This document shows, piece by piece, positions 1 through 64,000 of a stretch of 64,000 nucleotides of DNA. Position 1 is the stretch's first letter. Each line of letters begins with the position of its first letter. The notes below the pieces were generated by a model. It had not been told where the DNA came from and did no database searches. It worked only from the letters and a program-made list of their open reading frames with translations. Origin of the DNA: Tricholoma matsutake (lineage: Eukaryota > Basidiomycota > Agaricomycetes > Agaricales > Tricholomataceae); assembly GCA_026075535.2 (NCBI GenBank), contig AP026540.1:3658001-3722000 (forward strand), written 5' to 3'. A program made the position numbers and the translations under genes.

Positions 1-284
1 GCACTTCGTCGACTACTTTTCAATGAGTTAGATTTCTTCGAGTCGAGATCGCTGTCGTCCTCAACCATCACCTGGGCTGTGCAAAGTCCGAGTGCAGAGG
101 AATTGATCGCTCTCGTAGTGGATATATGTGCTTCGAGGTTCACTGCCTGTATTGTAGGAGACAGTAAATTTCTCGAGGTGCCTGTATGCGCCTCAAGTGG
201 TTGGGGTATGCTCAAATTTTGTGCGACCTGCAACGAAGCAGGTTTAGTCTTATTTCTGGTTCTTGCCCTGGCTGTCAAAGCCAT
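1..284 (-). pseudogene. Ty3-A gag N-terminus (partial, runs off window)
   Basis: An open frame of about 94 codons begins at an ATG at 284-282 and stays open to base 1, so the gene is cut by the window edge. It starts with a basic stretch (MALTARARTRNKTK). The gag of Ty3-F has a similar basic start (KVKKKTTRARTK). It lies downstream of the LTR at 545-738, reading the minus strand, at the spacing expected of gag. Gag would form the particle that packages element RNA. No zinc knuckle is reached before the edge. The assignment rests on position and the basic start only. Confidence 0.5.
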
Positions 285-531
285 GGCTGATGGGGTTGAT
301 ATTGGTCTTTAGCAGTAGGGAACAAAATTTTTTGGTCGTAGCAGCGGGCAAAAAGCGATAAAAAGAAAATGTTGATTCAAGTGCTGAGTGCTTGAGTCAG
401 GTCCTAGCGATGGATTTGCTTCCATCGCTGATCGCATTGGGGAATTTTCACCCTTTGCGGGAGAAGTTCAGGGTCATGGTTATGACAATCACTGATGGGG
501 CGATGTCGAGCAAAACTCTATATGAGTTTTG

Positions 532-544
532 GTGTTCAAAAAAG
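532..544 (-). promoter_or_regulatory. Post-LTR motif of Ty3-A, candidate primer-binding region
   Basis: Read on the minus strand, the LTR end is followed directly by CTTTTTTGAACAC. The same motif, with a variable T run, directly follows the 5' LTR of Ty3-F (37427) and Ty3-E (51559 downward). The next bases give ACACCAAAA, which is complementary to TTTTGGTGT inside this LTR, so self-priming is possible. No TGG-type tRNA primer site is seen. Confidence 0.45.
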
Positions 545-738
545 TGTAGTGAGTCAAGGGGGATCTCCTTATATCACACACCAAAAGAATATGAATAACA
601 TATATATTTCGTGTATTGGTAGTGGTAAAAAAGATTGCTTATGTAAATAGAAGGCTGGTCCCTTTATAGGGGCCAGCCAGGTCAACAGCAAGGAAATATA
701 ATATATACAAATGCAGGGTCAAGCTCCAGGTCACCACA
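545..738 (-). repeat. 5' LTR of Ty3-A
   Basis: The plus strand starts TGTAGTG and ends CACCACA. On the minus strand the segment aligns along its whole length with the 183-bp LTRs of Ty3-F. Shared blocks include a GGTCCCTTTATAGGGGCC-like core with a TATA motif and the GTGTGTGATATAAG stretch. It is more diverged than the two Ty3-F LTRs are from each other, so it belongs to a related but separate element. No target duplication is seen. Confidence 0.75.
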
Positions 739-1693
739 GGATGTGAGGGTGTCAACTTGGGTTAGGGCGAAGAGGGACGCTCGGACACCCACAAGGTAGG
801 ATATGCACCTGGTAAGCAACACCAGACCACTACACCTGCACCATGTCACTAACCCCCCCCCAACACCTATGAACACCCAGAACCAACAACACACCTGCCC
901 CATGCCTGTGAGCCACTGCTCATAGGATGGATTGCGAGTGCATGCAATTGACAACAACAATGACATGGCCTACCAGCACTACTGGACCCCCACAACAGAC
1001 AACACTGGGGATCACCAGGGCCATAGAATGACAACATTGACAAGCACCAAGGCCCGACAATGACACCGAATGGCACCATACACCAAATAACCAGCACCCG
1101 TCCCCAGACCCACAAGCCACTGCTTGTGGGGTGGATTGCGGGTGCAAGCTGGGGGGGGGACGACAATGATTGACAAGGGATGATCAATGACAACCACGGG
1201 GAACAACCAATGATTACTGGGATAACGAACAGATGATGGACAACTACCATCACCTACACCCAGCCCCATGAGCTTCGTGGGGTGTATAATTTTTATTCTT
1301 TCTTAACTACATACATACAATACAGATGTTACGATGTAGTTAGTAGGTAGCACCAGTCCCATAACCAGTCCTGACCAGTGCTGCACTGGTTAGGACTGGG
1401 TCCGGTTTATTACTGGTCAGAACTGGTTCATAAACTGTGGTTGAACCACTGATAACTGGTTTATTGCAGTTTTGGTCACAGTTTTGTAGTATTATGAAAA
1501 ATGGAAAACTGGTTCGGTCTGTGGTTTTGGCCTGCAAGGGCGAAAAACCAGACTGAACCAGACTTTAAAGCGCTAACCAGAATAACTGGACTCTGACCAG
1601 AATAACCGGACTCTGACCAGAATAACCAGACTCTGACCGGAATAACCGGACTCTGACCGGAATAACTGGACTCCGATTGGAATAGGTGGGAAA
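739..1693. mobile_element. M0, hairpin-bearing non-autonomous element (limits approximate)
   Basis: This segment lies between the Ty3-A LTR and the point where the Ty3-B integrase frame stops. It has three GAGC/GCTC-type hairpins: 908-924, 1109-1130 (arms CCCACAAGC and GCTTGTGGG, loop CACT) and about 1264-1282. Each is followed by GGTGGAT or a similar string. The text around the first hairpin closely matches M2 near 61290-61385. From 1345 on it is rich in AACCAGT/ACTGGTT strings, like 33310-33480. A possible intron (GTATAA to ACAG) lies at about 1282-1324. No coding frame is convincing, and no target duplication was found. Confidence 0.5.
1581..1680. repeat. 20-bp minisatellite, five units
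   Basis: Five direct units of exactly 20 bp, consensus AATAACCGGACTCTGACCAG, end at the junction with the Ty3-B integrase. Units differ from each other mainly by C/T and G/A changes. It probably belongs to the end of M0. Confidence 0.85.
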
Positions 1694-1698
1694 GGGTA

Positions 1699-2637
1699 AA
1701 TTACAGCAATCTGTTGAGCTCTGATGGTGATCAGATCCTCAGTCATAATTACCTTATCCCAATCAAGGGATTCCCAAGTTTGGTCTGCAATGTCAAAGGC
1801 GAGGAGAGGTTGATGCCCCAGGAGTAAATAATATGTTGAGTGACCTGTCATATGTGAGGCAGTACAACATATAGCAAGAAGGACAGCATGAAGGTAAAGT
1901 GGCCACCATGAAGGGTGGTCACCACAGATGCACATGAGTGCGTTGATGAGAACTTGATGAGCGCACTCAACGATGGCATTTCACTGTGGATGATAAGGGG
2001 ATGAGAGGATAACTGTGACTCCATAACATGCAAATAAAATCCTCACAGCACCTTTGAACTCTGATCCACTGTCAATGACACAGTAGGGTATACAACTGAA
2101 ACAACAAATGATGTCCTGATGGATAAAATCAGCCCATGCTTCAGATGTGTTCCATTGGATGGCACGAGCTTCCAGCCACTCAATCACTGGCTCCTGCGCA
2201 TGTAATAGGAACTGCACTCCACCATGGCCTATTTCCATGTACACTGTGTTGAGGTGGAAACAGCGAAGCATTGCTGAATTCCAAGTAGGGGAGAATGGGA
2301 TCTTTGGGCGCATTTTAGAGTGGAGTTGGCAGCTGTAGCATGATCGCACAAAGTAGGCAACATCATTGTAGAGGTTGGGCCAATAGTACCATTCTGAGAT
2401 TAGCTTGTAAGTCCCATCACGTCCACAGTGGCCAACTTCATTGTGTACCTGCGCTAGGAGGGATTTTCGCTTTTCGAAACCAGTGATGACAAGCCAGGGA
2501 GTTTTTCCCCCCTTCTGTAATTTCCATAGGCGGTCATCATGTAAACCAAAGACACGTGCCCATGACAAGAATTTCTTTCGCTCTTGTAAACTGTCACAAT
2601 GCAGAGGTATAATGCCATCCTTCAGATAGGCAAGGAT
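1699..2637 (-). pseudogene. Ty3-B integrase (broken)
   Basis: The frame reads through an integrase zinc-binding region (HCGRDGTYKLISEWYYWPN, then CYSC at about 2330-2340). The core follows, with DSGSEFKGA and then YHPQ-stop-NAIVECAHQVLINAL and HMTGHSTYYLLLG. These are the conserved landmarks of this basidiomycete Ty3 family. A TGA replaces one codon directly after YHPQ at about 1981. Integrase would insert the element DNA into chromosomes. The C-terminal part is lost where M0 begins. The product cannot be functional. Confidence 0.85.
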
Positions 2638-3126
2638 TAAGGCAAGGCAGGGGTATGGGTATACCCTTGTGTTTTTGGGCTAAGGGTATGAGGGGTAAGG
2701 GTAGGGGTTTGGAAGTTCATACCCTTGCATACCCCTGTACCCTTACTAAGGGTACAGGGGTATGCCAGGGGTATGCTTATGTAAGAATATCATTTGATTT
2801 TTTCAGCTACAAAGACTCATATTCAAGATTTTCATCAATTAAATTCAGATTTTGGGATTGTCCAACATGATAATGGCTTTCATATGTTAATAAGAGGTAT
2901 TAATATGTGATATTAATAGTAAATACAATAGTTATCAACACTTTTCAAATGAATTTTGCTCTAAATATGTTGATTTTGTGCCAAACCCTTGTACCCTTGA
3001 CAAACCCTCCCATACCCTTGGCAACCCTTATATGTTTCCATACCCTTACCCCTAAGGGTAGGGTGTTCAGGGGTAGGGGTAATGGTATGAGATTTGACAC
3101 CCAGGGGTAACCCCTGCCTTGCCCTA
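2638..3126. mobile_element. hAT-like MITE inserted in Ty3-B pol
   Basis: It is a 489-bp element flanked by a perfect 8-bp duplication GCAAGGAT (2630-2637 and 3127-3134). The ends are TAAGGCAAGGCAGGGGT and, inverted, TAGGGCAAGGCAGGGGT. An 8-bp duplication and TAGGG-type ends are typical of hAT transposons. Many copies of AAGGGTATG/CATACCCTT cluster just inside both ends, as expected of subterminal transposase-binding repeats. The AT-rich centre has no coding capacity. Removing it and one duplication restores the Ty3-B reading frame (ILA then YLKDG), which confirms the limits. Confidence 0.92.
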
Positions 3127-4909
3127 GCAAGGATATCCTGCCAGAGCTCAGGTGATTCAAAGTTGGCTGTTCCATAAGCATGAGAAACACACACAATATA
3201 CCCATCTGGGTCCACATTCTCATAGTTCAGTCTGGTGTCCATACACTCATGGGCATTAATAAGACCAGCCCCACTGTAGGAAGTGAAAGAAACAACAGGG
3301 GGCACACCTTCACGTAGATCTGACATGTATTCATAGCCATAAGTCGTCACCTCGAGTTCAACCAACTCCTCACCAAGCAAAAATTTGACAGTGGCAGAAG
3401 AAGGTGTATGGTGATTTTCAAATTCATGGCCTGGGTAGCTCAGGGAATATGTACTCTTTAGTAGTGACCACATTAACAGATTACCTTTATGCTGTGCCAA
3501 GTCAAGATGTGAAGGGTCAAAACCAAACCCATCATAACACCTGATAGCGCTGACATTGGGGTCATGGAGGTCATCCCTCTCGTCAAACAGGAGGGATGAA
3601 ACCATCGTCAAAATTGTGGGTGAACCAAAGTCAGCATAGGGAACACATAGTGGGGGGCAGAAAGAGTTCATGACTTGACCAAAATAATTCGTAGTCAAGG
3701 AAGTGAGTGACCAGCAAGTGGACACAAATAACTGGGGGGGGGGAGTTTGCTGCAAGTACTCCCAATGAATTTATCCAGGTACTCTTCAGCATCTCTGTCA
3801 TCAGAGTCCCAGTTGGATCACCTTCTCCTTGAGAGTCCATCAGGCACCTGGTGCTTTTCCGCAGCAATGTGGTTAACTTCAAAATCAAAAAGGGAAAGAT
3901 ACATCACCCATCACATCATAGGTGCATTTGGGAGGTCCGGGGATTTAATCATTTCTATCAAGAATTTAGCATCAACTTCCAGATGGAAGTGTATACCCCA
4001 TATTTGGTGCTGCAAATCCTTCAGTGCACAAAACACTCCAAAGAGCTCGCATTTGGATTGGGAATAGCGAGATTCTGTTTCACTAAAGGTGCAGGACCCA
4101 TATATAACGGGATGCTTCTCTTCTTTGATATATTGATAGACCACCCAGCCAGCACTGTTCAAACAAGAGTCAACCACCATGGCCACAAGGCCATTGTCCA
4201 AAGATCTGGGTAATGCAGTAATCAGCTTAGCAGTATCATAATTGAGGCACACCAAGACAGGAGCTGCAGATACTAATTCCTTAAGTCTTTTGAATGCGTC
4301 GCATGCAGCATCATTGAAGTAAAATTCGAGGTTTGTCTGTCTTGTGAGGATTGTTAGTGGTTTCGCAATGGAGGAGAAACCTTTTATCCATTTACGGCCA
4401 ACCCCTGCTGTTCCCAAAAATCCACGGACTTCAGAAACACTTTGTGGTACCAGCCAGTTGATTATTTTTGTTACTAAGCCATGGCCCAGGTGCCAGCCTT
4501 CTTGAGAGACTGTTGTGCCCACCACATTGAGCTTTGGTGTTGCAAGAACAAACTTCCAGCCTGATGCAGTGATGCCCACAGTGATAAATCGCACTAGAAA
4601 TCGGTCAACTGTAGTCACATATTCATAAATGAACCTTTGAATCCCTGGTGCCATTTCTTTGTTGTCATATGTGGAGGTTTCCCCTGCAAAGCTAACATCA
4701 TCAATAAATACATCACCATTTTCTGGGATATCCTCTTGAAGCGCATGCCAAATGCACCGCTGAAATTCTGGTACTGAGTTCGTTGAGTACTGTAAGTCTG
4801 TGTGGACCAATAATGGAGTTAAAAGTAGTAAGAGGGTGCAAGGAGACTGCCAGAATGTGGCCATCGTAGCCTGCAAACAAGTCAGCCAGACCATAAATGA
4901 CCCTGCCAA
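3127..4909 (-). pseudogene. Ty3-B reverse transcriptase C-part, RNase H and linker (broken)
   Basis: The frame starting near 4909 carries FIDDV (catalytic Asp pair of reverse transcriptase) at about 4691-4711. It continues through the thumb and the RNase H region (VIYGSCTFSETESRYSQSKCE, then HFHLEVDAKFLIEM). Below about 3890 the frame shifts, and the linker to integrase continues to 3127, where the MITE is inserted. Reverse transcriptase copies element RNA and RNase H removes the template. The 5' half of the enzyme is in another frame (4713-5744), so a frameshift separates fingers from palm. Confidence 0.82.
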
Positions 4910-5744
4910 CTAGTCCTTCAGCAAAGTCATCCACACGTGGTGGAAGCGCCAAATCTCTGACTGTGACCCTGTTGAGCTCTTGGATGTCGTGAACGATTTG
5001 GAGGCCCAGTTTTTTGAGGACCGTAAAAATCCTAGAATGGTAAAATGCAGCTGAATACTCATACTTGCCAGCTGCCTTCTGATCCAATAGCATTTTTTGA
5101 ACCGTCTCCTCAATGGCCTTGGGGACATGGATTGGTGGTTGAACCCATGGTATGTGTTCTATAACAGGGATTTCGTAGTCAGGATAGAACTCACGGGAAA
5201 ACGTACCATGCTCAGTGTCTGTAAGCGCCAGGGCCAAGTCTCGAGATCTAAGCACAAAGACCAGTAAGTCAATTTCGCATGGAGAGAGAAAATCTTCTGG
5301 CACAGTAGCAAGAATAAAATCAAGGCACTCTTGAGTGAGTTGCATCGTTGGTTCAAAATTCTCAAGAAGAGGGGGATCAAGAGGTACAGGGCGAAGTTCC
5401 AGGATGTCAATAGGCTTGAAGACCTGACCAGCTGGGTTGGGCATGTATGTTGGGACTGGGTGGACCTTGTGGTCGACTGGCTTATATCTTCTTGCTGCAT
5501 GTACATATTGCACAGAATTCTCTGTTAATGCTTGACATGTCCAAGAAGTATGTTGGGGTACTGAAGAAGAAGGCGCTACATAAGCAAAAGTTCTGAGAAG
5601 AGTGTTGTAAGTCTCAGGAGGTGAAAGGGAACAGAGTAAGGAAACATCTTTGTCATTGCATTCTCCCACCAAGCATCGCAAAGTTTGCCCAACGGAGGGT
5701 ACAGGCACATCCTGATGTTCATCAGGCCTGGACTGCATGCCCAA
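4713..5744 (-). pseudogene. Ty3-B reverse transcriptase N-part (broken)
   Basis: About 340 codons include RRYKPVDHKVHPVP, a proline-rich linker seen before RT in this family, then YEYSAAFYHSRIFTVLKKLG and IVHDIQELNRVTVRD. These correspond to RT motifs 1 and 2. GLADLFAGYDG supplies the first catalytic Asp region. The frame is lost between about 4850 and 4713, where the conserved palm continues in the overlapping frame. Several conserved Arg and Trp positions are altered. The enzyme is not functional. Confidence 0.82.
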
Positions 5745-5782
5745 CCTCAGTTTTCCGAATCAGAAGCGTCTTCCACTCTTGT

Positions 5783-6607
5783 TCATCTTCCCTGTAATGT
5801 TGATTTGTCCATATTACGAGGAGTATTAGCAGCTACCAGTTGAATTGCAACTGTGGGAGCACACCCTTTATCTCTTTCGCCATCAGCCCACAAACACATT
5901 TTGACAGGGCCGGAGCGAGAATAACAGAGCGTTGCTGAATACCATTGAAGCCAGGGTTGCCCAAGGATTACATCCTGTTGGCCTGTTCCTTCCCTACTGA
6001 TGAAGAAGTGGTGGTCAAAACAGTGGCCACCACAGGATACATGAACATCCTGACAGCAGCCGATTAGAGGGACTGCACCCCCATTAATTCCCTTGAGGGA
6101 CCAGCATGCACCGTCAAGATCAAGTGCAAGGTTGGTTTGTCTAAAAAGTGCATCAGCAATCAAATTGAGCTTGGAACCTGTGTTGGTCATGAAAGAGATG
6201 TAATGGCCAGCCAGAGTCCCTTCAAAATGTCCTGTCGTCATTGCAAAGAGTGGAGTAGTGTGGATTTTGACTGCTGAGGAATACCATATAAGGATCTCAT
6301 TGATGTCCTCTGTTCCTTCATCAAACGAAACATGAAGCTCTGAATGCTCAAAAGGGTTCAAGACAGCCTCATTTGTAGCTCTTGTTTCCAGCGAGTATAT
6401 CTCCTGTGAACCATCAGAGTCATCATCGTTGCGAGTTGCAGTTACCGGTTTCAATATGTATTCATGCTGTGTCTTTGTAAGCCCTGAAAAACACTTTTGC
6501 ATATCTGGCAAAATATCTAAAATTTCCTTAAGAGGCAGCATAATCAATGTATCAAGGATTTTCTGCTGGATGGCATCACCATCTATCATTTCTTGAATGG
6601 ATGACAT
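5783..6607 (-). pseudogene. Ty3-B aspartic protease region with Asp-to-Asn change
   Basis: This 274-codon frame holds the retropepsin part of the polyprotein. The active-site block reads FMTNTGSKLNLI at about residues 139-150, where relatives have D-S/T-G. The Asn codon is at about 6182-6184 and can arise from GAC by G-to-A after a C, a CpG change. Downstream, DVILGQPWL matches the conserved ILG-x-PWL block of retropepsins. The protease would cut the polyprotein. It is expected to be inactive here even if translated. Confidence 0.75.
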
Positions 6608-6751
6608 GAAATGGTAGCCACTTGTCGACTTTACGCTGGTCTTGTTTGGATCTTGAGCATCAGCCTCTTTAGTTTTTGGGGCAGCCTTTCATTGATACCA
6701 TGCCTCTTCTGTATTTGATGGGTGAGGTTGTCCTGTGAGAGTTGTTTGAGG

Positions 6752-8095
6752 TCAAGCAATGGAGGGTGGTTGAAGCCTTGGAAGGCTTGTTGTTGCAGCC
6801 TTGGGAATCAGCTCAATATTTGTGTCAGTAGTGTTACCTTTCTTTGCCTCTTTTGCTTGAGAATGTGTGACTGGGAATGCTTTGCACCAGGCTGGATGGG
6901 GAAAAGAAGACACCCCATAGACCATGTCCCCTAGGACATCTTCACCATTGGACTGGAGACCCACTATAGTGGCCATGTGGGGAGGTAGGTCACATTCCTC
7001 CCAGCCTTTACCTTTTAAAGAGTTGGTAGACACAATGGATGCTGCTTGCTTGTCTCTTAAAGCTTTTGCCATGCTGCCTCCTGGCATGCCACGGGGAAGT
7101 GGTGCTCCACCCAGATGCATTAGTTTTCCTTCTGGTGTAAAGGCGGCTAGTTCTTCATTGATGAGGGCAGGAACCTCTGGGCAGTTGTGTACACCTAATC
7201 TATGCATGTCAGGCTCACCACAAATGAAACAATACTTATGGCTAGCAGGTGCTGCATTGGTCCCTGTGGTGCGCACTGCAGCGAGCTCTCGGAGTATGTT
7301 GGCCTGACTCTGTTGCAATTCTTGGATCTGTCACATTTGGCCCAGTTGAAGCTCCTGCATTTGCTTAGTGAGACTTCAATTGTGGTGGGGGTTACCGAAT
7401 CTGTGGCTGGCACTGTTGGGGTCCTTTTCACGCTGAAACACACCTTCTTTGTCTTGTGAGTCTTCTTGCTGGGCTTTTCATCTTCAGAGTCGGAGTCATC
7501 TGTACTCCCATCTGAATTGGAATCTGAGTCATCTGAACTTGAGGAAGAGTCAGAAGCATCAGAATCCTCAATGATATCATCCTTGTCAAACTGCTTTTGT
7601 AAGAGTGCTAAAACATCGTCCCTGGGTGGGGGAGACTGAATCTTTGTCTGGGCTGCTGGCAGTTTGTGTTGTATTGTCTTCTGCTGTGGCTTTGGTATAC
7701 CTCTGAAAAATAGCAGATTAGCCTCATCTTCGGTAAGTTGATTACTTGCTTGTAGACACAAAGCCTGTGCTGTGAATTTGCGGTAGTAGCAGTCCATGTC
7801 TTGTAAATGGGAGAAGGCCTTCCAATGAGTCTAAAAAATTGGCAACACGTTCACCTTTAAAAAGAGGAGCATGCGGGGAGCCTGGAGTAGGCATAGGCAT
7901 GACGAAATGTGTGGCGAGCTGAGCATGGGGCTGCACTCCCATCTGAGCTTGAGTGTTAGCTGGTGCTTGGGTGGTAGTCAGCACTTGGGGTTGAGCCATA
8001 GTTGATGTAGAAGCAGATGTTTGGTTCGTTGTGGCTTGTGTTGCAGAATTTTGTTGTGTGGCTCTCTGATGAGTTAAGAGAGGTGTTGGTACCAT
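6752..8095 (-). pseudogene. Ty3-B gag (broken)
   Basis: Gag starts at an ATG at 8095 (MVPTPLLTHQRATQQ) with a Gln/Thr-rich region. It continues in overlapping frames at 7797-7195 and 7318-6752. The middle has a long acidic Ser/Asp tract (about 7480-7560) followed by a basic stretch. The C-terminal third has a zinc knuckle (CFICGEPDMHRLGVHNC, about 7190-7240). Gag would package element RNA through the knuckle. At least two frameshifts break it. The acidic-basic-knuckle order is usual for this mushroom Ty3 family. Confidence 0.72.
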
Positions 8096-8217
8096 TGGTT
8101 TTCATGAAGACAGCTTGATGGAGACTGATGGGGCTTGAACTAGCATTTTTCGAATGGTCTAAAGGCTAAAAAAAAAATCACTAGAGGCTTTGGAGGCTTC
8201 TGTAGGAACACGGCCTC

Positions 8218-8643
8218 TATAAGGGCAACCTAAGCCTCTAGCAAAGGGAAATCCAAAGTTAAAATTATACTACATAATACAGGTATTGGGGACACACCTA
8301 GCAAAGGGAAATCCGAAGAGAAAACTCTAAGGATCCCCTTGCTGATGCCCAGTATATGTGAAGATGACAAAAATCAAATATAACCTAAAAATAGAAAAAG
8401 GTGGAGATAGGTGGATCAAGGCCACCGAATGACATCATACCAAGGGGTATGTGTCGGAAGGGGTACTCCGCCTCTAAATATAAAAGTGTCAACATGTACA
8501 AACATGATAGCAAGGGAAAATTAGTAATAAAATCTGGAAAAATCATAGAAAATGAAGAATAGAAGGAAATGAGGTGGGGAAAAATATAGGACGAACATAA
8601 AAAATAGGAAAAACACACAGGGCACCCCCCTAGTCCCCTTACA
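8218..8643 (-). repeat. 3' LTR of Ty3-C
   Basis: Its 426 bp aligns without gaps with 13836-14261. On the minus strand it starts TGTAAGGGGAC and ends GCCCTTATA. A purine tract (AGAGAGGGGGTGA on the minus strand, 8644-8656) abuts it and is the likely plus-strand primer site. Confidence 0.95.
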
Positions 8644-8654
8644 TCACCCCCTCT

Positions 8655-11600
8655 CTAAGATGCATCGCCCCGATGCATTCGAAATTGCATATGACCAAAG
8701 TCTGTGACTTGAATGCGACGCGGTGCAGCAGTGTGCCGTCGGTGGAATTCCTTGATTAACCAAGGGGCATTTATGTCAGACTCTTTGACCCATGAGTTCT
8801 CCTCATACCCATAACCCTTCCAATGTACCAAATACTGGAGTTTTCCTCAACGCAAATGGCTGTCCAAGATTGACTCGACTTCGTATTGGGGTTCTCCCTC
8901 GATCACTGTAGGTGGTGGTGGTGGGTGTGAATGGTGTCCCAGGAACGGATCTGGGGGAGCTGGAAGCAATTTGATGACATGGAAGATGGGATGGAGTCTG
9001 GACATGGAGGCTGGGAGGCGTAGATGATAGGCATGCATTCCAATGCACTTGACAATGGGGAAAGGTCCCAAGAAGCGATGAGCGAGTTTCTTGGATGGAT
9101 GTGTAGTGGAGATGTCACTGGAGTCAAGATAAACTTGATCACCAACCTTGTACTGAGGGGTTGGGGAGTGGCGTTGGTTGTAAAATCATGCCATGTCATC
9201 CTTCGCCTTTGCTAAGGCTGCCCTTGCCTCCTCCAAGCTATCCCTCGTGCGTTCTGTGAACTCATTCACCATCTCGATGTGTGAGGGAGTTTGGCGAGGT
9301 TCAAAACCCATGCATGGATGTCGTCCAGTATCTAAGAGGAAAGGGGTCTGTTGAGTGGAAGCATGGACATGGTTGTTGTATCCGAACTTGGCCAAAGGAA
9401 GGAGATCATCCCAATCATCCTGGCATTCATTGACAAAGAGGCGGATGTACTGCTCCAGTTCCTGGTTGACTCGCTCTGTCTGGCCATCAGTTTGTGGGTG
9501 ATAAGCAGTTGAAGCGAGGAGTTTGATCCCCAGGAGTCGGTACAGCTCACGAGTGAACTCTGCCATGAACTGAGGGCCATGATCCGAGAGGAAGGCACCA
9601 GGAAGTCCATGTAATTTCCACACATGGTGGAGGTAGAGTCGAGCAGCACCTAGGGCACTGACAGTGGTGTGAGTAGGAATGAAGTGAGCACATTTTCCCA
9701 CTGAGTCAACTGTGCACATCACCACATCAAACCTGTTTGACTCTGGCAATTCCACCACAAAGTCAATGCTGACAATATCCCAACGACTCTCTGGAACAGG
9801 AAGAGGGTGTAGCTCACCAATGGGCTTGCAACGAGGAACCTTGGTGCGTAAGCAAAGGTCACAAGTGCAACAATACTGACCAATGAGCCATGACATTTGT
9901 GGCCACCAATAGTTCCGTGAGGTGAGCTCCAAGGTCTTCCAGCATCCAGGGTGGCCAGCAATCTGTGAGTCATGGTGTTGGTATATGATGCGCTGGCGAA
10001 GGTCTGGGTCATTGGGAACATAGATGCGATCCCTGAAATACAACAAGTCCTCCTTTTCAGCCCACTCTGCCACACGTAAGGAAAGGGTCGATCCCTTCCT
10101 CAGTTCTTTAACAGCTCGGGCGACAACATCCTCATGTAAACCGCTATGGTTTGCATGATGAATGTCACGTAGGATGTCCTGCTCCTCGCCCTGGGGTGCG
10201 ATGCCTTCCAGTGCCTGAATGGTGAACAGGTCTGGCTGCAACAGCACAATGTTTTGGTTGTCACTGCTGCCATCCCCATGGTCTGCACATCAGGATAGGG
10301 CATTGGTCTTCCCCATGCTGTGACCCGGACGGTGGTGCAAGGAGAAGTCAAATCTAGATAGATACAGGGACCAACAAGCTTGACGACGGTTCAATTTCTT
10401 GGCCGTCATGAAGTACTCGAGATTCTTGTGATCTGTCCAAATTTCCACCTTGTGTTGGGCACCCTCGAGGAAGTGTCGCCACTCTTCAAGTGCACGCATT
10501 ATCGCCAACATCTCCTTGTCATGGATCTCGTAGTTTTGTTCTACAGCACTAAGGCTTTTGGAGTAGAACACAACAGGATGCCACTTCTGGTCCTCCGGAG
10601 ACTGCTGAGACAACACAGCGCCCATCGCAAAGTCAGAACTGTCAGCTTCTACACGAAAAGGACGTGAATCGTCAGCAAAGGTAAGGATCGGAGCGGAAGT
10701 GACCATCTCCTTAAGCTTTTCGAATGCCTCCTGTTGTGCATTATCCCACCTCCATGCCTCCTTTCCTGTCAAGTTGAACAGTGGTCATGCATGATGTGAG
10801 AAATCCTTGATAAAACACTGATAGAAATTGATGAAGCCCAGGAAAGACTGCACTTCCTTCTTGTTTGTGGGCGTCAGCCAAGCTGTGACCCCATTTACCT
10901 TGATAGGATCCATCTCCACTTGACCCTCTGAGATAATCAGGCCGAGGTACTCGATCTTGGTCCTTTCAAACTCACATTTGTCCTGACGAAGGTAGAGTTT
11001 GTACCATCGAAGTCGCTCTAGGATGAGGCGCATGATGTGATGGTGCTCTTCAACCGTGCGAGTGAAGATGAGGATGTTGTCGAGATAGATGCAGACAATG
11101 CCTTCGAGGATGAGGTCATGGAAGATGTCATTCATCATGGTCTGAAAGGTGGCAGGGCTATTAGTAAGGCCAAAGAACATGACAAGCAGTTCAAAAAGAC
11201 CATGGTTGGTACAAAAGGCTGCCTTCCACTCATCTCCCTCCTTTATCCTCACATTATTATAGCCCCAACAGACATCGAGCTTGGTGAAGTATCGGGCTCC
11301 ATGGAGTTGGTTTACGAGTTTGGAGATGAGGGGTAGTGGGTAGCGATTTTTGACCATGATGTTGTTGAGCCTTCTGTAGTCTTGAACTGGTCAGAGTGAG
11401 CCATCCTTCTTCTTGACAAAGAAAAAGGGAGAGGCCATGGGTGACTTCGATGGTCGAATACATCCAGAGGCCAGGTGCTCGTCGATGAACTGGTCAAGCT
11501 GCCGTTGTTCTTCCAGAGAGAGAGGATAGACCTTGCAGGATGAAGGGGTTGCACCGGGGGTGAGTTCGATCACGTGATCCCATGGCTTGCACGCAGGAAG

Positions 11601-12557
11601 AGAGTCGAATGACTCCTTGAAGAACACGTCTTCAAACTCATGGAGATGAGGGAGTAAGGAGTTAGTAGAGGATTTAGCAGCGTTGTTTTTGTGGAAGGCC
11701 TCAGTGAGGTGTTGGGATATGTTCGATGTGGCACACACCTCATGCGATGAGTGAATCACAGTGTAGAAGATCTGATCACCCTCCTCCACTTCCTCTGGGT
11801 CCTCATCATCATCATCCGAGTCCGGCATTAGATCAGGAACCCCTTCCAATTCCACTTCAGGTATAGGCAGGGGTCCAGCACGACACTTCTGAGTACGTCG
11901 TATTGCCGCCTTCTGTCTACGACATTCTTGCCTGGCTTCTGTGAAACATGTCCAACAGCAGGATGGACATCGGCTCATGGTAACCTCCCCGGTACGCCAG
12001 TCAACCTCTGGGTTATGGTCTCGAAGCCATGGATATCCCAAAATCACCTTTTGCTTTCCTAATTGAGTGACAGCAAAAAGGGCATGCTCACTATGATCTT
12101 TGTAATGGAGAACCAGGTCTGCAACCTCTCGGATGGCACCAGCTTCATTTGGGGATCCATCCACATTATATACAGGTATTGGACGTGAGAGTGAGCGAGT
12201 ATTTAGGCGATGTTGTTGTACCAGATGGGAATCGATGAAGAGTCCAGTTGCACCAGAGTCCAGGAGCGCCGAGACACCAAGTATCTGTCCAGTGTCGGTC
12301 ATCTGCAGTTTGATGGCTAGGTTTAAGGAATGTGCAGAGGGAGTGGATGCCACAATATACTTGCATGGTAGTTTACGCTCCCATGATTTAATTTTGGGAT
12401 GTGGAGTAGAAGGAGAGATGGGGAGAGCAGGTATGTCTTTAGCCAACTTTGAAGGGTCAGAGAGGGGAGCAGTCACAGAAATGGATTCATTCTCCAGGGA
12501 TTCAACTGACAAGACTTCAAAGCAGTTATGGACAGGCAGTGAGGGCGTATGATTCAC
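8655..12557 (-). pseudogene. Ty3-C pol: protease, RT, RNase H, integrase, chromodomain
   Basis: One pol frame is cut only by TGA codons at 11391, 10785, 10290, 9186 and 8847 (lowest base of each). Domains in order are: retropepsin LLDSGATGLFID (about 12250); RT with FFFVKKKDGSL and IYLDNILIF; RNase H with FRVEADSSDFAMGAVLSQQ; integrase with HHDSQIAGHPGCWKT, CDLCLRTK, SIDFVVELPE and SDHGPQF; then chromodomain YEVESILD and YLVHWKGYGYEENSW. YLDN replaces the usual YLDD (codon 11076-11078), a change of the second catalytic Asp that fits a CpG-to-CpA mutation. Every TGA sits where Ty3-H or the family has Arg. The natural stop is TAG at about 8655. Confidence 0.93.
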
Positions 12558-12559
12558 TT

Positions 12560-13705
12560 GCTGCGAATAGGAAAATCCTGCTCCTCTACAACTTCCAACT
12601 TAATCTCCTCTGCAACTTGATCCTTCGCTTCCTCAACATCTACAAGCGCCAACAAATCTTGCAGGAGTTCGTCTCATCCCTTGGGGGTGAGCATGCAGAT
12701 ATCCTGATGATGGGGACATGCTCCAGCCCTGTGTCCAGGTTCCCCACAATGGTAGCAGAGATCCAACTTATGTGCATGGCTGCGGGCTGCATCAACATCC
12801 ATTGGTACTGGGACATTGACAGCTGGTGTGGGAGTTTGACGAACAGGAATGGGGTTAGGGCGGGAGGCTTCGATTGAAGGTGTAGGGCGTATGAGTGGTA
12901 GTTGGAGCATGGAATGCAGCATTAAATGCCGCATTTGTGAGTGTTCTCGTCACAGAGTGAAGCAGCTTCATACCAAGCAAGGATATCATCATCCACTGGG
13001 TGCCCTTCCAACATCTGTGCAATCTGGTCCTGAATTTCTCAGTTGAGCCCCCGTCGGAACTTCACCACCACTGGTAACCCACTCCCATATCCTGCCATGT
13101 CCACCAAATCCTTGAACTCATTGATATAGTCGTCCATGGATCGACGTCCCTGGTGGTAAGCGGATGACTCAAGTCGTGTCACTGCTCGGTGGCATTCATT
13201 GAGGGGGCAGAAGTGGCATACAAACTCAGCTCGAAAGTCACCCCAAGGGGAGAAAGGTAGAGAACCGAGTTCTTTAGTTTGACGTAGAATACAGTCCACA
13301 TAGAGATAGGTGCGTTCAGATTTCATGTATGTGAAGGCCCAATAAATTTTTGCAGCCTCATCGACGAATTGATGCGACTGGAGACTAATGTATAACTCAC
13401 AGGAATTAAGGAATGCACGTCCCTGCACACGTGCACCATTAAATTCAGCGGGGGGGGGACAGTTTGATCTGGGCATGTTCCTTAGTGGATGCATTTGGCA
13501 AAACATCGTTGTTGGGTGCGCTTGGAGTCGTAAAGGGGGAACTATTGGTCGTAGGGTTAGCCTGGAGGGTCCTAACGAAGTTTTCAATCGTAGATTTAAG
13601 CGAGTCGATTTGCGTGCACATTCCGGAAATGTCGCTTTCAAGCACATCGAAGCATTCTGATGCATCCATGTCGCTAGGGAGTGCGTTTGGCAAAAATGGC
13701 GGCAT
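12560..13705 (-). pseudogene. Ty3-C gag
   Basis: It starts at an ATG (13705, MPPFLPNALPSDMDASE). A run of nine G/C near 13449-13457 shifts the frame, after which the capsid-like region continues (EFNGARVQGRAFLNSCELYI, then VVVKFRRGLN). A TGA follows, then the nucleocapsid with a canonical zinc knuckle CYHCGEPGHRAGAC near 12720-12770. Ty3-H gag has the same blocks (GRAFLNSCALYFALAPHQF, CFHCGESGHTRPEC). Gag forms the particle and binds RNA. Homopolymer slippage plus two or three TGA codons disable it. Confidence 0.88.
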
Positions 13706-13823
13706 AATAAAGGCGAGATTATCTGGAACGGTGTGTAGGGACTCTGTGGAGCCTTGGGAAGTGTCGTCCAGTCTGTACCTGCCTATCTTGGGCAGCGCGT
13801 TTGCGATTTTCAGGCCTTAGGGG

Positions 13824-13833
13824 AGAGTTTTCT
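13824..13833 (-). promoter_or_regulatory. Self-priming-type primer-binding site of Ty3-C
   Basis: On the minus strand AGAAAACTCT lies two bases after the 5' LTR. Its reverse complement AGAGTTTTCT occurs in the LTR at 13946-13937, about 28 bases downstream of an ATATAC TATA-like box. This matches the arrangement in Tf1, where the mRNA 5' end folds back to prime. Ty3-H has the identical 10-mer at the same spacing. Confidence 0.75.
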
Positions 13834-13835
13834 AC

Positions 13836-14261
13836 TATAAGGGCAACCTAAGCCTCTAGCAAAGGGAAATCCAAAGTTAAAATTATACTACATAATACAG
13901 GCATTGGGGACACACCTAGCAAAGGGAAATCCGAAGAGAAAACTCTAAGGATCCCCTTGCTGATGCCCAGTATATGTGAAGACGACAAAAATCAAATATA
14001 ACCTAAAAATAGAAAAAGGCGGAGATAGGCAGATCAAGGCCGCCGAATGACATCATACCAAGGGGTATGTGTCAGAAGGGGTACTCCGCCTCTAAATATA
14101 AAAGTGTCAACATGTACAAACATGATAGCAAGGGAAAATTAGTAATAAAATCCAGAAAAATCATAGAAAATGAAGAATAGAAGGAAATGAGGTGGGGAAA
14201 AATATAGGACGAACATAAAAAATAGGAAAAACACACAGGGCACCCCCCTAGTCCCCTTACA
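13836..14261 (-). repeat. 5' LTR of Ty3-C with promoter
   Basis: It is the copy of 8218-8643. A TATA-like box (plus strand GTATATG at 13970-13976) lies about 28 bp upstream, on the minus strand, of the inferred transcript start near 13946. The right end is followed by the duplication GCCTC. Confidence 0.93.
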
Positions 14262-14266
14262 GCCTC

Positions 14267-15740
14267 TAAGGACTGCTTGAAGGCTTATGATATCTGCAGA
14301 ACTTGAAAGTGCCAGATTTGATGGTCAATGGTAGCAAGGGAAAGTGTCTTGTTTTGGGGCTACCCAGGACAAGATTGTGGGAGTGAGGAAGGTAGGGTGC
14401 GAATCAGGAGGTTTGTTGAAGTGTCACGTGTTTTTTGGAGATTTGTGGTTCTGTAACTGACTAATCAACAAATTTAACAATGTTGTAGGCTTACCTGAGT
14501 TGGGAAACTGTGATGGTGAACAGAAAACCTGTTCCCCTGTCTTGGTCACCACTTGTTGGAGGGGAAATGGTCTACTGGGAATTTGTTGATGATGGTCATC
14601 ACGTCGTGAAGAATGAGGTAAGCATAGACATGTGGACGAGTGGAGAAAGGAAAGTGTGAGTGGAGGAGTTCAACAGATAGTAGGTACAATGGGCAACGCA
14701 AACACATTCAACAGAGTCACATGAGGCATGCATTAGAAACATGGGTCATCGAACGCAAAGTGCAATGGGGCCATTAGGCAGTAGGTAAACTCAATGTAAC
14801 GAGCTGAGTCTTGGAACATTATGTGAATGAAGTTCTTATGTATGAGGAGAAAAAAAAGAAGGGCCACACAAGCCCATGAATTTAAGAACTTGGGAACTTA
14901 ACTTGGTTTCTGCACCTTGGTGTGCAGAAGACTTGAGAGACTAAGGAGAAACTTTGTGTAGGGAGTGTAAGGTGAAGGGTCAAGAAAAAAATGTTCTCCA
15001 TTTGACAGGTGCGAGGACACCTGAATACAAACGAGCTGTAATTACAAGCTAAATCTGATCGTGCACATTCTCCTGTGCCGACAGCCTGAGCAACCAGAAA
15101 TGAACAATGAAAAGGGAAAGGGATTGCTGGATTTGGGGTGTAATGGGAAGGTTCTATACTAACTAATCGTCCTTGAGGGAAGCAAGATGGCTTTTTGTCA
15201 AATCCTCGTCTAAGAGTCTTGCCACTGGGAATGGCTTGGGGAGAGGTTGTCATTGAGTTCCTCTATTGATGTTGCGTTGCCTGTACCCCCTGCAAGCATG
15301 GAGGATACCCAAACGATACCCCTCAACCCTATCGTCCAGTGGTTCAACCCGTCGAGTTGGATTTAGCCGGCCAAAGCATTGAAGTTTGATGTTGTGGATC
15401 ATCGAAGCAAAAGGTGCAAGAAGTGAAACTGTAAAAGGCAAAAAGAAGGGGGAAGATGAAAATGTCAGCACCGATCCTTCAAACAGGTGATGCTGTCGAC
15501 ACGAAAGCCGAGGGAGCTGAGAATGCGGCAAAGCGCATGGCTGATGCACTGTGTGGGTGAAATATTGACCTAAATAAAATATAATAATCTGTGAAACAAA
15601 AATATCAGATGATTAACCGGTAAAATGAAGCTATTGGGTATATGGGGACGCATCAAGAATGTATGATGACATGGGGTCATCGTCGTGTAACAAAGGGCTT
15701 CTTGGAAAATTCTGGAAATGGTAGGGGTTGACTCGTCACC
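14267..15740. other. No recognisable gene; presumed Ty3-B leader and flank
   Basis: By position the first part should be the Ty3-B 5' leader displaced by Ty3-C. I found no LTR match for it elsewhere in the window. Minus-strand open frames of 123 codons (14882-15253) and 99 codons (15250-15549) show no motif I recognise, and their composition does not argue for coding. Confidence 0.4.
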
Positions 15741-15748
15741 CTACCACA

Positions 15749-15951
15749 CTGTTTATTGATAAAGACCATAAATGGTGGTGGCTGCATCTTCCCATTGAGG
15801 TTGAGACCAGAATGAGACCACATGACCTTTTCTCAAAGATTGGGTGGCAGGTTCTCCCATTCTTTTTTTGCTAGTTCCTCTGATTCAGCCTGTTTATTGA
15901 TGAAGACCATAAATGATGGCGGCTGCATCTTCCCATCGAGGTTGAGAATAC
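15749..15951. repeat. Direct duplication inside the helicase pseudogene
   Basis: A segment of about 58 bp beginning CTGTTTATTGAT occurs at 15749 and again at 15890, 141 bp apart. The two differ by a few transitions. Both encode the helicase block LDGKMQPPSFMVFINKQ or its near copy, so the end of the pseudogene is a tandem partial duplication. Confidence 0.8.
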
Positions 15952-16725
15952 ACTCAAGATCAAGGATACTCTTTGCAGAGTACTTCATCTCCTCAACAGT
16001 GAAGTAGATATTTGGCCTGTCATTCGAGCAATGTATGATAGTAGTCTTTCCAGTCCTCATCTGTAGTTTTGCCTGTACATCACTGAGGACAAGACTGGGC
16101 ATTGTCTCTGAGACAACATGGAATGGAACATGCGATGGTATCAGCCATTGCAGGATCCTGAGCTGTCCATATTCTGGATGAAAGTCATTCCCCCACTGAC
16201 TGATGCAATGGCCTTCATCAAAAGTGATGTTGAATAGTTTAGATATAAACTTCTTTGACTTCCAAAGGACTCTGAAATGGTCATCTTTCAATATCTTCTC
16301 CAGGCTAACAATAATGACATGGTGTTTTCCTGCTTCTATTTCCTAATAGTAATAAATGTTAAATCAGAGAGTGATATAAAGCCAGTTGAATACAGACTCA
16401 ATACCTTGAACAACTCATCTGTGGCACTCTCACCAGTGACATTTGCAGCACTTATACCAAGCTTCTCGAGTTCAGCAACATTCTTCTCACTGAGTATATT
16501 GAGAGCAGTAAAAATGATAATGATTCCATCATTAAACAGCAGTGGGATCCAGAATGTAAGAGTTTGTCCAGATCCTGTTGGTGAAATGGTAATACAATCA
16601 AGTCTTTGTTTGAGCTGAGCTAAGGCAGAACGGGCCTGGAAAGTACATGGCTGGACACCAAAGCTATTCTGGACTGTAGAACATAGTTTGTTGAGAGTTG
16701 GTACAGTAAACTTCAAACTAGACAT
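15749..16725 (-). pseudogene. RecQ-like DEGH-box DNA helicase, truncated
   Basis: The N-terminal helicase lobe begins at an ATG at 16725. Walker A reads SPTGSGQT, with Gln where Lys is expected. Walker B/DExH reads FDEGHCISQWGNDF. Further blocks are CSNDRPNIYFTVEEMK and FMVFINKQAE, typical of the multi-copy RecQ-like helicases of mushrooms. A 62-nt intron (16404-16343, GTATTGAG to TATTAG, branch TTAAC) joins DELFK to EIEAGK in frame. After about 15890 a diverged copy of its own LDGKMQPP-FMVFINKQ region follows, and the rest of lobe 2 is absent. The Gln change and the truncation argue for a pseudogene. Confidence 0.8.
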
Positions 16726-17335
16726 AGTAGCTACTATGATGTCAGAGCATCCATTATAGGAAAAGTACTTGCCTCGAGTGAAAAAAGGGCTCAGCCTTCA
16801 GATGCAAACACAACCAAATTTACAAGTTGTGCCAGTCGCTGGGACACATTAATCAAGCTCAAATTCAAGTTTACATAAGCACAAAAAAAGTTTAATGCAG
16901 CCCGCAGCTGGTTTGGATGATTACTACTATTTTTTATGCTCTCAAATGCTCTAATATATGTACCATAAGTCTATTAAAATGGTTTAGCAAGGTCGATTAC
17001 CTGTTGGAGTGCCTTGTTGGCACACATAGTGTTGCCACTAGCTAAGCCACTTGTTTTCAATAATCTGGCTATAGCATCACAAATAAAATAGGTAAATGTC
17101 TCAAAATATTTGACATGGTAGAGGACCTCAAAAGCTGGAGGGTCTTCTGCAAACATTGGTTGATCCCATCAGTTATTGGTAAGCAATTTTAATTTAGCCA
17201 CTTGCCATGAGCCAATGGCAATAGAACTTCTATATCTCAATGTTATGAGTCCTTAATGAAGTTAAGACTCATTCTTCAAACCCAGAATTGATGAAAAATT
17301 CAGTGACCATTTTTCCATGTCTGTTTTCCCTATGG
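16726..17335. other. Unassigned flank between helicase pseudogene and Ty3-D
   Basis: A 60-codon minus-strand frame at 16974-17156 (MFAEDPPAFEVLYHVKYFE) has ordinary protein-like composition but no motif I can name. It lies directly upstream of the helicase pseudogene and could be a 5' exon or a separate remnant. Nothing else stands out. Confidence 0.3.
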
Positions 17336-18057
17336 TGATGATACTCAACCTGGGAAAACCACCAAAACAGCTGATGAGGCAACCAATGATATTTGCAATG
17401 AGTCAGAGGAAGGGTGCGATGCATTCCGAATGTTTGTGGTCCAACCTATGGGAAGATAACTAGTTGGTACTAGTCATGAAGGTAGTGCTATAGGAGATGA
17501 AGGTGTTTGGCATGGTCTGATCGAGTATCAATTGATATCGAGGACAATTGATGAGATCGATGGTGAACGAGTTTTATCATCGATGGTCAAAGTGTGAATT
17601 CTGAGGACCTTTCAATAGGTCAATAGTATACGAAGACTATAGCCAATGGCTAGGAAGCATTGGAATGGTTGCTAGTGCTAACGATCAGAGAATCGTAGGA
17701 AGATCAAGGACAACAATGGTCACAGAGGTTTCTCGTTGATCAAGAGAACTTGTAGAAGCTTAGATTGTTTTAGAGGATAGATCTGATTCTTAGAACTTGT
17801 TATGAGATGATAGGTGAAGATGATTTCTTCTATTTCCAAGTAGATAATACAGAGTTTTATATGCAGTACTTTACACTCCCCCCCAGTCTGAGCGGACTCT
17901 GCTCAGACACACTTGGACACTCGGACTGTCTGAGGACTTCACTTGGACTTTGCTCAGACAACATCAATTGTGCATTTATTTACACTTTTTAAAGTACTGT
18001 CCAAGTAAAGTCTGAGTTCCAGTCTTAGATAAAGTCTTATAAGTCTCACAAAATGAT

Positions 18058-18150
18058 GTGTGCACAGCAGGAATTGAACCAACAGCCTTCTGGACTAGCA
18101 ATCACATGACAATGAAACATGCACACTCTACCACTTAAGCCAAGTAGTCA
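18058..18150 (-). other. tRNA-like sequence in left arm of M1
   Basis: Read on the minus strand, TGGCTTAAGTGG fits the pol III A box and GGTTCAATTCC fits the B box, about 50 bases apart, inside a roughly 90-nt tRNA-sized unit. Acceptor and anticodon stems are poor, so it is not called a tRNA gene. It points outward toward the end of the element. Confidence 0.6.
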
Positions 18151-18228
18151 TTTAAAGTTACATACATTATATCTATTTATTACTGAAATATAATTTGTTA
18201 TATATCATGAATAGATTATTAAATTGAC

Positions 18229-18314
18229 CCCCTCGCATCTGTGCGAGGGGTAATTAATATGGGTAATTAATATGTATAATACTAAGCCCTCCCCTCGCAA
18301 GCTCGAGGGGAGGG
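18229..18314. repeat. C-rich hairpin pair in M1
   Basis: Two perfect stem-loops stand side by side. 18229-18250 has arms CCCCTCGCA and TGCGAGGGG with loop TCTG. 18287-18314 has 11-bp arms CCCTCCCCTCG and CGAGGGGAGGG with loop CAAGCT. Comparable hairpins lie next to the tRNA-like sequences of M2 and M3. Confidence 0.8.
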
Positions 18315-18355
18315 GGCCATAACTATCAATAATAAAAATAAATTAAAAACACCCA

Positions 18356-18378
18356 CCATGAGCAACTGTTGCTCATGG
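18356..18378. repeat. GAGC/GCTC hairpin of M1
   Basis: Perfect 10-bp arms CCATGAGCAA and TTGCTCATGG enclose the loop CTG. Weaker relatives follow at about 18456-18473, 18864-18886, 18952-18975 and 19036-19056. Most stand next to CCACCC or GGTGG strings, as in the other M elements. Confidence 0.8.
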
Positions 18379-18514
18379 CAGCATTTGTCTCTCCCTGGGT
18401 CATCCCCTGGCCATCTCACTCTCCTGTCCCCATTCTTCTCCCCCCTGAACCACCCCACGAGCAGATGCTCATTGGCATGGGGCAGGTGTCATCGTGGGTG
18501 TCCCCACTCATCAT

Positions 18515-18642
18515 CGTCTCCCTTCCCTCTCATCTCCCTTCCCTCTCGTCTCCCTTCCCTCTTGTCTCCCTTCCCTCTTGTCTCCCTTCCCTCTCATCTC
18601 CCTTCCCTCTTGTCTCCCTTCCCTCTTGTCTCCCTTCCCCCT
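18515..18642. repeat. 16-bp pyrimidine minisatellite in M1
   Basis: Eight units of 16 bp, consensus TGTCTCCCTTCCCTCT with variable first bases (CG, CA or TG). CG/TG/CA variation is what CpG change would give. Open frames across it are low-complexity and not coding. Confidence 0.85.
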
Positions 18643-18724
18643 CACCTTCCACCCTGAGAGCAGGGGCTCGCAGCAGTGGTGGTGGTGTCCCCCCATTGTC
18701 ATTGTCGCCAGTAGTAGTTTGTAC

Positions 18725-18782
18725 CTAAAAAAAATTGGTTAGCATCAAAAAATGAAATGAGAAAAGGAAAAAAAAAACTTAC
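18725..18782 (-). other. Intron-like segment in M1, preceded by a hairpin
   Basis: On the minus strand the segment begins GTAAGT, has GATGCTAACC as branch-like site, and ends TTTAG before GTAC, for 58 nt. Upstream of the donor, at 18789-18814, lies a perfect hairpin with arms CCCAAGAGACGT and ACGTCTCTTGGG and loop TG. A second segment of the same kind is at 19146-19218 (GTGAGT, ATGCTAACAC, AATTATAG). Confidence 0.65.
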
Positions 18783-19145
18783 CTAGGACCCAAGAGACGT
18801 TGACGTCTCTTGGGCCTTTTTTGTCTCCCTGTCGGTACCTGCACTCTTGCACCCCCCATCCACCCCGCGAGCAGTTGCCTGCGGCGGTTATGGGGGGTGC
18901 TGGCTGTTGTTGGGGTCTCCCCTAATTGTCGTTGTTCCACCCATTGTCCACCTTACGAGCAGTGGCTCATAGGGCTGGGGTGGGTGGTGTCGTCATTCCC
19001 TGTCATCGTCGTCATCGTTAGCAGCCACTCTCCCCCATGCGAGCAGTTGCTTGCACTGGCAGGGGCAGGTGCTGGGTTGTGGTCTCATCGTTGTTCCTCG
19101 TTTGGTGGTTTTGGGGTCATTGTGCTGCTACAGTATAGATATAAC

Positions 19146-19218
19146 CTATAATTAATGAAAAAATGTGTTAGCATAAAGAAAACATGAGAAAAGAAAAAAG
19201 AAAAAAGAAAAAACTCAC
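19146..19218 (-). other. Second intron-like segment in M1
   Basis: On the minus strand it runs from GTGAGT to AATTATAG over 73 nt with ATGCTAACAC near the 3' end. The bases before the donor include GGGCCCAAAC, matching the GGGCCC-rich exon ends in M2, M3 and M4. Confidence 0.62.
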
Positions 19219-19452
19219 CTGGTTGTTTGGGCCCATTTCATTGTGTGCTGGCATGGGGCCTGTGGCTGTGGGGTGTTCAGGGGGCAGTGGCAGCAGCAGG
19301 ATGTGGGAGGGAGGTGTCGTTGTCGAGTGGTGGTGGTGGTGGTGGTTGGTGATGATCGATGATGAGCTGGCATCATCATTGGTGACGCGGCTGTGTTGAT
19401 TTGTCATCACAGCCAGGGCGGTACATAGAGAGATAAAACTATCTACCTGTAA

Positions 19453-19540
19453 TGATACTTTAGTCTAATGGTTATATTGTTGCCTTAAATGTACTTTATC
19501 ATGTGACTACAAGGGTTTAATCCCTGTGGTAGCCACTGAT
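19453..19540 (+). other. tRNA-like sequence in right arm of M1
   Basis: TTAGTCTAATGGTTA fits an A box and GGGTTTAATCCC a B box, in a unit of about 85 nt. It faces outward, mirroring 18058-18150. The 3' part (CAAGGGTTTAATCCCTGTGG) has a weak T-arm. A functional tRNA is unlikely. Confidence 0.6.
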
Positions 19541-20059
19541 TTTTCAGTCAATTATATAAGCAACTCGGACAGTCCTAGGACAGTCTGAGGACTCAGCTTG
19601 GACTCAGCTTGGACTGGACATCTAGTTTGGCAGGACTTTCAGCCAAAGAAGTCTGAGCAAAGTCCGAGCAAAGTCCTCGGACAGTCCAAGTACAGTCTGA
19701 GTGTCCGAGCAGAGTCCGATCAGATTGGGGGGGGGGAGTGTAAAGACCTCTTTTATATGTTTTAAAGAAACTTCCTAAAATGGAATGAGAAACATGTGTA
19801 GAACATGAGGCAAAAGATATGAGTTAAGGCACAAGGCCAAAAAGGAGACTGGAATCCAAACAAGAAAGATATATATCATATGATGAAAGAGTAATAAAGG
19901 GTATAGAACTAAAAAGGGACTGTCCCTTGTGTATAAACCACACTAAGTCTTGCAATAATTCATCCAGCGGGTTCTGTATGTGATAGGGATTTGGAATGAG
20001 GCTGACCTACTATCAGTAGGTTTGAGCACAAGTTGGAATACTTCCTGGTGCATGGTATT

Positions 20060-20726
20060 TGTTACAATTTTCCTTGTGACTCATGGAACCCAACCGACCT
20101 GACCGACCCGACGATCCCCTCCAGACAGGAGGCACTCCATGATTCATGCCTAGGGCATGTCCTTGACACCAGACACACGCGCGATGCATGCCAACTGCAT
20201 GCATTCGATCCCCTTCCCGTGGAAGGCACCCTTGATGCATGATGACTCCATGCACCTGAACCCACTCCCACACATGCTGTGATACAACAGCCTCTTGACA
20301 TGAGGTCCATGATGTCGGACTCTCACAATTGACATCGGATCCTTGACATCGGATCCATGACATCGGACACCTCATGCAAGGCATGAGGCCTATTGTTTCT
20401 ATTCTTACTTGATATGCATCTATCTTTCCAATTGGACGATAAGGACCTCCCTCGTAGTATAAGTACTGCAACTCATAGTAGGGATGTCCTTAGTTTAGAT
20501 CTAGGCAATTAACAGCCTTAACTTGCAACTCATGAACTTACTTGAAACCACTAAGGAAGCCCCTTAGTGCATGAACCTGAATGACTCTATGCAGAAGCCC
20601 TGCTAGAGTGCACTACCTATCTTACGTCAGATGCTCCGAGTAAGACTAGTGCCAAATGACTCATCGAGGAAGCACCTCGTCGAACAACATCGACCAGATC
20701 GAGTGGTTGAGGCTTCGCCCTTAACA
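20060..20726. mobile_element. Solo LTR, 667 bp, duplication GTATT
   Basis: It starts TGTTAC and ends CTTAACA, with inverted tips TGTTA/TAACA. It is flanked by GTATT at 20055-20059 and 20727-20731 and is absent from the other Ty3-D LTR. Short TGTTA...TAACA tips are common in Ty1/Copia LTRs, but no coding part remains to decide. A TATAAG motif lies near 20457. GACATCGGATCC-type repeats occur near 20332-20365. Confidence 0.85.
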
Positions 20727-21091
20727 GTATTCCACCATATAGATAACAAATGTGGTGCCCAATGTTGCTCATAGTCTCTCGATATCGATCGATAATGCTT
20801 GACCAATAATGCTCAACAATGGTCGATGATGTTTGATCACGGTCGTGGCTGTTTGAAGTTGATCAGGAATGTTTGATGGTCGTTTAGAGGGATCTTAGGG
20901 GCTTTCAACATAGTCCTAAGGTTGTGCAATGTGGTTTCTCCCCTTACTGGAATTCTGACTGTCCCGGTCAGTCGAGCCAAAATACCCGGGTCATGTGACA
21001 TTGTTGATTGTTGATTTAAGATGTGTCATGGTTTGAACTTCTCTCCTTCTCATTTGATCTCCTTCATTGTTCTCTTCTAAACCTCGACAAC

Positions 21092-22461
21092 ATGTCTATC
21101 CTCACTGAACTTGCCATTCCTATTCTCAATCATGCAAAATTGATGCCTGAGGCTGGCAAAGCCAAAGAGTTGGACTTCGAAATCTGGGGTCAAAGGTTTT
21201 GTGAGAAAATGGTGTGTTTTTTGCTTTTCTTTTGTTTATCTGCTTCCTGACCTTGTTGATAGGCTGAATATGATGATCTCATCGAATTGTTTGATGAGGC
21301 ACACAACGATCATGTGCAGGTGACGTTGGATGAGGCAATCGGCCTCTTTGCACCATTCACTCATGAGGCTTGGGTTTCTTGGGGCGGTAGATATCTTTTT
21401 GAGGAATACTCAAGGAAGATTGAGGAAGAGAGGAGGAGAGAGGAGGAGAGAGGAGAGGGAGGCTTGACAGGTGGCCATTGAGGCCAAAGCAAAGAGGATC
21501 GAGGAGTGATGGGATGCACTGGTTGAGGCGCATCGAGCATTCTTGGCTGAAGTCTGGGCCAAAACTGTTTTGAAGGACGATTTTTGCAATCAGACTGCTG
21601 TGCTTGAGATTATGTGCCTCTCGATCGATCGAGACAAGGCCGAGGAAGAAGAAGAACCTCTGGTCAATGACCTACCAGTCATCGAGCAGATGGTCGAGAA
21701 GAGGAAGGCCAATGAGATGGACGAGGAGGAGGAGGAGGGCAAAGATGAGTTCGATCAGGATCCTGTGGTCACAAAATGGGTGCGGCTAGAGGAAGGTGAA
21801 TTGATCACCTTCCATGGGCCAGTAAGTTGTCATTTTCTTTCAATATCATTCAGGCTAATCACACTTTTGATATTGCTTTAGTGTGATCATTGCACAGGAT
21901 TGAGGACATCGCAGGAGTGTATCGTCGAGGAGGGCGCCCCCAAGTGCAAGAGATGCACTCAGGTGCTGCAGGGGTGCTACTGGGAGGGAGTGTCGAGGTG
22001 AGGACTCCAACGAGGTGAGTTGAGGAAAAAGGTGGGCTCCAAGCGACCAACAAAGAGTACTGCAGAGTCAACAGAGGTGTCGACTCCAAGATGTAGTAAG
22101 TGAAATCACTCATTAACAATTATGATCACTAAATATGTATGATTGCTTAGCGGTATGCATTCGGGCCATCCAGCCCATCCAAAATGTGGAGGCCAGGCCC
22201 TCAAAAGTTGACGAGCACCCAAAACAAATGGTGAAGGCAAAGAATAAGTCGGCTGAGAAGGAGAAGGGCAAAGGAAAGGCAAGAGAGTGAGAGGTCAAAC
22301 CCAAGGTCATGGGTGTGGTTGAGGAGGAGATGACAGCATCAGATGCAGCACAGCTCCGGCATCAATATCTCATGGAAGTGCTGGTGTGAAAGAAGCTGGA
22401 GGTAGAGGTACTGATGGAGGAGATTGAGGTTTTGGAGAGGAAGTGGGAGGAATCCCACTAG
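21092..22461 (+). pseudogene. Intron-containing Cys-cluster gene antisense to Ty3-D
   Basis: It starts at ATG 21092 (MSILTELAIPILNHAKLMPE). Three canonical introns at 21212-21262, 21822-21881 and 22096-22150 keep the frame (for example GP then CDHC). The middle has a charged Glu/Arg helix, then a six-cysteine cluster of spacing C-x2-C-x8-C-x8-C-x2-C-x6-C (CDHCTGL to QGCYWEG), resembling a binuclear zinc cluster. The C-terminus is a likely coiled coil ending WEESH and TAG. It lies tail to tail with pol, between integrase and 3' LTR. At least four in-frame TGA codons and a frameshift in the GAGAGG-rich tract near 21460 disable this copy. Its function is unknown; DNA binding is only a guess from the cysteines. 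Confidence 0.72.
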
Positions 22462-22786
22462 AAATTTGTTGTATTGTTTTAATTTTATCATTTTTCTTGT
22501 GTCTGAGTGAGATAAGTTTGAAATGAGAAATATTGCATGCAATCGAAGCCAAAAAATGTAAGATATATGCAAAAAAAACATAGGAGAGAAAAAGAAAAAG
22601 AAAGTAAGACAGACAATTGATCAAAATGAGACATAGGGGAAAGGCTCAGAACTCCTTCATAGCCAAAAAACCCCATTGAGCTTGCGCAAACACATTTCGA
22701 ATGATATCACAACTTGTAATAGTACACTGTTATAAAATCGAGAGTTTGTTTCAATATTGCAAGTAGAAAAAGAAAAGAAAAATAGT

Positions 22787-24150
22787 CTATTTGTCTTCAT
22801 CGAGGTCAGGAATGCCTTCATCAATGTCTCCATCAACATCCGATGTTGTTCAAAGTTGTTCAAGCCGATGATCGTCGATATTGAAGAAGTTCAGAGGAAG
22901 GGGAGTCAATCTTTGTGCTAGATAGGGTAGAACTCGGAAAGCAGCTACTGGCCGATGCAGAACTGAACCATCGAGCTCACAAAGAATATAAGTGCCACTG
23001 TAGTTTTGTGCAATGACAATGAGTGGGCCAAGATATCGAGCTCACATTTGTTGATTAAGAGCTTTCTCGATCTGTGTGTTTTGCATGAGTATGAGGTCAC
23101 CTTTTTTGAAATTGTAGTCTCGAATTGTTCACTTGTGAACTTCTTTGAAGCATTTTTCAGCTTCTCATCGAGCAGTGTAGACTCTAGAGTAGAGTACTTT
23201 GAGATCAGTTGAGCATTTCTGTAGTGCAATAAGATCGGTGGAGGAAAGTATTGAGTTGGGTGGCTGCTGTAGATATGTTGCTTCTGAGATGTCGAGAGGG
23301 ATGAGTGGATGAGAACCTGTGATTGCAAAACAGGGTGAACAGCCCATTCATTTTCGAACTGTTACCCATTCTGCCCAAAAGACTGAGTAGGTCCCAACCG
23401 ACCATCAAGTTTGGTCACCATCGACAGCCTTGTAGAGTGATTGTCATACGTCGAAGTGGGCTCATTCGACGAGGCCATTGGCACAAGAATTGTAGCCACT
23501 TATCCGAATGTGATTGATATGATAGCGCTTCAACAAGTATTGGAGAGCAGCAAGAAATGCTGGGCCATTGTCAGTAACGATCTCATAAAGTGAGCCCCAT
23601 CGACAAATGATTTCTTCAAAAATCCAATCGTCAATGGTCTTTGCTGTTTCATTGCGAAGCATCCTGAACTCCGGCCAGTATGATATCAAACATCGACCTT
23701 GTACTATATAGCAATATCCACCAGAAGGCAGCATGTGCATTGTGTCAATGTAGACTTTTCCAAATAGAGGGGCGAGGGTGGCGACGATTGGTGGAATAAG
23801 AAGATTTCAAGTTTGTTGCAACTGACAGTAGTGGCATGTTTGGATGTACCATGTGATATCGGCTTTCAGGTTGGGCCACCAGAATCATAGGGCGACGTGA
23901 GACTTCATGGCAAAGATCATTTTGTGGCTGATATGGTCATGCAATGACCGGATAATGTTGATGCGACGTTCTGGAATCGCGATGATCTTGTGTTCTCCAT
24001 GACAATTTTTTCGCTAGAGTTTTCTGGAATCTATGAAGAACTCGGTGCAATATCACACAAAGGTAGCGTACTCGGTGTCTGATAGATTTGGGGGTCACAC
24101 CATATCGTCTAACCATCTATAAACAAGCAGTAATTGTTCGTCTTCTTTCT
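22787..24150 (-). pseudogene. Ty3-D integrase (broken)
   Basis: The zinc-binding part ends with TCHYCQLQQT near 23800-23840. The core follows with SGGYCYIVQGRC, IVTDNGPAFLAAL (catalytic Asp) and NSCANGLVE (catalytic Glu), then a TGA where Arg is expected. The C-terminal part reads RYLGPLIVIAQN, GTYILCELDGSVLHRPVAAFRV and ends at TAG (22789-22787). No chromodomain is seen. This family differs from Ty3-C/H in its integrase tail. The stops are mostly TGA at Arg positions. Confidence 0.85.
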
Positions 24151-24197
24151 TTGCTTTGTCTGATCGAGGTACGTTTTTGTATGAAACATCCTCCCCC

Positions 24198-26492
24198 TTA
24201 CTGAAATCTGAGGCTTGGGCAAAAGTGGGATAGGATCCGATAGGTCATGTGAGAGGGGAAAGGTCGAATTGAGATTGGGTTGATTTGGTGAACAAAACCA
24301 TGTAGTTTGTTGATCCAGTTGCCAAATTCTTCTTCTACTTTGATATCATTGTCTTTGGTTTGTTGAGGATGTTGCGAAAGACCGTCCAGCCCATGGTGCA
24401 TACCTGCGGCATGGGCTGGCGTGGGGTGAAACGTTAGAATGGAAACAATCCATCGGTTGATGCTAGTGCTAGGCACGATATCAGGATTTGAGAGCATGCC
24501 TTTGATATACCTCGCATTGACCTCGACGATAAGGTTTTGTACCCCTATCAAATATAAACAAAGTGCACCAAGAGCTCGATATAGACCATAAAGTTCTAGT
24601 TTTGGTTGCGAGAACCGGGATTTGCAGTCGTTGAGTGTGATCGAGCCGAATCAACCATAGTATTGTTTTCGAGGGTTATCGCTGTTGCATTGCGCTAGGA
24701 AATAGCCGATTGCAATGCTCAATGTATCAACAGTGAGGATGACTGGGGCATTCGAGGTATAGTTGACTGCTCGAATCGCTAGTGAGTTTAGGAGCACTTG
24801 CTTGAGATCTTCTTGCACTGCTACCTGAGATGGGCCAAATTAGGGCACATCTTTTTGAGTAAGGTTGATTAGCGCAGCTGTGCGAAACTTTGAATAAAAA
24901 TTCAACAAACTCCAATCATTCCTAAGAATGCCTTAACTTCCATGAGCGTACGACACGGACCCCACTTCTGAATCTTATTGATACATGTTGGGTCAGCCAT
25001 TCGACCTTGAATATTGCATCAATGACCTAAAACAATTATTTCGGGGACACAAGCAAATAACTTTGGTCCTGAGAACGTCCCACCACAATACTTCATGTGC
25101 TGGACAATGTGATTTAGGTTCTCAAAATGCTCCCATATGAATTGTCGAATGCCTGAGTTGTCGACAATCATTTTGTAAGACCCACTGATTGTTCGATATT
25201 CCAATTTCGGACCCTTCACTGGTGTGTCATCGATATAAGGGATCATAATATGAGGGACTTCGGGTTGTAGGATGAAAGTGATGTCATCGTGTAGGATCAG
25301 AACTGAGTTCGTCCAACCCATCGGTAGGGTGATGATTTGAAGTGCACCAAATGGGGTCTGGAATGGTGCCAAACATGGCCGCAAACCTCGGATGAAAATA
25401 ATGGAACTCAAGGCAATCCAATGGATGAATATCTCTGTTGGGATAGTCAATCCTAGCCTATCACATTAGCGCATCACAAGCACAACACTAGTGCATCACA
25501 TATAAAAATAGAACACAATGTATTTATAGATCACAACATATGTACATCATAGTGTAGGAGAATATGAGACATTCTACATTGCTCTGAACACCCATTATAA
25601 AATCCCTATGAACTTCTATGACACTGGATTCCTTCATGTTGTTAATGAAGTGTACTCCTGGAGCCACCTCGTAAGAGTTCATGGGAAACCCTCGAGAGTT
25701 TATACACAAAGGACAGTCCCCTTTTAGTTCAGTCATTAGATCTCGAGAAGATTCAGATATGAGCCTTTTGTCAAATGCAACATATAAATCCAACATTCCA
25801 CCACAAGCGCGTCCTCCAAACTGTTCAGCTAAATGCTCAGGGATCGGGACGACGCCTGAGTGCTGAATCGTAACTTGGTTTAGCAGCTCAAGACTGTGGA
25901 CTATTTGGAGCAATTTTGCATCTTTCTTTGCAATGCAAAACCATTGCGATCGGTATGACAAGCTTGATGACTCGTAGACTCCTGCTTCAATCTTCTTTTT
26001 CAGCATTTTGCAGATCTGTTCATACAAACCAGGTGGTATGGGGATATTGCATTCAACCCAAGGAGTGTGAGGGACAACTGGGAACTCAATAGGGGGGAAG
26101 AAATTGGGTTGAAATCTTCCTCGTTTGTTTTCAGTCCATGCGAATGCCACTTGCTGGTTTCGAATGAAGTCATGGAGATCTCGTTCTTGAGGCCATAGAA
26201 AATTGCCTCGATGATTTTGATCAATGATGTTTTTGCGTTCAAGGTTATATCGGGGAGTTGGTTTGAATATCAAAGGATGGGGATTTAGTGGAGGCATGTC
26301 TTTGAGGGGATCACCCTCAATGTGTCGAATAATTTGAAATTGATCAGGTAGTCCAGCCACGATTGGATGGACCTTCTGTGTGACTGGTTTATACTTTTTC
26401 TTCATCGATAAATAACTAGACTGGCGATTGTTGGAAGTAACTGAGGAAGGGGAAACATACGATGAAGAAGTTTTCATAGGTATAAACACCAT
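24198..26492 (-). pseudogene. Ty3-D reverse transcriptase and RNase H (broken, interrupted)
   Basis: RT begins after the linker KKYKPVTQKVHPIV. Motifs are YESSSLSYRSQWFCIAKKD, IVHSLELLNQVTIQHSG and GGMLDLYVAFDKR. After SSRD an insertion (25374-25738) breaks the frame. RT then resumes with FQTPFGALQIITLPMGWTNS and the catalytic IPYIDDTPVKG. RNase H remnants continue to about 24198 (NLIVEVNARYIKGMLSNPD, then FHPTPAHAAGMHHGLDGLS). The catalytic Asp pair is intact, but the insertion and several stops make the enzyme dead. Confidence 0.85.
25374..25738. mobile_element. Unidentified insertion of about 365 bp in Ty3-D RT
   Basis: The RT frame is continuous on both sides if this stretch is removed (SRD then LAPFQTPFG). 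It contains at 25698-25730 an inverted match of about 33 bp to the TATA-containing part of the Ty3-D LTR (29939-29971), so it may be a solo LTR of a relative. CACTAGTG and repeated GCATCACA occur near 25475-25500. No clear target duplication was found. Confidence 0.55.
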
Positions 26493-26701
26493 TGAGGTGT
26501 TTCAAGGAATGTGGAACTCATCGCATGCAGATAAATATAAGTCAGAAAGCATTGCGGATAATTCTTCGGAGGAGTCAATTTCGGGGATATTTGCAGTGCA
26601 CTCGATGAATATAGAGGAGTTAGAAGAGTCAAATGAAATGATGAAAGCGCACTGTTCTGAAATTTCATTCTCTAATGCTGAAAATCCTCATGAACTACTT
26701 T

Positions 26702-27685
26702 TCAATGATGGTGCGATCTAGGGATCGAGGGAATGGTAGCAGTCCGAGTTGAGTTCGGATTGCATATCATGATCATTTGGGCTTCGTTCCAGTAATTTCT
26801 AATGACACTTTCTGTTAAGACGTCGAATGGTCGTCTGAGTAAAATATTGTAAGCCAGGTCCTGAATAACATGTATCTGCATGTATAGGGTGATTCCGCTG
26901 AGATTGCATGGCACATTGTGTGCTAAACTGAGTGTTTCATCCACAGTGCCATTGGCAGACTGCATCAGAAGTTGAATTGAGGAATTGTATGCCAGACCGA
27001 GTTCGTGACAGACATCTTCGACCATTGATATGATCGAGGAACTGGGATTGATGATGCTTTCTACCTGGTTGTTACCATGGACATCCATAATAACTGATCT
27101 AATCAATGAAGTTTCTTTAGCGATGACAAAAGGCTGAGGGATTTCACTGGGACTGCTAATATAGGTCTCATATGGGTCAGGCACAATAATTGCATCGGGA
27201 CTAAACAGGATCATTGTGTTGTTTCTGGTTTGTGGTACTTGTTTCGGTGTGACCTGTTCTCTCCATTTTGTTTGAACCTCGGGTGAAAGTGAGAGTAGTT
27301 CTTCCGATGTAAGCATGATGATTGGCATCTTCATCGAGTGCAAAAAGATATCATGCACAATTTTCTCATGCTGTACTGGTGCCTGTGTCGCATATGATGG
27401 TCTGTCTTTTTCCTTACCCTTTGATGCACCAGCGAAGTTCCTTTCATGTGGTGGCAAATAGGCATTTTCCCTGACCGATGCGTATGGGTGTACCGAGGTT
27501 TGCATAGGGGGTATGGTGGTTGATGATGAAGGGGTGGATGTGGGAGAAGTCGATGTCGATGCCAATGTTGGAGCCATAGTTGAAGTCGAAGGGTTGACCA
27601 TTGTCGATGAAGATGTCAAGGGTGCTGGGACTGGAGCAGTAGACGTAGACGATGCAGGGATGGGGGTTGTCATGGCCGGAACCAA
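26702..27685 (-). pseudogene. Ty3-D protease region with Asp-to-Asn change
   Basis: A Ser/Thr/Pro-rich leader is followed by the retropepsin fold. The catalytic block reads SIINPSSSIISM where relatives have DPGS. The AAT codon follows C, so it can come from GAT by a CpG change on the opposite strand. QSANGTVDETLSLAHNVPC and LQDLAYNILLRRPFDVLTE-like text matches the flap and ILG-x-P-region of this family. It is inactive as it stands. Confidence 0.75.
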
Positions 27686-27699
27686 ATTTCGAACCCCTT

Positions 27700-29071
27700 T
27701 GTTTGGACACGAAAATGGTCGACCACTTCAAAGCGCAAATATTTTATGCTCGAGAGCCGCTATTCTATCTTTGGAGTCAGCTGTCAACATCAAATTATGG
27801 TAAATGCCTTTTGTTTCTGATCCCAATGTAGAAACTGTGTTGGACTCTGTTATCGAATTGATTGCAGCTGAGGTTGAATTAGTCAAAGTCAAAAGTGCCG
27901 ATGGTGCGATGCTAAATAAAAGTGTGGCTGCTGGGGTTGCATCTGGGTTGCGTTTCCACCATTCGTTGATGTGTTCCTTGATAAACCTGCCAGGAATACT
28001 TCAAGGGGTGAATTGTCCATTTGGAAGTACAATCTTTCCTTCCGCGTTTCACTTACACTTTCCTTTATTCAAGTACGACTGACAAACCATACAGTCAGGG
28101 ATAAAATGTCCCGATAAACCGCAAAATATGCAAAGAAGTGCATCAATATGTGCCTGTCTGTCTGCCGAATTAGTGCGAGGATTTTTAGTACCTGTGATAT
28201 GCATAGCAATGGTGCTAGCAAATCATTTGAACATTGCATTTAGATCTTCAGTTTTAATCATAATAGTTCCAGGTGATGAGGTGACCATATTTCTGATGTT
28301 CGATGTTGAGTGCAATGAAGAGGTTGATTGGTGGATTACCGAGTTCGATGTGTTAGAGCCTGCTAGTACAAATTTTGCCACGTTGTGAATGTTGTTGAGC
28401 AGATATGGATCATCAGGATAATGGTCGGGGAATTTAAGTTTGAGTCATTGAGCAATTCAAGTCCATAAGCTGGGTTGGAATCCTCAAACATAAGCTCTGA
28501 TTTTCTCAGCTTCTGAGATCCTATTCTTTGCTTGCAAAAAGTGAGTGTTGTTGAACGTGCGATAATACATTCCTAGATCGTTCGTGTCGAATATCCCAAT
28601 GCGTAGCTGTTCTCCCACTAATTTGTCCATGTCCGATATGCTCCACTTGCGATCGTCTTCTGAGCTGGGATAGAGTTTATGTACTGCTGTTCGAAATTTG
28701 TTGAAGGAAGTGCCTGGCTGATATTCTGGAAGCGATTCCCAAAGCTCGGAAGAGTCAATGTCGAGATAGCAACAAGTGTGTTTCTTCATTAGATTCAATT
28801 CAGTGACGCCGCAGGTTGGGAACAATAATTCAAGCTCTTCGAAGTATTGTTGGAGCTCTCGAGGTTGAGTAGGGTCGAACTTCGGAGCAGTCGAATGCCC
28901 ACAAGCTGGCATTGCAGTTTGGGTAGTCATGAATGCGATGACTCTAGGGGTAGGGGTTAAGACTTGTGTAAAGGATGGTAGAGGTGTCGAAGTTGTTGGA
29001 AGGATGAACGAAGAGGTTGATGATGATGATGAAGAAGTAGATGACGATGTGGAAGGCAATGATATAGGCAA
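27700..29071 (-). pseudogene. Ty3-D gag (broken)
   Basis: The N-terminus is Ser/Thr-rich. The capsid region reads KFDPTQPRELQQYFEELELLF and SFNKFRTAVHKLYP. Past several stops a zinc-knuckle-like block (CIFCGLSGHFIPDC near 28090-28130) is followed by KGKCKRN and EGKIVLPNGQF, a signature of this Ty3 lineage. No ATG is found where the frame opens, although TTG is. Stops are chiefly TGA, with TAG in two places. It would package RNA, but this copy is dead. Confidence 0.8.
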
Positions 29072-29242
29072 AGGAAATAGTCTACAATGAGTAGATTCTG
29101 CTTTGGAAACAGGAATTAGGATATCTCCTGATTGTTCGAGAGATTTGAAGGCATGGCAAGTATCAATACAAAGGTTTCTCGCTTGTGTTGGCCTAAGCCA
29201 AGGAAGTTGAGGTTGGTCCGATGATGAAATGATTCAGAACAC

Positions 29243-29259
29243 CCTCGTGGTGGGCTCCA
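29243..29259 (-). promoter_or_regulatory. tRNA-type primer-binding site of Ty3-D
   Basis: On the minus strand TGGAGCCCACCACGAGG begins five bases after the 5' LTR. It starts with TGG, complementary to a tRNA CCA end, unlike the self-priming site of Ty3-C and Ty3-H. The tRNA was not identified. Confidence 0.65.
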
Positions 29260-29263
29260 AAAA

Positions 29264-30300
29264 TGATGATACTCAACCCAGGAAAACTATCAAAACAGCC
29301 GATGAGGCAACCAATGATATTTGCAATGAGTCAGAGGAAGGGTGTGATGTGTTCCGAATGTTTGTGGTCTAACCTATGGGAAGATAACTAGTTGGTACTA
29401 GTCATGAAGGTAGTGCTATAGGAGACAAAGGTGTTTGGTGTGGTCCAATCGAGTATCAATTGATATCGAGGACAATTGATGAGATTGACAGCAAACAAGT
29501 TTTATCGTCGATGGTCGAAGTGTGAATTCCAAGGACCTTTCAATAGGTTGATAGTATACAAAGACTATAGCCAATGGCTAGGAAGTGTTGGAATGGTTGC
29601 TAGTGCTAACGATCAGAGGATTCTAGGAAGATTGAGGATGACAATGGTCACAGAGGTTTCTCGTTGATCAAGAAAACTCATAGAAGCTTAGATTGTTTTA
29701 GAGGATAGATCTGATTCTTAGAACTTGATACGAGATGATAGGTGAAGACGATTTCTTCTATTTCCAAGTAGATACTACAGAGTTTTATATGTTTCAAAGA
29801 AACTTCCTAAAATGGAATGAGAAACATGTGTAGAACATGAGGCAAAAGATATGAGTTAAGGCACAAGGCCAAAAAGGAGACTGGAATCTGAACAAGAAAG
29901 ATATATATCATATGATGAAAGAGTAATAAAGGGTATAGAACTAAAAAGGGACTGTCCTTTGTGTATAAACCACGCTAAGTCTTGCAATAATTCATCCAGT
30001 GGGTTCTGTACGTGATAGGGACTTGGAACAAGGCTGACCTACTATCAGCAGGTTTGAGCACGAGTTGGAATACTTCCTGGCGCATGGTATTCCACCATAT
30101 AGACAACAAATGCAGCGCCCGATGTTGCTCGTAGTCTCTCGATATCGATCAATAATGCTTGACCAATAATGCTCGACGATGGTTGATGATGTTCAATCAC
30201 GGTCGTGGCTGTTCGAAGTTGATCAGGAATGTTTGATGGTCATTTAGAGGGATCTTAGGGGCTTTCAACATAGTCCTAAGGTTGTGCAATGTGGTTTCTC
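29264..30300 (-). repeat. 5' LTR of Ty3-D (uninterrupted copy)
   Basis: It is 1,037 bp, colinear with the pieces of the left LTR. It preserves the empty sites of both M1 (TTTTATATG near 29780) and the solo LTR (GTATT near 30088). Differences between copies look dominated by C/T and G/A. A TATAAAC motif lies near 29965. Confidence 0.9.
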
Positions 30301-30301
30301 A

Positions 30302-30547
30302 GTACAATCAATGTCGCTGGTGATGTTTCAGCATGGTTGATATGATATCGCAATCAATAGACTGGGTCGCGCTGCATCTGGGACATCGTAGGAGTTAGCC
30401 GATGTGATTAGAAAGTGGTTAAAGTGGTGAATCGGCCTTTGAGCCGAGGAGACAACCTATCAATGGTCAATAATTTTCAGCAACCGTTACAAAAATTACT
30501 GACTTTACTACCCATGGGAGTCAAAAATTCAAGTGATGTCATACATT
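30302..30547. other. Unassigned flank
   Basis: No gene or repeat was recognised between the Ty3-D LTR and the inverted-repeat array that follows. Confidence 0.4.
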
Positions 30548-31207
30548 ATTCTAACCAGTTTTTTTGAGCTGAGTTCAAAAATGACATCAGGAGAGTCATG
30601 TGACCATGATATAAATGGAATATAGTGATGTTATATACCATTCTGATCGGCTTCTTGAGCTGAGTTCAAAAATGACATTGAGAGAGTCATGTGACTTACC
30701 ATAAATGGAATATAGCATATCTGTTAAATCTAAATCTAATAGTGATTCTATATTTAGATTTAACAGATATGCCCAAATAAGCCAAATATATAAATATAAA
30801 TACTGTCCTAATTATTAGCCAATAATACTTTCCCATAAATATAGAATCACTATTAGATTTAGATTTAACAGATATGCTATATAATAAAATAAAATAACAT
30901 AAGGACTCGTACTTGCCATAATTGGACCTCACTCCCAAGTATATAACATGACTATATTCCATGGATGGTAAATCACATCACTATGTAGATGTCATTTTCA
31001 AACTCAGCTCAAAATCCTGGTTAGAATGGTATATAACATCACTATATTCCATCTATGGTAAGTCACATGACTCTCATTGTCATTTTTGAATCCAGCTCAA
31101 GAAACTATATAACACTATATTCCATTTATCATCAGTCACATGACTCTCCCAATGTCATTTTTGAACTCAGCTCGAGAAACCGATCAGAATGGTATATAAC
31201 ATCACTA
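30548..31207. repeat. Large inverted-repeat array
   Basis: Units of roughly 90 bp carry CTTGAGCTGAGTTCAAAAAT, GAGAGTCATGTGAC and ATAAATGGAATATAG. Two lie in one orientation (about 30548-30713) and three in the opposite orientation (about 30952-31207). The whole could fold into a long cruciform. A smaller element (30714-30878) sits at the end of the left arm. Confidence 0.8.
30714..30878. mobile_element. 165-bp MITE with perfect 40-bp terminal inverted repeats
   Basis: Bases 30714-30753 are the exact reverse complement of 30839-30878 (outer tips AGCATATCTGTTAAATC). The flanks continue as TATA on both sides, compatible with a TA duplication of Tc1/mariner type. The first 20 bases of the left arm also pair with 30754-30772, giving a nested hairpin. 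Perfect arms suggest a recent insertion. Confidence 0.85.
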
Positions 31208-31214
31208 TTTATAT

Positions 31215-31372
31215 CATGGTAAAAACCGGGAACTGAACTGAACTGAACCTCGGTCCAGTCCATTTATCGGTTATGGTTACATACATTTGAGACCAGTCCA
31301 GTTCATGGTTACCTTGTTTTTGAAATTATTCAAAACCGGTTATAACCGGTCTTTTCACCCTAGTATATGTAT
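31215..31372. repeat. Short repeat with imperfect inverted ends
   Basis: The ends are GGTAAAAACCGG and, inverted, GGTGAAAAGACCGG. The inside is rich in AACCGGTT and CCAGTC strings, as in 1345-1575 and 33310-33480. Target duplication is unclear. Confidence 0.45.
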
Positions 31373-32400
31373 CTACTTTATGCATACCATTCAGAGAGAG
31401 AAAAACTAATATTATTATTATACTTCTTATTTTACTACAGTGGGCATGCCCGGGGAAAAGTGCTGATTTTGAGCATGCTTATATACCTTTGTGTCTGTGC
31501 ATGGACCATGTGGTCATGTTTGTGCTCCCAAAAATAAAAGTCGCACCATTTGTGAGAATTCACGTGTGTCCATCAATGCATGATCATTCAGTCTGGCAGT
31601 TGCCAGACAATATGATGCTGGGTGTGCAGATATCACTTTGCTGTGCGTCAAGCAACAGAAATTAATAGGGCCTTGTAAACATGTAGTAAATTATATTTAT
31701 GCTTCAATTCTCACCTCCCAACAGTCAGAATCTTATTTGATAGGAAAGAAAGTGAGTAACAGGGCAAGTGACAATTTTGATAGTTTTACAGCTATAACTT
31801 ATCTTCCAATGAGTCAAATTTAAAAAGCCATGCAGTTCTAGATTCCCCCCAGAATATAGAATAGATTTAAGAGTGAAAATGGCAAGTTCTTATTTCTCAC
31901 ATCTTTGCCATTTGTGAGCTTAATTAATACATGTCAGAAAATAGTTTGAAGGCTTGGAAATGAATCATGGAGTGTATCAGTATGTTATGGAATAAGTAGT
32001 TAAATGTTCAATGTGATGTGGAAGGGTTGTGGCCAGATATACTGTAAAATGCATTGATTTGAGGACTTGATCAACTCGAGTTTGACTCGAGTTTGACTCA
32101 AGTTTGACTTGAGTTCTCAGGCATTTGCAATACTCCACATAAAAATGAAATTCAAGTTGTAGTAGATTAACACAATACTCTCCCACTTGTCTAAACAGTA
32201 TTTTTACCATTGCCAACAGTGGAGGAGACCTCAGAGTCATTGAAATCAATGCGCTCACTGCGTCGATCACTATCCGGCCATTGCCAGAATGAGTGTTGAC
32301 AATGCACATACACATTCTTTCTGCCACCTTCCTTCCCTCTTTCATCTGGCCTCTCTTTTTTGATGCTGCACCACCACCCTGTTAGCACCCATAACCACAC
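31373..32400. other. Non-coding stretch, nothing recognised
   Basis: AT-rich sequence without a convincing frame. It holds a short tandem run of ACTCGAGTTTG-type 11-mers at about 32076-32112. Confidence 0.4.
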
Positions 32401-33300
32401 AAGCCACCAAGCACAAAACAGAGGGCCTGAATGACGAACTGATGTTGTCTGGGCCCTCAGATAAGTTTTTTTTAGTTGACTTCTTTCTTTTAAACTAACT
32501 AAATGTTTTTCTTCATTTTTAGGTTCCTTCTTCTGGATAACAACATTGCCCACCCACAAAGTGACACACACAAACCCTATAGGAGCCCCACGCAAGCCCT
32601 GTGCTGCCACTGCAAGCCTCTGCTTGCAGGGCAGCAATGGGCCTGTTTCTGGACCATGATGACCACATCCGATGCCACCCTATGCTGCTGCTGTGAGCCT
32701 CTGCTCACAGGGTGGCAATGGGCTCTTTCCTGGATGATGACAACCACATGAGCGACGAGGATGACAAACAGCAGGGATGACAAATGATGGGGATGAGGAA
32801 TGATGGGGATGACAAATGACAGAACGATGTCCATTGTCGTTCGGGCCCTATGTGAGTATTGATTCATTCCTTTCCTTTCCTTTTAACTAACTAATGGTTT
32901 TTTCTTTGTTCTTAAGGTTTTACATATGTTGTAACCACACCATGCCCAACCCCAGCACTCCATCCTGAGCCACCGCTGTGAGTCCCTGCTTGCAGGGTGG
33001 ATGGGAGGGTTTAATGATGACAAATGGCAGGGATGACCAAAGGCAGGGATGACAAACAGGGGATGACAAACAGGGGTGACAACCAATGGCAGGGAAATGA
33101 ACAGCAGGGATGGTGAATGATGGCAGCAACAAACAGTGGCAAGAACACCAGAACCCCCCCCTCACGAGAGGGTGGGGCTTTTTTTCTTTTTTTCTTTTTT
33201 TTCTTTTTTTTTTGTTCGTTCTCATTTTCTTTTTCATTTCGTTGCTAAACCCCACCACTGCAAGCACCTGCTCACAGGGTGTGAATGTAAATAATTTTAT
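32401..33300 (+). mobile_element. M4, hairpin and intron modules (limits unknown)
   Basis: There are two intron-like segments: 32461-32522 (donor ATAAGT, probably a mutated GTAAGT, branch AAACTAACTAA, acceptor TTTTTAG) and 32852-32916 (GTGAGT, TTAACTAACTAA, CTTAAG). Each follows a GGGCCCT exon end. Between them lie two near-tandem units, each with a perfect GAGC-type hairpin: CTGCAAGC-CTCT-GCTTGCAG (32611-32630) and CTGTGAGC-CTCT-GCTCACAG (32691-32710). Two weaker hairpins follow near 32977 and 33258. No protein is evident. Confidence 0.65.
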
Positions 33301-33309
33301 CTACTATAT

Positions 33310-33480
33310 AATACAATTTAGACACAAAAACCAGTTGAAACCAGTCTAAACTGGTAGACCAAACCAATTGGGACCAGTCCTAATTGGTTCAGTTACGGTC
33401 CAACTAACTTAGTGTACTGGTCTAGACTGGTTAACCCTCTTAGAGGTCAAAAAACTCGACTGAACTGAACCTTAAAACAC
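33310..33480. repeat. AACCAGT-rich end segment
   Basis: Repeated ACCAGTC/ACTGGTT strings end in GACTGAACTGAACCTTAAAACACTA. Inverted, this resembles the M0 end at about 1575 (TAGYGYTTTAA). The two may be termini of one element type. Confidence 0.45.
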
Positions 33481-33557
33481 TACTCATATATTTATAGTAA
33501 CCATCCATTCATCCATGGATACCACCCATGTGATATCCATATCCATTGCCATCCATC

Positions 33558-33727
33558 TGTAATCTTGGAGAGATTCACTAAACAAAAGACACAGGGAAGG
33601 AATGAGCAGAAGAGAGATATTGAAAGAGACTCTAGAGTATGAAAGTGATGATGGTGGTGATGATACAAGATTGGTAAGGATCAGTGAGGCCTTTGGTAAA
33701 TAAGCATAAGCAAGGAACATGCTTACA
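33558..33727 (-). repeat. 3' LTR of Ty3-E
   Basis: It is 170 bp, from TGTAATC to CTTACA on the plus strand. It differs from the 5' LTR by eight substitutions, six of them transitions by eye, and by 13 bp (AAAGTATGAGGCC, a partial repeat) present only in the other copy. Confidence 0.92.
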
Positions 33728-33863
33728 CCCTCCCCCTCTGTCAAAAATTAAATGAAAACCCATGAAGGAAAGAAAGAAGATATATGTAAAAGGTGCGTGA
33801 TCATGGGTGCATTAAAAATTGGGGAAAAGCTACCAGTTGGCATGCAAAAGTGGAAAGAGCTAC

Positions 33864-35485
33864 CTAAGGCAAAACCCTGTCTTTTTGAGCTGACCAAATA
33901 TCGAGTGCTTCACAATCCTTGAGTTCACGACCTGGTAGCCAACGGTCTTCTTCAGAGCCATAACCACACCAACATACAAGATATTGGATGCCTCATCCGT
34001 GCTTTTGTTCCTCCAGAATCCTATGAATGGTGTACTTCTCTTGCAAGTTGATAATGACGGCAGGAGGTTTATCTAATTCACATCCTGGAAAAAGTTCCTT
34101 ATCATTCTCAATGAAAGGTAGAGATTGTGATGTATGAAAGATGGGGAAGGTGTTCGGGTGATTAGGCATGTCAGTGGTGATGGTCGAAATCTCTGGGGCT
34201 GTTTCGGTGATGAGGTATGGGCCATTGTAGCGAGGCATGAATTTTGCCACTTGGTGTTCATCCTTTGCCTTGTAGTCTCTGTGTCTGTGTAATGTCAGTA
34301 ATACGACCCTGTTCCCCTTCTCAAAAGGTAAATCGTCAGATCAGTGTTCATTTGCAGAAAGGGATTGGGAGATCTTAGCCTGGAGTATCTTGCACTTCTT
34401 TGACATCTAGCTGGAGCCATTTGATGACATCGATTGCATGGATGTCTTCAAGTGTTCCATCTGAAGAGGATATCAGAGGTGGAATCACTCTTGGACTCCA
34501 TCCCATGCGCAGTTGAAATGGTGAAAACCCTGTTGAAGCATTAATGGAGTTCATAATATTAAAATGTACACGTGGTAGTGCCCAGCACCAGCCAGTTTGG
34601 TTCCTTTCAAGTTGAAATCGGAGTGCATCATTGGAGAAGTGGTAAGCAGTGCCTTGCAAAATGATGTTTGAGTGAATGACATTTGTCATGATATTGGAGG
34701 CATTGATTGATTGTTTTGTTGGAACACTCACTAGCACCATCGGATTGAGGATGATACGCTGTGGACATTATCAGTTTTATGCCAGTTAGTTTATGCAGTG
34801 TCTGCCAAAATTTTGAAAGGAAGAGCTTATCGCAGTCAGAAATGATCTCCAAGGGGAGCCCATTCTCACAGTACCATTCATCAAAAAATAAGACTGCAAG
34901 GTCTTCTGCGCTGATGTCTGTATGTGTGGGAATGATCCAAAGATCACTCTTCAGTTGATCAGTGAAAGAGACAATGCAATTGAAGCCCTCGTCCTCTGGC
35001 AAAGGCCCAATGAAGTCCATTGCAACTGAGTCTCCATGTTGGTCTGGTATGGGAAGCGGATGCAATGGTCCCATAGGTTTTTTGGTGGTAGGTTTGTTGC
35101 ACTGGCAATCTGCACATGCAGGCACATATGCATTCTCCAGATCACGGCGCATGTTGGGCCAGTAGAATGAGTCGCGAAGCGACCCATATGATTTAGAGAA
35201 GCTGAAATGCCCTAGTACATCATGAGCCAAATGAAAAAGTGATTCATGTACATCTGAGTTCCGTCGAATGATCAATTGATCCCCTGCATATAGCAAACCA
35301 TCCAGGTTCTTAATCCCATGTGGTAGGAATGGCACATCCATCAGACGCTTACACCATGGATTGTCAGCATACCCCGAATGGATGGAAGTCAAAAGCCTGT
35401 CATCCAGAGCTATAGAGAATGTAGCCATGATGGATGGTGGCATGCTGGCGATTGTTACCAGATCCATCATGATGTGTGCACACAT
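33864..35485 (-). pseudogene. Ty3-E integrase with chromodomain (broken)
   Basis: The zinc-binding region reads HLAHDVLGHFSFSKSYGSLR, then CADCQCNK. The core has VAMDFIGPLPE (Asp), IISDCDKLFLSKFW (Asp) and HPQSDGASECSN (Glu). The C-terminal part has KFMPRYNGPYLI, and the chromodomain reads YTIHRILEEQKHG, TGA, GIQYLVCWCGYG and DRWLPGREL, ending at TAG 33866-33864. Cys replaces two conserved Arg (CGT to TGT). A 71-nt piece identical in origin to gag (34605-34675) is embedded after SNKTIN and shifts the frame. Chromodomain integrases direct insertion to marked chromatin in related elements. Confidence 0.88.
34605..34675 (-). repeat. Gag-derived 71-nt segment inside integrase
   Basis: It matches 50717-50787 in Ty3-E gag in the same orientation over 71 nt, with only a few transitions. 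It encodes SNIILQGTAYHFSNDALRFQ within the integrase, where relatives run directly from SNKTINQ to ERNQTGW. Confidence 0.85.
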
Positions 35486-36884
35486 GAACGATGTGTTGTC
35501 CTTGCTGTAAATGAGTGCAATTGGGTCAGAGTCATCAGGCGGGTATGGAGTTGAGGCTGATGATTCAGCATCAAAAGAGGTTCAGGACAAGGCATCAGCT
35601 GCACAGTTCTCCTCTCCATTCACATAGACAATTTTGCAGTTGTATTGGGACATAAACTCCATCCACTGAGCCTGTCATTGGCTCAGATCCCATTGCATGT
35701 CAAAGTTTTCTAGGGTCTTGTGATCAGTGTAAATAAAAAATGGAACACCCACAAGATTGGAACACTATTTCTGGAGTGCATGGATGATTGCAAGCATCTC
35801 CTTCTTGTGAATGGGGTAGTTTCATTCAGCTCCTTTGAACATCATTGAATCAAATGTGACAGGGTGAGCTGCCTCCCAAGTCTTCCCAAATGAAAGGACA
35901 GCCCCTGATTGATAGTCGCTAGCATCTGTTGTCATGAAAATCTTGTGATCCAGCATGAGGTTATAATCAATTGTTGTTAAGCACTCATGGCTGATAACAG
36001 CCTTCTTGATTTCATCGAAAGCAAGTTGGTGCTGATCAGTCCAGTCAGGGAAATTCTTGTTACACTCCTTCATTGTGAGTTCTGAAAGGATACGCGTGTG
36101 GTCTGTGATATGAGGTAAAAAATGCGCAACATAACAAACCAATCCGCAGAACTGACTGACTTCCTTCGCATTATGTGGTTGAGGCCAATTGACAATGTGG
36201 TAGGTCTTCTTAGAGTCTGCCTCAATTCCCCGAGTGGAGATGTGGTGTCCGAGAAAGTCAACCTCTGTCAAAAATAGGTGGGTCTTCTTTGGGTTGCAGT
36301 ACAATTGTGCATCCCTAAGAGCCTTCAGGATCATGTGCACATTCTGGCAGTGTTCAGTGAGTGAGTTCGACCAGATGATGATGTCATCAAGGTAGATATG
36401 GCAGATCTTGCCAATCCAAGGCCATAAAGCAGCAGTTACTCAACATTGGTGAATTGCAGGTGAATTCTTGAGTCCCATTGGCATCACTGTCCATTCAAAG
36501 AGGCTGAAGGGCATTGATACAGCAGTTAGTGGGATATCTGAAGGGTGCATGTGAGTTTGAAAGAAACAGTTTGTCATATCTATAGTTCCCCAGATTTTGC
36601 CTTTTGTGCAATCATTCAAGATATCATCGATCCGAGGGATAGGATGGGAGTCTGAGATGGTGTTTTTGTTCAGTTGCCAGTAATCATTGACCCATTGTGG
36701 CAGGACAGTTGGGTCAGATTTGGGGACAATGAAGGCAGGAGATGCATGATGTGAGGAAGATGGTCGGATACAGCCAGTGTCAAGATGTTGCTGAATGAGA
36801 GTCTTCCAAGTGTCTTGAAATTTCCATGGACATGCATACATACACATCTTAATTGTTTGTTCAGCATTTTTCAGTTTTATGCGA
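35486..36884 (-). pseudogene. Ty3-E reverse transcriptase and RNase H (broken)
   Basis: RT motifs are GCIRPSSSHHASPAFIVPKS, WVNDYWQLNKNTI, GTIDMTNCFFQT and VMPMGLKNSPAIHQ, then IYLDDIIIWS with both catalytic Asp intact (about 36385-36400). Thumb and connection follow (HHISTRGIEADSKKTYHI). RNase H gives IFMTTDASDYQSGAVLSF and YTDHKTLENF. Stops are TGA at Arg positions after AIHQC, KGAE, DLSQ and ALS, plus one TAG that fits Trp TGG. The upstream 70 codons of RT lie on the far side of the solo LTR (47979-48206). Confidence 0.9.
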
Positions 36885-37243
36885 TGATAGGTCCACCTTG
36901 CACTCTAAGCTCTGGGAACATCTCCAAATGCATCGACACATCACCACACATGCTCCCAACCCCATGAAACTGCTCCAAGACTATTTTGAATGATTTCAAA
37001 TGACTTTGAACAACTTTGCAACACTTCAAGCAAGTTCAAACAACTTTGCAGCACCTCAAATGCCTTTGGCCACCATATGCTTATTGCACCACCCTTCAGA
37101 CACACACAGCACACCTTGTATGAGTTAGTGCATTGCATATCGAGCACCACTGGACACAAGGAGACATAATGATGGGATTTTAGGACATGATTGTGGTGCT
37201 TTGATGTCTTGATGATATATTGGATCAATAGGACAGGTACCTA

Positions 37244-37426
37244 TGTAGTGATCCAGGGTGATGCCCAGTATTTACATATATTTACTTAGTGTTTGTGCAA
37301 GCCACCGGTCCCTTTGTAAGGGCCGGTTTTAATTACATCGACAGACTTTTTACACAACAGCAAAAATATATGTTAATTGTGTTCTTGTGGTGTGTGATAT
37401 AAGTCTACCCCCTCCACTTTACTACA
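37244..37426 (+). repeat. 5' LTR of Ty3-F
   Basis: It is 183 bp. It contains GGTCCCTTTGTAAGGGCC, where the 3' copy has TTTATAAGGG, a TATA-like box apparently lost here. ATATATG lies near 37366. CTTTTTGAACAC follows directly at 37427-37438. Confidence 0.95.
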
Positions 37427-37577
37427 CTTTTTGAACACTCAAATCCATTATTTTACCAAAAGAATATCCACTCGACTTTGCCTTCGCGAATGTCATATTG
37501 TGCTGTAATATCAAAATTGACCCTGATGCCACCGGCAACAGTTCATCTAGACTCATGATCTGAGCTTGACACTACCC

Positions 37578-39930
37578 ATGATGGACCCCAGCCCAACTGA
37601 CATGTCCTCTATGAAAGTAAAGAAGAAGACCACCCGAGCCAGGACTAAAGGTGGTTCAGATTCAGAACCCCCTGGTGACCGGTCCCATAACCCAGCTGAT
37701 GGGAATCAGTTGAGTGCCATCAAAGAAGTCAAAGAAGTCAATTCAGCATTGAGAGCGTTGACCCAAGATCCAGTTCCTGCTAGCAGGGTCCATCATTGGA
37801 ATGATTCACCTTCCCCATCTCCTCCCCCCTCTTTGGGTCCATGCTCTGCAGAGAGTATGCCCAGACTCTCCCCTAGTCGGGAGAGCCAGTCTGCCCCTCA
37901 CCACAATCGTGGAAATACCTCACTGCAAGAGAACCCCATGTGCCCATCTGGTAGACCAGTCTCGACTCCCTCACCCACACCTATGGATGAGGGAAGTAGC
38001 AAACAATGTCAAAAGGAGAAGAAACCTGAAAACATCATTCTACCTAGCCAGGAGGAAAGGAGCATAGCCTCATACACCACTCTGGCCTGTGAGATCATCA
38101 ACAGGCACCTGGATCAGGACAGTTATGACCCAACTCAACTCAACACACAAATACAAGAGCTGATGAGGGGGTTCTCTGTCCAAATTCATTGTGAATCTGG
38201 TAGTCAGGGCCCCACCTCTCCTCCCCATCGGGAGGAGAATAGTACTCCAAATCTCCCTTGTGGTGGGACCCCCACTTCAAGCCATAGGGAATCCAACATT
38301 GGGACCCCTCAAAAGAAGTCAGTTCACTACAATGGAGCCAGCAAAGTGGCTCTTCAACGATTCAGAGACTCCACTCTCTGTGAGGGACAGCATACCAATA
38401 TCCCAGACCAGGGTATACATTTTGATGTCAAGGGATTCCCATATGAAGAGGCCCCCTCTTCCAAGGAAAGCCCGCATGGCCATGCTCCTAGCTCTATCCG
38501 TCCAGAGCAGGGAAGAAGAGAAGAAACCCCTGGGCGCAGAGGCCAGGGGGAATTGGAGGCAGAGGAGGCAACTCCTCCCCTTCTGACAGCAACAGCGATG
38601 ATAGCGATAGAGATGAGGAAACTCCTCCCAGTGATGAGGAGGATGAGGTCGAAGAGCATAGCCTCCTTCACCCTAATTCTTGGTCCTGCTCAAGGTCGAG
38701 GCCCAACCCAAGCATCAGTCATCAAGGAGATACCCCATCTGCCTCTGCTCACACAGATGCCCATTCCCATTGACAAGGGTACAGTGGGGAGCTCAAATCC
38801 TACCAAGATAAAGGCACCCATCGCCCTTCTAAATATTTGAAGGTGATGCATGCCAAGTTCCATCAGCAGATCGACAATAAGGTGTCCGCAACCATGGAAT
38901 CCCTCCTGGATTGAAAGAATGGACCCTGTGTTCCCACTCCCCCAGCTTATGGCAGGAGCTCAGATACTGAGGTGTTCGAATGGTGGCTGAATGCTCTCCT
39001 TTGATGGTTGAAGGTGAGCAAAATGTGTGGTCCCAGTCTTGATGCTGAAAGGATCGAGTATACAGGCATGTATCTAGAAGGAGTAGCCCTGACCTGGTTT
39101 GAGGACAACATGGATGGAGTATACTGCCACTGGGCCCAGTGGTCTTTTAAGGATGTGATCACCGGTCTATACAATCAGTTTATACATGACAATGCTACCC
39201 ATGACGTGGCTGATCACTTGCAAAGGTGAAATATAATGTAGTCGAAGGAGTCATGAGCTATTACCATAAACTGGAGTGATATGCTACCAGGATGATCCGA
39301 GCCCTGGACCGTTTCACCTTCAAGACCCAACTTTTGTCTGGGTTACCCCAGACTATGGTGTCTTTTATATTTTGACAAAGGCTGTTCTGCGGAAGCCAGC
39401 TCCAAGGATACCATCCTGTACTATGCCTGCAAGGCCAAAGAAAAAGAAGAGATACCAGGAGCGTAAGCGCCTGGTGGAGGCCCTGTCTTCCAGTAAGGAT
39501 GTTCCAAAACCCAAGGTGACCACCTCCACCCAGGAGGGTCAGTCCCCTGAGTGATCTCGCGAACGAACCCGAGATCCACCCAGGTGAGACAGTCGACCTA
39601 GGAACAGGGATAGGCCCAATAGAACTCACAAAGTGTTTTCTGCAAGGAAGGAACCTTGTCAGGAGGATAGGAAGACACCCGTATCTGGAGAGTGGACTCC
39701 CAGAGATCATGCCCCTACTAAAAAGCATGAGGAAAAACCAAGCCTCCTCCCACCTGCTACAAGTGCAGGGGATTAGGTCATTACTCCACTGATAAGAAGT
39801 GTCCCGAGTACAATACCCCAGGACAATTGAAACCCCATATGGGCATGAGGATGTACACCACCTGTGAGGAACTTGATGGCGCCAAGAGTGATCCCCCTCC
39901 AGTGGAGGATGAATGATTGGTGTTAGTTCA
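37578..39930 (+). pseudogene. Ty3-F gag (broken)
   Basis: The first ATG is at 37578 (MMDPSPTDMSSMKVKKK). The long N-terminal region is basic and then Ser/Pro-rich and probably disordered, up to about 38840. The capsid-like region follows (SKMCGPSLDAERIEYTGMYL, TWFEDNMDGVYCHWA), with TGA before WLKVSK. Further on, a canonical zinc knuckle CYKCRGLGHYSTDKKC lies near 39750-39800. A small frameshift precedes it. Gag would assemble the particle. The length, over 750 codons, is large for gag because of the disordered N-terminus. Confidence 0.82.
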
Positions 39931-40117
39931 TAGTGATCCTGAGGAATCAGACCAGGACATGTTGGGATCCCAATACAGTTCTGATGGGGATCCATACCCC
40001 CTGAACTCAGACAATGAATCAGGATGCAATGAAGGCGATGACCCCGAATGATTTGGAGCCATCCGGGAGGCAATCTACAATTATGAGTCAGATTCAGCAT
40101 CTGACTCGTGTCTCTCC

Positions 40118-40684
40118 ATGCAATCGGTATCCAACTCAGAGGAGGATTCCGAGGAGGAGACGGTTGAACCAAGTCATTCCCCTGAGCAGATGGGGGTGAT
40201 CACTGACTCCTTCCCTCCCATCTCCATGAACCTCAGGTGCCCCCCTGCCCTGAGGAAGTCATCCAAGAAAATTGTCCGACCTCCTCGAACTGAGAAGGAC
40301 AACCGATGCTTCATCGTAAGGATGAAGATTTATGGTCTTGAAGCTAACATACTTCTAGACTCAGGGTGTACAGCAGACTTGGTTTCACCTGAGTTTACCA
40401 TATCTGTGAATCAGAAAGTGCATGAGCTGGAGGACCCAGTACCCCTCCAGCTAGGTATGGTGGGAAGTCGGTCCAAAATCAATTTTGGGCTCTTTGCAGA
40501 GTTCAAATTAGGGACCATAAGAACCAATCATTATTTCGATGTGATCAACCTCAATAGATATGACACCATTGTGGGTATGGTGTTTATGAGGAAATATGGG
40601 CTCATCCTGGACTTTGAGCAAGACCAGGTGTGGTTTCAGGGCCAGGTCCTCCCCACCATTGTTGAGAGTGAAAGCACTTTTTGA
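40118..40684 (+). pseudogene. Ty3-F aspartic protease
   Basis: Within one frame, ANILLDSGCTADLVSPEF gives an intact D-S-G active site (about 40345-40395). YDTIVGMVFMRKYG is the second conserved block. An acidic linker precedes it, continuing from gag without a clear break. The frame ends at a TGA (40682) and continues as QVRRYTMRTQPVQDE. It would cleave the polyprotein. Unlike Ty3-B and Ty3-D the catalytic Asp is kept. Confidence 0.82.
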
Positions 40685-41040
40685 CAAGTACGCAGATACA
40701 CCATGAGAACTCAACCTGTACAGGATGAGTGGCTCAACAGCAGCCCTAGTGCCGCTGTCAGCATATTAAAGTATCCCAATAAGCTAGGGATAAGTTCAGT
40801 TTTGGCCCAGCCTCCATCTAGAAGCCAGGCCTCCATGACAATGAAGGAGGAGAACAATGTGGATCATCCCCATAAGGGGCATGGATTGGGGACATCAGAC
40901 CCCATCCTCCTGGGGCCCAAAGACAAAGACTTGGATTCCTCGAATAGGGGCCTTGACCAGGAGCCGGAGAGGACTCTGGCGATTGGGATGAATATGTTGA
41001 GGAGTTTACTCGGGACAGATACCCCAAGGGACCGAATTGC

Positions 41041-42633
41041 GGAATCGATCTAGGTCGCCCCACAGTGCAGGAGATGCTCTCAGAACAGCAACTGTCGGAC
41101 CTGAATGAAGCACTCTTTGCTATCTGTGAAGAGCTAGCCGAGAGTGCAAAGGCCCAAGGACCTTTGGGCAAGAAGGACATCCTGCAGGGTGTACCAGAAT
41201 GACTTCCTTCAATGAGGGAGATCAACCACCAAATCCCATTGGTGGATGAAAAGAAGAGGTATAACTACCATTTACCTAAGTGTCCCGACTCAATGCAACA
41301 ACCCCTTGCTGATAAGATCAAGAGGTATTGCCAGGCAGGATGGTGGAGACCAGCACACATGGAGCAAGCTGCTCCAATGCTGGTGGTCCCCAAGAAAAAT
41401 GGGGACATCCGTACCGTGGTGAATGCAAAAAAGAGGAATGACAATACTGTCAAGAATGTGACACCTTTCCCTGATCAGAACCTGATCAGGCTGGATGTAG
41501 CTCGAGCGAAGTATTGTTCGAAGATCGACTTATCTGATGCTTATGAGCAGATTCTGGTCGACCCAGAGGATGTCTGGAAAACAGCGTTTGCGACAGTACT
41601 GGGCACTTTTGAGAGCCTGGTAATGCAGCGGGGCGATTGCAATGCCCCAGCTACTTTCCAACAATTGATGAACTCCATCTTCAGGGAGTACATCGGATGG
41701 TTCATGCATGCTTATCTTGACGATATCTTTGTGTTCAGCGACTCAGTCATTGAACATCAACACCACCTGCAGCTCATGTTCAATAAACTATGAGAGCATG
41801 AACTGTACCTTCATGTGGATAAATGTGAACTATATGCCAAGAAACTTGAATGTCTCAGCCATATGATAGATGACAAGGGCCTCCACACTGACAGTGATAA
41901 AATGGTGAGGATACGAGAATGGAAGGTGCCTCAAAACTATCATGAGGTTCAATGGTTCTTGGGACTAGTTCAGTACCTAGCCCACTTCCTTCCCGATATT
42001 TTGGCATACACCAGTCCACTCTCCACTATGATGAAGAATGGACAATCATTCCATTGGCATCCTCTGCACAATAGCTGTTTCCAGACTATCAAAGACATCT
42101 GTTGTTTGACCCCAGTTCTAAAACCCATCGATGCCAGCTCAGAGGAGCCCATCTGGGTGATTTGCAATGCTTCAGTATTTGGGGTTGGGACCATGTATGG
42201 GCAGGGCCCTGAATGGCAGAGCTGTCAACTGGCCGGATTCCTATCCAAAAAGTTCTCAGATGCTCAAAGGAACTATAGGACCTTTGAGCATGAAACCATC
42301 GCGATCCTTGAGGCGCTTCTCAAGTGGGAAGATAAGCTAATAGGTCAGCGACTTCACATGGTGACAGATCACAAGGCCTTGGAGTTTTTCCAGACCCAGT
42401 GTCAATTATCAGCCCATCAGTCCTGGTGGATGCAGTACCTCTCGCGCTTCGACTTTGACATACGGTATGTCAAAGGGAACCTCAACAAGGTTGCGGATGC
42501 CCTGTCCCAGTATTACCAGTTTGATAACTGGGAAGATGCACCCCTCGTGCAACATTATGTGTTTGCCAATGTATGCCTTGATCCTATGCACAAGGACTTG
42601 CCCTGGGATCGTCATTTGGAAATTAGGAATTGA
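41041..42633 (+). pseudogene. Ty3-F reverse transcriptase and RNase H
   Basis: RT motifs are WWRPAHMEQAAPMLVVPKKN, DIRTVVNAKKRNDNT, SKIDLSDAYEQILVDPED, and HAYLDDIFVFSD with both Asp intact. TGA at 41791-41793 replaces Arg before EHELYLHVDKCEL. Thumb and RNase H follow: NASVFGVGTMYGQ, then NYRTFEHETIAILEALLKWE and MVTDHKALEFFQT, and ADALSQ near 42505. RNase H lacks the first Asp (CNAS where DAS is usual; GAT to AAT fits G-to-A). It ends at TGA 42631-42633, also at an Arg position. Confidence 0.9.
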
Positions 42634-44312
42634 GTCATCGAGACACGATCCACCAAGGCCCAGGTCCGTCGAGCAGAAGAGCATCTAAGAGCCTTGCATG
42701 AGCAGGTTGAGGATCGAGAACTGGCCATGGCGGTGCTTGCCAGCGCACAGGACAAGAGTGGGATGGGAGGTCTTAAAGAGCCCCAAGGGGAAGACCCCAC
42801 GGTATATGAATCCCTAGCCAAACACCAGGATTTGAAGGTGTCCTTGTCAGAACAGGACCCGATGGATGAGGACATCCGATGGGGATATAAGGAGGACAAG
42901 GTATTTGGCAAAGTCCTGGATAACCCGGAAGATCACCCCAACTTTGAGGTGATCGATGGTATAATATGGATGAAGAACAAAGGAGGAGAGCGTGTTGTGT
43001 GCATTCCCTTGGTGCCCACAAGGACATGACTTTACATGGCCATATCATCGACCAAGCCAACTCGATCATTGGGCATTTTTGCCCAGTGAAGACCTCTGAG
43101 TATGTTAGGCGATGGTATTGGTGGCCTCGCCTCCAATACGAAGTGGATAAGTTCTGTGAATTGTGTGAGGCCTGTGTTTGGTCCAAGGGGGAGTATCACT
43201 CCCCCATGGGTAAGTTACATTTGTTGCCCACCCCGATCCGTCCTTGGGAATCCATAGGGATGGACTTTATTGGTCCATTCCCTGAGTCGGAAGGGTTTAA
43301 TTACCTATGGGTGGTGATATGCTGATTGTCATCTATGGTGCACCTGGTCCCCATAACGATCACCACCACTGCCTCTGAGTTATTGTCTCTTTTCATCAAA
43401 GAGATAGTTAGGCTGCATGGGTTGCCTGGATCCATCATTTCAGACTGGGATTCCAAGTTCCCCTCCCGCTGGTGGCAGGAAGTCCACTGAGTCTTGAATG
43501 TAAAGTTACTGATGTCCACCTCCTTCCATCCTCAGATGGACGGTGCTACTGAGCAAGCCAATCAATCCATTGCTCAGATCTTACAGTCTTTTGTGGCTTC
43601 CAACCAGAAAGACTGGGTCAAATTCCTGGCATTGGTGGAGTTCGCTATCAACTCCACCATCAATCACGCTACTGGGATGGCTCCATTTGAGGTAACCTAT
43701 GGGTATCTTCCTCGCATGATGCGAGAAATACCTACTCCAGAGCAAGTGCCACCCAGAGTATGGACCTTTGCCATGGACATGTTATGCAACATGGCGATCG
43801 CTCACAACAATATTATCACTGAGTGCATGTTCCAACGGTTCCATGCCAACAAACAGTGTGGAAAGGAGCCTGACATCAGACCAGGAGAGAAAGTATACCT
43901 TTCTACCAAGAACCTGACATTGCCCAAGGGGAGGGCCAGTAAGCTCCTTCCCAAGTTTGTAGGACTGTATGAGGTCCTGCAAAGCTACCCAGATACTTCC
44001 AATTATGATCTGGACTTACCTTCCAAGCTCCAGAGTTGGCGGATACATGGCAGATTCCATGTGAACCTGCTATGTCCCCATTATGAGAATGATGATACCC
44101 TGTTTCCCAACAGAAGGCACCTGGACCCTTACGACTTTGGTGCCCCTGACGATGCCAAAGGGTGGGTCAAGGAGATCATGTCCCATCATTGGAAGGGTTG
44201 TGCGTTGGAATTGGAAGTGAAGTGGAGTGTGGGCAAGTCCACTTGGGAACTGCTGGCCGTGTGTAATGAGTTGGCTGCCCTGGACGCTTACTTGGCCCTT
44301 GTGGGTGCCTAG
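42634..44312 (+). pseudogene. Ty3-F integrase with chromodomain-like tail
   Basis: The zinc-binding region is HGHIIDQANSIIGHF plus CELCEAC (43035-43175), with a frameshift near 43015. The core has GMDFIGPFPESEGFN (Asp), SIISDWDSKFPS (Asp) and HPQMDGATEQANQ (Glu). TGA at 43323-43325 and near 43489 replace Arg. The tail has GRASKLLPKFVGLYEVL, HVNLLCPH and a chromodomain-like WVKEIMSHHWKGCALELEVKW. The first natural stop is TAG at 44310-44312. Catalytic residues are intact apart from the stops. Confidence 0.88.
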
Positions 44313-44544
44313 AAATGGATGGATCTGCCCAAGCATGCACCAGCGCAAAGGGCGATAGAACTTCTTGACTTGGTCGAGAAGGCCAGGCAGCTGTGGGCCT
44401 GGCATCTTCCACAATGGTGGGAAGATTCGAACTCTTCAGGCATGATGGTCATGTTTTTCCTGAGGCGTGGGAAAGTGCTGTACAGTTGACTGGCAGAATT
44501 GAATCAAAAAAAAAAATTTCTTTCTTCAAGTCCAACCATTCATC

Positions 44545-46981
44545 ATGGATGGCCAGTCCGACGACTACTTAATGGATGACTCACCAACTCTTCACCATTT
44601 TTGTGAGGCCGACATGCCTCAAAGGGGGAGGGATAGGAGGGAGGAAAGGCAAGGAAGGAGGGACCTCAAACCACAAGGCTTGAGGAGGGAAGTGAGGAGA
44701 GAATTCGAACCACAAGGCTCGAGGAGAGAGGATAGGAGAAGACAGTCTCCATCCACTGGTGGCTCTGTTGAGCCCACAAGAGTCGATCAGAGATGAGAAA
44801 CGAGGACCGCCCCCCCTAGGGAGGAGTGGAGGTACGATAGTCACCTGGGTGTCATAGTTCACTGGGTAGGATGCAAAGTTTGCAAGGCCTATGCAATGCA
44901 TGTGTACCAGCACGAATTCGAACAGGACAGGGACTACTTTGAGGCTCAGGATCAACGAGACCGAGACCTCACGGTGGAAGTCAGACGCACTGCTGAGTGC
45001 TGTACCACAGCTACGACGATGAGATCGCTGACCTCAAGGCTAGGATTCACAGCCTCGAGGATCAGGTGGACCGACAGTGAGAAGACTGGCCCACTAAGAG
45101 ATCCCATGCTCACGAGCCTTCCCCAGTTGCTGGGCCCCTCATTCGATCCAACTATGCAGGTGCTGCTTCAAGGCCTGCCACTCTGCCCACTGGTCCTTCC
45201 CATCCTCCTTGAACCCCTGTCGATGCCATAGATGTGGATGGCTCTCGCACCCACTACCCGCCGCTTCTGCCCGCCTCTCCAAAACTTCACCTCCAGGTCC
45301 CATCCCTCTCCCATTCCCAGTCTGCCAACTGGGTACCTGCTCCTAGGGAACCCCTGTCTATGGCCCCAGAACTACCCCAAAGTGCGGCGGAGTTCGATCG
45401 CTGGGTGGTGGCTGCCCAATGAGAAGGAAATGAACTGGACCTTCGATGGGCCCAGTCATATGTATGCATGGCCAGTCTAACCACCCCTGTGGCTCACACA
45501 TTGCTCATGAGCCATGCGATTGCAACCTAGAGACTTCCCAAATGGTTGCCCGTGGAGTGCCAGTCAGCTAAGGGAATCCACCAACTCCAGGACCCTGACC
45601 GGATGCCTCAGCCTCCAGTCAATGACTCACCAGAGTCCTGGGCATGGTTTATGCATTGCCAACTATTTCAATTCTGGAATGCCCCCAGGTTGATACTGGA
45701 TCACTTGCGAGTTAGCCTCCATCATGTTTGAGGAATGCTCCTCATGAGGCAACAAATTCCTTCTGGGATTCCCCAGAAGCAAAAACAACTCTTACAATTA
45801 CTCCTGGCAGAAGTGTTCTGTACCCCCAGGTTATACCAAAGGACCTCCAGGAGCTACACCTATCTATGAGCATTCGGTGTGATTGACAGTTTATGTCGAA
45901 CATTTCTCCCAACATCACTGTCGAGGACGTGGTTCACCATCTCACTCTTCTGGGAGTCTCTGACCATGAGATCAGAGAAGCTTATCATTATGGGCTAGGA
46001 TGGGTCACTGGGGTGGCAGAGTCGCGATGTGAAGAAGACTCAGCTCTGGCTTCAGACATTCTCCAACATTTGAAGCAGTTACCCACCCCCGATGCCTATG
46101 ACGCCCCTTTGATGACAGAACCCCAGTGGTGGATTGCCCCACCGAGGAGCAGGTGTTTGACTCAGCCCCCACCTCCTAAGCAGAAATGAGACCCCAACAC
46201 ACTCAACCTTGCATTTCCCCTGGGAGGCCACCCAGGGTTGTCAGTGTCCATGCATGTTGCACCTCGACATCCCATGTCTCCTACTGCACCTACCCCTGCT
46301 GCTCCGACCTCAGTGGTCTCCCCACCAGCAGGCCCATCTAGCTTTCGATCCCTCTCCATTCATCCTAACTTGCCTCAGGCACAGTTGAATATCGATGCAT
46401 CTACAACTACAGTTCCCTCTGCCATTGTTCCCCCATCCACCAATCCTATTCCTACTCAGCCCATCATTGTGGTTGAGTCCAATCCAATCCCTGGAGTCCC
46501 CGAGCTGGTTCAAGGGACCGCCTCCCAAGTGTTGGTGACCCCAGACTATGCTGACAGGGGATGGACCTATGTGGGTCCCCCGCATCGAACCAAGGCCAAT
46601 AAGAACCATGCCAAAAATGAGCGAAGGAGACAACGTGCCACCGCTGCGAGTGTGGCTCCAAACGAGTCTGGAGCAATCCAGTCTAGCTTCCCCACTGTGT
46701 GGGTCACCCAAAGTCGATGGAACAAAAAGGGATATGACACCGAGGAGACTGACTTGGTGTCAGAGACTGATGAAGAGGCAGGCTCCATGACTGCTCCCCT
46801 CAGAGGAGAACAGTTGCCTGGGCATTCCCCCGTTCCTCTGACCCCCATCTCCCAAACCATGGCTCCTCTGACCCCCACTATTCTCTCCACTCCGCTTGGA
46901 GGCGGGATGGATCTTGATGACCCTGTTGGTATGGAACCCTTGCCTTCCACCTCCTCCCTACATGGTGAGGAGGCCAAATAA
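44545..46981 (+). pseudogene. Ty3-F ORF3, unknown protein downstream of pol
   Basis: About 810 codons run from ATG 44545 (MDGQSDDYLMDDSPTLHHF) to TAA 46979-46981, 174 bp before the 3' LTR. The reading frame is broken by TGA codons (for example at 44794, 45079, 45421, 45729, 46187) and two frameshifts (near 45000 and 45890). The N-terminus is acidic then Arg-rich. A Cys pair follows (GCKVCKAYAMHVYQHE), then a probable coiled coil (YDDEIADLKARIHSLEDQV), a Pro-rich middle, AEFDRWVVAAQ, and a basic C-terminal stretch (KANKNHAKNERRRQR). No transmembrane segment is seen. It is not gag, RT or a known accessory protein that I recognise. Confidence 0.7.
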
Positions 46982-47155
46982 CCCCTTGCACAACTCTCTC
47001 TCCACCCCGCTCAGATGTGGAATGGATTTCCATCGCCCTGTCTCCTTGGGACTTAGTTTCCTTCCCACCATCATGGTGAAGCTGAACTTTCTTGTACATG
47101 TCTTGTTTCTTTTGGGTTTTGGCTTGGACCATGGGTCCAAGCCAGAAGGGGAGAA

Positions 47156-47338
47156 TGTAGTGATCCGGGGTGATGCCCAGTATTTACATATATCTACTTA
47201 GTGTTTGTGCAAGCCACTGGTCCCTTTATAAGGGCCGGTTTTAATTACATCAACAGACTTTTTACACAACAGCAAAAATATATGTCAATCGTGTTCTTGC
47301 GGCATGTGATATAAGTCTACCCCCTCTGCTTTACTACA
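47156..47338 (+). repeat. 3' LTR of Ty3-F
   Basis: It is 183 bp and colinear with the 5' LTR. All 12 differences seen are transitions, several at CpG sites. It is followed by ACCTG, the partner of ACCTA before the 5' LTR. Confidence 0.95.
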
Positions 47339-47978
47339 ACCTGTGATAAATTGTGACTCTATACATCTCCCTTCTCATCATCTTTCATTTATTTTATGAT
47401 TTGCAAAGTTCTTTATTGTTTTATATCTTGCCTCATGTATTCCTCATGTTTTATTTCCTTTTAAGTACCATCTCTTCCAAACATATATAGCCTTGTACTA
47501 GCTACTTAGAAGGACAGAATAGATCGTCCTCTCACATCAATCGTCTGATTCAAGAGCAATTCTCTTGAGTCCAAGCCTCTCATCTTAGTCCCAAAGTTCA
47601 GTGTTTTTATGCTGAACTTCTTCAAACTTCTCATACTAGCTTCTCCAAACTATCATCTATCGTCTATCCCCTCTCAAGGCCTTTCTACATCTTTATAGTC
47701 TATTCTCAGCTCGTCGAAATCGTCCTCATCCTCTATAAGCCCCTCGAACTACTTTGAACTTCTTCAAACATTATCAAACTTTCCTCGAACATTATCGCAG
47801 TGCTTCGTACACCCTCAAACCTCATTGAACATCATCAGACCCTCTCTAAAGTCATTTCCCTAACCTTGGGTAACAGCGGTGATATTTAGTACCACCTTGC
47901 AACCTTCCTCTAACTAGTGTTATACCATTTGAGGCCTTATTGTGGGTTTTGTTTGGGTTTCCTGGTCGAGCATCATCA

Positions 47979-49140
47979 GCAAGCTGTTATGTCTCATGGT
48001 AGTTTATCAACATGAGGCAGTGGTTCAAATACATCTTTAAATTCTGTGAGGAAGTCAGTCTCAAGACTTCCAACCTTCTCCAGGGATGCGAGGACTTTGA
48101 TATGATCTTTTATCATGCCAGCAATGTTCAACGGTTTCACAGGTTCAGGTATGTGTTTGCCAGCCTTCAGACATTGTGTGCAGGCCTCTATCAGTTCAGG
48201 CAGCATGGCCTTTACCCCCTCCTTTGTTTGTCATATAACACAGTTTGAATCAATTAGTTTTCTATCAGGTTTTTGAGGAGGTGGGCTCAAAAGATCATAT
48301 TTATTCTCTTTGTCAAAGGCAGTATGAGTTTTGAAGTCTGCAACAACATGATTTACAGTGAGGAACGGGAGACCAAGCAGTAAAGGGACACATAAGTTCG
48401 GAGTTACAATTGCTTTGATAGTTCGAGAAATCCATGCTGAGGTAGGCGCATAAGGGACAAGTTTAACATACTCATGCAAATGACTTTCAGACAATGATGA
48501 ATTATTAAGTGTGATGGAAATGGGTAAGGGGTTGTGCAAATGATAACAGCACAAGCCTAATTGGTCAGCTGATGTTGAATCAATGAGAATGACGTGCGCT
48601 CCACAATCAAGCATGCTGTTTACTGTGATAGGTCCATCAGCCCCAGGGCCAATCAGGGAGCACATCCAATGGAGGTGTGGAATGGTCAGCGGTGCACTCA
48701 CCTCTTCTTTGGTTTTGGAACCACAACTGAGCACTGCAGAAGGCATGACAGCCCCAGCAATGAACAAGGTGTCATTTTTGTCAGTGACCTCCTCGATGTG
48801 GATGGAGGGGGTGACTGCTCCTATGGTTTTGTTTCCACTTGCAACATTGTTGGTTCTCTTGTGGCTGAGTAGTATCTTGTCCATAATTTCTTTATAGTTA
48901 TGGCCATCAGGGAAATTGTTTGGGCAATCTGGTACATGGTGATTCTGATAGCCGTGGCAGCATTTCAGACATCCTTGATGCTTGAACAGAAGCGAACATT
49001 CATTATTGGTGAGACAAGGCGGTTTGGAGCGAGAAGTGGATGAGGTGGCAGATGATGAGGTGAACGGGTGGGGCTTAGATGTTGAGGCAATATTCTGAGA
49101 CTGAGAGTTACTGCCCAGTGCTTGGCGCTTTGGTGCGCAC
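47979..49140 (-). pseudogene. Ty3-E nucleocapsid, protease and RT start
   Basis: From the high end: basic/Ser-rich text with KRQALGSNSQSQN, then a zinc knuckle CLKCCHGYQNHHVPDC (about 48925-48975). The protease frame 48884-48231 follows, with NSMLDCGAHVILIDS (DCG where DSG is usual) and LLLGLPFL. RT begins in FLTEFKDVFEPLPHVDKLP, then TGA, up to the S1 LTR. Gag continues on the other side of S2 at 50520. Removal of S2 joins EDFQC to APKRQALG in frame. Confidence 0.85.
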
Positions 49141-50519
49141 TGATAGGTCCACCGGGTCGTTCAAGCTTGGAAAACACATCTACGATCTTTGTCAAAGCTC
49201 TACGAACCCATACGAACCCCTCCAAAGCTCTACAAAGCTCTACAAAGCTCTACAAAGTCATGAGAATGCTTCAAAATCCTTCGCAACACTTCAAAACTCT
49301 TTGCAACACCTTGAAATTCTTTGTATGCCTTTGGCTGCTATAGTACAACTCCCCTGACCTTCGGACAGCTCGGGATATACACTTGGAGCATCGTCGACAA
49401 GTTTCAAACCAGTATTGAGCAATATTGCAGCGATATTGGCCTTCGAACAAGTCTGATATTTCCTCGACCAACTTCGAAAATCATCAAACATTGCAAATTG
49501 ACATTGGACACTATATCGCTATCTGAATACTCATTGCACACATGCCAGATGTATCCCCTACCATTGTCAAACAATATCGCACTGATATCGGGCCATGAAT
49601 GAAGTCCGAAGAATCTTCGAAAATCTTCGAAAAACATCGAACCTCGAAAAACATCATCGGACACAGTATTTCCTGTTCGAACGATCTTTGGACCCATGCT
49701 GGACACATCAGACACTATATCGAGTATATCGAACACATTTCGACTGCATGTGCATGCATACAATCTGCTCGAAGCAGTTTCCAATCTTTTATTCAATTTA
49801 TAACAAGGACAGTCCGGTTTTAGCTATTCTTTCTTATTATTTCTTCATCATGTGTTATATTCACCCCTTCTAGGCTTGCTTTATTGTTCTGATATACTTA
49901 TATTGTCTTTTGCCTCAAGTTTTCCACATGTTTGCCTCATGTTCTCTAGCCTTTTTGGGTACTTTCTTTATTTATATAAAAAGATGTACTAGATACAAAG
50001 AAAAACAAGAAAGTCATCATCTTCCTCCCAGATCACAGTGATTTGAGAGTACAGTTTAGTCTTATTCAGTCCAAAGTTTGGTGTTTTACACTAAACTTCC
50101 TTGAAATTCCTTGAAATTCCTCACATTATGCTATTTTCGCTCTTGCTTCCCTTGATTAGCCTTTTCTTCACTTCTACTACTTGTCTAGTCCCCCGATCTT
50201 GTGTCCGAACATATCTGCGCACTCGAAATTCCTTGAGACTTCTTTGAAACATATCTCAACATCTCGAAAATCATCACGACATCTCGAAAATCATCGCAAC
50301 ACCTCGAAAATCATTGCAATGTCTCACAAATCATCACAAGTCCTCGACACACATTCTTTTAGCCTCAAACTGCTTCGACAAAGCAGTCCTTCTATGGCTA
50401 TTTGATGGTCGATCTGACAGGTGACATCTAGAGGGCCTTGCATCCTTCCTCTGACTCGTGTTATACCATCTGAAGCCTTTTTGTGGGTTTTGTTTGGGTT
50501 TCCGCATTGAGCATCATCA
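49141..50519 (+). mobile_element. Solo LTR S2
   Basis: It is 1,379 bp, starting TGATAGGTCCACC and ending GAGCATCATCA, with GCAC on both sides as a 4-bp duplication. It shares its ends with S1 (GTGTTATACCAT, TTGTGGGTTTTGTTTGGGTTTCC near the right end). Its middle is rich in TCGAA/TTCGA strings. It splits Ty3-E gag. Confidence 0.85.
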
Positions 50520-51552
50520 GCACTGAAAATCCTCAGCTGCATTGAAATACCATTTGGTATCATGAGCATGTTCATCTGCCAGCTTGTGGAGTTCTGTGAT
50601 CCAACAGGTGAGGTGGGCTTCAGGCATCTTTTTGTTGGAATTATTTGTAGCAGCTTCAACAATATCTTTAATGTTGCAGTTCTTAGCATGGATGTGCAGG
50701 TCCGCATCCAGGAGGGTTTCAAGTTGAAATTGGAGTGCATCATTGGAGAAGTGGTAAGCAGTGCCTCGCAGGATGATGTTTGAGTGACAAATATCATTCA
50801 CCCATTTTGGGAAGGAATCTGAGAACTTGAGGGGAGAATTGCAGATGTGGGCATGCACATCCACCAGGGAGAAATTCCTTATGGAAATCCTTCATGAAAT
50901 CAGGAAATGTGAGAGACTTAAGGTGATCATGATGGGTTGCAACCCAGTCTCTAGCATGCATGTCCTTTAGTTCTGGTAAGATTGCAGATATGCAGTCTGT
51001 CTCCCCGAGTTTCTTGTTAGTGGAGAAGAAATCCTCACAAGCCATCTCCCATTGCCACATGACCAAAGGGGATATTTCGCCAGGTGTCAAGAGTGGGATA
51101 TGTTTAGGTTCAGCATGGAGGACCTCAGCAGCAATGTTTGTGGACATGCTATTTAGCAGTAAGGTGAAGATGACATCTGAACACGAGGAGGAAGATTTGG
51201 AGTCAGAGTAGTCATTAGACTGTTTGGCTGTATGTGTGTCAAACAGTGAGGTAAGGTGGGATTCATGCTCTGTAATTGGGGGTGATCCAGAGGAGGCAAA
51301 AAGGTCACCAGCTTCGGATGAGGCATGTCCTATGCTTGGTGTCAGAGGTGGCAACAAAGGTGATGGTGGGTTCAGCTCACTCGTGAGAGTGTTGGCAACA
51401 GCATGCGCTTGCTTGCGTGTAATTGGCAGGATGGGCAACAGGTACAAAAGAAAAAAGGAACGATTGGGCACAACAAGACAATGAAAAAAAAAAGGGTGTG
51501 TGATGTGAGGCCAGTGGTGAGCTGGCAGAAGTTCTCTTGATGCAGTGTTCAA
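50520..51552 (-). pseudogene. Ty3-E gag N-terminal part
   Basis: The frame runs from just inside the 5' LTR (no ATG at the expected place; ITRKQAHAVANT is preceded by CTG) through a Ser/Pro-rich region. The capsid-like block follows (MACEDFFSTNKKLGETD, ARDWVATHHDHLKSLTFPDF, FLPGG). In the next frame it continues with HSNIILRGTAYHFSNDALQF and ITELHKLADEHAHDTKWYF. A frameshift separates the two near 50840. It ends at the S2 LTR. Confidence 0.85.
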
Positions 51553-51559
51553 AAAAAAG
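51545..51559 (-). promoter_or_regulatory. Post-LTR motif of Ty3-E, candidate primer-binding region
   Basis: On the minus strand CTTTTTTTTGAACAC follows the 5' LTR without a gap, as in Ty3-A and Ty3-F. I could not identify a primer tRNA or a matching LTR segment for it. Confidence 0.45.
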
Positions 51560-51742
51560 TGTAATCTCAGAGAAATTCACTAAATAAAAGACACAGGGAA
51601 GGAACAAGCAGAAGAGATATATTGAAAGAGACTCTAGAGTATGAAAGTGATGATGGTGGTGATGATACAAGATTGGTAAGGATCAGTGAGGCCAAAGTAT
51701 GAGGCCTTTGGTAAATAAGCATAAGCAAGGAACATCCTTACA
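51560..51742 (-). repeat. 5' LTR of Ty3-E
   Basis: It is 183 bp, followed by the duplication CCATC. It carries the 13-bp repeat missing from the 3' copy. Confidence 0.92.
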
Positions 51743-51792
51743 CCATCCATATATGGTATCCACAGATGGTTGGCCATCCATGGCAGTCCCTA

Positions 51793-52020
51793 GGCTGACC
51801 TTGTCACTTTGTTTCTGTGTCCTCAGCTTGTGAGTGATTTTGAGCATGAGATTATGTGACAATGGCTGACATTGTCACTTTGTTTCTGTATCTTCAGGAG
51901 GTGAGTGATTTTGAGCATGAGATTGGTGTCAATGGCTGACTTTGTCACTTTGTTTCTGTGTCCTCAGAGAGTGAGTGATTTTGAGCATGAGATTGGTGTC
52001 AATGGCTGACCTTGTCACTT
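51793..52020. repeat. 70-bp tandem repeat, 3.2 units
   Basis: Units start at 51793, 51864, 51934 and 52004 (partial), each beginning GGCTGAC. Each holds TTTCTGTGTCCTCAG followed shortly by GTGAGTGATTTTGAG, so acceptor-like and donor-like strings alternate with gaps of about 3 nt. Confidence 0.85.
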
Positions 52021-52137
52021 GTTGCATCTGCAGGATTAGAAGGAGATTTTTTCTTGTCTGCATTGGAGTCTCATTCCAGTTGTAGCACATTAAGAACTGT
52101 TCTCCCTGTGAATTCTTACCAGGTGGTGTCAACAAAT

Positions 52138-52681
52138 GCCAGAGAGAGTTTCTCATGATGTACCCTTTCCAATATGATCCATAGCCTTGATAGCCCTTCT
52201 TCGAATGTGTCTGATGGTGAGCTGCCATTGTCAACAAACAGCTCAATTATTTCTTCTGCTTTGAGATTGTGTACCCTTTGTGCTGTTAGATCCCCGAATT
52301 CAGATGGACCCCCTGTGATGCTGAATGGCATTCTGAGATACTTCATATATCTGTGTCCTTTGATGTAGAACACAATGTATGGTTGGGAGTCTGGGTGGAT
52401 TGGAATAGCATAGAATCCAGCTGCAAAGTCAAAAATGTGGACATAACAATGTCCTGACAAACAGAGTTGCTTAGCTTGTATGTCCCCTTGCAGCATGGGG
52501 GCAATTTGCATGACCTTGTTGAGGTTGTTAAAGTCTTGAAAAATTCACCACTTCTGGGATATTGTTATGTCAATGGACACTTCCCATGGTTCTGGTCTGG
52601 GTGGCATGTCAAAAGCGCTTTGCATGCCATGGCTGACACATTCATCATTGATGTGATGCTTGAGTTCATCCAGAGGCAGGC
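52138..52681 (-). pseudogene. Ty3-G reverse transcriptase palm, catalytic Asp changed
   Basis: QIAPMLQGDIQAKQL, YVHIFDFAAGFYAIPIHPDS, YLRMPFSITGGPSEFGDLTA and IIELFVDNGSS are RT motifs of a common mushroom Ty3 family. FVDN replaces FVDD (codon 52227-52229), with AAT after a C, as expected from a CpG change. The sequence diverges after RREK/LSLAF at about 52138, so RNase H and integrase are gone. Confidence 0.85.
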
Positions 52682-53268
52682 TGTAAGGGGAACACCTTAT
52701 GAGCCCCTACAATGGTTGACACACATTTGCAAACATTTCCACACACACGCAAACGTTCGCACAACAAAGCGCCTTTTCACACAATGAGGCACCTTTTGCG
52801 CCAACCATCTACAAACATTCCGATATGTCAATCCATCAGCCCCTATTGTACTCTCACCATTCTCACAGTCAATACCCTGCGCAAACCATTGTCGCAATTG
52901 TTGCACCTGCGGAAATGATCGAGGATGTCTTCACATGCCCATTACCAATCATGGCCTGATGCGGACACCACTTACCAAGTATGGCCTGATGTGGACACTA
53001 TTGCTGATTGATGGCCGTCTCCCCATATGGGAACATGACCCTGGATCTGAATTAGTGCTAGGATGGAAGGGGCTCCAAGTATTTTAGAACATCGCATGCC
53101 TTCCATATATATACTTTGGCCTTGCACTGGACTCCTTAGAGTTTTCTCTTTGGTTTTCCCTTGCAAGGTATGGGTCTTTCCTTGTTCAATAGTTATTGAA
53201 TCTAAACTTTGGTTTTCCCTTGCAAGGTATCGAGTTCTTAGGACTCTGATCGTAAGGTTGCCCTTACA
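52682..53268 (+). repeat. 5' LTR of Ty3-H with promoter and transcript start
   Basis: It is 587 bp, from TGTAAGGGGAAC to GCCCTTACA. A CATATATATAC TATA box (53103-53113) lies about 30 bp upstream of AGAGTTTTCT (53138-53147), the inferred mRNA 5' end. The 3' LTR is 627 bp, longer through extra CACAATGAGGCGCC-type text. Confidence 0.92.
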
Positions 53269-53270
53269 GA

Positions 53271-53280
53271 AGAAAACTCT
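53271..53280 (+). promoter_or_regulatory. Self-priming-type primer-binding site of Ty3-H
   Basis: AGAAAACTCT lies two bases after the LTR and is the exact reverse complement of 53138-53147 at the inferred mRNA start. The same 10-mer and the same spacing occur in Ty3-C. Confidence 0.78.
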
Positions 53281-53436
53281 CTCTTTAGTGGACTGAAGGT
53301 AATAGGTTACCACAGCCAGCAACTTAGTTTACAAAAATTTCGCACATTTTTGTGCCTGCTTTGCGACTTTGGAAAGCTTCGCTATCATCCCTCCACTCGA
53401 CTCTTCCACCCCTTTTACACAATTACCAACCTTCCC

Positions 53437-54570
53437 ATGGAGACAGACAATGAGGACTGCCTCCAACACATTGAAGTGAGCATTGCAGGCCTTGTACAGA
53501 CTATGGCAATATTTGCACAATGAGAGGTGGACCGCGAAGAGCCACAGGTGCTTCTGAGCATCTCCAACCCCACAGACCTAGGGTCTCCTGGCCCAGTAGT
53601 TCACAAAATCCATCACGAAACATCATCGCAAGATTACTGCCCCAAGCCTGCAAACCCTGCAGATTTTTTGGGTGATCATTCACAGGGACGAGCATTCCTG
53701 AATTCATGTGCACTCTATTTTGCCCTTGCTCCTCATCAATTTGCAGACAAGCATGCGCAGATTATGTGGGCTCTCTCATTCATGAAGGGCAGACGAGCCG
53801 CACGGTTTGTGGATCGTCTCATGCACAACTACCAACTAAGTGGAAGACTCCCCTACACCTCCTACTCCAATTTTGCAGATGAATTTGTGAACAAGTTCTG
53901 TCCAAAGAACGAGATCCAATCTTCGCGGACCGAGCTCAAGACTGTGAAGTACTTCCAAGGTACATGAACCGTTGACGAGTACATTGACGACTTTCCTGAA
54001 CTGGTAGAGCGAGTGCAGTACTTCGAGGGCTTGCATATCGTCCTCAAATTCTGACAAGGTCTAAACACGAAGATCCAAGACCATGTCACCTGTCTCACCA
54101 CCAGATGACCTTCAGATAACACCCCCAAGCAGTGGTACAATGCCACTATTGTCTGCGATGAAAATCACATTGCAAATGAGGCTTTTCGCATGTCTTTGTG
54201 AATGGCCTCACAATCCAAAACCAGCTCACAGCCAGGGAACATGTTCTGCAAGCTCATTCCCACCATGGTGCGTCCCTTCCCCCCGATTTCTCACACAACC
54301 GCCCCATCATGATACACACCTTTGGCACAAAGTGTCTCTGCACCCACTAAACCAAAGGACAGATCTGCGCTCATCTGCTTTCATTGTGGAGAATCCGGTC
54401 ATACACGACCTGAATGCCCAAGATGGTTTGACATTCGGTACATGGATGGCGAAGAGCAACATGATTTTGCACAGGAGGAATTTGCAGCACTGGATGTGAA
54501 TGACACAAACAAGAGGACTGAGGAGCCCATTGTAGAAGTGAAGGAGGATTTTTGCAGCAACAACGAGTGA
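53437..54570 (+). pseudogene. Ty3-H gag
   Basis: It starts at ATG 53437 (METDNEDCLQHIEVSIAG). After a TGA (53521) it continues with the capsid region (GRAFLNSCALYFALAPHQF, SYSNFADEFVNKFCPK). TGA follows QGT and LKF, where Ty3-C has Arg (VVKFRRGLN). The zinc knuckle CFHCGESGHTRPEC is near 54380-54420. The frame ends with an acidic tail (EEPIVEVKED). It would form the RNA-binding shell. Confidence 0.88.
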
Positions 54571-54589
54571 GCAGTACGCCACCATTGTC

Positions 54590-57500
54590 TGCGAAAAATT
54601 GTTTCACAGTGTTGTCAGTAGATGAAGTGTATGAATCAAATTCTATTTCATTGACCGATCTCTCTGTGAACGATGTGCAAGCTGTACTAACCCCTCCCTA
54701 TCCTCATTCGCATTTTTGTAAGCGCCCTAAATGGGAGAAACGACTCCCCAACCACTATGTCGTAGTGGCAACCCCAAGCCCCCACTCATTTGAGCTCGAA
54801 GTATCGCTGTAAACCACTGATACCGGTGCTGTACACACAACCAAGGCGCTACTTGATTGTGGCACCACTGGCCTTTTCATCAGTTCTGATTTTGTTGTGC
54901 AAAATCAACTCACAACAACAGCGCTCAGCCAACCCATCCCTGTGTTCAATGTCAATGGCTCAGCAAATGAAGCAGGCAATATCTTGGAAGTTGTAGAGGT
55001 CCTACTATGATTTCGTGACCACTCTGAACGTGCGACGTTCGTGGTGACTGGCATTGGCAAGCAAGATGTTATTCTCGGCCTCACCTGGCTCCGCAAGCAT
55101 AATCCTGAGGTGGACTGGCAGACTAATGAGGTCAAAATGAGTCGATGCCCAAATCACTGCCGCACCTGTCAGAATGAGATGAATGAAGAGTGCAAAAGCG
55201 CTTTTCAGGAAATCGCTACCATTCGTACCTGTCATGTGGGTCCCATGCCTACCCCTGATGTTGAGATGGAGGACATCCCAGACCTTCCGCAACTGGTGAA
55301 CGATGATAACGATGATGAAGACCATGACAAACTGCCCCTTTCGAGTGAAAACTCAGTCAAAGAAGGAGATCACATCTTTGTCACTACCATTCCCTGCGAA
55401 GCGGAATTTGTTCATGCCACATCCAACATTTCACAATGGCTAGCAGAGGCCTTCCATAAGAATGCGCAACCAAAGTCCTTTCACGAATCCGTCCCTGTGC
55501 ACTTCTATGAGTTCGAGGACCTATTTGCAAAGTCTTCATTCGACCGCTTGCCTGACTGAACGGTATGGAATCATGTGATCGAACTCATCCCTGGTGTGAA
55601 AGCCACTAGCTGCAAGGTCTACCCCCTTGCGCCCAGCGAGCAGGCCGAGATGGACAAATTCATCCAGGAGAACCTAGCCACTGGCCGCATTTGCCCCTCG
55701 AAGTTGCCGATGGCATCCCCCATCTTCTTTATCAAGAAGAAGGATGGATCCCTCCAGCTTGTACAAGATTATCATACTCTCAATGCCCTCACGATCAAAA
55801 CCCGATATCCGCTACCACTGATTTCGGAACTGGTAAATCAACTATGAGGCACGAAATACTTTACAAAACTCAATGTGTGATGGGGGTACAACAATGTGTG
55901 CATGAAAAGGGGCAACGAATGGAAAGCCGCTTTTTGCACAAATTGTGGGCTTTTTGAACCCTTGGTGATGTTTTTCGGACTCACAAACTCTCCTTCCACA
56001 TTCCAAACAATGATGAATGACATTTTTTAGGATCTCATTATGGAAGGAGTGGTCTGTGTCTACCTGGATGACATCCTCATCTTTACAAAATCGATCGATG
56101 AACATCAGTGCATTATGTGCCTTGTCCTGGAGCGCCTTCGTGCGCACAAGTTGTTTCTGCAACATGACAAGTGCAAGTTCGAGCAAACAACAATCAAGTA
56201 CCTCAGACTCATCATATCCAAGGGCAAAATTTGTATGGATCCCGTCAAGGTAGTGGGAGTCACCGAATGGCCCACCCCCAAAGCGTGCAAGGAGGTACAG
56301 TCATTCCTGGGGTTTGTGAATTTCTATCGACGCTTCATTGAAGCTTTTCACATCATGTGAAACCCCTCTTTGAGCTCACAAAGAAGGAGTGCAAATGGGA
56401 ATGGGGACCTTTGGAACAAGGTGCCTTTGATGAAATCAAGAATTGGGTCACATCCTCCCCTATTCTCCATTTTGCTGACGACACCAAAGCATTTTGCATC
56501 GAGGTGGACAGCTCAGACTATGCAACTGGCTCAGTGCTGTCACAGCAATTGGCCGACAATCTCAAATGGCACCCTATCGTGTTCTACTCCAAATTGCTCA
56601 ATGTGGTCGAATGAAATTACGAGATCCACAACAAGGAGATGCTAGCAGTGATGAGATCATTAGAGGAATGGAGGCATTTCCTTGAAGGTGCACAGCACAA
56701 GGTAGAGATCTGGACTGACCACAAAAGTCTGGAGTACTTCATGACCGCAAAAAAGCTAAATTGCAGACAAGCTCGCTGGTCGCTCTATCTTTCGCGGTTT
56801 GACTTTGTCATGCACCACCATCCTGGAAAGAGTATGGGTAAGTGCGATGCGCTTTCGCAACGAGCAGATCATGTGAATGGCATGGATGATAATTGCGACA
56901 CTACCCTGCTCTGCCCCAAATTCTTTGTGATTCATGCACTCGAAGGGGTGACGATCAAAGGAGTGGAGCGAAATATCTTGCGTGAAGTGTAAAAGGGGGT
57001 TCGGGATGGAAAGAGCAAAGATGCGGTGGTACTAGCGATGAAGGAGTTGGATAGGGCCAAAGGCAAGACATTGCGAAGCTCAGAGTGGACAGAGGAGGAT
57101 GGATTATGGAGGTTTTGTGATCGCATTTATGTTCCGCTCATACCAGACTTATGATGCAGAATCACTGAACAGCATCATGACTCCAAGATTGGTGGACATG
57201 CGGGATGCTGGAAAACACTCAAACTCATCTCGTGCAATTACTGGTGGCCAAACATGTCACACTTTGTCGGTCAGTACTGTAAGGCCTGCGATCTATGTCT
57301 TTGCACGAAGGCGCAGAAGCGCCGACCTTTCGGTGAACTACACCCCCTCCCAATCCCCAAAAATTGCTGGGATGTGGTAAGTGTTGATTTCATCACCGAA
57401 CTTCTGGACTCCCATGGCTTCGATGTGACAATGGTGGTGGTAGACTCAGTGAGCAAGTGCAGCCATTTCATACCCACTCACACCACCATTACGGTGCTGG

Positions 57501-58509
57501 GATCAGCGTGATTGTACTTGCAGAATGTGTGGAAGCTTCATGGCCTCCCGAAATCGATGCTCTCAGATTGGGGACCGCAGTTCATAGCGCAATTCATGTG
57601 CGAATTGTATCACTTGTTGGGGATCACCATTTTGGCATCCACAGCATATCACCCACAGTCTGATGGGCAGACTGAATGAGTCAATCAGGAGCTCGAGCAG
57701 TACATCTGCATTTTTGTGAATGAGCACCAAAATGATTGGGACACTCTGCTCCCTCTGGGTGAATTCGCATACAATAACCATGTCCACTCATCCACCCAGC
57801 ACTCCCCCTTCTTTGTTGACACTGGCAGACATCCACGGATAGGCTTGAGCCCAACCAATGACCCTCGAGGCTCGAGGCAGTCAATGAGTTTGTGGATCAG
57901 ATGAAGTCGACATTGGAGGAGGCTCATGCTGCCCTTGCCAAATCGAAGGATGATATGGTGAGGTACTATAACCAATGGTGAATCCCCACACCAATTTTCG
58001 CAATCGGTGAAAAGGTCTTCCTGGATGCTTCAGATATCAGCACAACTAGACCCATGAAGAAATTTGCGCACCGCTTCCTGGGGCTGTACCCAGTCATTCA
58101 TCCTGTCGGCTCGCATGCATATCACCTCCAACTGCCACCATCAATGGCTCGAATACATCTGGTGTTCCACATCATCAAGCTCATGCCCACGCCAATGGAC
58201 CCGATCAAAGGTTGCCATGCAAAACCACCGCTGCCCCCCCGAGATTGCAGGAGGAGAGGAGAGGTACGAGGTGGATGAGGTGCTAGACAGCAGGATGAAG
58301 GGTAGGAAGTTGCAGTATCTGGTCAGATGGAAAGGTTATGGGCATGAAGAGAATAGAGGAGGATCTCGATGCTGCAAAACTAATCGCGAACTTCTACAGG
58401 GCTCATCCGAGTGCCCCAAAATGTGTTAACACACTTACCTTTGGACAGATGGGATTCCGACCACAATATCTGCACTGATGGAACTTTGCGCATTGGGACA
58501 CTGCGCCTT
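54590..58509 (+). pseudogene. Ty3-H pol: protease, RT, RNase H, integrase, chromodomain
   Basis: Domains in order: protease LLDCGTTGLFIS (DCG instead of DSG) and DVILGLTWLRKHNPEVDW; RT with FFIKKKDGSLQLVQDYH and VYLDDILIFTKS, catalytic Asp intact; RNase H with FCIEVDSSDYATGSVLSQQ and WTDHKSLEYFMTAKK; integrase with [38 protein letters not shown] and DGQTE; chromodomain YEVDEVLDSRMK and YLVRWKGYGHEEN. TGA at 55557, 55845, 56358, 56612 and 57509 align with Arg in Ty3-C or the family. A frameshift lies near 58230. The natural stop is TAA 58507-58509. Confidence 0.92.
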
Positions 58510-58520
58510 AAGGGGGGGGA

Positions 58521-59147
58521 TGTAAGGGGAACACCTTATGAGCCCCTACAATGGTTGATGCACATTTGCAAACATTTCCACACATGCGCAAACATTCGCG
58601 CAACAAAGCACCTTTTCATGCAACGAGGCACCTTTTCGCACAATGAGGCGCCTTTTGCACCAACCATCTACAAACATTCCAATATGTCAATCCATCAGCC
58701 CCTATTGTACTCTCACCATTCTCACAGTCAATATCCTGCACAAACCATTGTTGCAATTTGCGCCTTTGTGCAAACCAGTTGTGCAATTGTTGTGCCTGCG
58801 GAAATGATCAAGGATGTCTTCGCACACCCATTACCAATCATGGCCTGATGCGGACACCACTTACTGAGTATGGCCTGATGCGGACACTATCGCTGATTGA
58901 TGGCTGTCTCCCCAAATGGGAACATGACCCTGGATCTGAATTAGTGCTAGGATGGAAGGGGCTCCAAGTATTTTAGAATGTCACATGCCTTCCATATATA
59001 TACTTCAGCCTTGCACTGGACTCCTTAGAGTTTTCTCTTTTGCAAGGTATGGGTCTTTCCTTGTTCAATAGTTATTGAATCTAAACTTTGGTTTTCCCTT
59101 GCAAGGTATCGAGTTCTTAGGACTCTGATCATAAGGTTGCCCTTACA
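58521..59147 (+). repeat. 3' LTR of Ty3-H
   Basis: It matches 52682-53268 end to end apart from length differences. It repeats AGAGTTTTCT and the TATA box, and is followed by the duplication CAGGC. Confidence 0.92.
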
Positions 59148-60270
59148 CAGGCCATTACCTTCATGCACCTTTTGTGCAAGTACTGTGGATGCAACATTGC
59201 AGACATCCCATGGGTGTATTGGTGCTACTATTCCTGCAGCTACCATTTCATCTACTTTTTTATTCAGAAATTTTTGTTGGGGTGGTGTCATTGATCATTG
59301 GCCAATCTTTGTTCAGAATGTTGTGCCTTCTGGGATTTTCAGCTGGTATGAGATGCTTGGGATGGCATTGACTTTGCTCATAACTAGTGCAAAACAGTCA
59401 GCATACTCTTCCACTACTGACCTGGTTATTTCCCACTGCTCATCTGTGAAGTCATCTCCTAGTGTCATCTCATCCAGTATCTTGGCAACATGTTCTTTCT
59501 TGAAGGGATCTGCATGTCATGTGAAAATGTTGCTGGCTTCAGTGCCTATGGAGTTGATATGTGCTAAGTTTTTGCTTTCTGAGACATACAGGTTTGCATC
59601 ATTGTTTTCATAGGACAGGCAGTCTTCTGTGACATCAATGAGAATCTCCTTTGCTTCTGTGCTGTCTGTTTCTTCTTCATTTGCATTCTCCTTATCTTCA
59701 TCAGTTTGGTGTAGAGCACTCACTTGTGCTATCAGTGTTTCAGTCTGGTGCAGTGATTCAGTGATGCTAGGTGGGAGTGACACTTCCTTTGTGGTGTTGC
59801 CTCTGCCTTCTGCTTCTTTTTTGTTCCTTTCTGCACTTTCTATGTGTTTTGTTTCACTGTTTGTGATATCAATTTTCTGCTCTTGCTCCTTGCATGCCAC
59901 TATCAGCTGAGTGTTGCTTTTGGCATCAAACTCTGTTACATACTCATGCTTGTCAATCTGTTCAGTCATGATCTTAGGTTGGGGACCAAAGACTTGCCTC
60001 GAAGTGGGATTCTGGCCAGAAGGGCCCCTTTAATTGCTCCCCACTGTTTCACATCAAGTGTGAGGCTTACACCTAGATCAATTGCATGTTCTGTGGCTTC
60101 TTCATTGATTTGGTTGGTCAGGGTGATAGTGCTGGTTTTTGAGCAGATTCTGACAACATCCATTTCAAAATTGTGGGTTGCCTGAGCTGCCTGCATGAGT
60201 GGTTTCCCAAACAAAAATACCCAGCCACCTTTGCTGTCAAAAACTTTCAATTCACCTTCAAATTTGGTAC
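59148..60270 (-). pseudogene. Ty3-G polyprotein: protease end to RT start
   Basis: The frame 60250-59966 has KVFDSKGGWVFLFGKPLMQA, a signature block after the protease of this family. It is followed by an acidic Glu/Thr-rich linker (59969-59517) and the RT entry MTPPQQKFLNKKVDEMVAAG and VHEGNGL, where Ty3-H is inserted. Stops between these frames are few. M2 breaks the frame on the other side, within GGLKFEGELKVFD. Confidence 0.85.
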
Positions 60271-60551
60271 CTCGTCCTCCCCCACATATTCCTGGAGGAA
60301 TCCTGGAGGATTAGTGGGGACCAATGTTCCAGCCATTTGTCACTCAAGTATATATTCCTGACTCTTCCCATTCCGGGGGGATCCCTGGTTGATTCCTGGT
60401 AAATTACACTCTTCCAGGAGGAAGTCCTGGAATTCCCCAGGACTCTGGTACCAGGAATCTACCAGGAATCCACCAGGAATCCACCAGGACTCTACCAGGA
60501 CTCTACTGGGAATCCACTGGGACTCCACTGGGAGTCCTTACTATTAAAAAG

Positions 60552-60626
60552 GAAACCTTTGAGGATTGAACCCCGGACCTCAGGGTTGAATTAAACAGGT
60601 GCAATATACCATTAGACTATAGTGCC
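60552..60626 (-). other. tRNA-like sequence in left arm of M2
   Basis: On the minus strand it begins GGCACTATAGTCTAATGGTA (A box TAGTCTAATGG) and has GGGGTTCAATCCTC as B box, in 75 nt. It resembles Glu/Asp-type tRNAs, but stems pair poorly. It faces outward. Confidence 0.62.
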
Positions 60627-60849
60627 ATTCTAATATACAACATAAGTACCACATTGAGTGGCTGTGTATGACAAAGCATACAGCCACATCATCAACATTG
60701 CCAGCTCATCATTCAACCACCACCACCACTGTCGACAACGCCCCCTCCACCTCCCTCCCTCCCTCCTTTCTCTCACCACCACCACCACCATGCCATTATC
60801 AACTGCCGCCCCTCTAGCCAACAACAAACATGCCACAACACACAGGAAA

Positions 60850-61248
60850 TGGGCCCAAATGACTGGATGGGCCCTATGTAAGTTTTTTCTCATTTGCTTT
60901 TTGTTTTTATAAACTAACTAACCTGTTTCTTTAGTTTTCCAGGTTATAATCTACTGGTAATGATGCCACCACCCGCAAACGAGCTGACTGGATAGAACAT
61001 GGGCCCAAATGATGCAGATCACGTCATTTGGGCCCTGTGTAATGTTTTTTTTGTTTGCTCTTTGTTTTTATAAACTAACTAACTCATTTCTTTTGTTTTA
61101 GAGGTTCTACTCTACTGGTAGTGATGGCAAACGAGCCGACTGGATGGAACATGGGCCCAAATGATGCAGATTGCATCATTTGGGCCCTACATAATTTTTT
61201 TTTTGTTTGCTTTTTGTTTTTATAAACTATGTTTCTTTTGTTTCATAG
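60850..61248 (+). repeat. Three tandem hairpin-intron units of M2
   Basis: Intron-like segments at 60878-60942 (GTAAGT, AAACTAACTAAC, TTTCCAG), 61039-61101 (GTAATG, same branch, TTTTAG) and about 61190-61248 (donor ATAATT, acceptor TTTCATAG) are separated by exon-like parts of about 90 nt. These begin GTTCTACTCTACTGG or similar. Each exon-like part ends with a GGGCCC hairpin directly before the donor. The clearest is 61153-61187 with arms GGGCCCAAATGATGCA and TGCATCATTTGGGCCC and loop GAT. Confidence 0.75.
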
Positions 61249-61486
61249 GTTCTACTCTACTGGCAATGACAGCCGGACACGAGACAACCCAACACACCCA
61301 CCCCATGCCTGTGAGCCTCTGCTCGTAGGGTGGATCGTGAGTGTGTGCAGTCGATGACAATGATGACACCACCACCTACCAGCACCAGAACTGCCTACCA
61401 GCACCAGAACCCCGAGAACATGAAGCACAGCTGCCAACCATGATGGACAATGACAACAGGACCAACGACACACCACCCGCCTCCAG

Positions 61487-61510
61487 CCCCATGAGCCACT
61501 GCTCATGGGG
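61487..61510. repeat. GAGC/GCTC hairpin of M2
   Basis: Perfect 10-bp arms CCCCATGAGC and GCTCATGGGG enclose loop CACT, followed by TGGATTGTGGGTGG. A weaker copy is at about 61311-61331. The second copy and its flank match M0 at 905-990. Confidence 0.85.
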
Positions 61511-61762
61511 TGGATTGTGGGTGGAATGGTGATGATGGCCACCACCACACAGCGGGAGATGGCCAGGACGGCAACAACAACCAGGAAGGGCCTGGCAACC
61601 AGGAGCAGCACAGAAATGACACCCAGGACAGCAACGATGAGGACAGCAACAACAAAGGCCCAGCACCCAGGACGACGGGGACAGGACAACAGGCATGACT
61701 CACCAGGCTGCCACATTTGCATGGGGCGGTTTTTTTCATTTTTGATTTATGGTAATACCTTC

Positions 61763-61908
61763 CCCCTTGCCCACATTTTATGTGGGTGAGGGGTTTTTCT
61801 TTCTTTTTCTTTATAATTGTAGTGCTCCCCTCACATTCAACGTGAGGGGAGATTAGTTTTATATGTATATATTTGTAGGACTCCCCCTCGCACCTTGTGT
61901 GGGGGAGG
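61763..61908. repeat. C-rich hairpin array of M2
   Basis: Three stem-loops lie in series: 61763-61793 (around CCCACATTTTATGTGGG), 61825-61851 (arms CTCCCCTCAC and GTGAGGGGAG) and 61881-61908 (CTCCCCC to GGGGGAG). They stand on the inner side of the right tRNA-like sequence, mirroring M1 and M3. Confidence 0.8.
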
Positions 61909-62061
61909 TTTTTTTTATGTAATTAATGGTGTATCCTTCATGTCCAATGCAAGGGATGTAGTTAATAAATTTTATTTGATCTTAATTGTGAGCTTCGAGA
62001 GAGAAATACCTAAGTTTGAGTTTGAGGGTATAAATACACTTTTATATTGGCAGCTAATAAT

Positions 62062-62152
62062 TCTCCTGTGGCTCAACTGGTTAAGCACTTGTTTGGTTTG
62101 TCATGTGATTCTTGATCATGAGTTCTAGAGTTCAATCCCTGCTCTGAACAAG
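62062..62152 (+). other. tRNA-like sequence in right arm of M2
   Basis: TGGCTCAACTGGTTAAG fits an A box and GAGTTCAATCCC a B box, with about 45 nt between. The 5' CTCCTGTGGCTCAACTGG text resembles real tRNAs, but the anticodon arm does not fold well. The same family occurs inverted at 62895-62988. Confidence 0.65.
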
Positions 62153-62296
62153 TTTATTTTGTAGGTACTTTGTGAAATTCATGAAGTCTGAAGCACTTGA
62201 AACTTGTAAGATATCTCAAATTGACTTTCCATTATGGTATGACTTTAGGGTACTGAGTCCCACTGGATTCCTCCAGGACTCTGTGGGGGAGTGTAA

Positions 62297-62673
62297 AGTT
62301 CAGACCTCCCAGCATCATCACTCCTTTCCACACAGCTTCTGAGGAAATGATAACTCCATTGGTGTCTTCTTGATGGTCTTCTGTGTTTGATTGCTCAGAA
62401 TATTGATGTACACATTGTGCCGACCATTGTGCTGCTGTCAAATAGTGCACTGACATGCACAATCTCCCCATGTGGTCCTTTCAGTTGTAGTAGTTGTTTG
62501 AATGGAACTTCATCTTTTCCTGGTTTCCATTGTCTGGGTACCAACATGTGTTCCACTGAGTACAGATCAATCAGGTTCTTATTGTGCTCATCATTAGCTA
62601 CATTGGTTTTGGCCTTTGTGGTGTTTGTACACTCCACCTCTTCTATTTGTGCACTTGGGGCTGCCTGCGTAAA
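62297..62673 (-). pseudogene. Ty3-G protease region
   Basis: HMLVPRQWKPGKDEVPFKQL, LQLKGPHGEIVHVSALFDSS and GTMCTSIF then AVWKGVMMLGG are the gag-protease junction and protease of a widespread mushroom Ty3 family. The block usually reads ALFDGGAMV; here ALFDSSTMV. The N-terminal side is cut by M3 at 62673 and the C-terminal side by M2 at 62297. Confidence 0.85.
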
Positions 62674-62894
62674 CTTTGCACTCCCCCCTGTATTCCTATC
62701 AGAGTCCTAGGAGTCCGAGTTTTCCAATAAGAGTCCAATCGGAATCCAATAGGAGTCCTACTAGTCTGACACTAGTCCTAGTAGTCCGATCAGAATGAAA
62801 TTCCTAGTAAAGTCCTATGCAATTCCAACATGAAGTCGGACTACCACATTTATAACTTGGTGAAAATTTCCCCAAGTGCTTACAAAATAAATGG

Positions 62895-62988
62895 GTAAAG
62901 CAGGGATTGAACCATGGACCATGGGATGTAAGTCACACAATGACTAAACAAGCACTCAACCAGTTGAGCCACAGGAGAATTATTAAAT
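62895..62988 (-). other. tRNA-like sequence in left arm of M3
   Basis: On the minus strand it has GTGGCTCAACTGGTT as A box and GGTTCAATCCCTG as B box. It is the same family as 62062-62152 and faces outward. Confidence 0.65.
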
Positions 62989-63756
62989 ATGTAATACAAA
63001 GTTCATTTAATGCACTTAGGGATAGTTCACATATTTTAACCTCCCTCATGAGAGCTCGAAAAAAATTGATGAACCCTCGCAAAGACACGAGGAACCAATA
63101 TAACTAATATAGATTAAAAAAATACCCCCCGACACAAATGCAAGGGGGAGACAATTAATTATATATTTAAAATTCTACAAAAACAAAAAAAACCACCCCC
63201 CCCATTTTGTGGGGGAGGGGGAGGGGGTGGTGGTGCATTGTGTTTCGGTGTGGAGGTGGTGACATGGCCATTAGCACCCGTTCCACCCTACGAGCAAAGC
63301 TTGCAGCGGTGGGGTTTTGGTGCTGGGGCACTGTCTCCTTCTCGTAGACCCCACAATCCACCCCATGAGCAGATGCTCATGGCAGTGGCATGGTGTCCCC
63401 CGTGCATCCCTCGTCGTCATTCCACCCACCGTCCACCCCACGAGCAGTTGCTCGCAAGGCTGGTGGTGAGTGGTGTGTCGTTCGCAGTGCCATCTCGTTG
63501 TCCCCACCCCCTCATCGTCCCTTGCCACCCTCATCTCATCCGGTGCTGGTGCCCGTCGCCTTCCCCTCATCTCTCCCTCCCCCATCTTATCTCCCCCTCC
63601 ACCCTCTCATCTCCCCTCCCTGTCATTGTTGTTGTTGTTGTCACTTCCTCATCTCCCTCCCCATCCCTCTTCATCTCCATGGGTGTTCGTGGTGGGGCCC
63701 TGGCAGTATCATCGGGGTCGTCTTGTGTCCCTCCACTGTTACCAACAGCTTAGAAC

Positions 63757-63819
63757 CTAGAAGATGAAAGAAAAACAGTTAGTGTAAACTCAAAGTCAAA
63801 GGGAAAAAAAAAAACTTGC
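63757..63819 (-). other. Intron-like segment in M3 (GC donor)
   Basis: On the minus strand it has donor GCAAGT after GGGCCCTAA, branch ACACTAACTG and acceptor CTTCTAG before GTTC, for 63 nt. GC donors are a rare but valid class. Confidence 0.6.
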
Positions 63820-63868
63820 TTAGGGCCCAGTCCATCCATCCATCCGTCATTACCCTGTAGTTTAGGAC

Positions 63869-63933
63869 CTAAAAAACAAAAGAAAGATGTTAGTTAGTTT
63901 AGAAAACAAGAAAAGAATGAAAAAAAAACTTAC
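63869..63933 (-). other. Second intron-like segment in M3
   Basis: On the minus strand it has GTAAGT, AAACTAACTAAC and TTTTTTAG before GTCC, for 65 nt. The hairpin 63938-63965 (arms GCCCAAACGATG and CATCATTTGGGC, loop ATTC) lies just upstream of the donor. Confidence 0.68.
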
Positions 63934-64000
63934 CATAGCCCAAACGATGATTCCATCATTTGGGCCACTTGTATCCATTGATGGCTGTTGGCCCCTCTTG

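Follow-up and report, generated by a model that had tools for sequence, protein, structure and literature searches.

An apparently non-coding cassette of tRNA-like units, hairpins and intron-like segments in probable non-autonomous TIR transposons of Tricholoma matsutake

Mutator-like elements have long terminal inverted repeats (TIRs) and target duplications of 8-11 bp, mostly 9, and MITEs, which are short non-autonomous TIR DNA elements present in hundreds to thousands of copies, usually lack a multi-part interior of the kind described below. Three matsutake elements, M1, M2 and M3, are like non-autonomous MULEs, including Pack-MULEs, in their long TIRs, subterminal repeats, 8-9-bp duplications, high copy number and missing transposase, but their cargo is a recurrent, apparently non-coding cassette and not a captured gene or random filler, and no Mutator gene was found linked to their ends among the loci compared. 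They are like MITEs in being non-autonomous TIR elements, whereas their length of about 2 kb and their conserved multi-part interior with introns set them apart. Pol III promoters are known from Alu, and tRNA-derived promoters are a hallmark of SINEs. In the same group of species, the dimeric Alu-like element of agarics megB1, which is of Pol III type, is described either as a copy lying apart from the rRNA genes or, in other fungi, as multicopy in IGS1 (PMC10627285); by that description it is set apart from the matsutake elements with their thousands of exact ends, TIRs and introns. In fission yeast, tRNA genes are reported to act as heterochromatin barriers regardless of their orientation, and cen1 tDNA-Ala and the mating-type inverted-repeat boundaries of S. 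pombe resemble the matsutake units in that Pol III type-2 promoters bound a chromatin domain (PMC2040200); these are host loci, not mobile ones, and a barrier role can only be proposed for the matsutake units. The matsutake genome is reported to consist of 71.6% repeats, with 40.9 Mb unclassified (PMC10211490), and no description of the present combination of features was found in the literature searched.

The window analysed, 64,000 nucleotides of T. matsutake chromosome 3, contains M1, M2 and M3, which are about 1.8-2.1 kb long, have long imperfect TIRs and 8-9-bp target duplications (none is clear in the window copy of M2), and are best read as non-autonomous cut-and-paste DNA transposons. 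All three show tRNA-like units that face outward, introns, and hairpins of three classes, arranged in a cassette that runs from an outward tRNA-like unit through an exon-intron series, GAGC hairpins and C-rich hairpins near T-runs to a second, different outward tRNA-like unit. An earlier note had proposed such a single ordered architecture without an encoded transposase; the architecture proves to be common to distinct families, and neither a protein gene of their own in M1-M3 nor a transposase of their own in the copies read was found. The features are as follows.

17864..19750, minus (cassette strand): M1, complete TIR element of 1,887 bp with exact ends, read as non-autonomous
17855..17863, unstranded: M1 left target-site duplication TTTTATATG, perfect 9-bp repeat of 19751-19759
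19751..19759, unstranded: M1 right target-site duplication, perfect copy of TTTTATATG
17864..17960, unstranded: M1 left TIR with subterminal repeats; 81% identity between 17869-17959 and inverted 19651-19745
18062..18149, minus: M1 right-type tRNA-like unit facing the left TIR; A box TGGCTTAAGTGG, B box GGTTCAATTCC, then T4
18228..18315, minus: M1 two C-rich hairpins, read from the sequence
18360..18374, minus: M1 GAGC hairpin with 7-nt loop, from the scan
18459..18470, minus: M1 GAGC hairpin
18658..18669, minus: M1 GAGC hairpin
18725..18782, minus: M1 second intron (GTAAGT...CTAAC...TAG)
18869..18880, minus: M1 GAGC-type hairpin, variant AGGC, from the scan
18957..18968, minus: M1 GAGC hairpin
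19041..19052, minus: M1 GAGC hairpin
19146..19218, minus: M1 first intron (GTGAGT...TATAG)
19452..19545, plus: M1 left-type tRNA-like unit facing the right TIR, then T5
60264..62303, plus: M2, TIR element, left border approximate
60551..60628, minus: M2 left-type tRNA-like unit, outward
60849..60942, plus: M2 GGGCCC hairpin, then first intron (60878-60942)
61003..61101, plus: M2 GGGCCC hairpin, then second intron (61039-61101)
61154..61248, plus: M2 GGGCCC hairpin, then third intron-like segment (61191-61248, AT start)
61313..61324, plus: M2 GAGC hairpin adjoining GGTGGAT
61493..61504, plus: M2 GAGC hairpin adjoining GGTGGAT
61764..61916, plus: M2 three C-rich hairpins, T-rich sequence after two, read from the sequence
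62061..62160, plus: M2 right-type tRNA-like unit, outward, then TTTATTTT
62669..64000, minus: M3, in-window part; starts near 62669 and continues to about window position 64588, with CTGCCTGC flanking both sides
62895..62975, minus: M3 right-type tRNA-like unit
63367-63378 and 63442-63453, minus: M3 two GAGC hairpins (a degenerate third lies near 63290, by eye)
63757..63819, minus: M3 intron, GCAAGT start
63869..63933, minus: M3 intron, GTAAGT, with GCCCAAATGAT hairpin before it
32400..33280, plus: M4, cassette fragment with GAGC hairpins and two intron-like segments (about 32461-32522 and 32852-32916, by eye); no TIR found
880..1160, plus: M0, fragment with two GAGC hairpins

The 17 or more GAGC hairpins counted earlier are recovered by reading the sequence (about 17: M0 2, M1 6, M2 2, M3 3, M4 4), where stricter scans list fewer, namely 12 rows, including a single antisense reading, or 8 strict cores. 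The nine intron-like segments likewise stand (M1 2, M2 3, M3 2, M4 2, the M4 pair read by eye). The termini of M1 are CAGTACTTTACACTCCCC / GAGGTCTTTACACTCCCC. The left end of M2 is GAGGTCTTYNTCC in its family and not CTTTACACT. M0 and M4 resemble the others in their hairpins, and M4 also in its introns, but a scan for TTTACACTCCCC with up to 2 mismatches gave no end in either of them; as it also misses the variant left end of M2, it is not decisive for these two fragments.

M1 bears out the terminal repeats and the perfect 9-bp duplication that had been claimed for it; its two ends agree at 81% over a length of about 95 bp. With 40 candidate places scored genome-wide, 14 complete copies with identical exact ends were present among the loci fetched, and, shifts of up to one base being tolerated, exact border words of 8-10 bases flank 10 of the 14, words of 7 bases flank two, and the other two have none of 5 bases or more. 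These copies diverge by about 1-3% at non-CpG sites and are young, so that their similarity says nothing on function; divergence is about equally low in all regions of M1, introns included, and constraint is therefore not visible there. In the M1 consensus, folding of the 200-nt window around both C-rich hairpins and a GAGC hairpin gives z-scores of -8.5 on one strand and -6.1 on the other, and the fold energy of several other 200-nt windows is not unusual.

The signals occur genome-wide far more often than expected by chance, reversed patterns serving as controls. The end motif TTTACACTCCCCC has 2,175 occurrences (101 in the control), the hairpin half-motif CTGCTCRTRGGGTGGAT 3,723, the tRNA-like 22-mer 973 and the hairpin/5'-splice-site 20-mer 266, each of the last three against 0. 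Among 66 hairpin clusters, which derive from the first 100 of the 3,723 hairpin-motif sites, 25 lie inside facing ends, whereas circular shifting gives 2.4 and, in 2,000 shifts, never more than 8. The other 41 are without a facing exact TIR within 2.5 kb, which may reflect decay, variant ends or separate spread.

Between families that are only 54-71% identical, an alignment of six representatives retains conserved islands, mostly of known signal types: the exon-1 hairpin, the splice sites, the branch point, the GAGC hairpin, and the right-type A and B boxes with their T-run. Conserved hairpins and splice signals, which the earlier note had made a touchstone of its reading, are supported. The six-row alignment shows no island at the left-type boxes, and one in part of the middle of the right-type unit. 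A box, B box and T-run nevertheless follow in order in five left-type representatives, where they persist across divergent middles, as they do in the right-type set. The GAGC stems covary moderately, on three or four pairs. In these stems 556 of 594 cells are paired (538.9 when shuffled) and 45 are double-change cells (16.4 when shuffled). With 23 representatives, 92.3% are paired against 88.8%, and covariation reaches 0.353 against 0.270, a value as high in one of 500 shuffles and at most 0.221 in slid controls, with the reservation that part of the 3' arm was already fixed by the pattern used to search for the hairpins; the further pair-type count was equalled by 61 of 500 shuffles, and the totals for the 23 representatives were matched by the best of 2,000.

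The introns are associated with hairpins of their own. A GGGCCC-type hairpin ends 1-6 nt upstream of most 5' splice sites, and of 66 intron candidates, 39 have a stem directly before the site with a score of 9 or more, compared with 5.6% of control windows. At the second intron of M1 the GGCCCAAGAGACGT hairpin ends 2 nt upstream, and at the first intron the window copy has lost the 3' arm of its GGGCCC hairpin. Two of the introns, M2's third and M4's first, start with AT in place of GT, and so do the sites aligned with them in the C12 copy, perhaps through CpG decay. The exon units between introns, obtained by subtraction, measure 60, 87, 95, 85, 86, 49, 363, 370 and 352 nt and are mixed modulo 3, those of 60 and 86 nt presuming the later of two AGs (the first intron of M2 could end at the earlier AG at 60934). 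Moreover, of 49 exon indels 37 have a length not divisible by three. Because neither exon lengths nor indels respect a triplet frame, the interior looks non-coding. None of the 14 ORFs of at least 90 aa from M1-M3 has a Pfam match over the cut-off, and no known coding family with these modules in its exons appeared; the domain matches in long copies are not counted for such a family because they belong to a nested PIF/Harbinger element. This suggests that DNA signals or RNA, and not protein, are the preserved cargo.

At the gathering score, Rfam gave no match in the window to any of 4,227 families, with the tRNA-like units appearing below threshold only (18.1 bits for the right-type unit of M1 at 18059-18126, the gathering score being 29), and ARAGORN, run with the bacterial code, found no tRNA. 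The units could bind TFIIIC/Pol III, and as a pair they may form chromatin barriers that would hold the element open within a repeat genome that undergoes CpG decay and is presumably methylated. In the stretch between the two units, Pol II would make a spliced, hairpin-rich RNA, whose structure would be retained because it helps the element to persist. This whole scheme, in which non-autonomous TIR transposons maintain a non-coding cassette with a pair of tRNA-gene-like barriers enclosing a structured, spliced RNA, has in our estimate an even chance of being right. Transcription and splicing of the cassette are predicted, a genome search for the M2-type exon-exon junction that gave no hit being counted against them, and the transcript may be the entity that is maintained; DNA-level roles (barriers, cruciforms) may also apply. 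The narrower proposal, a TIR lineage whose conserved cargo is a spliced, hairpin-studded non-coding RNA gene with two divergent Pol III barriers, kept down to 54% identity as the RNA serves the element, is a tentative possibility; if true, the RNA may, for example, act against silencing or recruit transposase in trans. It is a common view that a non-autonomous DNA transposon needs no more than the sequence bound by the transposase, but in several old families here Pol III promoter sets, splice signals and covarying hairpins are kept as well. Should transcripts be confirmed, the elements would offer a case, open to direct testing, of a DNA transposon under selection for its RNA or for insulating itself.

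The cassette could instead be a passive hitch-hiker, neutral filler from a common ancestor that was captured or recombined between families and whose palindromes are kept by template-switch repair and not by selection. On the one hand, the low and even divergence within M1 is in its favour, the number of exon-intron units varies between M2 copies (a reading of overlapping matches), and among 18 copies the exon-1 hairpin has its loop in one orientation in 9 and in the other in 9, with 3 changes on the tree, a pattern suggestive of DNA inversion driven by the palindrome. On the other hand, the right-type boxes, T-run, splice sites and branch point retained at 54-71% identity are not palindromes, and palindrome repair cannot explain them; we regard this alternative as somewhat doubtful. 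It is improbable that the elements are deletion derivatives of a protein-coding transposon whose hairpins are by-products of peptide repeats such as YEPLLVGW. Spliceosomal intron signals would fit such an origin, as would frames open across the hairpin set (111 aa in M2 and M3, for example), but the exon units and indels show no triplet bias, the M1-M3 ORFs lack Pfam matches, the M1-consensus hairpins lie, by reading, in two frames with stops between them, and in some stems pairing runs through changes of GTA/TAG type, which introduce a stop into one of the frames.

A composite retroelement, in which a SINE-like core between tRNA-like units entered several TIR families, would account for the many hairpin clusters without an exact facing TIR nearby. 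However, the units face outward, so that a Pol III transcript would miss the core, introns are kept in the copies read, the M2-type exon-exon junction has no genome match with up to one mismatch, and the target duplications sit outside the TIRs. This origin is very unlikely, and membership among SINEs was rejected on the same orientation, introns and missing spliced copies. Still less credit is given to the view that the elements own the PIF/Harbinger transposase seen in the long copies (L041/L042/L046 and the C12 copy), with M1 and M2 as its internal-deletion derivatives. Long copies carrying DDE_Tnp_4 looked autonomous at first, since such ORFs (2 of 7 scanned) lie within the same TIRs beside the cassette in two divergent copies. 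DDE_Tnp_4 was rejected as the elements' own gene because the gene block of the C12 copy, the best preserved, is enclosed by TTA and by inverted repeats of its own, AAGGGTGGTCGGCAATAGAAAT / GAGGGTGGTCGGTAACAGAAAT; judged by these borders, the gene, which together with a second gene characterises PIF/Harbinger, belongs to a nested, separate element. The nested ends are damaged in L042, so that for this copy the case for nesting depends on the C12 copy. The relatives L060/L061 are bordered by TTA, have different TIRs and lack the cassette, and PIF/Harbinger membership needs a 3-bp TTA/TWA duplication where M elements have 8-9 bp.

If the elements are non-autonomous TIR transposons, it is plausible that they are mobilised by a transposase encoded elsewhere, with a Mutator-like enzyme as first guess; the elements' transposase was not found in this analysis. 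The designation Mutator-like rests on two features: the duplication size, seen as exact 8-10-base words in 10 of the 14 M1 copies and as 8 bp in the C12 copy, which is flanked on both sides by GTTTATAG, and the long imperfect TIRs, as at the ends of M1. The MULE domain PF10551 has 60 genome matches, 59 over the cut-off, of which the best three loci have no such TIR within 1.5 kb; two of the 60 lie on C1 up to 5.38 Mb, the stretch with listed ends, and neither has an end within 15 kb. KDZ elements (Kyakuja, Dileera, Zisupton) are described as common in Agaricomycotina, with duplications of 8 bp in Zisupton and 7 bp in Kyakuja (PMC12730594), the latter lacking TIRs in contrast to the M elements. 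At least 165 KDZ matches occur in the matsutake genome; among the matches listed for the same stretch of C1, none of 12 lies between facing exact TIRs within 15 kb and two have a right end only. For hAT, none of the three matches listed there has an end within 15 kb. Duplications of 8 bp, the size asked of hAT elements, do occur in M-type elements.

The three non-autonomous TIR elements of the window, which spans C3:3658001-3722000, were placed as follows, and their relatives were sought in a genome of 161,040,721 bp in 13 contigs.

17864-19750: M1, with termini CAGTACTTTACACTCCCC and GAGGTCTTTACACTCCCC, flanked on both sides by TTTTATATG
~60264-62303: M2, whose left end within the family is GAGGTCTTYNTCC; this copy is without a clear duplication
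from near 62669 to about window position 64588: M3, which runs past the edge of the window

Fourteen complete M1 copies were located among the fetched loci by exact end motifs, counting only copies with both exact ends. An exact border word of 8-10 bases, with a shift of at most one base allowed, was present in 10 of them and a 7-base word in two; the other two have no word of at least 5 bases, and in one of these (L019) 8 of 9 bases agree by eye. For M3, 25 near-full copies were scored elsewhere, reading being confined to the copy in the window.

The words typical of these elements are abundant in the genome when compared with the same patterns read backwards: the end motif TTTACACTCCCCC has 1,086 + 1,089 occurrences (51 + 50 for the reversed control), the hairpin motif CTGCTCRTRGGGTGGAT 1,873 + 1,850, the hairpin/5'-splice-site word GGGCCCTATGTAAGTTTTTT 128 + 138 and the tRNA-like word TGTGGCTCAACTGGTTRAGCAC 497 + 476, each of the last three with a reversed control of 0. 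In the part of contig C1 common to both lists there are 66 hairpin clusters. Of these, 25 are inside an exact TIR that faces them, at no more than 2.5 kb from it, and five are on the wrong side of such a TIR; circular shifts place a mean of 2.4 and a maximum of 8 clusters inside TIRs in 2,000 shifts; this test rests on the first 100 hairpin sites. GAGC hairpins therefore travel together with M-type ends, despite the 41 of 66 clusters for which a facing exact end is missing nearby. Arrays of GAGC hairpins were also noted at C1:301110-301266, C1:1544534-1544873 and C1:2706501-2706747, with spacings of 70, 93 and 160 bp recurring at several loci, and they are probably a further abundant subfamily.

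The interior of the M elements appears to be non-coding. By subtraction of the listed introns, the exon units measure 60, 87, 95, 85, 86, 49, 363, 370 and 352 nt, the lengths 60 and 86 presupposing the later of two AGs. Among indels in M1 exons, 37 of 49 are not multiples of three, and in our reading of the all-frame translation the hairpins of the spliced M1 consensus sit in two frames with stops between them. Open frames of 90-211 aa occur in the elements; a Pfam scan of 14 M-element ORFs (9 of the 13 from one list and all 5 from a second) gave no match over the cut-off, and one ORF had three weak matches with E of 0.03-0.05. The remaining ORFs of the first list are 61823-62128 within M2, a pair in the interval from M2 to M3, and one that lies mostly beyond M2. 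Rfam and ARAGORN returned nothing above threshold, and we take the sub-threshold Rfam miRNA matches to be matches to palindromes. No copy of an M2-type spliced exon-exon junction was found in the genome.

The stems of the GAGC hairpins pair better than the average shuffle. The 66 distinct hairpins read in the sense direction have 594 stem cells, of which 556 are paired (538.9 in shuffles, maximum 550) and 45 are double-change cells (16.4, maximum 40); for 23 representatives the values are 191 of 207 paired (183.7, maximum 192) and 18 double changes (7.2, maximum 19). An independent counter gave a stem covariation of 0.353 compared with 0.270, with one of 500 shuffles equally high, and 0.062-0.221 for slid versions; pairs changed on both sides numbered 5 compared with 3.1 (reached by 14 of 500 shuffles) and further pair types 11 compared with 9.9 (61 of 500). 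Because related sequences may exceed shuffles without any structure, and because one arm was partly set by the pattern used in the search, this covariation is support for structure, not proof. At the splice sites, 66 intron candidates were scored, some of them host introns or chance matches; a stem that scores 9 or more and ends no more than 7 nt upstream of the 5' splice site was found in 39 of these candidates and in 5.6% of control windows. This score supersedes a first count with an overly strict pattern, in which seven hairpins (102 of 105 paired, 101.0 shuffled) did no better than shuffles. Inner stem sequences vary among families (for example GCCCAAACGATGC and GGCCCAAGAGACGT) but still pair. 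Several of the windows that bear hairpins have strongly negative fold z-scores and others have ordinary ones, on both strands.

Within M1, non-CpG divergence from the consensus is 0.8-2.9% in every region, introns included, and divergence at CpG-like sites is 0.6-18%; such values are typical of recent copies that decay through CpG loss, and they are not evidence of function. More telling is the comparison between families, for which six representatives were aligned: the M1 consensus, M2, M3, the long M-type element on contig C12, L043 and L003. Identity to the other rows is 54-61% for M1 and M3, the M2/L003 and C12/L043 pairs are 69-71% identical to each other, and identity within each pair is 84-89%, which makes about four lineages. 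Stretches common to at least five of the six rows (islands) include the exon-1 hairpin GGCTGTG.ATGACAAAG..CAGCC; TGCCAGCTCATCA; GGGCCCTAN|GTAAGTTTTTTT; the branch point CTAAC; two occurrences of TAG|GTT; the GAGC hairpin together with GGTGG; runs of T close to the C-rich hairpins; and, in the right-type tRNA-like unit, the A box, part of the middle, the B box and TTATTTTGT. A few islands are of low complexity (CCACC type) or AT-rich. The left-type tRNA-like unit has no island in the six-row alignment; aligned separately, five representatives differ in the middle but share T[AG]GT[CG]TA[AG][TC]GG, GGGTTCAAT[TC]C or a near variant of it, and a run of T4-T5. The aligned 5' splice sites of the C12 copy have AT in place of GT.

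With its putative type-2 promoters facing outward and a predicted spliced unit between them, the cassette resembles the tRNA and B-box barriers of fission yeast. There, centromeric tRNA genes block heterochromatin independently of orientation and require an assembled Pol III complex, and the silent mating-type cassettes are flanked by inverted repeats bearing B boxes (PMC2040200). By analogy, the predicted tRNA-like units of the M elements may act as such barriers, and the cassette between them would give rise to a hairpin-rich RNA. No element of this design was found in the open-licence papers searched.

Long M-type copies contain ORFs with the PIF/Harbinger transposase domain DDE_Tnp_4, and the genes in copies of 4.9-5.2 kb were considered as the autonomous partner. 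This candidate was rejected, since in the C12 copy the gene belongs to a nested element bounded by TIRs of its own with flanking TTA, and since relatives of that element lack the cassette.

Within the C12 copy C12:6478724-6483874: PIF/Harbinger block, TTA|AAGGGTGGTCGGCAATAGAAAT...ATTTCTGTTACCGACCACCCTC|TTA

By these borders, the block is a nested PIF/Harbinger element. Its relatives L060 and L061 have TTA at both borders and lack the cassette. The long copies L041, L042 and L046 are almost identical to one another in the parts compared; the flanks of L041 agree with those of L042, whose nested element has damaged ends. At the C12 locus (L054/L047/L055, sense ~1943-4951) the insertion is at a TTA near the right tRNA-like unit of an M-type element, and in L042 a close relative is inserted nearby in an M1-type element; such repeated insertion near the same place hints at a preferred target. 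Among the 21 transposase-domain matches listed for C1 to 5.38 Mb (2 MULE, at least 12 KDZ, at least 3 hAT, 4 Harbinger), two, both Harbinger, have an exact TIR facing them on each side within 15 kb, and a third Harbinger match has one exact M-type end close by. Two TIR pairs of 8-9 kb without listed hairpin matches were dismissed as autonomous candidates, neither having a transposase-like ORF by eye: L062 has retroelement-like ORFs along with a fragment of the cassette, and L063 an ordinary M1 copy and unrelated sequence. No transposase belonging to the M elements was found in the copies read or among the listed C1 matches; in the whole genome, KDZ domains have at least 165 matches and MULE domains at least 60. 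Window ORFs 3911-4909, 9186-10286 and 41794-42630 carry domains of the LTR-retroelement type, namely integrase zinc-binding and RNase H.

The loop of the M1 exon-1 hairpin occurs in both orientations, 9 and 9 among 18 copies, one of them a variant, and its 7-bp core CTCTATC is present both ways (M1-family loci L018-L036 and L063), which suggests inversion of the DNA at the palindrome. The apparent 50:50 ratio could be read as frequent flip-flop, but the tree has only 3 changes of orientation, compared with 6.3 in shuffles, and this reading was rejected; the inversion would be recurrent, not frequent. Minute inversions at hairpins are discussed in the literature on plastid genomes. M2-type hairpins show similar inversions (L008, L043). 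The M2-family loci L003, L005 and L007 differ in how many tandem copies they carry of an exon-intron unit of ~150 bp.
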